From NCBI GenBank assembly GCA_938074565.1, contig CALJEQ010000001.1:124001-188000 (forward strand): a DNA stretch of 64,000 nt, read 5' to 3'. Below the pieces are notes generated by a model that had not been told where the DNA came from, made no database searches, and was given only the letters and a program-made list of their open reading frames with translations. The position numbers and the translations under genes were made by a program. The DNA comes from an uncultured Alkaliphilus sp. (lineage in GTDB: Bacteria > Bacillota > Clostridia > Peptostreptococcales > Natronincolaceae). Shown here one piece after another: positions 1 to 64,000 of the stretch (positions are counted from its first letter, which is position 1; each line of letters begins with the position of its first letter).

Positions 1-20
1 AGTTTTCCAGTTTTTTTCAA
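1..20 (-). CDS. fapR: Probable fapR start (partial, runs off the left edge)
   Basis: Only the first six codons are inside the window. A TTG start at 20 follows a GAGGTG ribosome binding site seven bases upstream, and reads M-K-K-T-G-K before the edge. The identification rests on context. FapR, the malonyl-CoA-responsive repressor of fatty acid synthesis, normally follows rpmF and precedes plsX in Firmicutes, and it represses its own gene. A good match to the FapR operator sits on the promoter just upstream. The protein itself cannot be verified from so few residues. Confidence 0.5.
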
Positions 21-52
21 TTACCTTCACCTCTAGTTTTTAGCACTTGTAT

Positions 53-69
53 TTAGTACCTGCTACTAA
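53..69. promoter_or_regulatory. Putative FapR operator
   Basis: This is a perfect inverted repeat, TTAGTA-CCTGC-TACTAA, of 17 bases. It agrees with the FapR operator as I recall it (TTAGTA-N5-TACTAA with a CCTG core). It begins six bases after the -10 of the minus-strand promoter, covering the probable transcription start, which is where a repressor would block initiation. The gene controlled would be the fapR-like gene that starts at 20. Confidence 0.75.
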
Positions 70-74
70 TAATT

Positions 75-103
75 AGTATATAATAATATATTTTATAAAT
101 CAA
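75..103 (-). promoter_or_regulatory. Promoter of probable fapR operon
   Basis: The -35 is TTGATT (103-98), followed by a 17-base spacer and the -10 TATACT (80-75) on the minus strand, a good sigma-A type promoter. The FapR-like palindrome lies immediately downstream. A separate promoter fits with the terminator that closes the rpmF transcript at 161-184. Confidence 0.65.
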
Positions 104-152
104 GTAGATTATTACTTAAGTTTTCCTAAACTCATTAATATTAAGCAAAAAA

Positions 153-184
153 TGAAAAAAATAGTAATGATTTCTCATTACTAT
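153..184 (-). terminator. Terminator of the yceD-rpmF transcript
   Basis: A ten-base perfect stem (ATAGTAATGA with TCATTACTAT, loop TTTC) is followed on the minus strand by a run of six T and further T-rich sequence. It begins 15 bases after the rpmF stop codon. Confidence 0.8.
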
Positions 185-199
185 TTATTGCTTCAATTA

Positions 200-379
200 C
201 TATTTAGTTTCCATTACCTCTTTGTTTTTATAGAAACCACATGCCTTACAAACTCTATGTGGTAACTTTGGCTCATGGCATTGAGGGCACTTGATTACTC
301 CAACAGCAACATACTTTGAGTTTGAAGCTCTTCTCATATCTCTTTTTGATTTACTGGTTTTACGCTTTGGTACTGCCAT
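200..379 (-). CDS. rpmF: Ribosomal protein L32
   Basis: This 59-residue protein belongs to the large ribosomal subunit. It opens with the classic basic L32 start [13 protein letters not shown] and carries two CxxC pairs (CPQC and CKAC), the zinc-ribbon form of L32. The start at 379 has an AGGAGG site eight bases upstream; a reading from 388 would add three unlikely residues. It lies 13 bases after yceD, the standard yceD-rpmF pair of bacteria, and is closed by a terminator. The zinc-ligand form is often present alongside a zinc-free paralogue elsewhere, which cannot be judged here. Confidence 0.97.
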
Positions 380-392
380 ATTTAACACCTCC

Positions 393-923
393 TTAATCGT
401 CTTGTAGCAATTCCTTCAATTTAGCCAGTCGAGGGTCTAGAATTTCTTCTTCTTCCTCTTCAATTACACACTGGCAATCTTCAACATTTAGATCTTTACC
501 ACATTGTACACATAATCCTTTGCAATTATCTTTACAAATGGTTTTTAGAGGAACATTTATAAAAATGCTCTCCTTAATCATTTCAACTAGTTCAATTTCA
601 TCATTTTGATAAAAAATAAGGTCATCTTCAAGATTATCATTTTCTATAACTGATTCTTCTCGAACTAATTCAGCATTAACTTTTTCGTCCAGCTCATAAG
701 TAAAAGATTTTAGGCAACGACTACAACCCACCTGCAAATCAGCTTTGATGTTACAAGTTATATAAAGTCTTTCATCAATTACATAAAGCTTTCCCGTTAC
801 TGAAACAGGCGACGGTACTTTAATTTCATCTCCATAATAATCAATAGTATCAAGATTTAGAAGAAAATTCAAGTCTACTTGATTTTTTTTCTCTTTTTTT
901 ATTGTTGCTAAATCAATCTTCAC
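393..923 (-). CDS. yceD: YceD/DUF177 family protein
   Basis: This 176-residue member of the YceD (DUF177) family is linked to 23S rRNA accumulation and almost always lies directly upstream of rpmF, as here. A conserved cysteine pair (CSRC, around residue 68) and a cysteine-rich stretch ending CQC near the C-terminus suggest metal binding. The C-terminus is very acidic, with a run of glutamates before the conserved [11 protein letters not shown] tail. I place the start at a GTG at 923, which gives [10 protein letters not shown] and lies six bases after GAGGTG; the longer reading from 932 starts inside that ribosome binding site. It has its own near-perfect promoter. Confidence 0.9.
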
Positions 924-954
924 ACAATTCACCTCTTAACCATCGCTAAAATAG

Positions 955-983
955 ATTATACAAATGAATAAATTGTTTGTCAA
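955..983 (-). promoter_or_regulatory. Consensus sigma-A promoter of yceD-rpmF
   Basis: TTGACA (983-978), a 17-base spacer and TATAAT (960-955): both hexamers match the consensus exactly. It starts a short leader about 25 bases before the GTG of yceD. Such a strong promoter suits a ribosomal protein gene and separates it from ackA, which ends in its own terminator. Confidence 0.9.
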
Positions 984-1014
984 GTATTTTATCTTGATAG
1001 CTGAAATGATTTAT

Positions 1015-1051
1015 ATAAAAAACAGAAGGGAAGGTAGGTTTCCCTACCTTC
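1015..1051 (-). terminator. Terminator of ackA
   Basis: Nine-base perfect stem (GAAGGTAGG with CCTACCTTC, loop GAAA on the minus strand), then CTTCTGTTTTTTAT. It follows the ackA stop codon closely. Confidence 0.85.
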
Positions 1052-1078
1052 AACCAACCATAATTATAATTTCTGTAA

Positions 1079-2272
1079 TTATTTTACAAGAGTTAAAGTA
1101 TCTCTAGCGATCATTAATTCTTCGTTTGTTGGAATTAATAATACCTTAGTTGCTGAATCATCCGTTGAAACGATTCTTTCTTTTCCTCTTACATTATTTT
1201 TCTCATCATCAATCTTAATTCCTAAGAATTCTAAACCTCTACAAACTTCTTCACGACATTCTTTTGAATTTTCTCCTAATCCAGCAGTAAATACAACAGC
1301 ATCTAAACCACCCATTTCTGCTGCATAGGCACCGATGTATTTCTTAACTCTTTTGTAGAATATTTCTAATGCCAAGTTTGCTCTTTCGTTTCCTTCAGCA
1401 GCAGCATCTTCAATATCTCTAAAGTCGCTACTAACACCAGATATTCCAAAAACACCTGACTTTTTATTCATTAAATTATTTAATTCAGCAGAGCTTAAGT
1501 TTTCTTTTTCCATTAAAAAAGTAGTGATGGCAGGGTCCATATCTCCACATCTAGTACCCATTGCTAAACCTTCTAATGGTGTAAAGCCCATACTGGTATC
1601 AATAGATTTTCCACAGTCTATAGCAGCAACACTGGCACCATTACCTAAATGACAAGTAACAATCTTCATTTCTTCTAAAGATTTTCCTAATAATTCAGAT
1701 GCCTTCATTGCAACATACTTATGGGAAGTTCCATGGAAACCATATCTTCTAATTTTATACTTCTCGTATAATTCATAAGGTAGAGCATACAAATATGAAG
1801 ACTTTGGCATAGTTTGATGGAAAGCAGTATCAAATACAGCCACCATTGGAACTTGTGGAAGAATTTCTTCACATGCATAAATTCCCATTAAGTTTGGTGG
1901 ATTATGTAATGGAGCTAACTCAGAACATTCTTCTAAAGCTTGCTTCACTTCTTCATTTATTAAAATTGAGCCAGAGAATTTTTCAGCACCATGTACAACA
2001 CGATGTCCTACCGCAGATATTTCATCCATAGACTTGATAGCTCCGTGGTTGGCATCCACTACGGCACCTAGTACAATTCTAATGGCATCTTTATGATTGT
2101 CCATTTTTTCTTGAATAACAACTTTTTCTTTTCCTGTAGCTTCGTGTTTTACAAAACCTTCTTGCAGACCTATTCTTTCAGCAATACCTTTAGCTAACAC
2201 TTCTTCATTTTGCATATTTATTAATTGATATTTTAATGAAGAACTACCACAGTTTAAAACTAATACTTTCAT
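1079..2272 (-). CDS. ackA: Acetate kinase
   Basis: Acetate kinase interconverts acetyl phosphate plus ADP and acetate plus ATP, the ATP-yielding last step of acetate fermentation. The 397 residues are of family length. The phosphate-binding start [17 protein letters not shown], the HLGNGAS motif near residue 208 and the GTRCGDMDP stretch near 240 are all intact. The start has GGAGG seven bases upstream. The usual partner pta (phosphotransacetylase) is not adjacent: upstream lies 400 bases of non-coding DNA and a divergent gene, so ackA appears to be transcribed alone from the promoter at 2350-2378 to the terminator at 1015-1051. Confidence 0.98.
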
Positions 2273-2349
2273 TTCATAACCTCCTAAAGTAATATAGTGT
2301 GTATGCTCTTATTGTAATCATATGCCATATTATTTTATCCGACATTACA

Positions 2350-2378
2350 ATAATAATAAATTTCAAGACATATTGCAA
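2350..2378 (-). promoter_or_regulatory. Probable ackA promoter
   Basis: TTGCAA (2378-2373), a 17-base spacer and TATTAT (2355-2350) on the minus strand. It lies about 75 bases upstream of the ackA start and is the best match in this AT-rich spacer. Confidence 0.5.
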
Positions 2379-2671
2379 GTTATTTCAGTCCTATTGTATA
2401 CAAAACACTAATATTTTTATTTTGCATTCTAAACAATATTATGCCATATATTTAACTATTTATTAGAACAATATAGTATAATCATATTAAATCTTACGAA
2501 AAAATAATTAATATATTTTTTTATTGTATTATTTAACAGTTTTTATTTTTAAAATTTAATAAATAATTTATAAAAACAACAAAGTATTAACTAAGGTATG
2601 ACCGGCTATTCCATAAAGTATAGCTTTTTAGCATAGAAAAAGAAACCATATTATATAACTAGGAGGAACCC
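2379..2671. other. AT-rich divergent spacer, no gene seen
   Basis: Non-coding, extremely AT-rich DNA between the divergent ackA and tmcAL genes. No convincing plus-strand promoter for tmcAL could be picked because candidate -10 elements are too frequent. No open frame with a ribosome binding site is visible. Confidence 0.6.
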
Positions 2672-3937
2672 ATGAAGGTACTTGGATTAATTACAGAATA
2701 TAACCCCTTTCATAATGGACATTTATATCATTTAAAAGAATCCCTCAAAGTCACTAATTCAACCCACTCCATCGCTGTAATGAGTGGTAATTTCCTACAA
2801 AGAGGAGAACCAGCATTGCTTCATAAATGGGCTAGAGCTAAAATGGCTGTTATGGGGGGTGTAGACTTAGTATTAGAGTTACCTACTGTTTATGCCTGTT
2901 CAACAGCTGAGCATTTTGCCTTTGGTTCAGTAAAACTATTGGATGCTACTGGTGTAGTTAATTCCCTATGCTTTGGTAGTGAGGAGGGCAATTTAAAAGG
3001 ATTACAATTAATTTCATCCCTTTTAATTAATCCCCCAAAAGAATTTAACATATTTCTTCAAGAATACCTTAAAATGGGCATCTCCTTTCCTGCTGCTAGA
3101 GAAAATGCCCTGAAGGATTTTTTCCAAAAAGACAACAAATTAACACCCGAAGAATTATTAAAAATTAATCATCTTATTAAAAACCCCAATAATATTTTGT
3201 CTATAGAATACTTAAAAGGGTTAAAGACCATTAATAGCTCCATCACCCCCCATACAATCCTAAGAATAAAGGCTGGATATCATTCCACCGATATTTCTTC
3301 TAATATTGCCAGTGCTACAGCAATTAGGGAACATTTGAAGGGTTTGGGGGCTTTAGATGAGTTAAGGAATGTTATTCCCTCCACCACATATTCTATTTTG
3401 GAGGATTCCTTTAAACAAAAGATTGGGCCAATATTTAGTCATCATTATCAACAGTCTATTATGACCCTTATTCGTCGAAGCGCCACCTCCAGTTTATCAC
3501 GTATTTATGATGTTAATGAAGGTCTAGAAAATAAAATTAAACAATGTGGACTTTCCACCAATGGAATGAGTAACCTAATAAATAGTATTAAAAGCAAGCG
3601 TTATCCCTTAACAAGAATACAGCGAATTTTAATGCATCTACTTTTAGATATAACAAGGGATGATTTTAATGAACTTCATCAGCAGGGAGGCCCTCAGTAT
3701 ATTCGAGTTTTAGCCTTTAATGAGAAAGGTCGGGAGTTATTAAAGCTAATGAAAGAAAAGGCAACACTACCGATTATAAATAAAATAAATCAATATGAGC
3801 CTCAAAACGAATATGCTTCTAAAATGTTAGCTATTGATATTAGGGCAACTGATATTTATAGTCTAGGGATTGATAATCCCAACTTTTCAACTTATCAATT
3901 AGATTTTACCCAGAGTCCTTTTTATTGCCACAGCTAA
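2672..3937 (+). CDS. tmcAL: tRNA(Met) cytidine acetate ligase (YlbM family)
   Basis: This 421-residue member of the TmcAL/YlbM family uses acetate and ATP to make N4-acetylcytidine at the wobble position of elongator tRNA-Met. The nucleotidyltransferase-type motif EYNPFHNGH sits at residues 9-17, and the GNFLQRGEPALLHKW segment that follows is highly typical. It starts at an ATG with AGGAGG seven bases upstream. The use of acetate as substrate makes the divergent position next to ackA suggestive, though the same neighbourhood may be chance. No co-transcribed gene lies downstream. Confidence 0.92.
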   Translation: MKVLGLITEYNPFHNGHLYHLKESLKVTNSTHSIAVMSGNFLQRGEPALLHKWARAKMAVMGGVDLVLELPTVYACSTAEHFAFGSVKLLDATGVVNSLCFGSEEGNLKGLQLISSLLINPPKEFNIFLQEYLKMGISFPAARENALKDFFQKDNKLTPEELLKINHLIKNPNNILSIEYLKGLKTINSSITPHTILRIKAGYHSTDISSNIASATAIREHLKGLGALDELRNVIPSTTYSILEDSFKQKIGPIFSHHYQQSIMTLIRRSATSSLSRIYDVNEGLENKIKQCGLSTNGMSNLINSIKSKRYPLTRIQRILMHLLLDITRDDFNELHQQGGPQYIRVLAFNEKGRELLKLMKEKATLPIINKINQYEPQNEYASKMLAIDIRATDIYSLGIDNPNFSTYQLDFTQSPFYCHS

Positions 3938-3939
3938 TA

Positions 3940-3960
3940 GGGGTAGCTCTTAACTACCCC
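3940..3960 (+). terminator. Possible terminator of tmcAL
   Basis: GGGGTAG and CTACCCC form a perfect seven-base stem with a seven-base loop, directly after the tmcAL stop. The following sequence (TTAGACTTATG) is not a good T-tract, so termination here is uncertain. It could also help end the convergent pilus operon. Confidence 0.4.
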
Positions 3961-4029
3961 TTAGACTTATGAAAAGCCTTTATTTTCTTCGTCATTGCTA
4001 TAATTCAGCAGGCTTTAAAAAACAGCCGT

Positions 4030-4797
4030 CTAACGTAACGTATACCCCACCACGTTATAATTTTTATATTGAAAAAACTCACGATTAATCTCTATTTTAG
4101 AATCTTCCTGATAGATTACAAAAAAAGTGATGCCCTCCAATACATTAAAGTTTTGATACTTACTATTATAATCTCCTATATTACTTTCTTGGTTACGTAT
4201 CTCGATTGCCAACTGCCCTTCTTCCCTATAAATTGCAGTTTCATTTCCTATTACACTATTTATTTTATCAATTATTAATTGATTTTTTATTTCTGCTGTT
4301 GTTCCATACAGTTCCATCGGTTGATACACTTTTTCAGACGTTTCATCATAATAATAGATAGTATGATTCCTTGTATTAAAATAAATTTGTTTCCCCAACT
4401 GGTAATCTGTAAAATAGAAGGGTGGACTCCATTGGTCGTGTAAATTAGCAACATAGAAACGGTCATGTAAAACCAATAATTTCACCACAAGTCTAGATTT
4501 TATCCCTGCAAAGTTTTTTTCATGATGATAGTTTTTAAATAATACATCATAAAATTCCCTTAACAATTTATCTTTATTAATGGATACTTCCTGTTCATTG
4601 CTTCTATTAAACCCTTCTGCTATGTTATCTACATTAACTACTTCTTTATCAATGGAATTTATAAGGGCTTTTGCAGATAAATTTAAGTTTTGTTTTATTT
4701 CTCCAACTTGAAACTGGTTATGATTTAATAAAGCCATAGGAATGAATGAAAAAGCTATCATAATTATAATAATGATAATTGCTATTATTTGTCCCAT
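4030..4797 (-). CDS. Pilin-like membrane protein, last gene of the Tad operon
   Basis: The 255 residues begin with one long hydrophobic helix (residues 4-24, mostly isoleucine) and continue as a soluble extracellular part, the layout of a minor pilin or TadE/F-like pseudopilin. No named family is recognised. It lies 12 bases downstream of the next pilin-like gene in the same operon, with matching topology. A role in the tip or initiation complex of the Tad apparatus is inferred from position only. The ATG start gives an almost absent charged leader before the helix, as in the neighbouring proteins. Confidence 0.7.
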   Translation of the reverse strand: MGQIIAIIIIIIMIAFSFIPMALLNHNQFQVGEIKQNLNLSAKALINSIDKEVVNVDNIAEGFNRSNEQEVSINKDKLLREFYDVLFKNYHHEKNFAGIKSRLVVKLLVLHDRFYVANLHDQWSPPFYFTDYQLGKQIYFNTRNHTIYYYDETSEKVYQPMELYGTTAEIKNQLIIDKINSVIGNETAIYREEGQLAIEIRNQESNIGDYNSKYQNFNVLEGITFFVIYQEDSKIEINREFFQYKNYNVVGYTLR

Positions 4798-4809
4798 CTT
4801 ATCCCATCC

Positions 4810-5538
4810 CTACTGTTGTATATATGTAATTAGCCTTATTTCTCCATTGGAATAATAATTAATTTCCCTATTAAAATTACCGTTATCAAAAATATAATTA
4901 ATGCCCGTATTTCCCCTTTCATCGTCACTATCTCCGTAAAAAGGATTAGTCACATCTACATCAGGATGACTTCCATAACCATAATATTTTCCATCTCCAT
5001 TCATTTTAGTAATAACCAACATAGCCACATCCTCCTGTTGAGAATATTGATATATATCAGCCATTACATCATAACCTTTAACCATATCCTTTGCATTCTT
5101 AGCGATAATTCCCGTCTTTAATGATTTTATTTGTTGATTAATACCACTATTAATACCACTTCCCATAGCAGTAGTTAGTAACCTAGCAAAAATAGTATCA
5201 TTTCCATCTTCCAAAAAAACTGTAATACGATCCCCTATTTGTAGAGGCTGATTAAGAATTTCTTCCGAATGATAAAATACATCATAAACCCCATCCTTCA
5301 CTACTCTTTCTAGCTTTAGTTGGATAAAATAGTCACCATATTTATTTACTTGATCCCTTAATTCTTCATATAATTGAGAACTAAAATAACCTTGAGTGGC
5401 AACAATTTCCACTGTTTGATAGTTTATACGATTTACTTCCACTTTTATGTTTTCTTGTAGGAAATAAAAAGTAATCAAAAGAATGAGGAAGGTAATTAAA
5501 GTAATTGTTATTATTCCTGCTATTACTTTCCCTATCAT
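4810..5538 (-). CDS. Pilin-like membrane protein of the Tad operon
   Basis: A 242-residue protein with a single N-terminal hydrophobic helix (residues 7-28) and a large outer domain containing many Gly/Asp/Asn/Tyr residues towards the C-terminus (GDGKYYGYGSHPDVD). No known family is recognised. Its place among four consecutive genes with the same helix-plus-outer-domain plan suggests a minor pilin or surface subunit. It may be an adhesive or structural component; this is inference from size, topology and operon. Confidence 0.7.
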   Translation of the reverse strand: MIGKVIAGIITITLITFLILLITFYFLQENIKVEVNRINYQTVEIVATQGYFSSQLYEELRDQVNKYGDYFIQLKLERVVKDGVYDVFYHSEEILNQPLQIGDRITVFLEDGNDTIFARLLTTAMGSGINSGINQQIKSLKTGIIAKNAKDMVKGYDVMADIYQYSQQEDVAMLVITKMNGDGKYYGYGSHPDVDVTNPFYGDSDDERGNTGINYIFDNGNFNREINYYSNGEIRLITYIQQ

Positions 5539-5581
5539 TTACTTCCCCTCTTTCTATTTAGCTTCATTATTATTAACTTAA

Positions 5582-5932
5582 CTATCGAGTTAAGTTTACC
5601 TGTTTAAAAAGAATTGATGATAATTCTCCATTGGCATTATAGGATTTAGTCATATCAAACAACGCACCATCTAACACATCACTAGCCGTCATTAGTGTAT
5701 CATCATGCCTTCTTATAGCGACAGTAATACCACTTCCAGACTGTTTATGATAATTCTTAACCGTACTACCCGTTACAATATTAGGATTTTGTAGCATCTG
5801 ACTTACTTTATGTTGTTCTATGGCAGCTCGATCTCCCATGTCTTTTGCCCCGGAAACTTGCCCTAGTATGGCATAACCAATAAGACCTAAAACCAAAACT
5901 ATACCTACAATTGTTGCTATCGCCTTATCCAT
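5582..5932 (-). CDS. Candidate major pilin (Flp-type)
   Basis: At 116 residues this is the smallest of the set. MDKAIATIVGIVLVLGLIGYAIL gives a short polar start followed by one helix, then a mostly polar domain. This resembles Flp/type IVb pilins, which polymerise through the N-terminal helix. I propose it as the structural pilin. The outer domain is larger than in classic Flp pilins (about 50-80 residues). The cleavage site is not certain, and no prepilin peptidase gene is present in this operon. Confidence 0.6.
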   Translation of the reverse strand: MDKAIATIVGIVLVLGLIGYAILGQVSGAKDMGDRAAIEQHKVSQMLQNPNIVTGSTVKNYHKQSGSGITVAIRRHDDTLMTASDVLDGALFDMTKSYNANGELSSILFKQVNLTR

Positions 5933-5947
5933 TAATAACTCTCCCTT

Positions 5948-6334
5948 TTATTGGTTTTTTAAAGTAAATATTATTCTTCTTAGTTTATTCCCCTCATAAA
6001 ACACCTGTTTTTCAAATATTGCTTCATAAGGAATATAAAAACCCTCCTGTTGATAACCTTCTAATTGATACTCTTTCTCCACCCCCTCTACATTCACCTC
6101 CACCTTTACTTCTTCATCAGCACTATAGTAACGTATAATTGAAATCACGTCGCCACCAGTTAATTGACTCTTCCCTAAGGGTAAAATATCATTCTTCTTT
6201 ACTTTTTCTAACTCATCTACTTTTATTGCTGTGACCCTTATTAACTCTAAATTATTCCTCCACAACTCAATCCCTATCATAGAAAGGCTTAACAGTACCG
6301 TAGAAATAATAATTGTGGCTATTATATTCTTCAT
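5948..6334 (-). CDS. Pilin-like membrane protein of the Tad operon
   Basis: 128 residues: a helix at 4-24 (IIATIIISTVLLSLSMIGIEL), then a soluble domain of beta-rich appearance. It directly follows tadC. The pattern of Glu following the first hydrophobic run (I-E-L-W) echoes type IV pilin-like N-termini. No family assignment is possible from reading; a pseudopilin role is inferred from the operon. Confidence 0.65.
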   Translation of the reverse strand: MKNIIATIIISTVLLSLSMIGIELWRNNLELIRVTAIKVDELEKVKKNDILPLGKSQLTGGDVISIIRYYSADEEVKVEVNVEGVEKEYQLEGYQQEGFYIPYEAIFEKQVFYEGNKLRRIIFTLKNQ

Positions 6335-6361
6335 ATTTCATTCCACCCTAAGAAAATATTC

Positions 6362-7501
6362 TTAAAACATTTGATTCATATCATAGGCCGTTAACCAGGG
6401 TATAAGCATGTACATTGTTAGTAGACCAATCAATAAAAAGCAACCTACTATGCCCCATGCATTAATCAACTCTATTTGTCTCTTCACATTTCTTATTCGT
6501 TGTCTTTTCTCAATGTTAAATTCATTCTCTATATTAGTAATAGCTTGATCAAAATCATAATTATTTGCCTGATCTAGTTTTTCAAGAAAAAGTTTAACAT
6601 TAATATCCTTCTCTTCTTCAATATACTTTCTATAAATTGAAGTATTGCTGATGGTATTTTTCTTATTTTGAACTTCTATTTCTTTAAGAAATTTTTTATG
6701 GTAGTGGGATTTATCTATCAATATAGAAAGTACTTCCATAAAATTAACAGGTTTTATACTTCCATTTAAAATGATGAGACGTTTTAAAAAACGCAGTTCC
6801 TTCTTTACATCCGTCTGAATAAAAAAATTATAAATTTTTAAAATTAATTCAGGCAGAAAAAAGAACACTATTAAAATACAAGTGAGATAAGGGTAATTAA
6901 CAGACCTTGCCGAATAATAACCATATAACCTATAATATACCTTATTAGCCATAGTCAATGGAGGAAGCTCATATCCTATTTCTGATTCCTTTATTAGACC
7001 TAAAATCTTTTCCTGTACCTCTTCCTTAGATAGTAATAGACTTTCTTTTTTAGAAATATATCTAATAGAAAGTTTTAAATAGTGCAATTCTTCCTCCAAC
7101 GCCTTTCCTTCATCTACTTCTTGACTTCTATAGTGGTACAGTTCATCCACACGATAGTCATATTTACTATATACTTCAGAAGTATAATAAGAAACATTAG
7201 TTGAATGAATCAGCAAAAGCAATGTAAATGTCGTCACTACTAAAGCAATCTTGATGGCAAAAAATTCTGCCACTGTTAATCTTAAATAGTACAATATACC
7301 ATCATAAAAAGCATAGAGTTTTGAGTTTTTAGATGGTGCAATATACTTTTCAATAAAGTATACGAATTTTCCAATGTAACCACTTTTTGATAGTCCCCTT
7401 AAAGTCTTTATTTTAAATTGATTTCGTCGAAGCCAAAACAATTTAACGGCTAAAATAAGAGCTAATAATATTGGCACTAAGTAAACATACTGTGAAGTCA
7501 T
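6362..7501 (-). CDS. tadC: TadC-like inner-membrane platform protein
   Basis: 379 residues with type II secretion system F-like features: an N-terminal membrane helix, a further helix near residue 75-100, a long cytoplasmic part, a helix pair near 205-225, and a C-terminal helix (GIVGCFLLIGLLTMYMLIPWL). TadB and TadC form the membrane platform with which the TadA ATPase works to assemble or extrude the pilus. It sits 16 bases downstream of tadB, the standard order tadA-tadB-tadC. Sequence divergence is high, and the assignment depends on topology plus order. Confidence 0.75.
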   Translation of the reverse strand: MTSQYVYLVPILLALILAVKLFWLRRNQFKIKTLRGLSKSGYIGKFVYFIEKYIAPSKNSKLYAFYDGILYYLRLTVAEFFAIKIALVVTTFTLLLLIHSTNVSYYTSEVYSKYDYRVDELYHYRSQEVDEGKALEEELHYLKLSIRYISKKESLLLSKEEVQEKILGLIKESEIGYELPPLTMANKVYYRLYGYYSARSVNYPYLTCILIVFFFLPELILKIYNFFIQTDVKKELRFLKRLIILNGSIKPVNFMEVLSILIDKSHYHKKFLKEIEVQNKKNTISNTSIYRKYIEEEKDINVKLFLEKLDQANNYDFDQAITNIENEFNIEKRQRIRNVKRQIELINAWGIVGCFLLIGLLTMYMLIPWLTAYDMNQMF

Positions 7502-7517
7502 TATTCCTCTAACCCCT

Positions 7518-8510
7518 TTACGCAGTTCTTTCTAAGAATAGTAAAGAAACAATATACAATAACAAAGAAACAAGCATTAATATTTTGAAACCTACCCCAA
7601 TGGGACCACCATAAAAATCCACCGACGCCTGTCCTAATGCTCTCTGATTAAAGCCCTCTAACCATTTTACTCCCAATGGTAGAAATAGTGAAATAACAAC
7701 ATACATTCTGCTGGTTAAAGCCAGGTCTTTTTGATTTTCAATATCTATTAATATCTCTTCCGTTACCATTTCAAATTGACTCTTAATACTTTCTTTGCCA
7801 CCTTTATAGTAGGCCTGCTGTATTAAATTTAGTAATAGTGTAAAATATTCATTCTTGTAGAGCATCTCCATCTGTCTAAAAGTATTATTAATCTGTACTC
7901 CATCATTTTTTCTTAAAACGTTCCTAATTCTCGTCATTTCCCTTCTAATGGCAGGGTCAAAATCCACCAATGATTTATCTATTGCCTTTAAAATATCCCC
8001 TTCTGTGGTGAAGCGACTGTTAAGTATTTTATATGCATCTGGTAACAACTTAGTAAAATACATTCTTAATATTAATTGAATGGTATACAGAATACATAAT
8101 ATAAAAACAATACTTAATATAAGATAGAAAAGATATAAATACCAAATAATTTTAACACTTGGTAATACCACCACTAAACTTACTATAATGAGTACAATTA
8201 TTAGAAATAAAACAGCAACAGATTTTTCTTTATTTTTTTCATAGGAATTATCATTCAAAACACTAATTCTAATTGCAATATAACTTAATATTTTATCAAA
8301 CAAAACAACCCTAACTATTATTTTAGTCGCTTTTTTTAGAAGGCTAGATGGATTCTTTCTGATTAGATACTTTCTTTTTCTAACATATCCTTTGACTTTA
8401 AAAGTCAACAACATGATGGTTAACCCAATACTAATTAATAAAAATAACCATCCAATAAAATTTTTCAGTAAAGCATTAGTCAATACCTTTATTACTTCTA
8501 CAACTACCAT
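7518..8510 (-). CDS. tadB: TadB-like inner-membrane platform protein
   Basis: 330 residues with two N-terminal hydrophobic stretches, a helix pair around residues 95-150, a cytoplasmic T2SSF-type domain (the DFDPAIRREMTRI / NRRF-like region near 170-240) and C-terminal helices. The ATG follows AAGGTG and lies three bases after the tadA stop, so translation is probably coupled. It is the partner of TadC in the machine platform. Confidence 0.78.
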   Translation of the reverse strand: MVVVEVIKVLTNALLKNFIGWLFLLISIGLTIMLLTFKVKGYVRKRKYLIRKNPSSLLKKATKIIVRVVLFDKILSYIAIRISVLNDNSYEKNKEKSVAVLFLIIVLIIVSLVVVLPSVKIIWYLYLFYLILSIVFILCILYTIQLILRMYFTKLLPDAYKILNSRFTTEGDILKAIDKSLVDFDPAIRREMTRIRNVLRKNDGVQINNTFRQMEMLYKNEYFTLLLNLIQQAYYKGGKESIKSQFEMVTEEILIDIENQKDLALTSRMYVVISLFLPLGVKWLEGFNQRALGQASVDFYGGPIGVGFKILMLVSLLLYIVSLLFLERTA

Positions 8511-8513
8511 ACA

Positions 8514-10157
8514 TCACCTTACCCTTTGTTGCTCCATATGAAAGCAACGTTTAAAGTCTTCCAATTCTTCTTTAGAAACATATTCAGTCATTTTATTAGT
8601 GTAAATTTGTGAGGGTAAGTTAACGGGTTCCCACCGATCCGTTATTCTGTTATACCTTATTATTTCGTTATATTGGTAACATTTTTGGTACAGGTACTTA
8701 GACAAAGCTAGTTGCAAAAGATTAAGAGTGTTTGAGAGCTTTTCTTCTATTTTACCTTCTAATTTTATATCTGTAATAAGGTCTTGATTAACAAAACAAA
8801 TTTCTACTACTTTGTCCACAACAATTCTACCATTGGGCAATTTAGCCAAATGTATTACAATATCTATTCCTCTTGCAATATCCTCTTCTGCTTTTTCACT
8901 ATTGTCATACATATCTGTAGCCATTAATAAATTCCTACAATTTGCCACAGCCTCGAAGGGAGAAATTAAATGTATCGTTCCACCTACTCCTGAATTTAAT
9001 CTTAAACTAGAATTCACTAATTCATTCATTTCTTCTGGTTTAGTGATTTCGCCTACATACAAAACATCCCTTGCCATTTTTAACATCGCTTGAAATTGTT
9101 GAGCAATTGTTCTTTTAGGGTTTTCCATAAGAGTAATAATGTTTTTATGGGGATATTTTTTTCTTACTTGCAGTTCATCTTGAGAATCTAAAATACCGAT
9201 CCCCCAATAGTCTGGAACTTTTTCCATTGTAGCAGTTAGAAATGTAGATTTTCCCACACCCATATCACTACCTGACACAAGGTAAGACCCCCGCCCCCGT
9301 TGATTTATTATTAAAAGTTTATATATTAAATCATTAATTGTTTTATAGGTTTCCTTCATTTCTTCTAAAGAAATCTTTTTTATATTAAAGATTCTTTCGT
9401 TATAAATCAGATCTTCCTCTGTAGCTGTGGCTGAATAACCTGCAACAGTTATCCTACTGGCATTATACTTTGATGCCACAACAGTGGGATTTTGCTCATC
9501 ATATTGTACCTTTGCATTTCGGGTAGTCTTCTTTTGTATATTAATAATTCTTTCTTTATTCTCAAAAGATAAAAATGACAAATGGAGTTTTTTACCTTTA
9601 TAGACAATATAGATATAATCCTTATGTAGTACTCCCACTTCATTGATATTATGATGTTGCAAAGTATCAATAACGTCTTGTCCATCTTCTCTGGCGTAAA
9701 CCATCGAAGCCACCAGTTGCATCTTATTGTAATACTTATTGAAAGTAGTTTTTAGCGACATCATTTCCTTTACTGCAATTTCCTTTACTTCTTTTTCCCC
9801 AACAGAGTTTTCCAACTGAAAATTATCTATCAAATAGGAAATATCAAAACAATAGAGAAGTGCTTCAAAAATAACACTGACTGGATTTTTTAACCAATTA
9901 TTAAAATCCACCACCTTGTCAATCTCTTCATTGTCATATCCTAATGCACCCATCATTATTTTCACATACTGATTTATAACATAAGCCCTAGCTGCCTCAT
10001 CCCCCAATACAGCTCTGTCCTTCATTTCAGCAAAGCGATTTATTTCTGTCTCTGCTACTTTCCGTTGTATTTGAAATAGTTCACTATAAATATCAGGGCT
10101 ACCATATATTTCTTCAATATCTTTATTGATCTTTTCCAACAGTTGAAAAATGTCCAT
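8514..10157 (-). CDS. tadA: TadA/CpaF-type secretion ATPase
   Basis: 547 residues, a member of the type II/IV secretion ATPase (VirB11/PulE/CpaF) superfamily that powers pilus assembly. Visible are a Walker A GSDMGVGKS at residues 296-304, an acidic Asp-box region around DSQDE near 324-328, a Walker B-like RDVLYVGEI at 363-371 and the conserved histidine box GGTIHL at 392-397. The N-terminal half (1-250) is much less conserved. The start follows AGGAGG. It is the clearest marker that this operon encodes a Tad/Flp-type system, and it stands between the TadZ-like ATPase and the TadB/TadC platform. Confidence 0.9.
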   Translation of the reverse strand: MDIFQLLEKINKDIEEIYGSPDIYSELFQIQRKVAETEINRFAEMKDRAVLGDEAARAYVINQYVKIMMGALGYDNEEIDKVVDFNNWLKNPVSVIFEALLYCFDISYLIDNFQLENSVGEKEVKEIAVKEMMSLKTTFNKYYNKMQLVASMVYAREDGQDVIDTLQHHNINEVGVLHKDYIYIVYKGKKLHLSFLSFENKERIINIQKKTTRNAKVQYDEQNPTVVASKYNASRITVAGYSATATEEDLIYNERIFNIKKISLEEMKETYKTINDLIYKLLIINQRGRGSYLVSGSDMGVGKSTFLTATMEKVPDYWGIGILDSQDELQVRKKYPHKNIITLMENPKRTIAQQFQAMLKMARDVLYVGEITKPEEMNELVNSSLRLNSGVGGTIHLISPFEAVANCRNLLMATDMYDNSEKAEEDIARGIDIVIHLAKLPNGRIVVDKVVEICFVNQDLITDIKLEGKIEEKLSNTLNLLQLALSKYLYQKCYQYNEIIRYNRITDRWEPVNLPSQIYTNKMTEYVSKEELEDFKRCFHMEQQRVR

Positions 10158-10167
10158 TAAGCACCTC

Positions 10168-10989
10168 CTAAAAATTGAAGAAATTAAAAATAGTCTTTTT
10201 CTTTATTTCCTTGTGACAATTTGTTTCCACTGATAACATATCACACTTTTTTAAAATTTCTATTGCCAATAGTTCTACTTGATGGTGATATAAAGACTTA
10301 CCGTTTTCTTCTATCATTCCATAATTCAATAAACTACCATCGTTACATTCATTAAGTAATTTAGCATCAAAAGGAAGATTAATAATTTGATTTGAACTGT
10401 ATCCTAGTTGAACTAAATCTAAAGTTAACTCCTTAATATCATATTTAACCTTAACGTTATCGTATTGATCTAAATAACGGTTAACTACAAAGATTACTTT
10501 ATCCCTTTGATCACCATAAAGGTTTTTGTCCTTAATTAATCGAATTAAGCTCCTATCTTGATTTAAGATAACTAAAATAACTTTTGACTCATCAATAAAC
10601 AAATCAGTTAAATCATTTTTTCCAGCTATTGTATCAATTAGCGTAACGGGATAAACCTTTTTGGAGTAGTATTGTAATTGCTCTATATCTCCCTTATCTA
10701 AATGAAAGTAATGGTTGGATGCCATAATGTTTAATCTAGGGGTTACCCCTTTACACCAACTTTCAGAATCTAATGTATCTAGACCTATACCCGTTAAAAT
10801 ATTATTTTTAAACTCATCTAAACCTCTTGTCCATTTTGTATTACTAAGATAATCTTCAATACTATAACAATACTGATTAATATCAATTAACAACACCTTA
10901 TCCTTCAGTATATTTCCTATATTAATAGCAATATTAATTGCTGTTACCGTCTGACCTAACCCCTTTTTTGGAGCAGTTATCGTAATCAT
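10168..10989 (-). CDS. TadZ/CpaE-like ATPase with degenerate P-loop
   Basis: 273 residues with a ParA/MinD fold. The first strand and P-loop read MITITAPKKGLGQTVTAINIAINIG, where the usual KGGVGKT is replaced by KKGLGQT: the catalytic lysine of the deviant Walker A is a glutamine. The next motif, VLLIDIN, is conserved. TadZ/CpaE proteins place Tad machines at cell poles and are known to be atypical ATPases, so loss of ATPase activity is plausible. It lies 10 bases upstream of tadA and 14 bases after the CpaB-like gene. A second, intact P-loop of the same fold is fused to the kinase two genes upstream. Confidence 0.8.
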   Translation of the reverse strand: MITITAPKKGLGQTVTAINIAINIGNILKDKVLLIDINQYCYSIEDYLSNTKWTRGLDEFKNNILTGIGLDTLDSESWCKGVTPRLNIMASNHYFHLDKGDIEQLQYYSKKVYPVTLIDTIAGKNDLTDLFIDESKVILVILNQDRSLIRLIKDKNLYGDQRDKVIFVVNRYLDQYDNVKVKYDIKELTLDLVQLGYSSNQIINLPFDAKLLNECNDGSLLNYGMIEENGKSLYHHQVELLAIEILKKCDMLSVETNCHKEIKKKTIFNFFNF

Positions 10990-11003
10990 TCATCAGCACC
11001 CCA

Positions 11004-11807
11004 TTAGTTATTATCTCTAGTTTGATAGTTTATTTCTTCATCCTCTACATTGGTAGACACCTTGTTTTTTTCCGTTACTGTTCTTAATCTTAATTCTGCT
11101 ATTTTTGACTGATAATTAAATGTAATTAATGAAGGAGGTTGATTTGTATCTAAATATAATCTAGTTTCTAACTCCCCCAATTGCCCTGCCATGAGTAAGT
11201 TTCTATACTGCATTTCATCCACTGCCAACACAATAGTATAACTTTTTTCTTTTAAATTTTCTTCCGTCGAGTTAGAAATAATCTTCCTTACCTTAATTTT
11301 AGGTACAACCACATCATAATCACCATTTCCATAATTAACGATCATGTCAACTATATTACCTGTCTTCACTTCATCGGCAACTAGACTTGCCACTTCAAAC
11401 TCTTTTAGTCGTTCATGTTCTCCATACCAGTTTTCCTCTGTATAAAATTGGTCTACCAGTAGTTGTTGCCCATAGCTTAAGGAATACTTAGTAATCATCC
11501 CTTTTATCAACTCTAAATCAGAAATACTACCCTCTACTGAATACTTAATGGGTACTTCCATTAGGGTAATTGTTTCATTTAATATTTCATCTGTCATTTC
11601 TGTATAGTGGGAAATCCCATCAGCAGCCGTCACCACCGCCACCCATCTACGGGGCATAACACTTTCATCCATTTCTGCCCTTAACATCGATTCTATCTGA
11701 ATCTTAACCAGAGGTATTTTAATATTGTTATAGTAATAAAATATACCAGCCAGCAATAAACACATTAAAATGGCAGCTATTACAACTTTTTGATCTTTAA
11801 TACTCAT
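11004..11807 (-). CDS. CpaB/RcpC-like pilus assembly protein
   Basis: 267 residues with one N-terminal membrane helix (residues 9-26) and an extracytoplasmic part containing a likely SAF-type domain. The segments ITLMEVPIKYSVEGSISDL and GNIVDMIVNYGNGDYDVVVPKIKVRKI match the general CpaB pattern (release of a signal, then a V-D-V/I strand and a modified beta sandwich). In Gram-negatives CpaB links to the secretin; here, in a single-membrane organism, it may instead contact peptidoglycan or guide the fibre. The ATG has AGGAGG six bases upstream. Confidence 0.7.
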   Translation of the reverse strand: MSIKDQKVVIAAILMCLLLAGIFYYYNNIKIPLVKIQIESMLRAEMDESVMPRRWVAVVTAADGISHYTEMTDEILNETITLMEVPIKYSVEGSISDLELIKGMITKYSLSYGQQLLVDQFYTEENWYGEHERLKEFEVASLVADEVKTGNIVDMIVNYGNGDYDVVVPKIKVRKIISNSTEENLKEKSYTIVLAVDEMQYRNLLMAGQLGELETRLYLDTNQPPSLITFNYQSKIAELRLRTVTEKNKVSTNVEDEEINYQTRDNN

Positions 11808-11841
11808 AGTATTCCTCCTGTTTTATCCACCGATTTCAAAA

Positions 11842-13572
11842 TTAATTATCTCTATAATATTGCTGACTTAACTTCACCATATCCTCCTTGATTTTATTCC
11901 CCCCAATAGCAACAGGGGGGACTCTTTCTTCCAAACCCTTTAAAATGGCAGTATAATCTTCTTTAACTTTATAGACTTTATTTATTTTCATATTAAAATG
12001 AATATCTTTTTTTATCTCTATATCTTTAAAAAACCCTATGATATTTCTTTCATTTATAAAACCTTCTTCTTTATACCTATTGATGATTAGATCTACACCC
12101 TCTAACCTTCTACTATTTAAGTAGAGTTTTTTAGGTAACCGATTCAATAAATTTACCCGTTGATCTACAACCAGTATTTTATGATCTGCCAAAGATAAAA
12201 TGTGGTTAATTTCCTCCCCAGTGGTGTAACTACCTAAGTCAACAATTACCACCTGTGCTTCCGTTTTACATTGAAGGATAAGGTTTTTTAATTGTTCTAT
12301 GCTTAAAGCCACATCCACATCCCTATGTTCCGAATAGAAGGTTAAGTATTGATTAATATTCTGAGCTTTTAAACCAGTGTCTGGTTCAGCATTACTAAGA
12401 CAATTGGAAAAATCCTTATTAAAGTAATAATAAATATCTTTGTTTTCAAAATCTGCATCTATTAAAGTAGTTTTTATCCTTTTTTCAGATAATATCCATG
12501 CTAGATTAACTGCAATAGCAGTCTTTCCAGTGGATTCTGGACCCATAATAACAATAATTTTTTTATAGTCTAGTGGTGCATTATAAGTTTCATTTGTTTT
12601 AAAAGATGAAAACAGCCCTTTTCTTTTACTCTCTAGGCTATTTAATACCTTGATTAATTCCTCCATCGTTTGGTATCGCTTATCCATTTCCTTGTGTAGA
12701 CATTTTTCTAATATTTCTATGAGTCCCTTCGATATATGGGTTAACTGTTGTTTTACCGACATACCTTCTATTGGTAATTTCCCGCTCAATAAATAAAACA
12801 TCATTATCCCCAACCCATAAATATCAGTTCTCACATCAGCATAACAGTTAAATTGTTCAGGTGCTGCGAATTTAGCTGTTACTGCTACTGTCGATTTAGA
12901 CGCCTGTTTATTAACTTCTCCCTTGAACTCCATCGACACGCCAAAATCAATTAGTACAGCTTTATCATCAGGAGTAATCATTACATTTGAGGGCTTCATA
13001 TCTCCATAAATTATAGGATGAGGCTTCATTCCATGAAGATAATTAAGTACATCAGCCAATTGTTTACTCCATTTTACAACTTGTTTTTCCTCAAAAGATT
13101 CTTCTGCTTTTAATTTCTTATCCAATGAAACTCCCTCGATGTAACTTTCCACTATGTATGTTCCCTCTTTATCTTCAAAAACGTCTACAATGCGGGGTAA
13201 GTGAATGTGATTAAGCTTTTTTAATATATCTTCTTCTGCCGTTGATAAAGCTTTATTTTTCCCATCCCTTTTATGTAAAACTTTAACTGCCCATAAATTT
13301 CCTAGCTTTATATTTCGACACAAGTAAACTTTCCCCATACCGCCTTCTCCCAAAAGACCCTCCACCAAATATAAGTCATTTAATACTTCACCCTTTAAAC
13401 TACAGTCCCTATTATTATCAAGGGGTTCTGTTAACAATTCATCATCACTCAAAGGCATGGTATAATCCTCTTCATTATCATCAATGATGACACTTTTACT
13501 ATTCTTTTTGTATTTTTCCTTAAACAGCAATAAACTTAAAATGATAACTATCATTAATAAAAAAAGATGCAC
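11842..13572 (-). CDS. Membrane-anchored Ser/Thr kinase fused to a ParA/TadZ-like ATPase
   Basis: 576 residues from a GTG at 13572 with GGAGGGAG nearby upstream; a longer frame from 13629 has no ribosome binding site. Order: one membrane helix (residues 2-17), a short linker, a Hanks-type kinase (about 70-310) and a P-loop ATPase of ParA/MinD type (about 340-576). The kinase shows GEGGMGKV (75-82), the lysine of AVKVL (97), YGDMKPSN with the catalytic Asp at 191, DFG (209-211) and APE (237-239). In place of HRD it has YGD, so it is a non-RD kinase. The ATPase shows GPESTGKT (344-351) and LIDAD. It is first in the Tad operon and could link a phosphorylation signal to machine placement or activation. 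There is no PASTA domain, so it is not PrkC. Confidence 0.85.
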   Translation of the reverse strand: MHLFLLMIVIILSLLLFKEKYKKNSKSVIIDDNEEDYTMPLSDDELLTEPLDNNRDCSLKGEVLNDLYLVEGLLGEGGMGKVYLCRNIKLGNLWAVKVLHKRDGKNKALSTAEEDILKKLNHIHLPRIVDVFEDKEGTYIVESYIEGVSLDKKLKAEESFEEKQVVKWSKQLADVLNYLHGMKPHPIIYGDMKPSNVMITPDDKAVLIDFGVSMEFKGEVNKQASKSTVAVTAKFAAPEQFNCYADVRTDIYGLGIMMFYLLSGKLPIEGMSVKQQLTHISKGLIEILEKCLHKEMDKRYQTMEELIKVLNSLESKRKGLFSSFKTNETYNAPLDYKKIIVIMGPESTGKTAIAVNLAWILSEKRIKTTLIDADFENKDIYYYFNKDFSNCLSNAEPDTGLKAQNINQYLTFYSEHRDVDVALSIEQLKNLILQCKTEAQVVIVDLGSYTTGEEINHILSLADHKILVVDQRVNLLNRLPKKLYLNSRRLEGVDLIINRYKEEGFINERNIIGFFKDIEIKKDIHFNMKINKVYKVKEDYTAILKGLEERVPPVAIGGNKIKEDMVKLSQQYYRDN

Positions 13573-13622
13573 TATTGTTCTCCCTCCAATAATTTTAATT
13601 TTTATATGTATGTTTTTAGTTA

Positions 13623-13652
13623 ATTGCATATTTGAAAATTGATATTTGTCAA
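13623..13652 (-). promoter_or_regulatory. Probable promoter of the Tad operon
   Basis: TTGACA (13652-13647) with an 18-base spacer before TGCAAT (13628-13623). The -35 is perfect and the -10 matches four of six positions. Its start point would fall about 40 bases upstream of the GTG at 13572, inside the longer alternative frame, which supports the GTG start. Confidence 0.5.
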
Positions 13653-13726
13653 AAGAATTTTTTATATTATTAGGTATATATTCTCATTGACTTAACATAA
13701 ATTACATAAGTAAGTATATCACCCTT

Positions 13727-13753
13727 TGGCGAAATTTGCAATATTTTGTCGAA
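13727..13753 (+). promoter_or_regulatory. Two tandem Spo0A-box-like sites
   Basis: TGGCGAA at 13727-13733 and TGTCGAA at 13747-13753 both fit the 0A-box core TGNCGAA, with the flanking T and A bases typical of the extended box (TTTGGCGAAA and TTTTGTCGAATT). They point the same way and are spaced 20 bases apart, about two helical turns. They lie 75-100 bases upstream of the Tad operon -35 and about 300 bases upstream of the divergent plus-strand gene. Confidence 0.55.
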
Positions 13754-14046
13754 TTTCATTAATTTATTTAAAAAACTTGTTAATTATATGCATAAAACCT
13801 TGTAAATAGCAAATATGTATTGAAGCTGACCACCTTCCTATTTAAAAAAATATACTTTTATTCAAGTTAATAGAGAGTTTACTTAATAGTTTAGACGCTA
13901 ACATTAACAAAATTTTTTTTGACATTAAATGGAGTAAACCTGTTGTTTATGTTTTAATATTTATAAGCATAATAGTAGTACAAAGTATTATTAACATTAA
14001 TTGATCTTCTCCTTTTTTAATCATATACATAAATTAGGGTGATAAA
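13754..14046. other. Remainder of divergent spacer, no gene seen
   Basis: AT-rich DNA between the Tad operon and the gene at 14047. A TTGACA occurs at about 13918-13923 on the plus strand but no good -10 is found at the proper distance. No small gene with a ribosome binding site is seen. Confidence 0.5.
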
Positions 14047-14613
14047 ATGAGAAAAAAAAGATATTTTCATAAACTATATGAATTTGATGAAACTAGTAAA
14101 ACCTACTTAATTGAAGTATCTCTGGACAATTATGAAGATGTTTATGATGACTGGGATGCCTCTCCATTTAAAAAAAGAGACATAGAAGATGAATTCAATG
14201 ATTTCATTGTAAATTCATCACAGGATATTCCAGTTAACTTTAATTTGAGTATCCTTCTATATTTGCCTTTATCAAAAAAAGAACCTCAAAAAGAAGTCAC
14301 TTTAATATCTGCCTATAGAAACTACTATGCCTATGCTTTAGAAAGATTAAATAAAGTAAAAACAAACCTTTATAAAAAGATTACCTTTTATTTATTACTT
14401 TCAATTTTCCTTTTAAGTATGGGCTATTTTTTCTTTCGAGGTGATGAAGGTGTAGTTAGAAGTGTTCTTCATGAGGGCATTTTTATTGGTGGATGGGTAT
14501 TTTTATGGGAGTTTTTCACTAGTATTGTTATCACTAGAAGAGAAATACATGATGAATTTAAAATATTTGAAAGATTATACCGTTCAGAGATTAAGTTTTT
14601 TTATTATGAATAG
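14047..14613 (+). CDS. Conserved-type two-helix membrane protein of unknown function
   Basis: 188 residues. The N-terminal half is soluble and acidic, with a DDWDASPFKKRDIEDE stretch and an IPVNFNLSILLYLPL strand. Two helices follow (about 117-133 and 145-160, containing EGIFIGGWVFLWEFF), and the tail reads RREIHDEFKIFERLYRSEIKFF. I have the impression of a widespread uncharacterised family with this same order and the GGWVFLWE motif, but no function is known to me. The ATG has AGGGTGAT upstream. It is divergent from the Tad operon and could share its control region; a link is not shown. Confidence 0.75.
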   Translation: MRKKRYFHKLYEFDETSKTYLIEVSLDNYEDVYDDWDASPFKKRDIEDEFNDFIVNSSQDIPVNFNLSILLYLPLSKKEPQKEVTLISAYRNYYAYALERLNKVKTNLYKKITFYLLLSIFLLSMGYFFFRGDEGVVRSVLHEGIFIGGWVFLWEFFTSIVITRREIHDEFKIFERLYRSEIKFFYYE

Positions 14614-15128
14614 TAAATAAATCCTTTAAATTCTGTAGTTGAAATTTTTTCTGATATGTAAACTGAAATAGCCTAGATTAATATTTAAAGGGTGATATAC
14701 TTTTTTAGAAATATCACTGATTTATGAATTATATTATAAATATTACATTAAAAAGGTCTGCCTCCAATAGAATATAGGAATCAGACCTTATCTTGATATG
14801 TTTTTGTCTTTTTACTTGTTAATGATAGGGGGCAGTTCAATACAGAGTTTGAGCCTTTAGTAGTTGGTTGCTAATAATTTAATTAGGTGCCACAAGTAAA
14901 TATAGTTCCGTTTAATTATCTTAATTCATCTGTACGTAACTCTAATAATTTTACACTTTATATAGTATGGAGCTATAGTAACCTTCTCAGATTGAACATG
15001 TTTATTTAACTTTTATATTATATCATCTTGGACAGAATCTCTCAATGGATTAAATCATTCCACTAGTAAGGAAAATTCTAACTGTATAGTAAACTAATAC
15101 AAATTGTTTCCATATAAAAAAGAAAAAT
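14614..15128. other. Non-coding stretch with a long-loop inverted repeat
   Basis: AT-rich, without an acceptable gene. AAGGTCTG (14753-14760) and CAGACCTT (14782-14789) form an eight-base stem with a 21-base loop, followed by a T-rich region (ATCTTGATATGTTTTTGTCTTTTTA). It could be a terminator for the membrane protein gene at 14047, 140 bases away. Confidence 0.4.
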
Positions 15129-15157
15129 TTGACAATATAATCAATATTTGTTATTAT
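15129..15157 (+). promoter_or_regulatory. Promoter of the secreted protein gene
   Basis: TTGACA (15129-15134), a 17-base spacer and TATTAT (15152-15157), a strong sigma-A promoter about 23 bases before the probable start of the leader to the gene at 15187. Confidence 0.8.
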
Positions 15158-15186
15158 ATGTCTATAATAAGAAGAGGAGTGATCAA

Positions 15187-15879
15187 ATGAGAAAGATGTT
15201 TAGTTTATTAATTTCATTAATGCTGTTAGTTACTATTTTAGGTAGTAATGCTTATGCTATGGAGGTAGCTCAAGACGATTTTAACACTGTGATCAAACAA
15301 GATGAAACAATAAGAGAAGTAACACCACAAGAATACTATGAAATGATTGCCCAAGCTAGAAATATTTCAGTAAAAGATGCAGAAAAAATCACAAAACAAT
15401 TAATTAGTGAACACCAAAGAAGCCTAAAAGAAGCAAAAAAAACTTCTAATGATGATGAAATATCGACACAATCAATTAGCTGGGGTACTTCTTGGTCATC
15501 AAACGGCGGAAAATATTATCATGTTGTAATATATAAGCAGCAAAATGAAGGTGGTGGAATGGTTATTGAAGTAGGAGTTCCAGGCATTGTTTATCTTTAC
15601 GGTTCGTATGCAAGAGAATTTGTTTCTATTGATACGAGTGCTACTTATGCAAGACCTGTAACTAGCGGTACTTATACTTATTCTTCTGCTACATTAGTTT
15701 CATCATTAATAAATAATGAAGTACATTTAAATACAAGAGGAACTACAGAAGTAACTACAACCATCGCACAAGAAATGGGGGTTTCTATAGCAGATTTACT
15801 AAGTTACGGTTTTTCAACTTCAAATAATTTTACATATAGAAAAACCACTACAATTGCTCATATTGAAAAACTATATTAA
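15187..15879 (+). CDS. Secreted protein of unknown function
   Basis: 230 residues from the ATG at 15187, which follows GAGGAGTGATCAA; an upstream ATG at 15148 lies within the promoter. A clear signal peptide (two basic residues, a hydrophobic core, then NAYA cleaved before MEV) directs export. A middle region (about 40-90) is helical and charged; after it comes a Ser/Thr/Tyr-rich beta-like domain with repeated Thr-Tyr strands. No catalytic motif or known family is recognised. It has its own promoter and terminator, so it is a monocistronic gene. Confidence 0.8.
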   Translation: MRKMFSLLISLMLLVTILGSNAYAMEVAQDDFNTVIKQDETIREVTPQEYYEMIAQARNISVKDAEKITKQLISEHQRSLKEAKKTSNDDEISTQSISWGTSWSSNGGKYYHVVIYKQQNEGGGMVIEVGVPGIVYLYGSYAREFVSIDTSATYARPVTSGTYTYSSATLVSSLINNEVHLNTRGTTEVTTTIAQEMGVSIADLLSYGFSTSNNFTYRKTTTIAHIEKLY

Positions 15880-15916
15880 TTCTATAGATTTAACTATACT
15901 TAAGTAATAATATATT

Positions 15917-15970
15917 AACTCCTTTTTAACAATGAATTATTCAGTAATTCTATGCTAATAAGGAGTTTTT
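15917..15970 (+). terminator. Terminator of the secreted protein gene
   Basis: AACTCCTT (15917-15924) pairs with AAGGAGTT (15960-15967), followed by TTT. The loop is long (35 bases), so efficiency is uncertain, but the T-run and position 40 bases after the stop fit. Confidence 0.55.
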
Positions 15971-16568
15971 AATTTAACGGTTAATACCCTCTGTTGTTAA
16001 GATACAGAAAAATCTAAGGGACCTTGATTATATTACTAGGTTTTACTTTCCATTTCAAAATGATAAAGACATTTTAACAAACTACATTAAATTAAGTTTT
16101 TTATGTTTAATACTCAAGTATATTAATTTAAAGAAAATTTTTAATAAAATAGTAAAAATCCCAATAACTTGAAAAATATTTTTAGGATCCTTATCACAGT
16201 TTCTCCATTATCAAAAATGGTTCTATAATATATAGTGTTGGTGGATAAACCAGTACTAATTTTTTTCAAAAAATATGAGACAAAGGACCAAAACTCAGAT
16301 AAAATATAATTACCACAACCATATTCTAAAGAAGTAATGTCGTATGTCTCGTAATAATTCTATACTAACCTATTAAATTTAAGATAAAAATATAAATTTT
16401 TCAAAACCATAATGTATCTTATTCTACTATTAATAAAATCATTGTAGATAATACTCTCCTACATTAAAAACAGCCTATTATGAATCCTCTAACTCTTAAG
16501 CCAATATAAATTATATCGTTAAGTTTTGTGTTAAAAGTTTTCACAAACACTACTTAACAAAGAACCCT
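15971..16568. other. AT-rich non-coding DNA, nothing recognised
   Basis: About 600 bases without an open frame of useful length carrying a ribosome binding site, and without a recognised RNA. It separates convergent genes and resembles eroded DNA at the edge of an accessory region. Confidence 0.5.
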
Positions 16569-16604
16569 AAAATAAAGGGCAGACACTCCGAAGAATACCT
16601 ACCC
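16569..16604 (-). terminator. Terminator of the gene at 16647
   Basis: On the minus strand a twelve-base stem with several G-T pairs (GGGTAGGTATTC with GAGTGTCTGCCC) closes on a TTCG loop and is followed by TTTATTTT. Confidence 0.7.
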
Positions 16605-16646
16605 TAACTATTAACGCAGTGCTTTTAATTAAATACCTTCTTAAGT

Positions 16647-17096
16647 TTAGTCTTGCACTTGAACTACAACCACATATGTTGCAGTACCCTCTTTCCACCT
16701 ACCTTCTATAAAATATACTTGCATACCATTTTCTTCTTTTAGAATATTTATATAATTGTCTTTTGTTATCTTTATATCATTAACAGTAGTTCCATTGCTT
16801 ATAGTAATAGTTTCGGGTTGATAGTCGAATTGTAATTGTAATTGACTATTATTTTTTATATTAGCAGCTGGTATTAATTTAGTTATAACATTTGCATAAC
16901 TTTCAACAGTAAAATATTTTTCTTCGCCTCTCGACTTCCAACGATAAGAACCTTGACCAACATTAATCTGTTCTCCTTGGTAAGTAACTTCAAGTGTAGG
17001 AATGTCTGAATACTGAGTGTTACTAAAACTAGTAAAAAGACTTATACCTAACACAAAAATTATAGCTATAAACAATATTCCTTGTTTTTTGATCAT
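16647..17096 (-). CDS. Small exported protein of unknown function
   Basis: 149 residues. The N-terminus is a signal peptide or anchor (residues 5-22, no lipobox cysteine). The outer part contains the motif QGSYRWKSRGE, a two-strand FDYQPETITI segment and a final beta strand ATYVVVVQV. The G-S-Y-x-W pattern recalls small exported Bacillus proteins with a G-x-Y-C-W motif, but I cannot name a family and the cysteine is absent here. The start has AAAGGAGG upstream; a candidate promoter lies at 17130-17157. Confidence 0.7.
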   Translation of the reverse strand: MIKKQGILFIAIIFVLGISLFTSFSNTQYSDIPTLEVTYQGEQINVGQGSYRWKSRGEEKYFTVESYANVITKLIPAANIKNNSQLQLQFDYQPETITISNGTTVNDIKITKDNYINILKEENGMQVYFIEGRWKEGTATYVVVVQVQD

Positions 17097-17129
17097 AATA
17101 ACCCTCCTTTCCTCTATATTTATTTGTTA

Positions 17130-17157
17130 ATAGTATTGTTCTTTTAACACAAGACAA
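17130..17157 (-). promoter_or_regulatory. Candidate promoter of the gene at 16647
   Basis: TTGTCT (17157-17152), a 16-base spacer and TACTAT (17135-17130) on the minus strand, about 35 bases before the ATG. Confidence 0.4.
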
Positions 17158-17597
17158 TACACTTTATCGTTTTCTTAACTAATCACTTTCCAAAATAAAT
17201 ATTATTCAAAATAAGTTCCATGAAGCACATTAGATTGTAATCAGTCAAATTAAAACTAATATGAGTAACAATTTAAATATGCATGACTTATGTTTTTCTG
17301 CCAAATGTCAAGAAACAATATCTTAATCAAAGTTTTTTAAAACTATATTAGCTCTCTTTAAAAACCCAAACAAACTGATGATATAACCAAATTGCCTTTA
17401 TTTACAATTATAGCATAACATGGCTATAATTACCATGATTAACACTTAACACATAATAGTTTTATTTTGGCAGAAAATATTTTGGATGGATATATAGATA
17501 TGAGGAAACTATATCATGGTTAAATCTAGTGACCCTTTTTATATTAATTTATGGACCATTTTTTAACAGAAAACTGTGCCACTTAATATAAAAAAAA
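17158..17597. other. AT-rich spacer, nothing recognised
   Basis: About 440 bases between the exported protein and the helicase gene, on the same strand. No gene, RNA or convincing terminator for the helicase was seen. Confidence 0.45.
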
Positions 17598-20216
17598 TTA
17601 ATTTATTTTTTCTAACCACTCCTTATTTTCTTTTGTTCTAACCTCTGTAAGTTTAGCTAATTCCAGCTTTATCATATCTTTGGTAATAGCTTGATGGGTC
17701 GACAATCGTAATATCGGTATATCATACTTTTTGAATATACCTTCCTTCTTTTTATCCCTTACTAACTGTTCTGGGTTATTTAAATGAAACTCCGTACCAT
17801 CAACTTCAATACCAAGAACTGGATTGTGATTAAATTTATTAGATATAATAAAATCAACACTACTTCTAGGCTGTTTTATAAATTTCTTCTCAATTTCCGT
17901 ACATATATCTCGATTTAAAAAGATGTCAGAAAGCCTCACTTCATGAGCAAATGAATAACAACGAAACCTTTCTTCTTCAAGTAATTCTATTAGAATTGAA
18001 TAAATAATTTTCTCACTATCATATTTTATATTCTTTTTTACTTGTTTCATTGCTTCCTTTCTAGCCAACAACTTACTAGAATAATCCTTATATAGTAGAT
18101 CAAATACAGAGATAACTCGGCCTTCTTCAATATTCTTTATATCATGGTATTCTATATACTTTATTAAATCACCAACATCATTTCCATTTTTATAAAATGC
18201 ATCTGTATTAGTAATTATAATTAATTGCTTTTCTGCCCGTGATACTGCTACATTAATCATTTGTGGATCATTTACAAATGACATCTTCACTTTTGATTTT
18301 ACTGATTGGTCAAGTACCGTGGAAAACACTATAATTGGTTTTTCTCTACCTTGATATTTATGAATAGTGTCCTTTTCAATCTCTTCTGAATTTATTTCTT
18401 TAGCAAATTCAATTTGTAACCTGTAGGGTGCAAGCAATCCAATGTCACTCAAATTTTCAGAGTAGAGTTTAATATTGTATCCACTATCTTTTTTAATAAG
18501 ATGATTTAGCTCTTCTAATTCTCTCTGATTAAAAGTTCCTTTTCTCCCCCTAGTGAGTTCACGCATATGGTTCCCTTCAGCTGTTTTTATAACGCTTATT
18601 GGATTACTATTAGAGGAATTATTATAAACGATTAGGTCACCCTTATAATATTTTAAATTACAAAATCGAATAATATCAGGATGACATCTATAGTGTTCTT
18701 GTAATAAAGTCCTTTCTAACGCATCACCGTATAAACATTCTAATGAGTCCATTATACTTTTAGACTTATAATCATATGCTTCATTTTCAAAGCTTACATT
18801 AATTTTTTCTGGTATATGGGGTAGTTGCTTTTGATCTCCTACAATAACAATTTTTTTAGCACAGGATAATGGTAATACTGCTTTTACAAGATCTAATGTC
18901 GAAGCTTCGTCAACAATAACATAATCAAACATAAATTCTGATGCTACTGAATATGTCACGGAGTAAGCTGTACTTAAAATTACTGGATAATCTTTTATAA
19001 AAGAACTGAAATCCGTTTTATACGTATCTATTGTGTATTTCTTCTTCTTTTTAAACCTTTGTCTTAAATAATTATTGAAAATTATTTTAGAGACTTGGTG
19101 ATGTTTATCCGCTAACTCATTAAAATTTTTATTTTGTAATTGTTTTGTATATTCTGCTAACTTATCTTCTAATTCTTTAATCTTTAAGTCATAATATATT
19201 CGTTGATAATGGGTGATAACCTCATAATCTCTTTCTTTAAGATGCTTAAACCTAAATATACCATACTTTGTAAAAAGCTTAAATTTATTTGTAAACGTTA
19301 GCTTCTCTTTTTCAGATATCATAATCCGATGATCTACTAAGAAATTAATTATTTTTACATGATTCAAAGAAAGAAAGCTGATATAGGGTTTATTATCTAA
19401 ATCGTTTATTTCTTCATGTGCATTATTGTAATATTTTTTCTCTAATCTTAATGCATTCAATTCCTCATTAATTATTCTCTTTTGCCGATCTTTTTCCATT
19501 AAATCTTCCAATTGTGTGCTATACTCTATTAATTCATTTTGGAACATCTTAAGGCTTTCATCATCTAATTCCTCCTCACTTAAATCAGATGACTCTAATA
19601 CTTGATTTAAGAAGAACTCCTCTTGGTTACTCTTACTTCCTAGTAGAGCAAAAATAAAGCCATAACCTTCTTCTTTTAATTTATTTTTTACATTATCGAC
19701 TGCTGCATTATTATTAGACACAATAGCAATATTCTCGCCTCTTACCATAACATTGGCAATAATATTTAGTATAGTTTGTGTTTTACCTGTTCCAGGAGGT
19801 CCTTGAATAATGCTTAATTCATTTTTAAAAACCTTTCTTGTTGCATCTAATTGGCTTTTATTAAACCTAAATGGAAACACTAAAGGCTTATCATCATTGA
19901 ATGTTTCAAATGGAGTACCATTTAAGTATTTATGCAATAGGGAATTTTCTTTTATTGTTATTTTCTCATAATATTTACCAAGTGCAGAAAAATCAGTACC
20001 AACTTTAATACTATTTGCAATTTCAGTAAACGCTATAAATGGGTCCTTTAGCTCATTTGATATTTGTTCAACAACAACTCTTTTACTTTTATGACTAAAA
20101 GCATACGGAAAGTCATTGCCTTTAAATACTATAATATATTTGTCATCATGAATTTCATAACTAGCAATTTCATTTGTTTTATCAATACCATCAATAAGAA
20201 TTCTTTCTGTGGGCAT
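17598..20216 (-). CDS. DNA2/NAM7-type superfamily 1 helicase with C-terminal PD-(D/E)XK-like nuclease domain
   Basis: 872 residues. The helicase starts with FNKSQLDA (118-125) and Walker A GPPGTGKT (139-146). Walker B DEAS (436-439) and motif III VGDQKQLP (459-466) lie 290 residues further on because of a long charged, coiled-coil-like insert (about 200-400). Later motifs include QEHYRCHP and a VSRAE segment typical of UPF1-like SF1 enzymes. The last 130 residues resemble a DUF2726-type restriction endonuclease fold: D at 788 (SSVDFII), E and D in GIEVDG (804-806) and the RDKKK helix (820). Such fusions are frequent in defence islands. The gene stands alone on the minus strand, next to OLD and SIR2 genes. 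The start has only a weak ribosome binding site (AAAGG, 10-12 bases away). Confidence 0.85.
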   Translation of the reverse strand: MPTERILIDGIDKTNEIASYEIHDDKYIIVFKGNDFPYAFSHKSKRVVVEQISNELKDPFIAFTEIANSIKVGTDFSALGKYYEKITIKENSLLHKYLNGTPFETFNDDKPLVFPFRFNKSQLDATRKVFKNELSIIQGPPGTGKTQTILNIIANVMVRGENIAIVSNNNAAVDNVKNKLKEEGYGFIFALLGSKSNQEEFFLNQVLESSDLSEEELDDESLKMFQNELIEYSTQLEDLMEKDRQKRIINEELNALRLEKKYYNNAHEEINDLDNKPYISFLSLNHVKIINFLVDHRIMISEKEKLTFTNKFKLFTKYGIFRFKHLKERDYEVITHYQRIYYDLKIKELEDKLAEYTKQLQNKNFNELADKHHQVSKIIFNNYLRQRFKKKKKYTIDTYKTDFSSFIKDYPVILSTAYSVTYSVASEFMFDYVIVDEASTLDLVKAVLPLSCAKKIVIVGDQKQLPHIPEKINVSFENEAYDYKSKSIMDSLECLYGDALERTLLQEHYRCHPDIIRFCNLKYYKGDLIVYNNSSNSNPISVIKTAEGNHMRELTRGRKGTFNQRELEELNHLIKKDSGYNIKLYSENLSDIGLLAPYRLQIEFAKEINSEEIEKDTIHKYQGREKPIIVFSTVLDQSVKSKVKMSFVNDPQMINVAVSRAEKQLIIITNTDAFYKNGNDVGDLIKYIEYHDIKNIEEGRVISVFDLLYKDYSSKLLARKEAMKQVKKNIKYDSEKIIYSILIELLEEERFRCYSFAHEVRLSDIFLNRDICTEIEKKFIKQPRSSVDFIISNKFNHNPVLGIEVDGTEFHLNNPEQLVRDKKKEGIFKKYDIPILRLSTHQAITKDMIKLELAKLTEVRTKENKEWLEKIN

Positions 20217-20436
20217 ATTTTATTCGCCTTTCTTATCTATTTCATTCTACATCAGTGCTTTACAGTTTTCTTGTGATTCTTTATGATTTTATTCAATTTC
20301 TAATTGCTATTTCTACACTTGTGTCATTATTTCCTCTATATTCCAGTAAATTTATTCAATATTTTCTTGTATTTTAGCTAATAGTAACCGTAAAAGAATT
20401 GACGTATAGAAAGAAAATAAAGTAATTGATACAATA

Positions 20437-20474
20437 AATCCAGTAGAGGATAAGTTTACCTACTCTACTGGATT
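20437..20474. repeat. Eleven-base inverted repeat next to the broken transposase
   Basis: AATCCAGTAGA and TCTACTGGATT form a perfect stem with a 16-base loop, 25 bases beyond the stop of the broken transposase. The plus-strand side has ATGTTTTTAC after it, the minus side only TTTATTGTATC, so it is a poor terminator in the gene's direction. It may be a transposon-end hairpin or a terminator. Confidence 0.5.
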
Positions 20475-20499
20475 ATGTTTTTACATTTATTTCTAACTT

Positions 20500-20933
20500 T
20501 TAAATACTATCTAAGCATTTCCATTTATATTCTTCTATACTTTTAACCTTACCGACCTTTAACGAATTTTGATGAATATATCTCATTACTCCTAATAAGT
20601 ATATATCATCATCTACAACTTCACTTTTATATCTATCTTGAAAAAGATGCCCCACTCGATCATATTTCTGATTATACCAATATACAAAGCTGGCTCCGAT
20701 ACGCCTCATTATAATCACTAAATCTTCTTTTCCCTCATGAATTAAAATAGAATGTGATTATCCATTAAGCAGTAGGCATATATTTTATATTGGCTTATAT
20801 CTTTAAATTCCAATAAAGTATGTAAAAACCTTTCCTTATCTTCTTGATCTAAAAATAATATTTGCTTATTAATTCCTCTTAATATTATATGATAGATTCC
20901 TGTACTACTTTTACTCCTTGCAGTTCTTGGCAT
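20500..20933 (-). pseudogene. Broken RAYT/IS200-like Y1 transposase
   Basis: Two adjoining reading frames make up one relic. The first (20933 down to 20742) begins MPRTARSKSSTGIYHI and reaches YAYCLMDNH. The second (20718 down to 20500) continues MRRIGASFVYWYNQKYDRVGHLFQDRYKSE and ends YIHQNSLKVGK. Both match the REP-associated tyrosine transposase (Y1_Tnp) pattern. In the junction the intact family reads DNHVHxLI; here DNH is followed by a frame shift that removes the second His of the HUH metal site, although a frame reading ILIHEGKED continues beyond it. The C-terminal part seems cut short. The product would be inactive. Confidence 0.85.
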
Positions 20934-20983
20934 TTTATCACACTGGATTAGCATATCATATATATATTGGTTTAAGCAACCAT

Positions 20984-21060
20984 AAGAACCGTCCCTGTGG
21001 TTCTTTGTAGAATAGCATATTGGTGTTTGTAAGACAATTGAAGCGTCCCCTTGTACCGTC
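20984..21060. repeat. REP-like remnants upstream of the broken transposase
   Basis: AAGAACC-GTCCCTGT-GGTTCTT (20984-21005) is a hairpin, and GAAGCGTCCCC plus ACCGTC follow at about 21040-21060. The GTCCC core inside a short palindrome is what one expects of REP sequences cut by RAYT enzymes in Clostridia. They lie at the 5' side of the transposase relic. Confidence 0.5.
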
Positions 21061-21143
21061 AGTAGTTGGAGACATATTATATCAATATCTATTTAAGTAA
21101 GCTGTTCGCTACGTATTAACATTGATTTTTCAGTATCTTTTAA

Positions 21144-22886
21144 TTATGATTTTTTACTTACTCTAGCTTCAACCCACGTTTGATCGAAGTTTTCATTTCG
21201 TTCATCATAATTCAAACAAAAGTCAATAGCTTTAATTGCACTTATAGTCTTGTCTTGAATATTCCATGAGTGTACTAATTTATATGCAGATAATGGTTTA
21301 CCAATTGTAGTATTATATTCATAATTATGGGCAGATTCAAAGTTGCGCTCCATGATAAAACGCCTTGCTTTTTCCTTGCCTAGTTTGTTAAATTCAGTAA
21401 TTTCATCATAAATCCTTTCGTTTAAAGTCCATGCCGCATTTATATTTCCATTAGAATTAAATGTATCGTCTAAGTCATGTATTACAAAATAACTAATGCC
21501 AAAATGACGTAATACTTTTTGAAAAGACGGAATATTCATTTTAGAACCACAATTTACAACTAGAGGAACATCTTGAATCTTTATTATACCTTCAGTAATC
21601 ATTCTCTTTATAATTTCTCTATAGATTATGCTTTCAGTATCTCCTTCAACTAGTATAACAAAGTCCGAGAAGAAAGCTTCACAGACATAAGGGTTGAACG
21701 AATTGAGCATTTTCATGCGCTCTTTTTCTTCTGCTTCAAAAATATTATACTTTACCTGATGTATTTTGGTTTGCGATTTAGTCATAATAGTTCTTATTAT
21801 TGTTGTGTGGTCTCGACTTAAATCAACAAGAATTGGGGAATGAGTGGCAGCCATAATTTGAAACTCTGAATCATCACCTAAATTATATAGTATATCAGCA
21901 AATAGCCTAACAGATTGTGGGTGCAAAAACAGTTCTGGCTCTTCTATTAATAACATCTTTCTTTTTTTATTTAACACTTGTATTTGGTCAATATTTTCAA
22001 TTAGCTCTTCGTTTCTTTTTGCTTTAGTATTATTCAATTCTTTAAATATATCACTTAACCCTCGTAATGTATTAAATAGGAATTGTCGTCTCAACCCATG
22101 CCCATGATTGTCCATATTTACACTACATGAACTATTTGTTATATTAATATCAGTGCTTATAAAATTCGTTAATTTTTTACCTAAATCTTCCTTTTCACTA
22201 CCAAATAGTGAAACTGACATCTCACTAAATGTTTCTTGCATTAACTCGGTAAGCCGTTTTTCTACTTTACTAACATAATCATCGCTTATTATATCTTTTC
22301 TTAGCTCTTCAAGTTCTTCCTTAATTTTTTTAAACCTTGGAAAGTCAATAGCTCTACTCATTACTTTTTCTTTAATTAGTTTTTGAACATTTTCTAAAAT
22401 TATTTCTGAAGAATCTAACCCCTTAAGCCAAATAGGCTCAGGACATGCATTTTGTAGGAGTGTATCTAGTCCACCTCCACCACCCTTTTTCCAGTTACTC
22501 TTTACAGTGTCGTAAGTATACTTTTGAGCTGATGCATTTTTCACTTCCCATACCTTTCTAAACTTTGCTATTTGAGTTTCTTTACACATTGATGTCTTCA
22601 TAGCTGGATGCTCAAAATCATCTTGGCATTCCCCTTTAATCCACGCTTCAATAATAATTTCTTTATTTTTAGATTTTGTCGTTACTTTATGAAAATCATC
22701 TTCTAATGCATTAATACCACTTAGAACGAAATACTCATAGGCTTTTAAAATAGATGATTTACCAACATTGTTTTGTCCAACAAGAAAAATAATATTTACA
22801 TCATCAAAATCAATTATAACCCCAGGATTGTTTTCATCTCCACCAATTGATCTAAAATTAGAGATCATCATTTTCACCAGTCTCAT
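21144..22886 (-). CDS. OLD-family ATP-dependent endonuclease (ABC-type ATPase plus TOPRIM)
   Basis: 580 residues from the ATG at 22886, which follows GGAGA; a TTG two codons earlier is less likely. The N-terminal ABC/SMC-like ATPase has GQNNVGKSS (37-45), a signature-like GHGLRRQ (262-268), Walker B IEEPELFLHP (314 onward) and the His-switch ATHSP (347-351). The TOPRIM nuclease follows with LVEGDTE (412-418) and IHDLDD (469-474). Such enzymes nick or cut DNA under nucleotide control; GajA of the Gabija phage defence system belongs here. No GajB-type helicase is adjacent, although a different SF1 helicase lies about 930 bases downstream. OLD proteins also act alone. A terminator upstream suggests it is transcribed separately from the SIR2 gene. 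Confidence 0.88.
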   Translation of the reverse strand: MRLVKMMISNFRSIGGDENNPGVIIDFDDVNIIFLVGQNNVGKSSILKAYEYFVLSGINALEDDFHKVTTKSKNKEIIIEAWIKGECQDDFEHPAMKTSMCKETQIAKFRKVWEVKNASAQKYTYDTVKSNWKKGGGGGLDTLLQNACPEPIWLKGLDSSEIILENVQKLIKEKVMSRAIDFPRFKKIKEELEELRKDIISDDYVSKVEKRLTELMQETFSEMSVSLFGSEKEDLGKKLTNFISTDINITNSSCSVNMDNHGHGLRRQFLFNTLRGLSDIFKELNNTKAKRNEELIENIDQIQVLNKKRKMLLIEEPELFLHPQSVRLFADILYNLGDDSEFQIMAATHSPILVDLSRDHTTIIRTIMTKSQTKIHQVKYNIFEAEEKERMKMLNSFNPYVCEAFFSDFVILVEGDTESIIYREIIKRMITEGIIKIQDVPLVVNCGSKMNIPSFQKVLRHFGISYFVIHDLDDTFNSNGNINAAWTLNERIYDEITEFNKLGKEKARRFIMERNFESAHNYEYNTTIGKPLSAYKLVHSWNIQDKTISAIKAIDFCLNYDERNENFDQTWVEARVSKKS

Positions 22887-23082
22887 AGCCAATCTCCTCT
22901 GCTAATAAGTAATTTTTAATATAACCTACTTATTCAATTCTACACTAACCCAAATTTTCCTCTAAATTCCAACAAAATAATTCAAATATTTTTATATATT
23001 TAAGTTAACAACAGGCTACCTACACCCAAACAGATACCCCTTTCCGTATTATGAGTAAAATAAAAGGGTTAAAAAAGCTAAA
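22887..23082. other. Spacer between SIR2 and OLD genes
   Basis: With the terminator that follows, 323 bases separate the two defence-type genes. The part next to the OLD gene must hold its promoter, but no single candidate stands out in the AT-rich DNA. Confidence 0.4.
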
Positions 23083-23120
23083 CGACTAGAACCCAATGGA
23101 ATATTATAGGGGTCTAGTCG
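23083..23120 (-). terminator. Terminator of the SIR2 gene
   Basis: CGACTAGA and TCTAGTCG (extended by CCC/GGG) form a stem with a loop of about 15 bases. On the minus strand TTTAGCTTTTTTAACCC follows. It lies 90 bases after the SIR2 gene's stop. Confidence 0.6.
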
Positions 23121-23209
23121 CTTAATTGAGTTTTTATTATTTCCACTGTCTACTTGACAAGGAGCATATCAATACAGAGTTTAATCTGTTACTTAGAATA
23201 GCAAAAAAA

Positions 23210-24865
23210 CTATGTTGTAGGTTGAATCAATAAAGTAGGTAAGTTAGGTTTAGCTCCATTGTTTTTATTTGTTTTCAATTTATCAATAACTTCTAAGACT
23301 TCATTTACAATATTTTTAGCCATATTTTGTGCAATAGTACCTTTTGTATGGACTAATTCATTTCTTTTGTAGATCCATTCCATGATTTGTTGCATCTTAT
23401 CCTGAGATATATAATGATTTTGTACTGCTAATGCTATTAATTTACGCATCGAATAAGCTCCAGAAGGTGCTTCAATCATTTGTCTTAACTCCATTTCTAA
23501 TAAACTAATAACTGCAATTACAGCTGCCTTATATTCATTTTTTTCAAGTAAGCGACGAGGTTCTTCATCAAAGTAATGGTCTCTATCTTTTGCTAATGAT
23601 GAAATATATCCCTCTAGTTCAATGACAAACTGATCAGTGTCTTTTAAGTTTAAGTTAGTTGGTCTATCAAAAATTTTTAGATTACTCACTGAATTCATCA
23701 TAAAATTGTTGCCTTTTTCTTTAATTATAATAACTTGTTTACCTTTATTAAGAGCTAAATTTAGTTCGCTTATCCCTATAGAAGAAGATACATCTGCAAC
23801 AAATAAATATGATCTATCTATAAGTAGAGAAATTTTAGCAATTATACTATCCCCAGGTGCAATTATATCACTAGCCGTTATTGGTGTAAGTCCTCTCTTT
23901 TCAAATATAGGAAATATATTACTTCTATAATAGGATAATAATTCATATGGTATAGAAAACATACATAGACGTGTATGAGAATCCCTCGGTAAAGATAATT
24001 CAAAAAGGGACTCTTCTGAGGATGTTGTACTTTTCTCGGCAGTTTTATCTAACCAATACTCTCTCAGTTCCTCAAACAAATCTTTAAACACCTCTCCATA
24101 TTCAGCTTTTTTTCCATCTAAATTAATAACTTTGACACCACGTCTTTCATACTTTGCTATGTCAGAGCTTTTAGCCTCAACAGCAAAAGTATATGCATTA
24201 CGCCGTAAATTTCCCAACCTTGCACCAATAATCTGCCATAATGATCTAAAATCTGGGTCTTCAAAACTATAGCCTATGAATACTGGTGTTCTAGAAATAA
24301 GTAAATTAGAAATATATGTACACAATAATGGGTTTTTTTCAATATATGTATCGTAATCTTCTTCTGTGGCAATTAGGTTACTTGGATGATTTAAGTCACC
24401 ATGAATTTTCATCAGTCGTGTCACGCCTTTTGTAATGCTAACCGTTAATTGATTTTCATCCACTATTGGACAATAAGGCTTTCTTTTTATATCATAAGAT
24501 CTCTCAAGTAAAAAATCAAAATTAGTCGTTAATATAGTATCAAAAGGTAAATCTGCAAATGCTAGATGAGCATTGCCAGGATTAGCTCTGTCTACATTTA
24601 AGAAGTTTCGCAATTGTTCAATCATCTTAGCTCTAGAATATTCATGACAAAATGCAGAAATTGCATCTAAAGGATTTGTATTGCTTGGATAATCCTTCAT
24701 TTGTTTAATAAAACAGTCTGCAAGATCATTCCATAGAGGCATTTTATAACCTTTGGGAAGACTTGCATTCATTGAAAAGCCTGCACCTAAAATAGGTATA
24801 CATCTTCCTTCTACAATATCTTCAAGTAATGGTTCAGGTAAATTATGTAAGTTTTTATACAACAT
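23210..24865 (-). CDS. SIR2 / TIR-like / HEPN three-domain protein, candidate defence effector
   Basis: 551 residues from the ATG at 24865 (GAGG five bases upstream; a GTG two codons earlier is possible). Domain 1 (about 15-270) is SIR2-like: GAGFS (27-31), TTNFD (113-117), the catalytic-type His of KIHGDL (155) and GYSFEDPDF (198 on). Domain 2 (about 296-428) has the plan of a TIR-like or nucleoside-deoxyribosyltransferase-like Rossmann domain: SYLFVADVSS, then SELNLALNKGKQVIII with Glu 367 in the place of the catalytic acid. Domain 3 (about 430-530) is helical and ends with R-N-E-L-V-H (501-506), the HEPN ribonuclease motif RxxxxH. SIR2 and TIR proteins often deplete NAD on phage infection. 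The gene is monocistronic and lies next to an OLD nuclease. Confidence 0.8.
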   Translation of the reverse strand: MLYKNLHNLPEPLLEDIVEGRCIPILGAGFSMNASLPKGYKMPLWNDLADCFIKQMKDYPSNTNPLDAISAFCHEYSRAKMIEQLRNFLNVDRANPGNAHLAFADLPFDTILTTNFDFLLERSYDIKRKPYCPIVDENQLTVSITKGVTRLMKIHGDLNHPSNLIATEEDYDTYIEKNPLLCTYISNLLISRTPVFIGYSFEDPDFRSLWQIIGARLGNLRRNAYTFAVEAKSSDIAKYERRGVKVINLDGKKAEYGEVFKDLFEELREYWLDKTAEKSTTSSEESLFELSLPRDSHTRLCMFSIPYELLSYYRSNIFPIFEKRGLTPITASDIIAPGDSIIAKISLLIDRSYLFVADVSSSIGISELNLALNKGKQVIIIKEKGNNFMMNSVSNLKIFDRPTNLNLKDTDQFVIELEGYISSLAKDRDHYFDEEPRRLLEKNEYKAAVIAVISLLEMELRQMIEAPSGAYSMRKLIALAVQNHYISQDKMQQIMEWIYKRNELVHTKGTIAQNMAKNIVNEVLEVIDKLKTNKNNGAKPNLPTLLIQPTT

Positions 24866-25180
24866 TTCCACCTCATTATCTATACTATAATTTTATTCTA
24901 TTTACTGTTGTCTTAAGTATTCTATGCTAATTATTAATATTCCTCTCTAAATAGTAACCAATATTTTATAAAACAATTTTGTTCATTTACTTGATCATCT
25001 ACATCAAAGCATAACAAACACCTACCCCTAAGATAGATGCCTTCCTAATTACTACACCACCTCTACACCTTGCAATCGCTACATTATACCATATAAGTCT
25101 TTGATATCCCTACCACACACTCCACATACCCCACCTATGGCAACATACACCCATTTCTTCTTAAAACCCCCTCACAATAT
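24866..25180. other. Spacer between the defence island and rpmA, nothing recognised
   Basis: About 315 bases, AT-rich with a few C-rich patches. It must contain the SIR2 gene's promoter, but no clear element was chosen. It marks the border between accessory and core DNA. Confidence 0.45.
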
Positions 25181-25217
25181 TCCATAAAAAAAACCACCAA
25201 TTTCCATTGGTGGTTTT
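25181..25217 (-). terminator. Terminator of rplU-prp-rpmA
   Basis: A twelve-base perfect stem (AAAACCACCAAT and ATTGGTGGTTTT, loop of four bases) is followed on the minus strand by TTTTTTTATGG. It lies 13 bases after the rpmA stop. Confidence 0.92.
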
Positions 25218-25230
25218 CCTTACAAAACTC

Positions 25231-25521
25231 TTATTGAGCTTCTCTAGCGTAAACGCTAACTTGCTTTCTATCTTTATCTTTTCTTTCAAACTTAACTACT
25301 CCATCGATCATAGCGAAAAGAGTATCGTCAGAACCTCTTCCAACATTTGATCCTGGATGGATTTTAGTTCCTCTTTGTCTAACTAATATATTACCTGCAC
25401 TTACAAATTGACCATCGGCTCTTTTAACGCCTAGTCTCTTCGCAATACTGTCACGTCCATTTTTAGAACTACCTACCCCTTTTTTACTGGCAAATAGTTG
25501 AAGATCCATGATAAATAACAT
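25231..25521 (-). CDS. rpmA: Ribosomal protein L27 with cleavable N-terminal extension
   Basis: 96 residues. The start [25 protein letters not shown] shows the Firmicute-type extension, which the protease Prp removes between Phe and Ala (LQLF/ASKKG) to expose the mature L27 tail that reaches the peptidyl transferase centre. The ATG at 25521 is chosen because GGAGG lies seven bases upstream; that site is formed by the last sense codons of prp. The gene is the third of rplU-prp-rpmA, transcribed from 26266-26294 and ended by the hairpin at 25181. Confidence 0.97.
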
Positions 25522-25524
25522 GAC

Positions 25525-25857
25525 TTACACCTCCTTGTCATGAAGCTCTATATATTCAGAATATCCTACTGTAAGATTCTTAAAACCTATTACCATTGTT
25601 TCCAACAAAAGATCTGCTTTATGTCGCTTTTCTTCAGTTAAATCATTAGGTATTTTACAACTTAGCAAACCACTATTAATTATATAGTTGGTTTTAATAT
25701 TAACCATTTCATGTAATCCCAAAACCGTTGTTTGGCTTAAAACCGAAATAGCTGCACAAACAATATCTTGTCCGTGTTCTGCTGCTTCAGCATGACCAGA
25801 AATCTCAAATTTACAGATTTCTTTGTTATCGTTTCTCTCTATAAGAATTGATATCAT
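25525..25857 (-). CDS. prp: Ribosomal-processing cysteine protease Prp
   Basis: 110 residues, YsxB/DUF464 family. The conserved His and Cys are in GHAEAAEHGQDIVCAAIS (His 22, Cys 34), the catalytic pair of the protease that trims the N-terminal extension from L27. It stands between rplU and rpmA, the invariant arrangement in Firmicutes, ending three bases before rpmA. Its substrate site LQLF/A is present in the neighbouring L27. Confidence 0.95.
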   Translation of the reverse strand: MISILIERNDNKEICKFEISGHAEAAEHGQDIVCAAISVLSQTTVLGLHEMVNIKTNYIINSGLLSCKIPNDLTEEKRHKADLLLETMVIGFKNLTVGYSEYIELHDKEV

Positions 25858-25867
25858 TAGTTATAAC

Positions 25868-26179
25868 CTAAGCATTGATTTTTTCAATTACTAATTTTGT
25901 GAATGGTTGTCTGTGACCTTGCTTTTTTCTGTAGTCCTTTTTTCTCTTGAACTTGAAAATAATCACTTTCTTAGCCTTACCTTGAGAAAGAACTTTTGCT
26001 TCTACTTTAGCTCCTTCAACAACTGGAGTACCTAAAGTAAGGTTACCATCCTTAGAAACTGCTAATACATTATCAATTGTGATTACATCACCTTCAGCTA
26101 CTTCTAGCTTTTCAACAAATAATGTGTCTCCTTCTTGAACTCTGTATTGCTTACCACCTGTTTCAATAATTGCGTACAT
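25868..26179 (-). CDS. rplU: Ribosomal protein L21
   Basis: 103 residues of standard length starting [18 protein letters not shown] and ending with the [22 protein letters not shown] motif that contacts 23S rRNA. GAGGAGG lies upstream of the ATG. It is preceded by an RNA leader that resembles the known L21 leader and by a strong promoter. The next gene, prp, begins 10 bases downstream. Confidence 0.98.
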
Positions 26180-26184
26180 ATTTA

Positions 26185-26262
26185 CACCTCCTCAACCCAG
26201 TCTCGCCGAATGCCAGGTAACTTGCGTTTTTAAGACCCGATTCGTGCGGCTACCTACAGAAA
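26185..26262 (-). ncRNA. L21 leader RNA (ribosomal protein leader)
   Basis: The minus-strand sequence between the promoter and the rplU start has the characteristic GTAGGTAGCCGCACGA, ATCGGGTCTT and AAGTTACCTGGCATTCGG segments of the Firmicute L21 leader. This structured element is thought to bind L21 and reduce expression of its operon. Recognition is by memory of the conserved stretch; boundaries are approximate. Confidence 0.8.
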
Positions 26263-26265
26263 TAT

Positions 26266-26294
26266 ATGTTATCATAGTCGTTAATACTTGTCAA
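26266..26294 (-). promoter_or_regulatory. Promoter of rplU-prp-rpmA
   Basis: TTGACA (26294-26289), a 17-base spacer and TAACAT (26271-26266) with TG one base before it (extended -10), on the minus strand. It starts immediately after the rng stop and just upstream of the L21 leader. Confidence 0.8.
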
Positions 26295-26298
26295 CCCT

Positions 26299-27798
26299 TT
26301 AAGCTTTCTTTTCTTTCAAAAACTTTTCTATCATGTCAGTACTGCCCATCATTTTCCTATTTATATCACCATAATGTAGTTTTTCATCTGGCATAAAGAA
26401 GATTTTAATTTCAGTAGCCTGCTGCATTTCCTCTAACAACTCTATCTCATTTTTAATTACCTCTAAAGCAGCAGGATTCACTTCAAAAATAACAGCCTGA
26501 CAAGTTGTATGTAATTTCATTCTTTTTAATTGTTTTTCTAGCTTATGTAATAATGTATACTCCGATAAAACCTTACCCGTTCCTTCACAGCAATCACATT
26601 TTCTCTGAAATAAAAAATCTAACCTTTGACGAACTTTTTTCCTCGTAATTTCCACTAAACCCAAATGAGTCATTCCAAGAATTTTAGTCTTAGTACGATC
26701 TTTACTAAGGGCTTCTTCCAATACTTTCAACACTTCATCATCATACTTTTCATTAATCATATCAATAAAATCAACAACAATAATTCCACCAATATCCCTT
26801 AACCTTAACTGCTTAGCGATTTCTGTAGCTGCTTCCAAGTTTGTCTTAAACACCGTATCATCCAAATCTATACTGCCCACATACTTTCCAGTGTTTACAT
26901 CTATTACTGTTAATGCCTCAGTGGTGTCAATAACAATATACCCACCACTTTTCAACCATATTTTTCTAGAAATCCCTTTATTAATTTGAGAATCTATTTT
27001 GTAGTTCTGGAAAACATCCTCGTCCTCTTCCAAGTGAAGGCGATCTTTCAGTAACGGAGATATTAGTTCCACCAACTCTTTAGCACTTTGATGTTCTTCC
27101 TTGTCATTAATAATGAATTGTTGAATATCCTTATTGAAAACATCCCTAATGGTGCGGTTAATTAAATCAAAGTCTTTATAAATTAATCTAGGGGCAAACC
27201 CCAATTTTTTATCTTTCTCGATTTTTTGCCAAAGCTTTAATAAAAACTTAATATCATCTCTAAAATCTTCTTTTGTTTTCCCTGATGCAACAGTTCTAAC
27301 AATAACCCCCATTTTACCCGGTTTTAACTCTTCTATTTCCCTCTTTAAGCGTTCTCTTTCCTCTTCATTCCCTATACGTCTTGATATACCCACATAATCG
27401 GTATTAGGCATTAATACTAAGTACCTTCCTGGCAATGTTAAATGGGTGGTTACTCTAGCTCCTTTAGAACCAATAGGTTCTTTAATAACTTGAACGATAA
27501 TTTCTTGCCCTGTCTTTAATATTTCTTTTATTGATAATTCTTTAGTAGCCTCCAAGTCATCGTTAAGTTGCTCCTGTGGTATGGCATCTTTAACATATAG
27601 AAAACTATTTTTTTCTAAACCAATATCCACAAAGGCTGCCTGCATTCCTGGTAAAACATTAGTCACTCTTCCCTTGTAAATGTTACCTACAATTCTTTTT
27701 TGATTTTTTCTTTCTACATATAATTCAACTAATTCATGGTCTTCTAACAAAGCCAACCTAGTCTCTACTATACCAACATCAACAACTATCCTATTCAT
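26299..27798 (-). CDS. rng: Ribonuclease G/E family protein
   Basis: 499 residues from ATG 27798 (GGAG eight bases upstream; a TTG at 27813 lies within that site). The S1-like RNA-binding domain (IVGNIYKGRVTNVLPGMQAAFVDIGL, about 33-60) is followed by the RNase H-like catalytic core with TVIDVNTG and VVDFIDM, which provide the two metal-binding aspartates, and a zinc-link cysteine pair CDCC. These endoribonucleases mature 5S/16S rRNA and degrade mRNA. The gene follows the radical SAM-linked protein by 26 bases, an arrangement common in Clostridia. Confidence 0.95.
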   Translation of the reverse strand: MNRIVVDVGIVETRLALLEDHELVELYVERKNQKRIVGNIYKGRVTNVLPGMQAAFVDIGLEKNSFLYVKDAIPQEQLNDDLEATKELSIKEILKTGQEIIVQVIKEPIGSKGARVTTHLTLPGRYLVLMPNTDYVGISRRIGNEEERERLKREIEELKPGKMGVIVRTVASGKTKEDFRDDIKFLLKLWQKIEKDKKLGFAPRLIYKDFDLINRTIRDVFNKDIQQFIINDKEEHQSAKELVELISPLLKDRLHLEEDEDVFQNYKIDSQINKGISRKIWLKSGGYIVIDTTEALTVIDVNTGKYVGSIDLDDTVFKTNLEAATEIAKQLRLRDIGGIIVVDFIDMINEKYDDEVLKVLEEALSKDRTKTKILGMTHLGLVEITRKKVRQRLDFLFQRKCDCCEGTGKVLSEYTLLHKLEKQLKRMKLHTTCQAVIFEVNPAALEVIKNEIELLEEMQQATEIKIFFMPDEKLHYGDINRKMMGSTDMIEKFLKEKKA

Positions 27799-27824
27799 AA
27801 TTCCAACTCCCAACTTGTTTAATG

Positions 27825-28556
27825 CTATTCCTCCATTAACTCAACAAATTGCCCCTTTTGTTCTTTTAATAGTTCTAATCTATTAATTCTGACGGAATCC
27901 AACAACATTGGTATTTCTGTTAATTCTTCTAGCTTCCTCATCACTGTTTCAGGTTTTAAGTTTCCTACACTACCAGTAACTAAATTCATTTTTAATATTA
28001 GTTCTTTACCTTGTACTGAAAACAACATAAGTTCATTAATTAATGGTCTTATATTTGTCTCTTGAACTTTATTTCGCTCTCGTTTGTATCTATCCTTATT
28101 TTTTTTCTTCTTTTCTTTAATTTCTATTATTTCCTCATTATCTATAAACTTAGACAACTGTTCTATAATAAATTCTTCTTTAAGTTCTGATATTAAATTT
28201 ACTTTTACCAAATATATTGAACGTTTAAGAATAGCCATTAAAGAATCTTCTGTAGACTCAATATACTTGCTTTTTATAATCTTTAATCCATCTGGCATAA
28301 CAGCATTAATCCTATCAATAAAATCGTTTAATTCAATCTTCTCATCCAACTGTATATCTATATATTCAGCTTCACTGGTTACTCCCACTCCTAAAGCAGT
28401 GGCAAATGCCATAATGGGATGGGGATTAAAACCTTGACTATAAGAAATAGGAATATTAGCCCTCCTCATAGCCCTTTCAAATACCCTCACAAGATCTAGA
28501 TGGGAAATAAAAATCAAATCTCCTTTTTTAGTAAATCTAGAACGTATTTTATACAT
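27825..28556 (-). CDS. TIGR03936/DUF2344 radical SAM-linked protein
   Basis: 243 residues. The start is the ATG at 28556, which overlaps the TAA of the upstream radical SAM gene by one base (TAATG) and has GGAGGG ahead. The conserved opening MYKIRSRFTKKGDLIFISHLDLVRVFERAMRRANIPISYSQGF is typical of this family, which is found either fused to or directly behind TIGR03960 radical SAM proteins. Function is unknown; tRNA or ribosome-related modification has been considered because of the link with rng and rplU. Confidence 0.93.
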   Translation of the reverse strand: MYKIRSRFTKKGDLIFISHLDLVRVFERAMRRANIPISYSQGFNPHPIMAFATALGVGVTSEAEYIDIQLDEKIELNDFIDRINAVMPDGLKIIKSKYIESTEDSLMAILKRSIYLVKVNLISELKEEFIIEQLSKFIDNEEIIEIKEKKKKNKDRYKRERNKVQETNIRPLINELMLFSVQGKELILKMNLVTGSVGNLKPETVMRKLEELTEIPMLLDSVRINRLELLKEQKGQFVELMEE

Positions 28557-30394
28557 TAACAAATCCCTCCTATAAAACCATGATTGACTCCGCAGCCAGA
28601 ACAATCTGTACGACAATCCTGTGTTAACTCTCCAGCTTTAGCCTTCTCATTTTCCCTTATAAGGAATTGTTTTGTAACACCCACATCAATATGTTCCCAC
28701 GGTAAAATCTCGTCGTATTCCCGTCTTCTATTGGCATAAAAGACAGGATCAACATCACAGGTTTGGAAAACCTCCATCCAACGGGAGAAGTTAAAGTGTT
28801 CATTCCATCCGTCAAACTTGCAACCTGCTTTTAAAGCTTCAGCTAAAACCTTTGATAATCTTCTGTCTCCCCTTGCAAAAACCCCTTCTAATAAACTGGT
28901 TTTAGCATCATGATAGTTAAAGGTAATATTCTTACGCTTTAATTTCTCTACTAAATGACGTTGCTTACTATATATTTCCTCCAGTCCATCCTGTGGCTCC
29001 CATTGGAAGGGGGTAAAAGGTTTCGGTACAAAGGTAGATGCACTTACGGTAACATTTAAGCCTTTACCTCGTTTTTCTTTATCTGTTTGATAGTAGATAC
29101 CTACAACATCAAAAGCCAGCTCTTTAATACCATCTAAGTCGTCTAACGTCTCTGTTGGAAGACCAATCATAAAATATAATTTAACACTACTCCAACCTAA
29201 ATCAAAAGCCTTCTCCACTGCATTGGTTAAATCTTCCTCAGTTACTCCTTTGTTAATTACATCCCTCAAACGTTGGCTACCTGCTTCTGGGGCAAAGGTT
29301 AGTCCTGTTTTTCTAACTTTTTGAATTTCTTGAATTAATTCAAAGGTGAAGTTGTCCAACCTAAGGGATGGTAAAGATACCCCCACTTTGTCCTTCTCGT
29401 AATCATCTATTAAATGTCTTACCAACTTATCTAAATTTGAGTAATCACTGGTGCTTAAAGAAGATAGAGAAATTTCCTCATAACCTGTATTAGACAATAG
29501 TTTTTCAGTAAGGTATTTTAATCGGTCAAATCCCTTTTCTCTAACTGGTCGATAAATCATCCCTGCTTGGCAAAAACGACATCCCCTAGAACATCCTCTA
29601 AAAACTTCCAACATCACACGATCATGTACAATATTTATGTAGGGAACTAAAATTTCTTCAGGATAAAAAACCTCGTCTAAGTTTTGAATAATACGTTTTG
29701 TTAATTTCTGTGGGGCATTGGGATTATTCGGAGTAATAGCTTCGATAATTCCCTCTTCATTATATCTTACATCATAAAAAGCTGGTATATAAACCCCTTG
29801 TATAGAAGCAATCTTCTCTAAAAATTCTACTCTTTTATAATCTGTATTTTTAAATTGTTTGTAAACTTCCATAATTTCCACAAGTAGTTCTTCACCTTCA
29901 CCTAAAAGAACAATGTCACAGAAATCAGCAATGGGTTCTGGGTTATATGCACAAGGTCCCCCCACCACCACAAAAGGATCATTTTCGCCTCTGTCCTTTG
30001 AAAATAATGGAATTTCACCTAAGTCCAACATATTTAATATATTTGTGTAGCTCAACTCATATTGTAGGGTAAAACCGACAAAATCAAAATTCTTAATGGC
30101 TTCTCTGCTTTCTAAACCAAATAATGGAATATTATTTTTTCGCATTTCCTCCTCCATGTCCACCGCTGGAGAAAATACCCTTTCACAAAAAACGTTTTCT
30201 TGACTATTAAGTAAATGATATAAAATCTGCATACCTAAATGACTCATTCCAATTTCATAAATATCTGGAAAGCAAAAAGCGAAACGTACTGTTTTTTCAT
30301 CTATTTGCTTATGTACACTATTTAATTCGTTTCCTAAATATCTGGCTGGTTTCTCAACTTTGTATAATATATCATGTATTTCTAATTTACTCAT
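28556..30394 (-). CDS. TIGR03960 family radical SAM protein
   Basis: 612 residues. The N-terminal part (about 1-230) looks like a B12-binding-type Rossmann domain (FCFPDIYEIGMSHLGMQIL; VVGGPCAYNPEPIADFCD; LLGEGEE). The radical SAM core has CSRGCRFCQAG, the Cx3Cx2C iron-sulfur motif, followed by the typical methyl-accepting TIM-barrel strands. A C-terminal cysteine group (CRTDCSGCGVNHG) may hold a second cluster. Its product is not known. It forms a coupled pair with the gene behind it. Confidence 0.93.
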   Translation of the reverse strand: MSKLEIHDILYKVEKPARYLGNELNSVHKQIDEKTVRFAFCFPDIYEIGMSHLGMQILYHLLNSQENVFCERVFSPAVDMEEEMRKNNIPLFGLESREAIKNFDFVGFTLQYELSYTNILNMLDLGEIPLFSKDRGENDPFVVVGGPCAYNPEPIADFCDIVLLGEGEELLVEIMEVYKQFKNTDYKRVEFLEKIASIQGVYIPAFYDVRYNEEGIIEAITPNNPNAPQKLTKRIIQNLDEVFYPEEILVPYINIVHDRVMLEVFRGCSRGCRFCQAGMIYRPVREKGFDRLKYLTEKLLSNTGYEEISLSSLSTSDYSNLDKLVRHLIDDYEKDKVGVSLPSLRLDNFTFELIQEIQKVRKTGLTFAPEAGSQRLRDVINKGVTEEDLTNAVEKAFDLGWSSVKLYFMIGLPTETLDDLDGIKELAFDVVGIYYQTDKEKRGKGLNVTVSASTFVPKPFTPFQWEPQDGLEEIYSKQRHLVEKLKRKNITFNYHDAKTSLLEGVFARGDRRLSKVLAEALKAGCKFDGWNEHFNFSRWMEVFQTCDVDPVFYANRRREYDEILPWEHIDVGVTKQFLIRENEKAKAGELTQDCRTDCSGCGVNHGFIGGIC

Positions 30395-30442
30395 TATGAT
30401 CCTCCAATCAACTTCTTTTGTTTTTAATTTCTCTTAATGTAT

Positions 30443-30451
30443 ATGATAACA
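30443..30451 (-). promoter_or_regulatory. Possible extended -10 promoter of the radical SAM gene
   Basis: TG-T-TATCAT on the minus strand, about 50 bases before the start codon. No good -35 is present, as is usual for extended -10 promoters. Confidence 0.35.
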
Positions 30452-30553
30452 TATTTGCACACTTTCTATGAATGTTAATATCACTTTTTCAATCATATAC
30501 AAAACTATTTTAAAAAGCAATATTTTAAGCAAAAAATAACTTTATACATCTTC

Positions 30554-31441
30554 TTATTTTAATTTTATTAGATTAACTAGAATTCCTATCGTTATATGAT
30601 TTCCATGTTCTCCTACAGCATCTAGTATTTGACTTTCTGTAAGAGTACCTAAAATACCACCCTTTTTATCGATTACCGTTACAAAGTGATATTTTCCCGT
30701 TGAAAACTCTTGAAATACTTTATTTAAATTAACTGATTCCATTACAGTTAAGTATTTTGTGTTCATTATTCCATTATTTTGTAGGGTTTTTTTCTTTCTT
30801 AATACATCTTTTATAAATAAGAAAAATACCATTTTTTCTTCTCTAAGAACATTAAAATATAAAAATATTGCCAATAGTATGATATATAGATAATCTGATG
30901 ATTGCCTTGTATAGTATATACCTACACAAAATAGTACGCTAGCTAGGACTTTTCCAATAAAAACAGTCATTATTGTTGCCTTTTTCATCCCCCAAACATA
31001 ACTAATAGTTGCCCTAAGAATACGACCTCCATCCAATGGAATAATAGGAAGAAGATTGAATATGGCAATGATAAAATTAGCTGTAAGAAATATTGCCAAT
31101 ATATCTTCTTTAATTGGTAGAAGCTGACCTAATAAATACCCTGTTAAAAACATGATTCCATTGGCTAAAGGTCCTGCAATAGAAATAAAAATTTCTTTAA
31201 TTGGATCAAGACCTAACTCATCATTCATTTTAACGACTCCCCCAAAGGGAAACAGTTCTATTTCTGATATTTTAATAAAATAGTGTTGAGAAACTTTACA
31301 ATGGGCTAATTCATGGAGGGTAACAATAGCCAAAGTCATTAAAAACTCTTTATAATAGCTAAAAAACAAACTAAAAATCAACACAGGTAATAGCAAAATA
31401 TTTAGCTTTATTTTTATTCCAAACAATTTAAATTTTATCAT
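30554..31441 (-). CDS. spoIVFB: Site-2 protease SpoIVFB
   Basis: 295 residues. A polytopic intramembrane metalloprotease with the zinc motif HELAH (near residue 43) and the second metal motif NLLPIIPLDGGRIL (around 133-146). A CBS-type domain follows the membrane part (VNLNKVFQEFSTGKYHFVTVIDKKGGILGTLTESQILDAVG). In sporulation it releases sigma-K from its pro-form, the B. subtilis function; the CBS domain senses energy state. The ATG at 31441 is preferred over the TTG at 31453, though its ribosome binding site is weak and translation may be coupled to spoIVFA. Confidence 0.93.
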   Translation of the reverse strand: MIKFKLFGIKIKLNILLLPVLIFSLFFSYYKEFLMTLAIVTLHELAHCKVSQHYFIKISEIELFPFGGVVKMNDELGLDPIKEIFISIAGPLANGIMFLTGYLLGQLLPIKEDILAIFLTANFIIAIFNLLPIIPLDGGRILRATISYVWGMKKATIMTVFIGKVLASVLFCVGIYYTRQSSDYLYIILLAIFLYFNVLREEKMVFFLFIKDVLRKKKTLQNNGIMNTKYLTVMESVNLNKVFQEFSTGKYHFVTVIDKKGGILGTLTESQILDAVGEHGNHITIGILVNLIKLK

Positions 31442-31454
31442 TTTTATTACCAAC

Positions 31455-32159
31455 TTATAAATTTATTTGTTTTATATCTATATATTCCAACGGGTCAACT
31501 GGTTCTTTTCGTTGCCAAACTTCAAATAATAACTTATCGGAGGAGATACCAATTTCTTCTCCCTTTGCAACTTTAGCATTTACTTTAACGCTACTACTCT
31601 TCAAATGCTTATAAACCGAGACAAATTCACCCCTATGTTTAATGACTATGTAATGACCATATACTTGACTAAAGTTAACTTCTATAACTACCCCCTCATC
31701 CACTGCCACCACCCTTTCATCTTCTATTCCTTCAATAACAATTCCATTGATGGTTTTTCCACTAGATTCATCAATATCATTAAATAAATGGATTATATTT
31801 CCTTCCATAGGCAAAATAAACTGTCTTTTACTCATATCAACAAAATTGATTGCCTCCAACGCTTCTTCCCCTTTGTTAATAAGGCGTTTTCCCCATGTCA
31901 TTGCTATCTTATAACTGTTTTTATAGTCAAATTGTTGATTTAGTCTATAGGACATTTCAGAAGTTATATTGTTTGTAATACTAGCATTGATACTTTTAAA
32001 TGAAATTACTATTAAAAGTATTAACAAACAAATAATTGTTTGAATCACAGTTTTTTTCATCCATAATTTAATGTCCAGTGTATATAAAGTCTTTTCATTC
32101 TTTTTTATTTTATTTGAAAAAAAACCTATCTGTGGTTGTTTGTTCCTTACCGTATTCAT
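31455..32159 (-). CDS. spoIVFA: SpoIVFA-like sporulation protein (M23 domain)
   Basis: 234 residues with a cytoplasmic N-terminus, one helix (about 36-53) and a C-terminal LytM/M23 peptidase-like domain (GIVIEGIEDERVVAVDEGVVIEVNFSQVYGHYIVIKH). The family lacks or retains metal ligands variably: HxH appears only in part here (HYIVIKHRG). SpoIVFA anchors and regulates SpoIVFB. The gene overlaps closely with spoIVFB and is therefore likely under the same sigma-E control; no clear sigma-E promoter was identified. Confidence 0.88.
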   Translation of the reverse strand: MNTVRNKQPQIGFFSNKIKKNEKTLYTLDIKLWMKKTVIQTIICLLILLIVISFKSINASITNNITSEMSYRLNQQFDYKNSYKIAMTWGKRLINKGEEALEAINFVDMSKRQFILPMEGNIIHLFNDIDESSGKTINGIVIEGIEDERVVAVDEGVVIEVNFSQVYGHYIVIKHRGEFVSVYKHLKSSSVKVNAKVAKGEEIGISSDKLLFEVWQRKEPVDPLEYIDIKQINL

Positions 32160-32233
32160 CCCTCTATCCCCTCTCCCTTAGTTGAATACTATAATATATT
32201 GTTAAGGGGATGAATTTATTACAGCCATAAAAA

Positions 32234-32274
32234 AACCTCCTAAGATAGACAATGTAATTCTACCAAAGGAGGTT
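32234..32274 (-). terminator. Terminator of the min-mgsA transcript
   Basis: AACCTCCT and AGGAGGTT form an eight-base stem with a 25-base loop; TTTTTTATGG follows on the minus strand. It lies 25 bases after mgsA, so spoIVFAB is transcribed separately. Confidence 0.75.
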
Positions 32275-32299
32275 CTATTAAAGATTTTATAATTTATTA

Positions 32300-32713
32300 T
32301 TAAATGTTACTTCTCTTTTCTTTAACATATTCTCGCCACTGTAAATCGCCTCGTTCAAGGGCTTTTATTAATATTTCTCCAGTAGCTAGATTAGTGGCAA
32401 CTGGTATCATGTACACATCACATAGTCTTATTAAGGCTTGAATATCAGGTTCATGGGACTGAGCTGTCATTGGATCACGGAAAAAAATTACCATATCCAT
32501 TTTATTATTGGCAATATCTGCTCCAATTTGTTGATCTCCACCATAAGGACCCGATTGATAGCGATGTATTTTTAAAGAAGTTGCCTCCATAATTTTTTTA
32601 CCAGTTGTTCCAGTAGCAAATAAATTATGCTTGTTTAATATGTATTCATATGCAATTGCAAAATTTACTAGTAAATCTTTCTTTTGATCATGGGCTATAA
32701 GTGCTATATTCAT
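32300..32713 (-). CDS. mgsA: Methylglyoxal synthase
   Basis: 137 residues from the ATG at 32713 with GGAGG directly upstream; the ATG at 32725 contains that site. It converts dihydroxyacetone phosphate to methylglyoxal and phosphate, a bypass of lower glycolysis. The motifs [35 protein letters not shown] and [15 protein letters not shown] are all intact, including the Asp and His catalytic residues. It lies 20 bases after minE and probably shares the min transcript. Confidence 0.97.
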
Positions 32714-32732
32714 TTTTTCCTCCATTTATAAT

Positions 32733-33014
32733 TTATCGAACACGATCCTTCATCTTTTTAATTGGTATATTTGCCACCAATGCAGGTATTGTGCTGTCAT
32801 CAAATTCTCGCTTTGTTCTAGTTATTTTAATGTCTAGTCCGCCTTCGTCAATTTCCATATAGTCAGAAATTACTTTTATTATATCCCCCTTAATCATTTC
32901 AAGAAAGTCAGGAGAGCAATTTGTGCGGTCATGTACTAATACTAATTTTAGTCTCTCTTTTGCAACATTTTTACTAGTACCACTTTCTCTAGAAAACAAT
33001 TTAAAAAAGTCCAC
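32733..33014 (-). CDS. minE: Cell division topological specificity factor MinE
   Basis: 93 residues from a GTG at 33014 with AGGAGG eight bases upstream; the ATG at 33038 overlaps the minD stop and adds eight odd residues. The MinD-stimulating region AKERLKLVLVHDRTNCSPDFLEMIKGDII is conserved, followed by the dimerisation domain. It oscillates with MinD and confines MinC to the poles. Confidence 0.95.
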   Translation of the reverse strand: MDFFKLFSRESGTSKNVAKERLKLVLVHDRTNCSPDFLEMIKGDIIKVISDYMEIDEGGLDIKITRTKREFDDSTIPALVANIPIKKMKDRVR

Positions 33015-33038
33015 GATGTATTCCTCCTTCCATCCCAA

Positions 33039-33836
33039 TTACTTACCGAAACTAAAGATTTTTTTCAATTTAGCCATTAAACCAGCATCACTTTCCATAT
33101 TAATAAAAGGTACATCTTCTCCAGTAAGTCTTCTGGTTATATTTCGGTAGGCTTGTCCTGCTAAGGAATTATTGTCTGTAACTACAGGTTCTCCTTTATT
33201 AGTAGAGATAACAATTGCTTCATCATCTGGCACTACACCTATAAGGTCTATAGCTAAAATGTCAATCATATCTTCGATATTCATCATATCACCTTTTTTA
33301 ACCATTTCAATTCGGATACGGTTAATGATTAATACTGGGTCAGTTAACTCCGCTGCCTCTAACAAACCAATTATTCTATCAGCATCTCTAACAGCTGAAA
33401 TTTCAGGTGTAGTAACAACAATTGCTTTATCTGCTCCTGCAATGGCATTTCTGAAACCTTGTTCTATACCAGCTGGACAGTCAATTAGAACAAAGTCAAA
33501 CATTTCCTTAAGGTCATTTGTAAGACTTTGCATCTGTTCAGGTGTAACAGCATTCTTATCTCTTGTTTGAGCAGCAGGTAATAAAAATAGACCCTCATAT
33601 CTCTTATCTTTAATTAAAGCCTGCTTTAACCTACATACACCCTCCACCACGTCTACAACATCATATACAATTCTATTTTCTAATCCCATTACAACATCTA
33701 AATTTCTTAAACCAATATCTGCATCCACTACAACTACCTTATGTCCCAGTTGTGCTAAACCTGTTCCAAGATTTGCAGTTGTTGTGGTTTTACCTACTCC
33801 ACCTTTACCCGATGTAATTACTATTACTTGAGCCAT
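33039..33836 (-). CDS. minD: Septum site-determining ATPase MinD
   Basis: 265 residues: deviant Walker A KGGVGKTT (10-17), VVVDADIGLRNLD (switch I) and FVLIDCPAGIEQGF (Walker B/switch II). The C-terminus (GLMAKLKKIFSFGK) is the amphipathic membrane-targeting helix. It recruits MinC and is released by MinE. It is the second of the minCDE genes. Confidence 0.98.
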   Translation of the reverse strand: MAQVIVITSGKGGVGKTTTTANLGTGLAQLGHKVVVVDADIGLRNLDVVMGLENRIVYDVVDVVEGVCRLKQALIKDKRYEGLFLLPAAQTRDKNAVTPEQMQSLTNDLKEMFDFVLIDCPAGIEQGFRNAIAGADKAIVVTTPEISAVRDADRIIGLLEAAELTDPVLIINRIRIEMVKKGDMMNIEDMIDILAIDLIGVVPDDEAIVISTNKGEPVVTDNNSLAGQAYRNITRRLTGEDVPFINMESDAGLMAKLKKIFSFGK

Positions 33837-33871
33837 TAAATTTTACCTCCTAACTAGTTCCTTTATTAGAC

Positions 33872-34504
33872 TTACCTTTTCACTAAATACGGTTCGATAT
33901 ATACTATATTATCTCTGATTCTAGCCAACTCTGGTCCCTTAGGTTTTTCGTAGTCGCCATCAGGGCATCTAGCAATTTTGTCGGCTATTCTTAGTTGAGT
34001 CGGGTCAAGATAGTAGGCTACAACACAAGCTCTTGTATTGCCATTACTTCCTGCGTGGGCTATTCCCCTAAAGCTACCCATCACAACTATATTACCATAT
34101 GCGATTATTTCAGCTCCTGGATTTACATCCCCAATAATGACAACATTCCCCTCATAGTTTATCCGTTGACCAGATCTTACAGTTCCTTGTATGAATTTAG
34201 TAATTCCTTCATTAATCCCTTGATAGATTTCGTCTATAACTGGTGTATTGTCTTGAATTATTACCTCTTTATGGATTTGCATCTGGTATCGACTTGCCAT
34301 GAGATTTTCCAATTCTTCCTTTTCCTCTGGTGTGAGTGTATCACACTGAATATCTAAAATTTTTGCACCACTGAAAAACGATTTTGTTTTTTCTAACTTT
34401 TCTATTAGCAGTTGTTTAATTATTGCATAATCATTTAGTGGCTTAATTTGTACGTATATTCCTTTTTTTGTGCCTTTGAACTCAATTGCATTTTCCTGGG
34501 GCAT
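33872..34504 (-). CDS. minC: Septum site-determining protein MinC
   Basis: 210 residues: an N-terminal FtsZ-inhibitory domain (1-95) and a C-terminal beta-helical domain (GTVRSGQRINYEGNVVIIGDVNPGAEIIAYGNIVVMGSFRGIAHAG), which binds MinD. GGAGG lies upstream of the ATG. The usual mreBCD or rodA neighbours are absent: directly upstream is a group II intron. Confidence 0.96.
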   Translation of the reverse strand: MPQENAIEFKGTKKGIYVQIKPLNDYAIIKQLLIEKLEKTKSFFSGAKILDIQCDTLTPEEKEELENLMASRYQMQIHKEVIIQDNTPVIDEIYQGINEGITKFIQGTVRSGQRINYEGNVVIIGDVNPGAEIIAYGNIVVMGSFRGIAHAGSNGNTRACVVAYYLDPTQLRIADKIARCPDGDYEKPKGPELARIRDNIVYIEPYLVKR

Positions 34505-34663
34505 TTATTTTCTACCTCCACCAATAAATTACAATCATTTTACCCTAATTAATAACATTCTCCATTATTAAATTAATTCCTTCTTATAATGATAAAAAAA
34601 AATCAGTACTATAGTCCCTATCTGGTTTGTAGGAAGTTTAAGAGGTAAAGAATAAAGAATATA

Positions 34664-34687
34664 AGTGCTTCTGGGATTAGAAGCACT
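34664..34687. terminator. Hairpin between the intron and minC
   Basis: AGTGCTTCT and AGAAGCACT form a nine-base perfect stem with a six-base loop. The plus strand continues CTTTTAGG, the minus strand TATATTCTTTATTC. It might be a terminator for read-through of the intron region ahead of minC, or a remnant of the terminator of the gene the intron entered. Confidence 0.45.
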
Positions 34688-34746
34688 CTTTTAGGTGTGG
34701 AAATCTCAGAATAAATTTTTAATTTAACATCCTTTTCTATTAAATC

Positions 34747-36668
34747 ATCGAGTAGGAGGTAGATAATTATTTTATCTACCGACCTCTCACACCACCGTAC
34801 ATACCGTTCGGTATACGGCGGTTCACTAGGAACTAATGTACTAACTGATACCTCTTACTAATGCTTTTATAGCCTAGTTTCTCTAGGTAAGCATTAGTTA
34901 GAGTTCTTGATAGAATTGGGCTATTGGATATTCTCCAGTAGCCTTTTCTAGTGTTTGCATATTCCCAAGCCTTGTATTTATCAATCCCTAGTTTCTTAAG
35001 ATTAATAAATTTAGTCTTAATCTTTTTCCACTGTTTCCATATACATGCTCTCAGTCTTCGTCTTAACCACTCTTCAAGATTCTTGATTCTTGCCTTCGCT
35101 TTCGCGATTCCAAAGTAGTTAATCCATCCGACTGTAACTTCATTTAGTCGTTTAAGGCGATATTCCATACTGATTCCTTTATTTCTATTTGTTATTTCTC
35201 TAATCTTATCCTTAAATTTTCTATATGATTTCTCGTGTATTCTTACTTGGACAGCCTTATTTCTATCAAAGTAAAATGAAAACCCTAGAAATTTTCTTTT
35301 AGTCACTAGGTCTACCTTACTCTTTTCTTTATTGACTTTGAGTTTTAGTTTTCCTTCTAGTAATCTCGTCATACTTTCCATGACTCGAAGTCCTGCCTTT
35401 TTGCTTTTGACATAAATATTACAATCATCAGCAAAGCGACAGAACTTATGTCCTCGACCTTCTAATTTCTTATCTACTTCATCAAGCATTATATTTGATA
35501 ACAAGGGGCTAAGGGGTCCACCTTGAGGTGTTCCTTCCTCACTACTCACCTTCAAACCATTTATCATAATATCACTTTGTAGATATTTTCTTATTAGACT
35601 GAGGACTCTCTTATCTTTCACTTTCCTAGATAAACGTTCCATCAGTATATCGTGATTAACCTTATCAAAGAACTTCTCTAAGTCCATATCTACGACCCAG
35701 TGATTTCCCTCATTGATGTATTCCTTTGCCTTTAAGATTGCCATTTGAGCCTGTCTCTTAGGACGGAATCCATAACTATTATCCGAGAAGGTTGGTTCAT
35801 AGATTTTGTTAAGCTCTTGTGCTATCGCTTGTTGAATCATTCTGTCTAGCACTGTTGGTATTCCTAGTAATCTTACTCCTCCATCAGGTTTTGGTATTTC
35901 TACCCTTCTAACGGGGGATGGAATATACTTTCCTTCTAGTAACTTTACCTTTACTTTCAGCCAGTTATTAACGACAAATCCACGAAGTTCATCGTATCCC
36001 ATGCCATCAACTCCATGACTTCCTTTATTAGCAATCACTCGTTTCATAGCCTTCAACATATTATCTCTTGCTAGGATTTTATCGAGCAGGTCACTAGTAT
36101 CAGTTAGTTCATCGTTTTCTCTTTCTCTCTTTGAGCCTCCAAGAACATCACTAAGCGCCCCTTGACTACCTAAAAGTTCCACTTCTACTTCCTCAAGGCG
36201 ACCTAAATGTTTAGTTGTCTGCTTTCTCTGTAATTGTTCTAAGTTATTCAAAGTTGAAAACCTCCTAATGTTCAGTCCTTCACTAAAGGTTCATGACCCT
36301 TTAGCTAATACGACCTCTGCTGACTTCTCAAGGTTCAGCTACACATCACTGCATAGGTTGTCCGTTAGTTCGTAAACTTCTAAGACATATCCTTGAGATC
36401 TCCCCAGGTAAGAGCGATAACCTTCACCTCATATATCTGCTACATTTACTCCTTAGAATTCGGGTAGTGTTGGACTTCGTTTTGTCTCGCAAACTCATCC
36501 TTTCTAAGTGAGCCTCAAATGTAGTTCGTGTACCTCAGACCGAGGTTTTGCCTAAGGCTTCCTTCAGATTCCACCTCACGGTGGACACCCTTGCCTTCGG
36601 CTAGTGGTTCCCACTACCAAGCCCACAGCGGACTTTCACCGCCAAGTTATCGCCCATGCTGGGCACAC
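34747..36668 (-). mobile_element. Group IIC intron
   Basis: A self-splicing retroelement of 1,922 bases. The 5' end reads GTGTGCCC and the next section contains the structured domain I; the reverse transcriptase gene is inside domain IV; then domain V (GAACCGCCGTATACCG..CGGTATGTACGGTGG at about 34778-34822) and domain VI with the CTACTCGAT end. It begins exactly one base beyond the CTTTTTCTA of the intrinsic terminator at 36671-36699, the insertion preference known for bacterial class C introns. Boundaries were set by these motifs and may differ by a base or two. Confidence 0.88.
34833..36251 (-). CDS. ltrA: Group II intron reverse transcriptase/maturase
   Basis: 472 residues starting at TTG 36251, which follows AGGAGG by nine bases. 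Reverse transcriptase blocks are all present, including block 4/5 with CRFADDCNIYVKS (FADD, the YADD variant) and TPQGGPLSPLL. The maturase X domain follows (GWINYFGIAKAKARIK, RRRLRACIWKQWKKIKT). No DNA-binding plus HNH endonuclease extension follows, as is normal for class C introns. It promotes splicing and retrohoming of the surrounding RNA. The frame is intact, so the intron may be active. Confidence 0.95.
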   Translation of the reverse strand: MNNLEQLQRKQTTKHLGRLEEVEVELLGSQGALSDVLGGSKRERENDELTDTSDLLDKILARDNMLKAMKRVIANKGSHGVDGMGYDELRGFVVNNWLKVKVKLLEGKYIPSPVRRVEIPKPDGGVRLLGIPTVLDRMIQQAIAQELNKIYEPTFSDNSYGFRPKRQAQMAILKAKEYINEGNHWVVDMDLEKFFDKVNHDILMERLSRKVKDKRVLSLIRKYLQSDIMINGLKVSSEEGTPQGGPLSPLLSNIMLDEVDKKLEGRGHKFCRFADDCNIYVKSKKAGLRVMESMTRLLEGKLKLKVNKEKSKVDLVTKRKFLGFSFYFDRNKAVQVRIHEKSYRKFKDKIREITNRNKGISMEYRLKRLNEVTVGWINYFGIAKAKARIKNLEEWLRRRLRACIWKQWKKIKTKFINLKKLGIDKYKAWEYANTRKGYWRISNSPILSRTLTNAYLEKLGYKSISKRYQLVH

Positions 36669-36670
36669 TA

Positions 36671-36699
36671 GAAAAAGCCTCCTATAATAAGGAGACTTT
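36671..36699 (-). terminator. Terminator of the 56-codon gene, target of the intron
   Basis: AAAGCCTCC and GGAGACTTT (one G-T pair) form a stem with an eight-base loop; on the minus strand GGCTTTTTCTA follows. The group IIC intron starts right behind it. Confidence 0.85.
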
Positions 36700-36709
36700 G
36701 TGGGTTTTA

Positions 36710-36880
36710 TTATCCCATTGCTCTTTCAAGTTTTTCTAGATGTTGTAGAGGAAAGTGTTTAAGTAATTCTTTAAATTGTTCTACAGTTAATCCTTGAGTA
36801 GTTGTATAAATCTCTATTTTACCCTCTACATCAGCTTGTATAAACTTATCTTTTACATCATCAAAATTTACTGTGCTCAT
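36710..36880 (-). CDS. Small protein of unknown function, 56 residues
   Basis: An ATG at 36880 follows AGGAGG by seven bases and reads MSTVNFDDVKDKF, ending KLERAMG and TAA at 36710. A rho-independent terminator comes directly after it. The product is acidic to neutral and helical, with a QFKELLKHFPLQHLEKLE amphipathic stretch near the C-terminus. There is no membrane segment and no known family comes to mind. It lies 85 bases downstream of hpt and seems a real gene because ribosome binding site, frame and terminator agree. Confidence 0.7.
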   Translation of the reverse strand: MSTVNFDDVKDKFIQADVEGKIEIYTTTQGLTVEQFKELLKHFPLQHLEKLERAMG

Positions 36881-36965
36881 TAACATACCTCCTTAAAATC
36901 ACTTTAATGATAGTATGTAATATTCAAAGTTAATCTATTCACAAAAAAATCAAAATCATCCACGG

Positions 36966-37493
36966 TTATTCCTTTATTGTTGCAATATAGGGAAGGTTTC
37001 TATATTTTTCTGCATAATCAATTCCATAGCCTACAATAAAGGCATCTGGAATTTCGAAACCTATATAATCTAAATTTAGATCACATTTTCTTCTAAATGG
37101 CTTATCCAACAACGAACAGATTTTGAGACTGGCAACATTTCTTGACTTTAAATTTTCTGTTAAGTATTTTAAAGTTAACCCAGTATCTACAATATCTTCT
37201 ACTATAAGAACATGCTTTCCTTCTATTTCTAAATCTAAATCTTTTAATATTCTTACTATACCCGAACTAAAGGTAGAGTTGCCATAACTGGATACAGCCA
37301 TAAAATCAATATATACAGATAGCTGTATTTGACGAACTAAATCTCCTAAGAATATATTAGCACCCTTTAGTACACCTATAACTATTAATTCTTCCTGTTT
37401 TTGATAATCAGATGTTATTTTATTCCCCAATTCTTTAACCTTTTGTGCAATAATTTCTTCTGAAAAAAGAACTTCATGAATTTCTCTATTCAT
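36966..37493 (-). CDS. hpt: Hypoxanthine phosphoribosyltransferase
   Basis: 175 residues. The PRPP-binding motif VLIVEDIVDTGLTLKYL is intact, as is the VLKGANIFLGDLVRQI loop. It salvages hypoxanthine and guanine to IMP and GMP. GGAGTG lies upstream of the ATG, and an extended -10 promoter at 37524-37532 starts the transcript. No ftsH or tilS follows, so its usual cluster is not conserved here. Confidence 0.95.
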   Translation of the reverse strand: MNREIHEVLFSEEIIAQKVKELGNKITSDYQKQEELIVIGVLKGANIFLGDLVRQIQLSVYIDFMAVSSYGNSTFSSGIVRILKDLDLEIEGKHVLIVEDIVDTGLTLKYLTENLKSRNVASLKICSLLDKPFRRKCDLNLDYIGFEIPDAFIVGYGIDYAEKYRNLPYIATIKE

Positions 37494-37523
37494 TTTATCA
37501 CTCCTTAAAGTTTTGACAAATTT

Positions 37524-37532
37524 ATTATAACA
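37524..37532 (-). promoter_or_regulatory. Extended -10 promoter of hpt
   Basis: TG-T-TATAAT on the minus strand 31 bases before the start codon; the -35 region (TTCTGA) is weak. Confidence 0.6.
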
Positions 37533-37602
37533 TAAAGAGGGGGTTTTCAGAACGTTTTTATTAAATTTATAATAAATATACGTATTATTGCGTCAATTCC
37601 TA

Positions 37603-38136
37603 TTATTCACTAACAAAATATACGTATTTTAGGTCTGACTCTAAATAACGTGCTACAGCATAGATTGTATCAGAAAGCCTATTTACATACTTTATTAATG
37701 TTTCCCTTATTGCCTCTTGTTTATTTAGTGTTAATATCCTTCGTTCAGCTCTTCTACAAACAGTTCTAGCCATATGTAAACTGGCAGATGCTTTATTTGT
37801 TCCTGGAATAATAAAACGATCCACCTGTTCCACTTTGGAAATATATTCATCTATAACTCTTTCTAGATAGAGTATATGCTCTTCATTAATTTTTTCTGGG
37901 AATTTTTCATTATTGGCTGTTGCTAATTCCCCTGCCACATCAAATAACTCCCTTTGTATTTTATAGATAATATTTATAATTTCATCATCTTCAATAAAGT
38001 TTCTTGCAAAACCTAATATTGAGTTTAACTCATCTATTGTTCCATAACTTTCAACCCTTATATCATCTTTACTAACTCTTTTTCCATCATATAAACTAGT
38101 TTCTCCCTTATCTCCAGTTTTAGTATAAATTTTCAA
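37603..38136 (-). CDS. pduO: Cob(I)alamin adenosyltransferase, PduO type
   Basis: 177 residues starting at TTG 38136 with GGGAGG eight bases upstream. Opens MKIYTKTGDKGETSLYDGKRVSKDD (ATP-binding) and continues with the RxxCRRAERR motif and a conserved NRLSD. It transfers adenosine from ATP to cob(I)alamin to make adenosylcobalamin. No diol or ethanolamine utilisation genes are near, so it serves general cobalamin use. It is separated from hpt by about 110 bases. Confidence 0.95.
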   Translation of the reverse strand: MKIYTKTGDKGETSLYDGKRVSKDDIRVESYGTIDELNSILGFARNFIEDDEIINIIYKIQRELFDVAGELATANNEKFPEKINEEHILYLERVIDEYISKVEQVDRFIIPGTNKASASLHMARTVCRRAERRILTLNKQEAIRETLIKYVNRLSDTIYAVARYLESDLKYVYFVSE

Positions 38137-38264
38137 TGTACTCGCCTCCCTTTATAGTGTATATTCTATTTTACCCATTAAATAGTCTATGCTAAACGAA
38201 ATATATTTAGAAACTAATGAAATTTATACTGTTTATATACTATATATTATTATCACAATAAAAA

Positions 38265-38304
38265 TCAGCAAGCTTAACCCCATAAATATAGAGAAGTTTG
38301 CTGA
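38265..38304 (-). terminator. Second hairpin between dppF and pduO
   Basis: TCAGCAAGCTT and AAGTTTGCTGA pair over eleven bases (one G-T) with an 18-base loop; TTTTTATTG follows on the minus strand. It lies 120 bases beyond the dppF terminator, so it either backs that one up or closes an unseen short transcript. Confidence 0.5.
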
Positions 38305-38422
38305 CTTTATATAAAAAAACTTGGCCACTTCATCAGTCCACAATAGCAATATTATGAATACTTAATATTAGTGTTGTATTTTATTACGATTATGATATAA
38401 TTATATTACGATAAATTAAGAA

Positions 38423-38460
38423 ATCAAAAAATAAAATAAGGGCGTCGTGGCCCTTATTTT
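38423..38460 (-). terminator. Terminator of the dpp operon
   Basis: AAAATAAGGGC and GCCCTTATTTT form an eleven-base perfect stem with a six-base loop, followed on the minus strand by ATTTTTTGATTTC. The dppF stop codon TAA is its first part. Confidence 0.9.
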
Positions 38461-39430
38461 ATACAGTAGCAGGTTTTAAATTATTGGTAAAATGACAAGC
38501 TACATATTTATCGTTACCCATATCTTTTAATTCAGGGGTTTTATTTTTGCATATGTCTTGTCTATATCTACATCGTCCATAGAAACGACATCCTTCTGGT
38601 GGATTAATTGGACTTGGTACATCTCCCTCAAGGATTATTCTTTCTCTCTTTATATCGATTCTTGGTATTGGAATAGCAGATAATAAAGCCTGTGTATATG
38701 GGTGAAGTGGATTATTAAACATAGATGAATAATCGGATAATTCCACTATTTTACCTAAATACATAACGGCAATTCTATCACTTACATGTTTAACAACACT
38801 TAAGTCATGGGAAATAAATAGATATGTTAACCCAAACTCATCTTGAAGATCAGCCATTAAGTTTAATATTTGTGCTTGTATAGAAACATCCAGTGCAGAA
38901 ACAGGCTCATCTTGAACAATAAACTTAGGTTTTAATGCTAAAGCTCTTGCAATACCGATTCTTTGTCTTCTACCACCATCTAGTTCATGGGGGTACGCAT
39001 TAATTAATCTTTCTGCTAAACCTACAGTCTCCATTAATTCCTTAACACGCTTTTGCATGTCCACTTTACTACTAAAAACCTTATTAACAACCAGTGGTTC
39101 AGCAATAATTTCAGAAATAGTCATTCTTGGGTTTAGAGATGCAAATGGATCTTGGAAAACAATTTGCATTTCTTTTCTCATTTCTCTTTGTTGTTGTTTA
39201 TTATACTGTAAAATATCCTTACCTTCAAAGATAATTTCCCCTTCTGTTGCCTCCAGTAAACGTAATACAACCCTTCCAGTAGTAGACTTACCACATCCAG
39301 ACTCTCCTACAAGACCTAACGTTTCACCTTTATTTATAAAGAAGTTTACCCCATCAACTGCATGAAGCATACCTTTTTTGGTTGAGAAATGTTTCTTTAG
39401 ATTTCTTACCTCCAGTAATCTCTCTTGCAT
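38459..39430 (-). CDS. dppF: Oligo/dipeptide ABC transporter ATP-binding protein (DppF/OppF)
   Basis: 323 residues from ATG 39430 (GGAGG upstream; the ATG at 39445 contains that site). Walker [10 protein letters not shown], the signature LDGGRRQRI in place of the usual LSGGQ, Walker [13 protein letters not shown] and the family C-terminal cysteine motif [14 protein letters not shown]. The signature change (L-D-G-G-R) is unusual but keeps the GG; the second operon's paralogue has FSGGQ. It energises import together with DppD. Confidence 0.92.
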
Positions 39431-39457
39431 AATATTCACCTCCATTTTACATTTTAG

Positions 39458-40435
39458 CTATTTTGGGTTTTCGTATAACAAACATTTAACAAAATGACCT
39501 GTCTCGATCTCTATATTCTTTGGCTTCTGTTGAGAACAAATACCCATAGCTTTAGGACATCTTGGGTGAAATGGACATCCAGAAGGTATATTGGTTGGGT
39601 CTGGCATTAGACCTTTAATTGGCTTTAGTCGGTCTTCGTCTTCCTTGATGTCAGGTATCGAACCAAATAGACCTACAGTGTAAGGATGTTTTGGTGAAGT
39701 GTACAATCTTTTTACGTCTGTATACTCAATTACATTACCTGCGTACATAATAGCAACCTTATCACACACTTCTGCTACAACTCCTAAGTCATGGGTAATC
39801 ATAATCATAGAGGTGTTAAACTCATCTTTTAGATTCTTCATTAAATCTAATACCTGTGCTTGTATTGTAACGTCCAGTGCTGTTGTTGGCTCATCAGCAA
39901 TTAATAAAGTTGGGTTACATGCCAAAGCAATGGCTATAACAACCCTCTGTCTCATACCACCACTAAATTGGTGTGGATAGTCTTTTACCCTTCCTCCAGG
40001 TATACCAACCTTCTCCAACATTAATTTAGCTCTTTCAATGGCTTCTGTTGCATTTACTTTTTGATGAAGCTTAACCACTTCTGCAATCTGCTCTCCAACA
40101 GTCATTACAGGATTTAATGAAGTCATAGGGTCTTGAAAAATCATTGAAATCTTATTTCCTCTTATTTTTCTTAACTCAGCTTGTGTTTTCTTTAGTAAAT
40201 CTTCACCCTCAAATAAAATTTCACCATTAACTAATTTACCAGGAGGATTTGGTATCAATTGCATGATCCCCAAAGCTGTTGTGGTTTTACCAGCTCCAGT
40301 TTCCCCTACTAAACCTAAGGTTTCTCCTGAACCAATTTCTAAACACATATCTTCAACTGCCCGAACAGTTCCATCTTCTGTTACATAATGAATTGATAAA
40401 TTCTTTATTTCTAGCAGATTTTTATTATCCTTCAT
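39458..40435 (-). CDS. dppD: Oligo/dipeptide ABC transporter ATP-binding protein (DppD/OppD)
   Basis: 325 residues from the ATG at 40435 (GGAG eight bases upstream). Walker [10 protein letters not shown], signature FSGGMRQRV, Walker [13 protein letters not shown] and the C-terminal [14 protein letters not shown] motif that may bind an iron-sulfur cluster in some members. It pairs with DppF. Confidence 0.94.
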
Positions 40436-40460
40436 TTTTCCCACTCCTATCCTAATTATG

Positions 40461-41366
40461 TTAGCTCTTTAGTCTAGGATCAAGTGCATCTCTTAATCCG
40501 TCACCTAGAAGGTTTAGTGCGAAGATGGTTATCATAATCGCAAGTCCTGGGAATGTAGCAATATGCCAATGATCCCTTAGGAATTGTCTACCAGTTGATA
40601 GCATTGCTCCCCACTCTGGTGTTGGTGGTTGAATACCTAATCCGATAAAACTTAAACCAGCAGCAGATAATATAGCACCTGCTACCCCTAGTGTAGCTTG
40701 AACAATAATTGGTGCCATTGAGTTAGGTATAATATGTTTAGTTATAATTCTAAAATCATTCGCCCCAACTGCTTTAGCAGCTTCAATAAATTCTTGATCT
40801 CTTATTGATAACACTGACGCTCTAACTATCCTAGCATAGGAAGGAATAGAACCAATACCTACGGCAATCATAACATTTTGTAGTCCTGGACCTAGTGCCG
40901 CAACAATAGAAATAGCTAACAAAATTCCAGGAATAGCCAATAATATATCCATGAATCGCATAATAACGTTATCCATTTTACCACCGTAATAACCAGCAAT
41001 AGCTCCTAAAGCACCACCAGTAAACATTGATATTCCTACAGCGATAAAACCAACTTGTAAGGATATTCTAGACCCATAAATAACACGGCTTAAAATATCT
41101 CTACCAAAGTTATCCGTACCAAACCAGTGCTTACTATTAGGTGTTTGAAAACGTGCCATTAAATCTTGATCATCAAAGCCATATGGTGCTATAAAGTCAG
41201 CCGTTAGTGCGCAAAATATTAAAATTAATATTATGATAAGACCAAACATAGCCGACTTATTCTTTTTAAGACTCATCCAAACAGTAACCCAAGGACTTCT
41301 TTTCTTTTTAGCTGGTTGAGAAGTTTTTTCAAGAGTCTGTTTTTGAAGTGTTTTAGCATTTGACAT
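40461..41366 (-). CDS. dppC: Oligo/dipeptide ABC transporter permease (DppC/OppC)
   Basis: 301 residues, six membrane helices with a cytoplasmic N-terminal extension. The EAA-type coupling loop [29 protein letters not shown] contacts the ATPases. GAGG lies upstream of the ATG. It forms the channel with DppB. Confidence 0.94.
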
Positions 41367-41392
41367 ATGCCTACCTCCTCTTCTAATATTTA

Positions 41393-42319
41393 TTACTTAT
41401 ACTGTGATTTAATTCTAGGGTCTACGAAGGCATACAGAATATCTACAAATAAGTTTACAAAACTAAATGTAATAGCAATGAATAATACCCCACCTTGAAC
41501 AACGGGGAAGTCTCTTGATTTAATAGAATCAACCATTAATCTACCTACTCCAGGAATTGAGAATATAGACTCAGTTAATACAGCTCCACCTAGAAGGTAA
41601 CCAAACTGTAAACCAATTACTGTAATGATAGGTATTAATGCATTTTTTAAAGCATGTTGATTAATTACCACAGATTCCACTTGACCCTTTGCTCTTGCAG
41701 TACGAATGTAATCTTGCCTAATAACCTCTAACATACTAGATCTTGTCATACGAGTAATAATTGCTGCTGAACTCGTTCCAAGCGTAACTGCTGGTAAGAC
41801 AAGATGCTTAAAGCTACTGAATCCAGATGATGGGAACCATTTAAGCTGTACTGAGAATAATAATACAAGCATTAAACCTTGCCAGAAGTTAGGCATAGAT
41901 ACTCCGATTAATGCCAATACCATGGCAACGTTGTCAAATAGAGAATATTGCTTAGTAGCTGAGATTATCCCTGTTGGAATACCCAAGACCACCGCCACCA
42001 ATACTCCAGCTGCTGCTAATTTCAATGTAGCAGGAAAACGAGATAGTATTTCATTCATTACTGGTCTCTTAGTTGCATAAGAACGACCTATATCCCCTCT
42101 TACTGCATTAAAAACATAACGGCCGAATTGAACAATATATGGATCAGATAAGCCTAATTCTTCTCTTAATTTTACTACTTCATGCTCTGGCGCTGATTCA
42201 CCCAACATAATTCTTGCTGGATCTCCCGGTGTAAAGTACATCATAGTGAATACGATGAAGGTTACCCCTATCATTACAGGGATCAGTAACAGAAGTCGAC
42301 GTAAAATATATTTATGCAT
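41393..42319 (-). CDS. dppB: Oligo/dipeptide ABC transporter permease (DppB/OppB)
   Basis: 308 residues, six helices. The start MHKYILRRLLLLIPVMIGVTFIVF and the EAA loop RQDYIRTARAKGQVESVVINQHALKNALIPI are typical. AGGAGG lies upstream. It is preceded by an intercistronic hairpin after dppA. Confidence 0.94.
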   Translation of the reverse strand: MHKYILRRLLLLIPVMIGVTFIVFTMMYFTPGDPARIMLGESAPEHEVVKLREELGLSDPYIVQFGRYVFNAVRGDIGRSYATKRPVMNEILSRFPATLKLAAAGVLVAVVLGIPTGIISATKQYSLFDNVAMVLALIGVSMPNFWQGLMLVLLFSVQLKWFPSSGFSSFKHLVLPAVTLGTSSAAIITRMTRSSMLEVIRQDYIRTARAKGQVESVVINQHALKNALIPIITVIGLQFGYLLGGAVLTESIFSIPGVGRLMVDSIKSRDFPVVQGGVLFIAITFSFVNLFVDILYAFVDPRIKSQYK

Positions 42320-42360
42320 AATATGTCCTCCTTCCTGAATTTACCACGCTTAATTACATT

Positions 42361-42392
42361 AATATAGGGTCATAAGCATATGACCCTATATT
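42361..42392. other. Intercistronic hairpin between dppA and dppB
   Basis: A fourteen-base perfect stem (AATATAGGGTCATA and TATGACCCTATATT, loop AGCA) without a T-tract. Such structures between a binding protein gene and the permease genes protect the 3' end of the binding protein message or lower read-through. Confidence 0.7.
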
Positions 42393-42446
42393 AACAATTC
42401 ATCACTTATTTAATAGTTTTTCTTAATTTACTTAATCTTTACTTGC

Positions 42447-44000
42447 CTATTCGAAGTAAACTGTCCATAATGCATGGTGTCCTGCTGGGTGGTGAACAAA
42501 ACCTTTAACATTACTTCTTAGACCAGATAATTCTTCTCTATCCCATGTGAAAATCCATGGAGCTTCATCACGGATAATTTGTTGTGCTTCTAAATAGTAT
42601 TTTTCTCTTTCAGAAGGGTCGATAGTTACTTTACCTTTATCTAATAACTCATCAACTCTTGGGTTTGAGAAGAAACTTCTGTTACCAGCTGCACCATGAG
42701 CTGAAGTGTGGAACAATGGATATAAACCATAGTTTGGATCTCCTGTTACAGTTCCCCATCCTAAGATAAACATATCATGCTCACCTGCTGCTGTTCCATC
42801 AAGGTATGCACCCCACTCCATAACCTTAACCTCTACTTCAATACCAATATCTTTTAATTGATTTTGAAGGATTTCTGCGATATCCATTCTTTGTTGGTTA
42901 TCGTTAGTCCAGATTGTAGTTTTAAAACCATTTTCTAAACCAGCTTCCTTCATTAATTCTTTAGCTTTTTCTACATCATGGCCATATGGTTGTAAATCTT
43001 GATTTGAACCCCATACACTTGCAGGTAATGGACCTTTAGCTGGTTTACCAACACCTTGGTATACAGCTTCTACAATAAGATCCATATTTACAGCATAGTT
43101 AATTGCCTGTCTTACTCTAACATCATTAAAAGGTGCTTTATTAAGGTTAAAACTTACATATGTTGTAGATATAGCATCATCTCTTAATAATTGAAGGTTA
43201 TCATCTCCTTCAATTCTAGACACGTCTGTTGGTGCTACATCATATATAATATCTAAGTCACCAGTTTCTAAACCAATTGTTCTACTTGTTCCTTCAGCAA
43301 TATTTCTAAATACAATTTTTTCAATTTTAGGAGCTGTTCCGTGGTAATCAGCAAATCTAGCTAATTCAATGCTGTCACCAGTATTCCATTTGTCTAACAT
43401 AAAAGGACCTGTTCCAACTGGTTTTTGACCATAGTCTTCTCCAGCTTCAGTAACAGCTTTTTCATTTAATATACCAGCTGCACTATGGGCTAAGTGAGCT
43501 AAAATTGGTGCAAATGGCTCTTTTGTTGCAATTCTAACTGTATAATTGTCAACAACTTCAATACCTTCTGCATCAATAGCATCAACAATGTGGGCTACAT
43601 GAGAAGATTCTAAAGCTCTTGTAAGTGTAAACTTAACATCATTAGCTGTAAGTTCTTCACCATTATGAAACTTAACACCTTCTTTTAACTTAAATTCATA
43701 AGTTAAATCGTCAATTGCAACCCAAGAAGTAGCTAAACCTTCTTTGATTTCCATTTTTTCATTTTGAGACACAAGGGTTTCATAAATTTGCTTAGATACT
43801 CTTGAAGATGCATTGTCATTTGTTGCATGTAAATCAAGTGATTTTGCATCAGAGTTTTGAGCAACGATTACTGTATCCTTTGTTGAAGCACCAGTGTCAC
43901 CAGTACTTGGTGCATCTGTTGTTTTTCCACATCCAACTGCTACTAAAACTAGTACTAACATTAAACTCACTAATGTTAATAATTTTTTGTTGATTTTCAT
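42447..44000 (-). CDS. dppA: Oligo/dipeptide-binding lipoprotein (SBP family 5)
   Basis: 517 residues. A lipoprotein signal (hydrophobic core, then VAVGC) anchors it outside. It then has the SBP_bac_5 pattern: VIVAQNSDAKSLDLHATND, YEFKLKEGVKFHNGEELTANDVKFTL, VRQAINYAVNMDLI and the FILGWGTVTGDPNY stretch. It captures the peptide and delivers it to DppBC. It is the first gene of the operon, with a leader of about 95 bases that contains a perfect palindrome. Confidence 0.94.
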   Translation of the reverse strand: MKINKKLLTLVSLMLVLVLVAVGCGKTTDAPSTGDTGASTKDTVIVAQNSDAKSLDLHATNDNASSRVSKQIYETLVSQNEKMEIKEGLATSWVAIDDLTYEFKLKEGVKFHNGEELTANDVKFTLTRALESSHVAHIVDAIDAEGIEVVDNYTVRIATKEPFAPILAHLAHSAAGILNEKAVTEAGEDYGQKPVGTGPFMLDKWNTGDSIELARFADYHGTAPKIEKIVFRNIAEGTSRTIGLETGDLDIIYDVAPTDVSRIEGDDNLQLLRDDAISTTYVSFNLNKAPFNDVRVRQAINYAVNMDLIVEAVYQGVGKPAKGPLPASVWGSNQDLQPYGHDVEKAKELMKEAGLENGFKTTIWTNDNQQRMDIAEILQNQLKDIGIEVEVKVMEWGAYLDGTAAGEHDMFILGWGTVTGDPNYGLYPLFHTSAHGAAGNRSFFSNPRVDELLDKGKVTIDPSEREKYYLEAQQIIRDEAPWIFTWDREELSGLRSNVKGFVHHPAGHHALWTVYFE

Positions 44001-44023
44001 TATTTTTCCCCCTTTATTATTTT

Positions 44024-44040
44024 TTTTGCCAGTGGCAAAA
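44024..44040. promoter_or_regulatory. Perfect 17-base palindrome in the dppA leader
   Basis: TTTTGCCA-G-TGGCAAAA is symmetric around one base and lies 24 bases upstream of the dppA ATG, next to the ribosome binding site. There is no T-tract on the minus strand, so it is not a terminator. It could be an operator or an RNA hairpin affecting translation. No regulator is recognised. Confidence 0.55.
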
Positions 44041-44102
44041 CTAAATACTTATTAAAACTTATAACTAGCAGATAGTATTTATGAGTTATAAATTATAAGA
44101 AT

Positions 44103-44131
44103 ATTATATAATCAGTTGAATTATTAGACAA
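44103..44131 (-). promoter_or_regulatory. Promoter of the dpp operon
   Basis: TTGTCT (44131-44126), a 17-base spacer and TATAAT (44108-44103) on the minus strand. The transcript would begin near 44096, giving a leader of about 95 bases. Confidence 0.75.
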
Positions 44132-44264
44132 GAGAAATGAATGAATATGAATTTTATTTAATATTTACCACCCATTATTATCTTAAATGTAATAATTTTC
44201 TGATATTTTATAATTACTTGCAATACTACTTTATAACAGTATACAAAATAATCGTTGTAAAAAA

Positions 44265-44300
44265 TAAAAAAGAGGGGGATTTAGATCCTCCTCCTTTTTT
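44265..44300 (-). terminator. Terminator of the opp operon
   Basis: On the minus strand GGAGGAGGAT-CTAA-ATCCCCCTCT forms a stem with two mismatches, followed by TTTTTTATTTTTT. It adjoins the stop of the 64-residue gene. Confidence 0.8.
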
Positions 44301-44494
44301 TATGTGAATATTAATTGAAATAAAATCATTGTAATTGTAAGGCCTCCGAATATTAATAAAACATAGGGTAATAAGACTTGAAAAGTTGCAATTGTAAATG
44401 CTACAATATCGGTCCAGTCAAATTCTATGTCATCCCGAGGTGCCTCAAACTCCGACTGATGCGAGATACTTTGCTGTGCTTTTTTTTTCAACAT
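44300..44494 (-). CDS. Small membrane protein at the end of the opp operon
   Basis: 64 residues: a polar start (MLKKKAQQSISHQSEFEAPRDDIEFDW) and one or two helices (about 29-62, DIVAFTIATFQVLLPYVLLIFGGLTITMILF). The ATG follows AGGGGTGAT. It lies 19 bases after oppF and just before the terminator, so it is transcribed with the transporter. No family known to me; a small accessory subunit is possible. Confidence 0.7.
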   Translation of the reverse strand: MLKKKAQQSISHQSEFEAPRDDIEFDWTDIVAFTIATFQVLLPYVLLIFGGLTITMILFQLIFT

Positions 44495-44513
44495 TCATAT
44501 CACCCCTAACTTT

Positions 44514-45500
44514 TTACTTAATTAAATGACAAGAAACAAAATGCTCTGGCTTTGCTTCTCTAAACTCTGGAACTTCAACCTTACATTGATCCATAACATA
44601 AGGACATCTAGTATGAAAACGACATCCACTTGGAGGATTTGATGGACTAGGAATATCCCCCTTCAAAATAATACGTTTTCTTCTATTTCTTGGGTCCGGT
44701 AATGGAATAGCTGATAATAAGGCTTGTGTATATGGATGTAATGGATTGTCATATAATTCATCCTTAGGAGCTAATTCCACCATTGAGCCTAAATACATAA
44801 CTCCAATTCTATCACTTATGTGTTTAACAACACTTAAATCATGGGAAATAAATAAGTAGGTTAGTCCCATCTCTTGTTGTAAATCCATTAAAAGGTTTAA
44901 TACTTGTGACTGAATAGATACATCAAGTGCAGAAACAGGTTCATCACAAACTACAAATTTTGGTTTTAAGGCTAATGCTCTTGCAATACCAATTCTTTGT
45001 CTTTGTCCACCACTAAACTCATGGGGATAACGGCGTATATGATACGGAGCTAATCCACACTTTTCAATGATGTCTTTTACCATCTCAACATTTTCTTGCC
45101 CTCTAGCAATACCATGTTCACTTAATGCTTCTCCAACAATTTCTCCAACCGTCATTCTTGGATTTAGAGAACTGTAGGGATCTTGAAAAACCATTTGCAT
45201 ATCGGTACGAAGTTTCCTTAATTCATCCTTTGGCAAATCAAAAACTGGTTTGCCGTCAAAGTATACTTCACCTTCAGTCTTCTCCAATAACCTAAGAAGG
45301 GTTCTTCCCGTTGTTGACTTACCACAACCAGACTCACCAACAATACCTAATGTTTCTCCTTCTTTAATGGTAAAGGAAATGTTTTCAACTGCACGTACAT
45401 ATTTTACTGTCTTTTTAAATAAACCAGACTTTATAGGGAAGTATTTCTTTAAGTTTTCTACAACTATAAGTTCTTTCTTTTCAGTTATAATCTCACTCAT
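44514..45500 (-). CDS. oppF: Oligopeptide ABC transporter ATP-binding protein (OppF)
   Basis: 328 residues. Walker [10 protein letters not shown], signature FSGGQRQRI, Walker [13 protein letters not shown] and C-terminal [14 protein letters not shown] motif. The start overlaps the oppD stop (TAATG), so translation is coupled. It is paralogous to the dppF product but with a normal signature. Confidence 0.94.
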
Positions 45501-46483
45501 TACTTTACCCCCTCCTTCTTACTATAGAGCCAACATCGAACTTTACGATCTCCTCCAATTGACTCTAAAGCAGGCATTTTCTCTTTACAAATATCCATTG
45601 TATGGGGGCATCTTGGATTGAATGGACATCCTGGAGGAATTGCCAATGGATTAGGTACACTACCAGGTATAACATCTAATCTACTAGATTTTCTTTGTAA
45701 ATTTGGTTTAGAATTCATTAATCCTGATGTATAAGGATGCTTAGGGTTTTCAAACAAGTCAAATACATTTGCTTCTTCAACAACTCTACCTGCATACATA
45801 ACAATAATATAATCTGCCATTTCAGCTACTACTCCCAGGTCATGGGTGATTAACATTATAGCTGTGTTTAACTTTTCTTTTAATTCTTTCATTAATTCAA
45901 GAATTTGTGCTTGTATTGTTACGTCCAATGCTGTTGTAGGTTCATCAGCAATCAATAATTTAGGGTTACATGACAGGGCCATTGCAATCATTACCCTTTG
46001 TCTCATACCACCACTAAATTGATGTGGATAATCATCTACTACTTCAGCTGCTCTTGGAATACCTACAAGATTTAACATTTCAATACACTTTTCTCTTGCT
46101 GCTTTTTTATCAAGTTTTTGATGAAGCATGATAGCTTCCATAATTTGCGATCCAATTGAGAATACAGGATTTAAAGATGTCATTGGTTCCTGAAAAATCA
46201 TGGCAATGTCATTCCCACGGATCTTTCTCATTTCTGCATCTGATAATGTTAATAAGTTTTTATCGTCAAAATTAATTTCCCCATCCACAATTTTACCTGG
46301 AGGATTTGGAATTAATCTCATTATTGACATGGAAGTGATGCTTTTTCCACAACCTGACTCACCAACAATTCCAAGTGTTTGGCCTGGCTTAAGGCTAAAA
46401 TCTACACCGTCCACCGCCGGTATTATACCGTCCTCTGTGTAAAAGTGCGTTTTTAAGTTCTTAACTTCCAACAAGTTCTTCAT
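45500..46483 (-). CDS. oppD: Oligopeptide ABC transporter ATP-binding protein (OppD)
   Basis: 327 residues. Walker [10 protein letters not shown], signature FSGGMRQRV, Walker [13 protein letters not shown] and [19 protein letters not shown] lies upstream of the ATG. It pairs with OppF. Confidence 0.94.
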
Positions 46484-46500
46484 AGTCTCACACCTCCAGC

Positions 46501-47412
46501 TTATTGTTTCAGTCTTGGATCCAGTGCATCACGCAAACCGTCTCCAAGAAGATTCAAACTCATAACCGCAACGAAAATAGCTAATCCTGGAGGAATCCAC
46601 TGCCACCATCTATGTCTCAATACATATTGTTGCTGTGCACCTGAGAGCATATTACCCCATGTTGGAGTTGGTGGTGAAACACCCAAACCTAAATAACTTA
46701 GAGAAGACTCCGTTAAGATTGCGGATGCAATTCCTAGAGTAGCAGATACAATAATAGAAGCCATAGTATTTGGTAATAAGTGCTTCATAATCTTTCTAAA
46801 GTCACTAATTCCCAAAGCTGTTGCTGCCTCCATAAACTCTCTTTCTCTTAAGGATAGGATTTCAGCTCGAACAATTCTACAAATTCCCGGCCAACCAAGT
46901 AATGCTAAAACGATCATTACATTATATATACTTGGACCTAAAATAGCTACGAATGTAATAGCAATTGGTAAGAATGGAAAACATGAGAAGACATCAGCTA
47001 TTCTCATAATAGCGTTATCGACACCTTTTCCATAATAACCAGCAATTCCACCTAATGTAACGCCAATTAATAATCTTAAACCAGTAGAAACCAAACCTAC
47101 AGTTAAAGAGATTCTTCCACCATGAAGCATCCTAGTAAGTATATCTCTACCAAGATCATCAGTACCTAGACGATTAACTGAATCTGGTTTTGCATTGGTT
47201 TTAATCATATTAACAGTATCTCTTCCATGGGAAGTTAGAAAAGGCGCTAAAATAGCTGCCAATGTCATTAATGAAATGATGAAAAGCCCAGCCATTGCTA
47301 ATTTATTCTTTTTTAACCGTTTCCAAATTATTTTCCAAGGGCCCATTACATCTTCTTTTTTTGCACCAGCATTGGGATCCACTTGTTTTTTAGTTTTTAA
47401 TTCACTACTCAT
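46501..47412 (-). CDS. oppC: Oligopeptide ABC transporter permease (OppC)
   Basis: 303 residues, six helices after a polar N-terminal extension (about 1-35). The EAA loop EFMEAATALGISDFRKIMKHLLPNTMASI is conserved. AAAGGGAGG lies upstream of the ATG. Confidence 0.94.
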   Translation of the reverse strand: MSSELKTKKQVDPNAGAKKEDVMGPWKIIWKRLKKNKLAMAGLFIISLMTLAAILAPFLTSHGRDTVNMIKTNAKPDSVNRLGTDDLGRDILTRMLHGGRISLTVGLVSTGLRLLIGVTLGGIAGYYGKGVDNAIMRIADVFSCFPFLPIAITFVAILGPSIYNVMIVLALLGWPGICRIVRAEILSLREREFMEAATALGISDFRKIMKHLLPNTMASIIVSATLGIASAILTESSLSYLGLGVSPPTPTWGNMLSGAQQQYVLRHRWWQWIPPGLAIFVAVMSLNLLGDGLRDALDPRLKQ

Positions 47413-47426
47413 TTTCAGCCCTCCCT

Positions 47427-48392
47427 TTAGTCAAATCGAATTCTAGGATCTACAAATGCATAGGAAATATCCGCCAATAGGTTACCACTTAATGTTAATA
47501 TTGCTAAAAACATGTTGATACCCATCATTAAAGGATAATCTCTATTCATTACAGATTGGAATTGCATTCTTCCCATTCCTGGCCAAATGAATACGATTTC
47601 AATCAGTAAGGCTCCCGAAAACAATACTGGCAAAGAGAAACCTAATAACGTAATAACTGGAATCAGTGCATTTCTTAAGGCATGTTTGTAAATTACTACC
47701 TTTTCTTTTAACCCTTTTGCTCTAGCTGTTCTAATAAAGTCTTGTCTAATAATTTCCAACATACTAGAACGAGTATATCTCATGAAACTACCTGCACCAG
47801 TTAACCCTAAAACTATTAGTGGCATAATACTATGTTTAAAAATATCCAAATAGTTATAAGGGAAAGCCATTCTAGCCCCAGCTGTTCTCATCCCTGAGAT
47901 AGGTAATAATCTGGCATCAACACCTAAAATTTTAATTAACAATAGTGCAAAGAAAAACACTGGAATTGACACACCCATTAAGGCAAAGATTGTTCCACCG
48001 TAGTCAAATATAGAATATTGTTTAGTAGCGGATATTACTCCTAAAGGTATAGCAATTAATAAACTTAATAACATTGAAACAAATGCGATATAGAAAGTCG
48101 TCCACATTCTTTCAGCAATCAATGATGAAACTGGTTGTCTCAATGATATTGAATAACCAAAGTTACCTCTCACCATTTTTGTAACCCAGTCAAAATATTG
48201 TAAGTAAGCAGGTCTGTCTAATCCATAAGCAGCTTCCAACTGTTGAAGTTGCTCCGCAGTCATATTGGGATCGTTAAAAAACTGTGCCAATGGATTACCA
48301 GGTGCCATTTGAAAAATTGCAAATAATAAAATACTAACTCCAACGAGAATCGGAATTTGTTGCAGTAGTCGTCTTATAATGTATTTACCCAA
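47427..48392 (-). CDS. oppB: Oligopeptide ABC transporter permease (OppB)
   Basis: 321 residues. The usual ATG (48398) lies only one base from AAGGAGG, too near for initiation; the TTG at 48392 is seven bases away and gives MGKYIIRRLLQQIPILVGVS, which aligns with MHKYILRRLL in the paralogue dppB. The EAA loop RQDFIRTARAKGLKEKVVIYKHALRNALIPV is present, with six helices. Confidence 0.93.
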   Translation of the reverse strand: MGKYIIRRLLQQIPILVGVSILLFAIFQMAPGNPLAQFFNDPNMTAEQLQQLEAAYGLDRPAYLQYFDWVTKMVRGNFGYSISLRQPVSSLIAERMWTTFYIAFVSMLLSLLIAIPLGVISATKQYSIFDYGGTIFALMGVSIPVFFFALLLIKILGVDARLLPISGMRTAGARMAFPYNYLDIFKHSIMPLIVLGLTGAGSFMRYTRSSMLEIIRQDFIRTARAKGLKEKVVIYKHALRNALIPVITLLGFSLPVLFSGALLIEIVFIWPGMGRMQFQSVMNRDYPLMMGINMFLAILTLSGNLLADISYAFVDPRIRFD

Positions 48393-48435
48393 GTCCATTC
48401 CTCCTTTAGCAAATAATGTAAAGTGTTAATCACGC

Positions 48436-48462
48436 ATATAGCCCAGTAAACCTAGGCTATAT
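48436..48462. other. Intercistronic hairpin between oppA and oppB
   Basis: ATATAGCC and GGCTATAT form an eight-base stem with an eleven-base loop and no T-tract. It corresponds in position to the hairpin after dppA. Confidence 0.6.
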
Positions 48463-48482
48463 ACGTAATTTATTAAATTAGA

Positions 48483-50174
48483 TTATTGAACAATTTCAAT
48501 TAAGTGAGCGTCTTGGAAGAAATATCTGAACTCAGTAGGATTGAAGTTCTTCACACGCTTGTTAACTAACCATGGGTTTGTTCTCATATAAACAAAGATA
48601 TATGGTAAGTCTTTATTGAACTCTAAAGCAAGTTCATTATAAATTTCTTTACGCTTAGCTTGATCTAATTCAAGAACACCTTTTTCCATTAATTCTTCAA
48701 TTTTCTCGTTGTAGTAGTAACCTCTGTTGTTTCCTGGAGGTGTATTACTCTTACCAAAAGTTGATTGCATGTCTGGGTCAGTAGTTAAACCCCAAGCCAT
48801 GTTGAACATATCCCAAGCTCCTTTGTTTTCTTCACCAGTAAGTAAAGTAGCAAGAGAGTTAAAGTCCATTAATTCGATATCTACATCGATACCAAGTTGC
48901 TTCCAGTTTTCCTTAGCTAAAGCTGGGAATTGAACTGCCCAAGCAGCTTCTTGGTAAGTTTTCCATGTAAATGCAAGCTTTTGACCATCTTTATATCTCC
49001 ATCCATCACTTTCAAGCTTCCAACCAGCTTCGTCTAATAATTCAGCTGCCTTTTCTGGATTGTATTTATACTCGTTTAATCCAGATTCTGGGAATGCCCA
49101 AGATACTGGTGAGATTGGAGTTTGAGCAACAAATGCACCATCTGGTCCAAAGAATGACTCAACGAATCCATGTCTGTCAACACCATAAACTAGCGCCTGT
49201 CTAACTCTTTGGTCTTGGAAGATTGGGTTTGTAAAGTTGAAACCAGCATATGCATAACCATTGTTCCAGTTATTAATTAGATTTCCATGCTCATAATCTT
49301 GAATGATTTCATAATTTTCTTTAGCTGTTTCAAAGTTAACTGCATCAATTGATCCAATTTCAAACTCTGATAATTCATTAGCTCTTGCAACGTGCTTATA
49401 GATAATACCATCTAATTTTGGTACTCCTTGCCAGTACTCTTTGTTTGCTTCAAGCTCAATATATTGCTCGATAACGTGATCTTTCATTTTAAATGCACCA
49501 GTTCCAATAGGATCTCTATCTAACTCAGCCATTTCGTCAAAAGTAGCTTTGTCATAGTAATGCTTTGGCATAGGTTGTAGTGTAGCAATATTTCTTAAGT
49601 TAGTAGCCTTAGGAGTAGTCATAGTAATTTGAATTGTGTATTTATCTAACACTTCAATACCACTAGCAACTTCAGCTTTACCATCTTTACGATCTACTGC
49701 ACCAACAATATCTCTTACGTTGTTAAATAATCTACCCTTGTAGTCAGGTCTCATAATAACATCATAAGTAAAGGCAACATCTTCAGCTGTTAATTCAGTA
49801 TCATCATGGAACTTAATACCTTCTCTTAATTTGAAAGTAAACACAAGTCCATCATCTGACATTTCATAGCTTTCTAGTAGACCACCCTTAGTAGTTAAGG
49901 TAGTATCTGCTTCCCAGCTTAATAATGGGTCAAATGTTAACCCTACGATATAGTGGTCATATGCTGTTGACCAAGTAACTGGGTTGAAAGAACCATTCCA
50001 GTTAGAACCACCAATTGTTAATACATTACCTCTACCTGTAGCTGGGTTGTTGATTGCTACATCTGTACTGTCTCCACCATCTGTAGTAGTTGTTTCTTTA
50101 GGGCCACATGCTACTAAGAACATAGAAGCTACTAAAGAAAAAACTAACAATAAAATAATACTTTTTTTCATCAT
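48483..50174 (-). CDS. oppA: Oligopeptide-binding lipoprotein (SBP family 5)
   Basis: 563 residues. Lipoprotein signal ending MFLVAC. SBP_bac_5 features: YDHYIVGLTFDPLLSWE, FTFKLREGIKFHDDTELTAEDVAFTYDVI, DQRVRQALVYGVDRHGFVE and FNMAWGLTTDPDMQSTF. It is the receptor of the second transporter and is preceded by a leader of about 230 bases with a CodY-like box at its promoter. Confidence 0.94.
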   Translation of the reverse strand: MMKKSIILLLVFSLVASMFLVACGPKETTTTDGGDSTDVAINNPATGRGNVLTIGGSNWNGSFNPVTWSTAYDHYIVGLTFDPLLSWEADTTLTTKGGLLESYEMSDDGLVFTFKLREGIKFHDDTELTAEDVAFTYDVIMRPDYKGRLFNNVRDIVGAVDRKDGKAEVASGIEVLDKYTIQITMTTPKATNLRNIATLQPMPKHYYDKATFDEMAELDRDPIGTGAFKMKDHVIEQYIELEANKEYWQGVPKLDGIIYKHVARANELSEFEIGSIDAVNFETAKENYEIIQDYEHGNLINNWNNGYAYAGFNFTNPIFQDQRVRQALVYGVDRHGFVESFFGPDGAFVAQTPISPVSWAFPESGLNEYKYNPEKAAELLDEAGWKLESDGWRYKDGQKLAFTWKTYQEAAWAVQFPALAKENWKQLGIDVDIELMDFNSLATLLTGEENKGAWDMFNMAWGLTTDPDMQSTFGKSNTPPGNNRGYYYNEKIEELMEKGVLELDQAKRKEIYNELALEFNKDLPYIFVYMRTNPWLVNKRVKNFNPTEFRYFFQDAHLIEIVQ

Positions 50175-50408
50175 TCTGTTTTTTCCCCCTTTAAAGATTT
50201 TTTATAGTAACAGAAGTAGAACTTAGATTGTCCTTACATCCGTTAGCATCATTATTGTTTCTAATAAATAAACTAAGTAGAATCTTGAAATTATTCTCTA
50301 AATTTATACTATTCGATAAAACTTACTAATTTCCTTTTTTTAAATTTTAAAATTTATATGTCTAAAAAAAATATTAGAATTGAATTCTGACTTTTTAGAC
50401 TTTTTATA
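50175..50408. other. Long leader of the opp operon
   Basis: AT-rich, about 230 bases between the promoter and oppA. One weak hairpin is possible (GTCTAAAAA with TTTTTTAGAC around 50360-50402), but no known riboswitch or T-box features are seen. Confidence 0.45.
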
Positions 50409-50437
50409 ATTTTAATAAAAATTAACTGAAAATTCAA
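50409..50437 (-). promoter_or_regulatory. Promoter of the opp operon
   Basis: TTGAAT (50437-50432), a 17-base spacer and TAAAAT (50414-50409) on the minus strand. A CodY-like box overlaps the -35 and spacer. Confidence 0.6.
50420..50434 (-). promoter_or_regulatory. CodY-box-like site
   Basis: AATTTTCAGTTAATT matches 13 of 15 positions of the CodY consensus AATTTTCWGAAAATT. It lies across the -35 and spacer of the opp promoter, where binding would block RNA polymerase. CodY represses peptide transporters when branched-chain amino acids and GTP are plentiful. In AT-rich DNA chance matches occur, but the position supports it. Confidence 0.5.
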
Positions 50438-50491
50438 CTGTTATTTGAAAATATTAATAATTGTTAATATCTTTTCAATTTATTACCAAAC

Positions 50492-52609
50492 TTAAAAAGA
50501 TACACTTTTCTTTAAACTACGCAACTCTGATACTTCTTTAGAAGACAAGTAAGGTGCATAAACAAAGACTGTGATTATAAATAATACTATAAGATAAATT
50601 AATAATATTCTCCCTTTTTTAACAGGTTTATTAGACGTCAATTCCTTTTCCTTCATATATACCAAAACTATAATAAAACTTAATAGCCCAACTACGATAG
50701 GTACCAAAACTGTGATATTTTGTGGAGATAATATTTCAGGGATTAATACATTAAGTTTAGCGGAGTACATATTTTTGAAAGGAAAATAATAGGCTATAGC
50801 CCCAGTAATAGTTAATAATAAAAGATAAAGTTTATTATTCATTTTTTCTTTATAATACATAATTGGTAGCGCTGCCATAACAACATATCCAAGGTTAAAA
50901 CAAAACCAAAAGCCCATTACAACCATAGCAAAAAAATTCAATAATAAATTATGAATCATAATATTAGCAGATAAGTTTACTTGTGACTCTACTACCCCCT
51001 GTATATCCATTTCAATATACCATACTTGTAGTGTTAGTACCATATACAAAATTGTTAACAAAATGAAAAGAGAAATTATTGGATAACTTAATATTTTATT
51101 AAGGTATGGATTAAGTATATTTCTATCTTTCTTGTAATAATAGATTTTAAATAATGTAATGAAAATAAGTAATAATAACATCCACCAACCACTTCTAGTC
51201 ATTACCATTATCTCTTGTAAAAGATCTACATTTCCATAAGCTGTTGTATAATTTAAAACTAAATTACCAACCTCTGAAAGTTCTTTTATACTAATGGAGT
51301 CCATTGTATCTAGAGGAGTCCCCTTCCACTGAATTCCTTCCTTTGTTAATACAGAAGCAATAATTCCACGTTTTCTAAAAGATATATATTCTGATTTTCC
51401 ATAAGAAGAATTTGTTAATAAATCAATTTCAAGTTCATTACCTAATTTAGCTAATCTATTAACTAAAGACAAAGAACGTTTACGGGTGGCATTTGGGTTT
51501 TGAAAGGTAGCAACTGTTAAAGGTTTTTCCTCTTCGCCCCCCAATTCATCTAAAAAGATTACTTTTGTTCTTTCTGATGGAGTTAAGTAATTACTAAAGT
51601 AATTTTCAACCCCAACATTTCCAGTATGTTTCCCATTAAATACCATGAAATATACCGTAGCGTCAAAAGCAATATCCTGCTCTTTCATTTCCCTCGCCAG
51701 CTCTAGCAATAGTGACAGCGAAGCAGCATTATCTGATGCTGATGGATAAACTCTTCCCCCTACATCTTTTCCTAATCCATCCATAGATGTTGCAATAATA
51801 ATATAGTTTTCATATTGTTTACTTTTACCTGGGATCATTCCAATAACATTGCTACTGACTACGGGATTAAACAACAAAGGAATATCAATTTGTATTTTAT
51901 ACCCTTTATGTTGATAGGATACCAGTTCTTCATATACTTCTTTCTCTACCCCTAGTTTTAATATTCCTCTTTCAGGTATGAAGTTAATTTTTGTTCCTAG
52001 TTTGAAATTAGGTCTTCCTATTTCCCCACCTTCAGGATAAATCACCACCGAAGCCTTTTCGGAATGGAGACGCTCATCTATTGCTAATGGATTATGATTC
52101 AATTTCTTAATTGAATCGTTACTGTAATCAATTAATATTGCTAAATTTTCAAATCGATCATCAGTTTTTAATATCTCAGTATAATGACTGATCTGAACCA
52201 TATCACCAGTGAAAGTTCCCCCAACACTTAAACCATCAAATGGAATATGATAGTTTTCCATATATGCATATGTCTTTATCAACTCACCTTTATCACTAAT
52301 TACTTGAAAGGATGGTTGACTCATTTGTGGCTGAATGGTACTAAAATTCATTTTATATTTATTATCTTTGTACCCCAATAAACCAATTTCCTTAAAATAA
52401 TCTTCTATGTAGTTTATTGTCTTTTGATTACCTTCTGTACCTATAAACCTACCCTCTAGTTCCTCTTGAGTAAGAAAACTTAGATGTCTCTCAATGTTTT
52501 CCTCTTTTAAATTAACTTGTTTTTGTGTATTTTTTGCATTACATCCTGTAATAACTGTGACAATGACCAATAGTAGAATTAGTAGTTTTTCCTTTTTTAA
52601 CCTTATCAA
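50492..52609 (-). CDS. M28-peptidase-like membrane lipoprotein, active site apparently lost
   Basis: 705 residues. A lipoprotein signal (ITGC, Cys 23) precedes a domain with the M28 aminopeptidase plan (about 40-460). The canonical HxD-type region here reads IIIATSMDGLG, so the metal-binding His is replaced by Ser 275. SASDNAASL (290 on) keeps the bridging Asp. The catalytic Glu-Glu of the next motif is replaced by Lys-His (FNGKHTG, 324-330). The C-terminal 230 residues contain about seven membrane helices. It could be a pseudoenzyme or a peptide-handling protein tied to the opp operon just downstream. The TTG start has only a distant GGGG; the start codon is uncertain. Confidence 0.75.
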   Translation of the reverse strand: MIRLKKEKLLILLLVIVTVITGCNAKNTQKQVNLKEENIERHLSFLTQEELEGRFIGTEGNQKTINYIEDYFKEIGLLGYKDNKYKMNFSTIQPQMSQPSFQVISDKGELIKTYAYMENYHIPFDGLSVGGTFTGDMVQISHYTEILKTDDRFENLAILIDYSNDSIKKLNHNPLAIDERLHSEKASVVIYPEGGEIGRPNFKLGTKINFIPERGILKLGVEKEVYEELVSYQHKGYKIQIDIPLLFNPVVSSNVIGMIPGKSKQYENYIIIATSMDGLGKDVGGRVYPSASDNAASLSLLLELAREMKEQDIAFDATVYFMVFNGKHTGNVGVENYFSNYLTPSERTKVIFLDELGGEEEKPLTVATFQNPNATRKRSLSLVNRLAKLGNELEIDLLTNSSYGKSEYISFRKRGIIASVLTKEGIQWKGTPLDTMDSISIKELSEVGNLVLNYTTAYGNVDLLQEIMVMTRSGWWMLLLLIFITLFKIYYYKKDRNILNPYLNKILSYPIISLFILLTILYMVLTLQVWYIEMDIQGVVESQVNLSANIMIHNLLLNFFAMVVMGFWFCFNLGYVVMAALPIMYYKEKMNNKLYLLLLTITGAIAYYFPFKNMYSAKLNVLIPEILSPQNITVLVPIVVGLLSFIIVLVYMKEKELTSNKPVKKGRILLIYLIVLFIITVFVYAPYLSSKEVSELRSLKKSVSF

Positions 52610-52828
52610 TCAGCATTCATCCCCTTGCTCGTTAAATTTCTCTATTAGTTAATTCGCTTTTTAATTTAAATTACCTTCAAAATCGTATAACAATTTTTTT
52701 TCATATTAAATTTTTATATAATATATCCTATTTAATAAATATGCTTGTTTTACCTTACTATTCATAAATTTTTAAAATCATTCTATAAAATATACTTATT
52801 GTTTTTATTTGAGGAAATTGCATAATAA

Positions 52829-52865
52829 CAAAAAACACCTACTAGTTTTCACTAACAGGTGTTTC
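52829..52865 (-). terminator. Terminator of the small lipoprotein gene
   Basis: AACACCT and AGGTGTT form the stem with a loop of about 16 bases; TTTTTTG follows on the minus strand. It overlaps the last codons and the stop of the gene. Confidence 0.75.
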
Positions 52866-53345
52866 TAACATTCTATTTTTGAATAGTGTCTCTATTGTTT
52901 TTACTTGACTATCAGTTATAAGAAAATAATATCCTTCAATATAGATATAATTATTCTTAACTAAACCATAAATATCATCATCGTTACTAAAGTAAAAATT
53001 TAAAGGGCCAACTACTTCATTTGCTAAGGAATCATTGGGAAATTCCTCTTGCTTGGGGTATTCAAATAAATCTTCCACAAACCGAATAATCTCTTCACGT
53101 TTCTCTAAATAACCAATAGCATTGTTTTCTGTGCTTTTTAGTTCTATCCCTATAGATTCCATTAATTTCTCTTCCAGTTGATCCAAAGTAATCTTTTTAT
53201 ATTGTCGTTTTGGATTAGTCGTTGTTAAATTTTCCTGTTCTTGATCTTTTGTAGTCTGATCAATAATCTTATTACCTTTGCATCCGCCCATGAGCAATAT
53301 GAAGATCAGGACAATAATCATACCGACTATTCTTTTCTTCTTCAT
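52842..53345 (-). CDS. Small lipoprotein of unknown function
   Basis: 167 residues from the ATG at 53345, which follows AGGTG by six bases; the GTG at 53354 would start within that site. Lipobox LMGGC after a hydrophobic core, a Thr/Gln-rich linker and then an acidic domain (DQLEEKLMESIGIEL; IIRFVEDLFEYPKQEE; YFSNDDDIYGLVKNNYIYIEGYYFLI). No known motif. It lies 34 bases after resC and may be co-transcribed with the nrfA-resBC group. Confidence 0.7.
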   Translation of the reverse strand: MKKKRIVGMIIVLIFILLMGGCKGNKIIDQTTKDQEQENLTTTNPKRQYKKITLDQLEEKLMESIGIELKSTENNAIGYLEKREEIIRFVEDLFEYPKQEEFPNDSLANEVVGPLNFYFSNDDDIYGLVKNNYIYIEGYYFLITDSQVKTIETLFKNRMLETPVSEN

Positions 53346-53379
53346 GTTATTCACCTACCTATATTATACTTAAAACTTA

Positions 53380-54213
53380 TTATAACATATTCCATAGCAA
53401 CATTGCATAGGAATGATAGCCCGATAAAATTGTATTTACTCCAACGTAGGTAAATAAGATGGAGACAAAACCTATTATAGCAAACCAAGCTGTTTTTTTA
53501 TCCTTCCAACCTTTGGATATTCTTACGTGTAAATAAATTGCATAAATAACCCAAGTTATGAAGGACCATGTTTCTTTAGGATCCCATTGCCAATATCTTC
53601 CCCATGCCTTATCAGCCCATATGGCACCACTAACAATTACTACTGTCAACATTACAAATCCTAGTGCAATGGCACGGTAGCTTATTGTATCTAACATTTG
53701 TAGAGAAGGCATATTCTTTGTTATAAAAGTATCTTGCTTAAATTTATCCCTTAATAGATACATCATAGAGATACCACAAGCAATTGCAAAGGCTCCGTAA
53801 CTGAAAATAGCAGTACTAACATGGATAAGTATCCAGTTGCTTTGCAGTGCAGGCATTAGAGGTCTAATATCTCTAGATTGCATTGCCGCATAGAAAATGA
53901 CAATAAGTAAAAGGGGGGTTACAAAAGTCCCTAAAACCTTAAACTTGTATCTTCTCTCAAATTCAAAATAACATATAGCTATGCCCCAAGCGAAACTAGT
54001 AGCAAATTCATATTGGTTACTTAATGGTAAACGTGCCGCCTCCACAGTCCTAGACGTGAGGGAAATGGTGTGAAACACTAGCCCAATTTTTATCATTAAG
54101 CTTCCATAGTCTGCTAGTTTTTCTTTTCTAAGCATGAAGAACACGAAGTAACATACCATAGCAATACAATATAGTAATAATGTAATATTAAAGCTTTGAT
54201 TTTCTATAAGCAT
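53380..54213 (-). CDS. resC: Cytochrome c biogenesis protein ResC/CcsA
   Basis: 277 residues with about eight helices. The heme-handling WWD signature WGRYWQWDPKETWSFITWVIYAIYLH is conserved, with His residues in neighbouring helices. With ResB it forms the system II synthase that exports heme and attaches it to CxxCH motifs. It lies 10 bases after resB, and a candidate substrate is NrfA encoded upstream. Confidence 0.95.
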   Translation of the reverse strand: MLIENQSFNITLLLYCIAMVCYFVFFMLRKEKLADYGSLMIKIGLVFHTISLTSRTVEAARLPLSNQYEFATSFAWGIAICYFEFERRYKFKVLGTFVTPLLLIVIFYAAMQSRDIRPLMPALQSNWILIHVSTAIFSYGAFAIACGISMMYLLRDKFKQDTFITKNMPSLQMLDTISYRAIALGFVMLTVVIVSGAIWADKAWGRYWQWDPKETWSFITWVIYAIYLHVRISKGWKDKKTAWFAIIGFVSILFTYVGVNTILSGYHSYAMLLWNML

Positions 54214-54223
54214 ACCTTACCTC

Positions 54224-55507
54224 CTAATGATATTCATTATATACATCAATTTGTTTATTAATAAAAGTTTTAGATTGTACTACTTCTAGACCGTTACCGT
54301 AAACCAGTAACTTATTCCCGGTTTTTTTAACCATCATAGTTACTGGTTTTATATAAAATGCTAGTACTAACCCTATCATTACCAACAACGAACCTAATGC
54401 TGCACCCAATTTCCCCTTTACTTTGTTTACTTGCAAATATGTATACATTTTTGGATTATCTAAAATGATATCATATTCATTCCATTCAATGACGTCTCCT
54501 GGAGCTACAACGTTCATTCCTACCCTTCTTCCATTAAAAAACAAAGCATATAAAAACATAGGATTGTTGGTTTCATGGGATCTAGTAAATAATCCACCTT
54601 CTGTTGCAACAAAGTCAGGAAAAAACTTTGTAAATTGTATTGCCAAGCCCTCCTCTTCATCCACAAAAAAGGTACCTTCATATAATAGGTCTTCTACTAC
54701 TTCTTTTTCATCCTTCATAAATTGTATGTTTGTTGCCCAGCCAGTGGCGGATTGATAAAAATTATATCCCTTATAGTTCAAAGGATGATTTACAGAAATT
54801 TCTTTAGAATTCAATAATTCATTTTTATCATTTAACAATTTCATATTTGTATAGTACTGACCCACAGTGCCATCTTCTCGATAATCTATTCTAAAATCTT
54901 CAATTGAAACTGTAAATTCAGTGCCTTCAACCTCTACTTCACTGCCTGGTACACCATAAACTTCACTAGAAAAATGTGTATACTGACCATAACCGTAACT
55001 AATAATGGTTAATAAAATTCCCAAATGAATACACCACGACCCAAAATACCCAATACTATTCTTTTTACTATAGTATATTTCATCTCCATTTTTATCTTTT
55101 TTAATAACCTTTTTAAAACCAAAATTATCAAACAAATTATTTATGTAGTTTTCAAGGTTATCACTTTGCCTAAACGTAATGTTTTCTATATAGGTTTCCT
55201 TTCCTATTGAGGGTACCCCCTTGATTTTTCTTATTATTGTATCTAATCTTAAAATGCTGCATAGTAGTAAATTAATACTTAACAGGCTTGATAAACCTAT
55301 AAAATACCAAGAATGATAAATGTCATTTAATTTAAGAGATAAAATTAAATTAGATTTCATTTCTGAGAAGCGACTATGATAAAAAGGAATTTCCCTCCCT
55401 TGAGGTATTATTGACCCAAATACAGATAATCCTCCAAGTAATGCCAACAAAAAAATACCAAATTTCATCGACTTAACTTGTTTTATTACTTTATGTATTA
55501 TGCTCAT
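54224..55507 (-). CDS. resB: Cytochrome c biogenesis protein ResB
   Basis: 427 residues: four helices (near 13-32, 68-88, 150-170 and the last one near 380) and a large outer domain. MSIIHKVIKQVKSMKFGIFLLALLGGLSVFGSIIPQG is the typical ResB opening. AAGGAGT lies upstream of the ATG. It works with ResC. Confidence 0.93.
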   Translation of the reverse strand: MSIIHKVIKQVKSMKFGIFLLALLGGLSVFGSIIPQGREIPFYHSRFSEMKSNLILSLKLNDIYHSWYFIGLSSLLSINLLLCSILRLDTIIRKIKGVPSIGKETYIENITFRQSDNLENYINNLFDNFGFKKVIKKDKNGDEIYYSKKNSIGYFGSWCIHLGILLTIISYGYGQYTHFSSEVYGVPGSEVEVEGTEFTVSIEDFRIDYREDGTVGQYYTNMKLLNDKNELLNSKEISVNHPLNYKGYNFYQSATGWATNIQFMKDEKEVVEDLLYEGTFFVDEEEGLAIQFTKFFPDFVATEGGLFTRSHETNNPMFLYALFFNGRRVGMNVVAPGDVIEWNEYDIILDNPKMYTYLQVNKVKGKLGAALGSLLVMIGLVLAFYIKPVTMMVKKTGNKLLVYGNGLEVVQSKTFINKQIDVYNEYH

Positions 55508-55553
55508 TTTGATCTACTCCTTATAGCAATATTCAACTTAATATAGAATATAG

Positions 55554-55595
55554 ACAAACTACCACTTTTATATACATATATAAGTGGTAGTTTGT
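55554..55595. other. Long hairpin between nrfA and resB
   Basis: ACAAACTACCACTT and AAGTGGTAGTTTGT form a fourteen-base perfect stem, and the fourteen-base loop (TTATATACATATAT) can pair further. There is no T-tract on the minus strand, so it probably affects mRNA processing or partial termination between nrfA and resBC. Confidence 0.6.
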
Positions 55596-55633
55596 GCATT
55601 ACAAGTTAGTTTTTCAAAATTGTCAATTTTATA

Positions 55634-56911
55634 TTATTTGTTTTCTGCTATTATTTCCAGCGCTTGTTGGGCATATTCCTTTGCTCTTTCTAAGGTTTGT
55701 TTTGCTTTTTCTACGTTATGGAATCCTGTACTATTTTCAACAAATACAAAATCCCATCTATATTGGGCTTTTCGATGTAAAGATCTAAGCTCCTTAATAA
55801 TCTCTTCATCCTCTAACTTTCTATCTTCTAGTAATTGTCCGAAATCCTCTATTATTTTAACCAACATATCACTAACTTCCACCTGTAATGCCTCAACTTC
55901 TTTTTGTAAACCTTGTACATTAGCAATTAATGCATCAGGTTCTTCTTTATGACACTGTCCACAGGATTCGGATACAGTTTTCAACGGACTTTTTGCCCAA
56001 TGGGAACGATACTCTTGACCTTCTTCCACTACATTTGGCATATGACAGTCGGCACAGGAAGTACCCAGTTTATCATGCACACTACCCGTATACATTTCAA
56101 ATTCTGGATGTTGTACTTTTATAAGGGGAGTACCCGTTCTAGGATGAATCCAGTCTGCATGTTCTATTTCATCAAAATAAGATTCAATTTCATCTATCTC
56201 AATGCCATTGTCCCAAGGTAATACTATCTTACCTGTTTCTTTTTCAAAATAATACTCTACATGACACTGTGCACATGCCATTGTACCTGGTTTAGGTTCA
56301 TTATCTAATTTTCTGACACCTTCAGCAAAATGAGGTGCTGTAATTTGTATTTCAGTACCAGGTTCGTTTCTATGACAATTATAACAACTAATGGCATTGT
56401 CCACTTTTTGCGATGTCTCATAGAAGTCCATTTTAAATAAATCTTGTCCATTTTCCACATAAAGTTTTTCATAGTCAGCTGTTTTACATCCTAAACATGA
56501 AGCCCCGGGCTTTGGTCTAGCTGTATTAATTACATCCTCAAGGGCATAATAATGCCCCCTTGCCACATAATATTCCTTAGCAAAACCCACACCTTCATAT
56601 AGTATCTTTATATTGGGGTATTTTTTTAAGTAACTGATGGGATGTAACCCTCCTAAATCAGTTTCCTCTACTTTATGGTCTTGTACTCTAGAAGTGCGTA
56701 TAAATGATTCATAAATCATAGGATACTCTTCCTTCCAATTTTCAGCTGCAAGAATCATATCTTCTGGTGCGGGTATTTGAACCTGTGGTTCTTCTTGTTC
56801 TGGTGGTTGCTGTGGATTTGTTGGTGCTTCATCCCTTCTAGCACATCCTATTGGTATAAGTAATGTAAAAATTAAAATAAGTATCGTTAGTTTTTTCATA
56901 TACTTTGTCAC
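55634..56911 (-). CDS. nrfA: Pentaheme cytochrome c nitrite reductase (ammonia-forming), lipoprotein
   Basis: 425 residues from a GTG at 56911 with GGAG eight bases upstream; the ATG at 56929 contains that site. It carries a lipoprotein signal (LIPIGC, Cys 23). Five heme sites are visible: CLGCK (139-143), the Lys-ligated catalytic heme characteristic of NrfA, then CYNCH (176), CAQCH (213), CADCH (286) and CGQCH (317). The QHPEFE segment with the calcium-site region follows. NrfA reduces nitrite to ammonium with six electrons. No nrfH (membrane quinol-linked cytochrome) is adjacent; the gene is followed by resBC for heme attachment. Confidence 0.95.
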   Translation of the reverse strand: MTKYMKKLTILILIFTLLIPIGCARRDEAPTNPQQPPEQEEPQVQIPAPEDMILAAENWKEEYPMIYESFIRTSRVQDHKVEETDLGGLHPISYLKKYPNIKILYEGVGFAKEYYVARGHYYALEDVINTARPKPGASCLGCKTADYEKLYVENGQDLFKMDFYETSQKVDNAISCYNCHRNEPGTEIQITAPHFAEGVRKLDNEPKPGTMACAQCHVEYYFEKETGKIVLPWDNGIEIDEIESYFDEIEHADWIHPRTGTPLIKVQHPEFEMYTGSVHDKLGTSCADCHMPNVVEEGQEYRSHWAKSPLKTVSESCGQCHKEEPDALIANVQGLQKEVEALQVEVSDMLVKIIEDFGQLLEDRKLEDEEIIKELRSLHRKAQYRWDFVFVENSTGFHNVEKAKQTLERAKEYAQQALEIIAENK

Positions 56912-57086
56912 ATTATACTCTCCTTTCATTTCTAGTATCTTTAGTTATTATTTCAAAAAAATGAAAAACTATTATTTTTTTGCACTATAAATAACTTTTT
57001 TATGGATTTTAAAAAATTAAACTAACTTAGTAATTTTTTTCATATATTGAAATAACGTTTCTTAAAATGAAAGGAGAACTATTAAT
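56912..57086. other. Divergent spacer between nrfA and the amine oxidase gene
   Basis: 175 very AT-rich bases; promoters must lie here, but none stands out, and no FNR or NsrR palindrome was recognised. Confidence 0.4.
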
Positions 57087-58835
57087 ATGAAAACCTTCAT
57101 ACCCTATCAACCCAATAACCCATCTACTACCGAACGCTATAAATTATTAAACTATACACTGGAAATTAATAAACGACCAGAAGATTTCAACAACATTGTT
57201 AAGTTATTAAATCCCCCTGATGATATAACTACTGTTGTACCAGCTGGCACTTGTAAGGGCATAAAAGTTGCTATTTTAGGTGGTGGTCTAGCAGGTTTAT
57301 CTTCTGCCTTTGAGCTTCGTAAATTGGGCTTCGACGTAACCATCTTTGAAGCTGAAAAAAAACGTATTGGGGGTAGAGTTTATACTCATTTTTTTGATAG
57401 AAGTAATCACCTCTATGGAGAATTAGGTCCTATGCGTTTTCCAGTTAGCCACCAAACCACTTGGCATTATATCAATCTGTTTAACTTAAATACAAGACCC
57501 TTTATTCAAACCAATGAAAATGCCTTTAGATATGTTCGTGGTATAAGGGTTCGTAATCAACCTCAAGCTGTTCAACAATGCATTTATCCACTATTTGATT
57601 TAACACCTGAAGAAAGAAGCATACTGTGGCCAACATTAGAATCACAAGCCTTCGAGGCTTATTTACTAGAATTATCACCAGAAATTAGGAAGGAAATTTT
57701 GCAGATAAAAGAGCTTTATTCACCAGAGATAAACAAAGCCGATTACTTCAATATACGACAAATGATGGAGAAGTCAGGTTTAAGTGATGGAGCTATTGAA
57801 ATGCTCAGCAGTGTCAATCCTTTTATAGGCGCCTTTTTAAATAATAGTTATTTTGAAATTTTGAACGAAGTTTATGCAGCTAATTTTGCTTTTATGTATG
57901 AGATTATAGGAGGATTAGTTAAATTACCCGAGGCTTTCTATCACTCCCTTTTAAACCCTTATCCTTGTGAATATGGACCTACTATACCACAAGAAGCATT
58001 GGGAAAGGTTCAGTGGAAATCTGGACATCAAGTAATTGGATTAAGTCAAAATGAAAAGAATGGCTGTGTCGCAGTTCACTATAAAAAAGTTAACCAATTT
58101 CATCATCACCATGAGCATTTTGATTTTGTAGTGTGCGCAATCCCCTTTTCAAATCTCCGTTTACTTAAATTAAATCCATTATTCAGCAGTAAAAAAATGC
58201 ATGCAATAAGAGTATTAAATATGGAAGCTTCTCAAAAAACAATTTTTCTTTGTAATCGTCGTTTTTGGGAAGAAGGTTCACCCCAACAAAGAATTATTGG
58301 TGGTGGATCTGCTACAGACCTAGTCATCAACACTATTTGGTACCCATCAGACCATGCACAATTCATCTCTAACCAAGAAGCCTCTCAAAAAATAGGTTGT
58401 TTTGAAAGTTATCCTTGTAGTTGGTCATTAAAAAAAGGAGCAGTACCCCAAAGTCCAGGTGTATTTACGGCTTCCTATAACTGGACGCAAGATTCTATTA
58501 GGTTAGGAAATTTTAAAGAAGAAGATATTCCTAAGATTGTAATGAGACAGGTGGAAGAAGTCCATGGTCTTCCGAAAGGATATCTTGATAAAATCGTTGT
58601 AGACCATAAAACCATTCAATGGAACAACCACCCGTGGTCATTAGGTGCCTTTACTTTTTACACACCTCAACAAAATAGTCTGTTTTCAAAGATTTCAATT
58701 GAATTAGAATATTGTAATCGTGTTTTCTTTGCTGGTGAGCATGTGTCTGTTTCAAGGGCATGGATGCAAGGAGCTTTACAAACTGGTATGTTGGCGGCAA
58801 ATGGTGTAGCTATGGCATGTAAACCCTATTTTTAG
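57087..58835 (+). CDS. FAD-dependent amine/L-amino-acid oxidase family protein
   Basis: 582 residues. The Rossmann motif ILGGGLAGLSSAFELRKLG begins at 63, followed by FEAEKKRIGGRVYT (88-101). The C-terminal FAD-binding segment RVFFAGEHVSVSRAWMQGALQTG is intact. It belongs to the flavin amine oxidase superfamily that includes L-amino-acid oxidases and tryptophan 2-monooxygenase, whose N-terminal layout it resembles. The substrate cannot be told from sequence. There is no signal peptide. An oxygen-using enzyme is notable beside an nrfA gene in an apparent anaerobe. AAGGAG lies upstream of the ATG; it is a single gene. Confidence 0.85.
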   Translation: MKTFIPYQPNNPSTTERYKLLNYTLEINKRPEDFNNIVKLLNPPDDITTVVPAGTCKGIKVAILGGGLAGLSSAFELRKLGFDVTIFEAEKKRIGGRVYTHFFDRSNHLYGELGPMRFPVSHQTTWHYINLFNLNTRPFIQTNENAFRYVRGIRVRNQPQAVQQCIYPLFDLTPEERSILWPTLESQAFEAYLLELSPEIRKEILQIKELYSPEINKADYFNIRQMMEKSGLSDGAIEMLSSVNPFIGAFLNNSYFEILNEVYAANFAFMYEIIGGLVKLPEAFYHSLLNPYPCEYGPTIPQEALGKVQWKSGHQVIGLSQNEKNGCVAVHYKKVNQFHHHHEHFDFVVCAIPFSNLRLLKLNPLFSSKKMHAIRVLNMEASQKTIFLCNRRFWEEGSPQQRIIGGGSATDLVINTIWYPSDHAQFISNQEASQKIGCFESYPCSWSLKKGAVPQSPGVFTASYNWTQDSIRLGNFKEEDIPKIVMRQVEEVHGLPKGYLDKIVVDHKTIQWNNHPWSLGAFTFYTPQQNSLFSKISIELEYCNRVFFAGEHVSVSRAWMQGALQTGMLAANGVAMACKPYF

Positions 58836-59070
58836 GACTTAAAACATAGGATAAATTATTGATTAAATGAGGACATTGCATATTTTATTTTAAGTAATTA
58901 ATTCATGAAGTACTTTCTCTTCATATTGTTCAATGTCTAATAGTATAAAAAATATAAGCTAACTAGTAATAGTGTAATTTCTTGAACTATATAAACTTCA
59001 CTTATCTTATTTATTGTTCATATTATGTTATATAAATAGACTATCAATGGATGTAAAAGGGGTTTTGCCT

Positions 59071-59337
59071 ATGGCTACTTTTGAAAAGGAATTTTTATCA
59101 CTTCTATCAACAGATATTTTTAAAAAGATATTAAGCTCTAGTAACTTACAACTTGCTCAACTTAACGCAGTTCAGGCACTATTAATTAAAGCTAGAATTC
59201 CATATGATTTAAGATATTCTCCAGGAACAAGAAGAGCCTCTCCAGGAATTGATTTGTCAATCTATATTAACCCTAGTACAACACTGAATTTTACTATTTC
59301 ATTGGAGAATGGGCAAACTGTTTTTGATATTCAATAG
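59071..59337 (+). CDS. Small protein of unknown function, 88 residues
   Basis: The ATG at 59071 follows AAAGGGG and reads MATFEKEFLSLLSTDIFKKILSS; upstream in-frame ATGs at 59014 and 59047 have no ribosome binding site. The N-terminal half is helical and the second half basic with a beta strand (TLNFTISLENG). No family is recognised. A bidirectional terminator follows. Confidence 0.6.
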   Translation: MATFEKEFLSLLSTDIFKKILSSSNLQLAQLNAVQALLIKARIPYDLRYSPGTRRASPGIDLSIYINPSTTLNFTISLENGQTVFDIQ

Positions 59338-59362
59338 TTTGTTTTTCAATTTTAAGCAAAAG

Positions 59363-59392
59363 AAAACCCAATGCCGTTAAGCATTGGGTTTT
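59363..59392. terminator. Bidirectional terminator between the small gene and rnpB
   Basis: AAAACCCAATGC and GCATTGGGTTTT form a twelve-base perfect stem with a six-base loop; T-runs occur at both ends, so it can serve the plus-strand gene and rnpB on the minus strand. Confidence 0.9.
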
Positions 59393-59403
59393 CATAGTTG
59401 TAT

Positions 59404-59775
59404 GTGAGTAAATCTATAAGCCGAGTTCTGTATCTGACGGTCATCTATCTAGGCCGGCTGTTACCAGACGGCTCAAGCAACCTACCACGGGACGCGACGG
59501 GCAGCCGCTTTCATGTCCCTACTTGGTCTTGCTCCAGATGGGGTTTACATAGCCAACTAGTCACCTAGTTGCTGGTGAGCTCTTACCTCACCTTTCCACC
59601 CTTACCCCTTCAATATATAACGTAATTAAACCTTATATATAGAACGGGCGGTATATCTCTGTTGCACTTTCCTTGGAGTCGCCTCCACTGGGTATTACCC
59701 AGCACCCTGCCCTATGGAGCTCGGACTTTCCTCGTCCACAGTTAAACTGTGTCCGCGACCATCTGACTTACTCAC
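59404..59775 (-). ncRNA. rnpB: RNase P RNA, bacterial class A
   Basis: The catalytic RNA that trims tRNA 5' ends, about 372 bases. GTGAGTAAGTC at the 5' end pairs with the 3' GATTTACTCAC (P1). The conserved core includes GAGGAAAGTCCGAGCTCC near the 5' end, the CAGGGTGCTGGGTAA segment, GCAACAGAGATATACC, GGTAAGGGTGGAAAGGTG and CCCATCTGGAGCAAGACC. It has its own promoter and a terminator at 59363. The exact ends are set by P1. Confidence 0.96.
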
Positions 59776-59803
59776 AATATTAACTTGTCTTACCGAGAAT
59801 ATA

Positions 59804-59832
59804 ATTCTAACATAGATTTAAACAACTGTCAA
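59804..59832 (-). promoter_or_regulatory. Promoter of rnpB
   Basis: TTGACA (59832-59827), a 17-base spacer and TAGAAT (59809-59804) on the minus strand, about 20 bases upstream of the mature 5' end. Confidence 0.85.
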
Positions 59833-59848
59833 AATGCAATATTTGGAA

Positions 59849-60247
59849 TTACTTATTATCCATTGCTAAATTGGCTAATGCATCAGCTCTTTTATTATGT
59901 TCTCTACGAACATGTTGAATTTTAAAAGCTTCAAACTTTTTAATTAAAGGCAAAATCATTTGATAAATTGGAATTAATCCTTCATTTTTCACTTTATATT
60001 CCCCTTTAATTTGCTTCACCACCAACTCACTATCTAAATAACAAGTAATATCCGTTATTCCTAACTCTATAGCAGCCTCTAGACCTTTACAGAGTCCTTG
60101 ATATTCAGCAATATTATTAGTTTGTTTACCTATGTATTGACTAATTTCTTTAATTGTTTCACCATTTATATCTTGAATCACAACACCAATTCCAGCTTCC
60201 CCTGGGTTACCCCTTGAACCCCCATCACTATACATAACTGCTTTCAT
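59849..60247 (-). CDS. Ribonuclease HI-like protein
   Basis: 132 residues from the ATG at 60247 with GGAGTG upstream; the first ATG (60298) has no ribosome binding site. The RNase H motifs YSDGGSRGNPGEAGIG, NNIAEYQGLCKGLEAA (catalytic Glu), CYLDSELVVKQI (Asp) and REHNKRADALANLA (His/Asp) form a complete DEDD set. It matches the reverse-transcriptase-like RNase H family (YpdQ type), which degrades RNA in RNA-DNA hybrids. Confidence 0.93.
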   Translation of the reverse strand: MKAVMYSDGGSRGNPGEAGIGVVIQDINGETIKEISQYIGKQTNNIAEYQGLCKGLEAAIELGITDITCYLDSELVVKQIKGEYKVKNEGLIPIYQMILPLIKKFEAFKIQHVRREHNKRADALANLAMDNK

Positions 60248-60385
60248 GCACTCCACTCCCTTAAAACTATTATAAAAACTTAAAGTTTTTAGTATCAATT
60301 ATAAAATAAAATGCAATAACAATCTTTCTTTCATAAGTATATAGTTTAACAGAAAACCCTATAATTATCAATTGCAACTTACAAA

Positions 60386-61504
60386 TTAAAAATATTGAAA
60401 TGGATTAATATAAGTTTCTGAAGGAATCACTTCCACCAATAATTCTTTTTCATTACATATCTTAGACAAATATTCTGTTATCCAATCAACAAAAAATATT
60501 TCAGTTTCAAAATGACCTGCATCAATGACATTTAACCCATGTTCTAAAGCCATTTGTGCCTCATGGTACTTAACATCTCCTGTGATAAGACAATCACACT
60601 TATTTTTAATGGCATCTACAATTAAATCTGCACCACTACCATTAACCACTGCCACCTTTTCAACTAAAGCATTTACATCCCCTGTAAATTTCAACTTATC
60701 AATTCCTAATATTGCCTTTATCTCATCTATAAAAAGGTTTATTTTTAGAGGATTCTCTAAATAACCAATTCGACCTATTCCTGCCGTTGGTTCTGTATTA
60801 TTAAGGGGATAGATGTCATACGCCACTTCTTCATAGGGATGTGCCTTTATCATTGAAGCTATACTATTGTTTAGGTTTTCTTTCTTAACAATAGTTTCTA
60901 ATCTAACTTCCTTTACTTTTTCCAGTACTCCCTTACTGCCAATAAAAGGATTACACCCTTCTAATGGCTTAAATGTTCCTGTTCCATCACCTCTAAAACT
61001 ACAATGGCTATAGTTGCCAATATGCCCTGCCCCAGTAGTGGCTAAAGCATTGGCAACTTCTTCTTCATGTCCCTCTGGAACAAACACCACCAACTTAACA
61101 TATTGTTGCTGATCTGTTACATGTAAAATTTGTAAATTTTTCAAACCTAGTTTCATTGCAAGTTGATGATTAAGTCCCCCAGTTACCACATCTATATTGG
61201 TGTGGGCACAATAAATACTAATATTATTTTTTATGGCTTGATAAATAATCCTACCTTTGCTGTCCTCTTTTAATATGTTTTTTACTGGTTTAAATAAAAA
61301 AGGATGATGGGAAATAATTAAGTCTACATTTTTTTCAATAGCTTCCTCCATCACTTTTTCAGTAATATCTAAACAAACTATTATTTTCTTAACCTCGTCT
61401 TCTTGGCTACCCACTTGTAGACCTACACTATCCCAAGACATGGCTGCTTTTTTAGGAGCTAATTCTTCCATTATATTAATAATATCCTTTACTTTTTCAG
61501 CCAT
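60386..61504 (-). CDS. Nif3-like dinuclear metal centre protein (YqfO)
   Basis: 372 residues, the long form with an inserted domain. Metal-binding residues lie in ISHHPFLFKP (about 64), CAHTNID (98) and DAGHFETE (near 330). The core is known to assemble into a hexameric toroid; function is uncertain although GTP cyclohydrolase-like activity has been suggested. The start overlaps the end of trmK by 16 bases, the normal trmK-nif3 pair downstream of rpoD in Firmicutes. Confidence 0.94.
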   Translation of the reverse strand: MAEKVKDIINIMEELAPKKAAMSWDSVGLQVGSQEDEVKKIIVCLDITEKVMEEAIEKNVDLIISHHPFLFKPVKNILKEDSKGRIIYQAIKNNISIYCAHTNIDVVTGGLNHQLAMKLGLKNLQILHVTDQQQYVKLVVFVPEGHEEEVANALATTGAGHIGNYSHCSFRGDGTGTFKPLEGCNPFIGSKGVLEKVKEVRLETIVKKENLNNSIASMIKAHPYEEVAYDIYPLNNTEPTAGIGRIGYLENPLKINLFIDEIKAILGIDKLKFTGDVNALVEKVAVVNGSGADLIVDAIKNKCDCLITGDVKYHEAQMALEHGLNVIDAGHFETEIFFVDWITEYLSKICNEKELLVEVIPSETYINPFQYF

Positions 61505-62190
61505 AATAGCACCTCCTTTAGTTTACTTAATCGACTAACAGCCATCTGGTATTTTTCAGTGGCAGATTCAGTTTTCTGACCTTTAACATCTTGTATTATT
61601 TTATCATAAGTCATTAATTTTCTTTGAATGAATTCCTCTACTAGGGGAATTGGATTGTCTTTAATATGGAATCCAATTAAATAATATATTTCATCCACTA
61701 CCGTTTGTATCCCCTTTTCAATAACCATCACTTCATAAATACGATGATCTTCCTTCACCAACAGATCTTTTTTAATTGAGAAACCCTTTTGTACTACATA
61801 CTTTCTTAATTCTTCTTGGGCTTGCATTGGCTGTAATATGAAGGTTTTTGCGGTGTTTAATATTTCTGGTGATGCTTCTAATATATCAGCTATTAGAAGC
61901 CCCCCCATACCCGCTATAATGATTGTATCCACTTCACCTGCTTTTAAAGTGGTTAGCCCACCACCTAATCTAGTTTGTATTTTTTCGTTATATCCATAGA
62001 TTTTAATATTATTTTCAGCACTTTCCAGTGGTTTTTTATTAACATCACTGGCAATAGCAAAAGAACTAATATTATTTTGCAAAAGAAACAGTGGAATATA
62101 GCCATGATCCGTACCAATATCTGCAACTTTACTATCTTTTTTAACTAGACTAGCTATCTTTTCTAATCTAGGGGTTAATTTTACCTGCAT
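61489..62190 (-). CDS. trmK: tRNA (adenine(22)-N(1))-methyltransferase TrmK
   Basis: 233 residues. The SAM-binding start DIGTDHGYIPLFL (near 24) and the NVNKKPLESA and LQPMQAQEELR segments are characteristic of TrmK/YqfN, which makes m1A22 in tRNA. AAAGGAG lies upstream of the ATG. It is coupled to the nif3-like gene. Confidence 0.95.
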   Translation of the reverse strand: MQVKLTPRLEKIASLVKKDSKVADIGTDHGYIPLFLLQNNISSFAIASDVNKKPLESAENNIKIYGYNEKIQTRLGGGLTTLKAGEVDTIIIAGMGGLLIADILEASPEILNTAKTFILQPMQAQEELRKYVVQKGFSIKKDLLVKEDHRIYEVMVIEKGIQTVVDEIYYLIGFHIKDNPIPLVEEFIQRKLMTYDKIIQDVKGQKTESATEKYQMAVSRLSKLKEVLLWLKK

Positions 62191-62289
62191 ATAATTTACT
62201 CCTTTATTTCAAAATATTAATGATACTTCTTATTTATCTCCAAAAACTATTATTACATCTAGAAAATTCTTTATAAGGGAGGCAATAGG

Positions 62290-62490
62290 ATGCCACATAT
62301 TGATAAAAAAAAGAAGAAATTCGTTCAAAATGAAGACTTAGTTCATTTTAAATGGGGTGGACGTACACAAGAATGGGAAGAAGAAGCCGACCAAATAATG
62401 CATACCCTTCAAGACCAAATCGATGATCAAGAAACGGAACTAGAGAAAAAGAAAAAAATAGAATATGCTAAACAAAAGTTTTATTGGTAA
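62290..62490 (+). CDS. Small charged protein of unknown function, 66 residues
   Basis: GGGAGG lies nine bases before the ATG. The protein (MPHIDKKKKKFVQNEDLVHFKWGGR, then a charged helix TQEWEEEADQIMHTLQDQ and KKKKIEYAKQKFYW end) is soluble and strongly charged. It is transcribed towards rpoD and shares its terminator. Function is not known to me. Confidence 0.7.
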   Translation: MPHIDKKKKKFVQNEDLVHFKWGGRTQEWEEEADQIMHTLQDQIDDQETELEKKKKIEYAKQKFYW

Positions 62491-62495
62491 AAGGC

Positions 62496-62525
62496 AAATA
62501 GATTCGCTGTATAGCGAATCTATTT
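62496..62525. terminator. Bidirectional terminator of the small gene and rpoD
   Basis: AAATAGATTCGCT and AGCGAATCTATTT form a thirteen-base perfect stem with loop GTAT; T-runs occur on both sides. It ends one base before the rpoD stop codon. Confidence 0.9.
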
Positions 62526-63662
62526 TTATTCTAAATAATCCTTAAGCTTTTTGCTTCGACTTGGATGTCTTAATTTTCTTAATGCTTTTGCCTCTATTTG
62601 TCGAATCCGTTCTCTGGTTACATCAAACTTTTTTCCTACTTCTTCTAAAGTTCTTGCTCTACCATCATCTAATCCAAATCGTAGTCGTAAAACTTTCTGT
62701 TCTCTAGGAGTTAATGTATCTAAAACTTCTATTAACTGTTCTTTTAATAAAGAGAAGGCAGCAGCCTCGGCAGGAGCTGGTGCATCTTCGTCTGGAATAA
62801 AGTCACCTAAATGACTATCTTCTTCTTCACCAATGGGAGTTTCAAGAGAAACAGGTTCTTGTGCTATTTTTAAAATTTCTCGTACTTTTTCCTCTGTAAG
62901 ATCCATTTCCTTTGCTATTTCATCTGGTTTTGGTTCCCTACCTAATTCTTGTAGTAATTGTCTAGATACTCGTATTAACTTATTAATTGTTTCCACCATA
63001 TGAACTGGTATTCTAATGGTACGGGCTTGGTCAGCAATTGCTCTTGTAATGGCTTGTCTTATCCACCAAGTTGCATAGGTACTAAATTTGTATCCTTTGC
63101 GATAATCAAATTTTTCAACAGCCTTAATTAATCCTAAATTACCTTCTTGTATTAAATCTAAAAACAACATTCCTCTACCTACATAACGCTTTGCAATACT
63201 TACAACTAAACGTAGGTTTGCTTCTACAAGTCGTTTTTTAGCATCTTCACTACCAGCTTCCATCTTTTTAGCCAATTCAATTTCTTCATCACCAGTTAAT
63301 AGAGGCACTTTACCTATTTCTTTTAGGTACATTCTTACAGGATCATCAATATTAATACCTTTTAATAAAGCCACATCGTCTTCAATACTCTCTTCAATTA
63401 TATCATCTGTCTCCAGATCGACCTCATCTAAATCCACATCAACATCTACATCGCCATCTTCAATGTCTAATTCATCCTTATCCCCGACAATATCAATACC
63501 TAAAGAGGCTAAATGATCATATAGTTCATCTATTTGATCTTTATCAATATTTATATCCTCCAGCGTATCCATAATTTCGGTATAAGTAATCATTCCACGC
63601 TTTTTTCCTTTTTCAATCAGTTTTTTAACCGATTCTTTCTTAGCTTCTTGTGATTCGCTCAA
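62526..63662 (-). CDS. rpoD: Housekeeping RNA polymerase sigma factor (sigma-A)
   Basis: 378 residues. I choose the TTG at 63662, seven bases after GGGAGGGG, giving (M)[22 protein letters not shown]; an ATG at 63707 lies inside dnaG and adds 15 residues. Region 1.1 is acidic; regions 2.1-2.4 ([57 protein letters not shown]), 3 and 4.2 ([39 protein letters not shown]) are intact. It directs most transcription in the window. It follows dnaG, the standard operon. Confidence 0.97.
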
Positions 63663-63681
63663 TTTAAGTCCCCTCCCTTCA

Positions 63682-64000
63682 TTAAAACTGTAATCGCTGT
63701 ATCTCAATATTAATTTTCATAATTTCCATGCCGATTTTAAGCAATTCCTTCTCAACCTCTTCCTTATTTAGTATGTTATTTTCCATCAATTTTTTCTGCT
63801 CCTGTTGAAGCATTTTAGCTTGATACATTAACTTAAATCTTTTTAAATTTACAATATATTTTTCTAATATTTTCGTCACATCCAAGTGTTCAATATCAGT
63901 TGTTAATATGTCTTCAATGTCTTTTTCTAAATGAGGTAAATCTTTTACTAATTGATTTTGGTCCCCAATATTATGATTTAATATATATTCAACAATCAAT
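63682..64000 (-). CDS. dnaG: DNA primase, C-terminal end (partial)
   Basis: The last 105 residues, open at the right edge. The helical sequence ending [11 protein letters not shown] resembles the helicase-binding C-terminal domain of DnaG. The identification is supported by rpoD starting 19 bases after its stop, as in the rpsU/dnaG/rpoD macromolecular synthesis operon. Confidence 0.85.

Follow-up and report, generated by a model that had tools for sequence, protein, structure and literature searches.

A Ser/Thr Kinase Joined to a ParA/TadZ-like Domain at the Head of Tad Pilus Operons in Clostridia

Introduction

Why should a Ser/Thr kinase stand at the head of a Tad pilus operon, in one reading frame with a ParA/TadZ-like ATPase domain, and what could it do for the pilus machine? 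A gene of this kind lies in the DNA analyzed here, a stretch of 64,000 nucleotides from an uncultured Alkaliphilus sp. (the window). A preliminary description took its product for a switch that links an outside or lipid signal to assembly or placement of the machine, with a separate TadZ-like protein as a second, inactive partner. Within the literature that we searched, few studies deal with how Gram-positive anaerobes control their Tad pili, and we found no description of a kinase–TadZ fusion in open-access publications. We find that in many Clostridia a Tad operon has a kinase–ParA head where other operons carry a non-kinase, probably receiver-like module. An invariantly intact kinase on a TadZ-type part would mean that phosphorylation is wired into the pilus machine.

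Results

The head gene encodes both domains in a single frame. The frame previously noted at positions 11,842–13,572 is real but lies on the minus strand: the plus-strand reading of this interval is riddled with stops, and the minus frame is open for 595 codons (longest open reading frame 11,842–13,629). A 576-aa protein is likelier than one of 595 aa because the GTG at 13,572 has a good ribosome site upstream (GGAGGG) and the ATG at 13,629 has none; residue numbers here follow the 595-aa frame, from which 19 is subtracted for the shorter form. From its N terminus the minus-strand product comprises a hydrophobic, putatively membrane-spanning helix with which the 576-aa form opens almost immediately (13,518–13,575; approximately residues 18–37 by hydropathy, helix 16–42 in the structural model), a Ser/Thr kinase domain (12,664–13,365; residues 89–322), and a ParA/MinD-fold domain with a GPESTGKT P-loop (11,845–12,570; residues 354–595, delimited by the model, structure matches, and hhalign). 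The full-length model is weak (pLDDT 69, pTM 0.45), and the mutual arrangement of the kinase and ParA halves cannot be read from it. A frame error that merges two separate proteins is ruled out by single-frame fusions in relatives, namely a genus-mate (56% identity) and three genomes of another family (41–42%), among 43 fusions overall.

On all sequence features tested, the N-terminal half is a Hanks-type Ser/Thr kinase for which phosphotransfer is predicted. It matches PF00069 well over the cut-off (E = 2.7e-45) and has the catalytic set K116/E132/D210/N215/D228 together with the loop IIYGDMKPSN. The corresponding residues (VAIK Lys, helix-C Glu, catalytic Asp, Asn, and DFG Asp) are kept in 43/43 fusions. 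The non-RD loop reported earlier is present in the window protein as YGD, but we reject it as a functional signature, since the position holds R in 31/43 fusions and G in 8/43 and the loop is thus not a conserved feature. The N-terminal membrane helix occurs in 6/43 fusions, and both it and the YGD loop are quirks of the lineage. The proposed outside or lipid signal is not supported: no folded part lies beyond the membrane, and few fusions have the helix.

Ahead of the kinase, 9/9 members of the window's kinase clade have a T[EQ] motif, including L062 (L numbers denote loci), which combines this kinase with a different type of ParA half. In the window protein it falls at residue 67 of the 595-aa frame (13,507–13,524 region, coordinates approximate). 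The motif is a candidate autophosphorylation site, and docking of an FHA protein on it would be a guess; the genome's FHA matches sit on contigs other than that of the window, and in the window operon we identified neither a PP2C phosphatase gene nor one for an FHA protein.

The C-terminal half is related to ParA and TadZ proteins. It contains the GPESTGKT and LIDAD motifs, and its Pfam match is weak (CbiA, 2.6e-5, slightly under the cut-off). The predicted domain (pLDDT 82) matches ParA/MinD folds at Z 18–24, with 3ea0 as the best match (Z 23.8) and TadZ (3fkq) scoring Z 19.1 across 211 residues. By hhalign it shares homology with the ParA domain of heads in kinase-less operons (8e-56), and control profiles of kinase and TadB gave nothing. 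These comparisons bear out the ParA/TadZ relationship first proposed from motifs. They also dispose of an unrelated GTPase family, since ParA, MinD, and FlhG top both structure lists. In a comparison with BY kinases (Wzc/CapB), the C-terminal profile matches CapA/CapB chains at 4e-11; no BY kinase is among the 50 structure matches listed for the ParA model, which excludes nothing.

The two halves have been conserved very differently. The head's GPESTGKT retains the P-loop lysine and lacks the signature lysine of the deviant Walker A motif (KGGxGKT/S). Across the fusions, only 8/43 ParA halves keep the P-loop lysine (first strand), namely those of the window protein and its nearest relatives (L055–L061), and the other 35 have lost it. 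Set against kinase residues that are intact in every fusion, this pattern argues that selection has held the kinase and that most lineages seem able to do without ATP binding by the ParA half. Judged by these residues, the conserved activity of the fusion is that of the kinase, itself predicted.

Behind the head lies a tight operon of the order CpaB–ParA–TadA–(TadB/TadC-like), with all genes from 11,842 down to 4,030 on the minus strand and separated by short gaps. A CpaB/RcpC-like protein (11,004–11,807) is assigned from its operon position and two matches below cut-off (TIGR03177, 4.6e-6; PF16976, 0.0012). It is followed by a second, stand-alone ParA/TadZ-like protein (10,168–10,989; profile matches to MinD/ParA and TadZ 3fkq) and a TadA-like motor ATPase (8,514–10,157; T2SSE 9.4e-7, above cut-off; TIGR03819 2.6e-13, below its cut-off). 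The next product is a TadB-like membrane protein (7,518–8,510), a weak assignment from position and similarity to the TadB-place protein of L061 (2e-4; hhalign 9e-4), and a membrane protein in the place of TadC (6,362–7,501) is assigned by position only. Four proteins with N-terminal hydrophobic stretches complete the run: one of 128 aa in a pilin-like place (5,948–6,334), one of 116 aa (5,582–5,932), one of 242 aa (4,810–5,538), and one of 255 aa encoded by the last gene (4,030–4,797). All four recur in L056 and L058, two loci of a different family within the same taxonomic order, which have the identical gene order and relatives of every window operon gene. No Flp pilin was identified among the small membrane proteins of the window operon. 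The genome has several A24 prepilin peptidases, none of them on the window's contig, and further TadA-like genes elsewhere, which makes this operon one of several Tad systems in the genome.

An Rfam scan of window positions 3,500–16,500 gave no match at the gathering threshold and no riboswitch-type element at the operon, and a promoter and terminator scan was no richer than shuffles. Elsewhere, a c-di-GMP-I riboswitch (65 bits) lies just past the point where a kinase-headed Tad operon ends (L059:3,255–3,338, minus strand). Between the window's Tad operon and rplU/prp, PADLOC matches mark a group of defence-like genes (17,598–24,871): an MkoA-like helicase (17,598–20,216), an OLD-type nuclease (21,144–22,892), and a SIR2/ThsA-like protein (23,210–24,871).

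The second ParA protein was thought to be inactive, and in the window its P-loop lysine is indeed replaced by glutamine (KKGLGQT). Relatives carry GKS or GKT instead, so the description holds in some lineages only. In the window, L056–L058, L064, and L066 the losses of head and partner are complementary, the head having GKT without the signature lysine and the partner the signature lysine with GQT or GTS. Complementarity fails as a general rule, given that L059–L061 have the P-loop lysine in both proteins and L118, L124, L153, and the SGVTS group have it in neither; it is possibly a local feature.

Kinase–ParA fusions are widespread in Clostridia. Searches with the protein, its alignment, and a TadA profile, together with reading of loci, recovered the 43 fusions, nearly all from this class, contrary to the earlier statement that Hanks kinases rarely carry such a domain. 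Besides the window's type there are four C-terminal sub-types, which are profile-related to each other or to stand-alone ParA. TadA is nearby in 31/39 fusion loci and in 0/75 loci of kinases with other C-terminal parts, which upholds the proposed link to Tad operons. The corresponding P value (8e-21, Fisher's exact test) is descriptive only and overstates the link, because most seeds of the ParA sub-type profiles (degenerate groups) came from Tad-linked loci and because related loci and genomes are not independent. Among the 8 fusion loci without TadA, at least four are short contigs. When 60 loci were picked by TadA and not by kinase, kinase heads were a minority and single receiver-type TadZ proteins were commoner.

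The fusion usually heads its operon, as the preliminary description expected, but not always. One sub-type is located directly before TadA, and two fusions (L143 and L162) lie in long, full-length loci without TadA. Two others, each seen in a complete context, are orphan heads. One, in Alkaliphilus transvaalensis (L055), the nearest sampled genome and of the same genus as the window, occupies the window's site, where its relative has the whole operon. The other (L111:8,537–10,270) is 73% identical to the head of Herbivorax and stands at the site where Herbivorax (L156) has a whole Tad operon. Both genomes hold Tad operons elsewhere, in the case of L111 one with a non-kinase head (L292), and we infer that the orphan heads may act in trans. 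A. transvaalensis also has a CpaB–ParA–TadA–TadB–TadC run without a head gene (L225:7,296–12,354); its TadA is sister to that of the kinase-headed L061 in one tree, a placement that a careful tree leaves unsupported.

By sequence comparison, the N-terminal module is exchangeable, kinase or non-kinase, on the same ParA domain. Some operons (L064–L068, L226, L242, L243, L292, and L293) share the gene order and head ParA domain of the kinase-headed operons and have a non-kinase N terminus. The non-kinase module is probably receiver-like: the N-terminal part of single TadZ proteins is receiver-like by hhalign (2e-39), and for the non-kinase heads themselves the same likeness is weakly supported (70% probability in the L064 group and less in the L226 group). 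Mapping the kinase label on the TadA tree takes five changes or more, and starred branches of the head-ParA tree force at least three. The clearest pair is Herbivorax L156 (kinase) and G562 L292 (non-kinase), in which CpaB, the second ParA, TadA, TadB, and TadC are 79–89% identical and the head ParA halves 64% identical over 310 aa, while the N-terminal halves show no match. Conversely, the L156 head is 64% identical, from its N terminus through the kinase, to the L110 head of Acetivibrio alkalicellulosi, which has a different ParA type. In careful trees L156 falls inside a non-kinase group for both TadA and ParA, with inner branches that are only moderately supported. A second mixed group joins L059–L061 with L064 and L066.

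Discussion

We propose, with moderate confidence, that the head protein is a Tad-machine kinase, docked at the TadA motor by its TadZ/CpaE-like domain. A Hanks-type Ser/Thr kinase would take the N-terminal place of the receiver-like module in TadZ/CpaE-type heads, and the C-terminal ParA/MinD-like domain would carry it to the motor. In Caulobacter, a ring of CpaE dimers has been modelled about the motor CpaF, in which adjacent dimers probably touch via their receiver domains (PMC13170226); similar docking of the head ParA domain would set the kinase beside TadA. The ParA-like domain may keep a docking and dimerising fold that, in most lineages, needs little or no ATP turnover. Candidate substrates would be Tad parts such as TadA, the second ParA, or those ends of CpaB and of the platform proteins that face the cytoplasm, and their phosphorylation could gate pilus assembly, or extension and retraction. 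In the window lineage the N-terminal helix would additionally tie the head to the membrane. The orphan heads and the fusions without TadA (L055, L111, L143, and L162) count against this proposal, although the genomes of the two orphans have Tad operons at other sites; so do the failure to identify a PP2C or FHA gene in the window operon and the weak receiver likeness of the non-kinase heads.

A bolder arrangement, which we offer tentatively and think rather less probable, starts from the window pair, whose P-loop lysine comes from the head and whose signature lysine comes from the partner. Head and stand-alone ParA could then form an unequal heterodimer that replaces the CpaE homodimers round TadA, and the N-terminal module, receiver-like or kinase, would be a plug-in signal input, so that natural domain swapping would have rewired the same pilus motor between signalling modes.

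Alternatively, the ATPase could be the output. A signal would prompt the kinase to phosphorylate either the ParA half of the same protein or the stand-alone ParA, and the two ParA proteins would then place the machine through dimerisation or localisation driven by ATP, a model close to that of the preliminary description. The GKT kept by heads of the window lineage and the complementary P-loops of the window, L056–L058, L064, and L066 fit such a role. The idea of a switched ATPase is nonetheless weakened by the loss of the P-loop lysine in 35/43 heads beside an always intact kinase, and further by the groups in which neither protein has the lysine (L118, L124, L153, and SGVTS) or, as in L059–L061, both do. 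We therefore regard this as unlikely.

Still less probable is a general signalling kinase that uses its ParA domain for placement, acts on the cell envelope or on different targets, and lies beside the Tad operon by chance or in loose association. Such a kinase would account for the orphan copies and for fusions without TadA, but hardly for the presence of TadA in most fusion loci and in none of those of other kinases, for an association repeated in separate TadA clades, or for swaps on the same ParA domain within near-identical operons. A part in an anti-phage defence module, to which PADLOC matches of the kinase to the PD-T4-6 and MADS6 models and the defence-like genes 4–11 kb upstream might point, is very improbable, as the matches span the kinase domain only, relatives keep the Tad operon and not the defence genes, and no examined fused locus was chosen for defence neighbours.

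The natural operons L156 and L292, which hardly differ outside the N-terminal half of their heads, make the function of the module directly testable, and the contrast also bears on why TadZ/CpaE proteins have any N-terminal module.

Comparison with Known Systems

Among known kinases, PknB, StkP, and PrkC share all catalytic residues with the head, and the PASTA-kinase model NF033483 matches residues 80–339 at 2.8e-43. The head differs in having no PASTA domains, a ParA domain after the kinase, and a helix that is N-terminal to it; the NF033483 match covers the kinase part alone and reaches 148.8 bits against a cut-off of 450, which places the head outside the PASTA kinases. Closer to the pilus, a stand-alone kinase that is 46% identical to the window kinase is clustered with TadA in L063. 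In that cluster (L063:7,496–12,045) the kinase is not fused, and its neighbours include a PP2C phosphatase, a DUF6382–FHA protein, and a prepilin peptidase.

Ser/Thr kinases are also encoded inside a Gram-positive export-machine cluster in type VII secretion variants (TscD and TsdD), of which T7SSg and T7SSh adjoin Tad genes (PMC11217815). No ParA/TadZ domain is described on those kinases, and TsfV joins a TadZ-like receiver to an AAA+ ATPase and is no kinase fusion (PMC11217815). Small ubiquitin-like, large FtsK/EssC-like, and WXG100-like genes lie directly after the Tad operon in L226 (13,213–20,000) and L292 (13,350–18,839), resembling the T7SSg/h loci that adjoin Tad genes (PMC11217815).

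Among Tad proteins, the head resembles TadZ/CpaE, as in Eubacterium rectale TadZ (PDB 3FKQ). Both have a ParA/MinD-fold C-terminal domain behind an N-terminal module, and the head is likewise encoded with CpaB, TadA, and genes in the place of the platform proteins. There are also differences: the N-terminal module is an intact Ser/Thr kinase and not an atypical receiver, the window operon adds a second stand-alone ParA protein, and the head is without the signature lysine of the deviant Walker A motif. Because we looked for both the receiver and that lysine and found neither, we do not file the head under TadZ/CpaE. It is probably a kinase-bearing relative of TadZ/CpaE that works at the same place.
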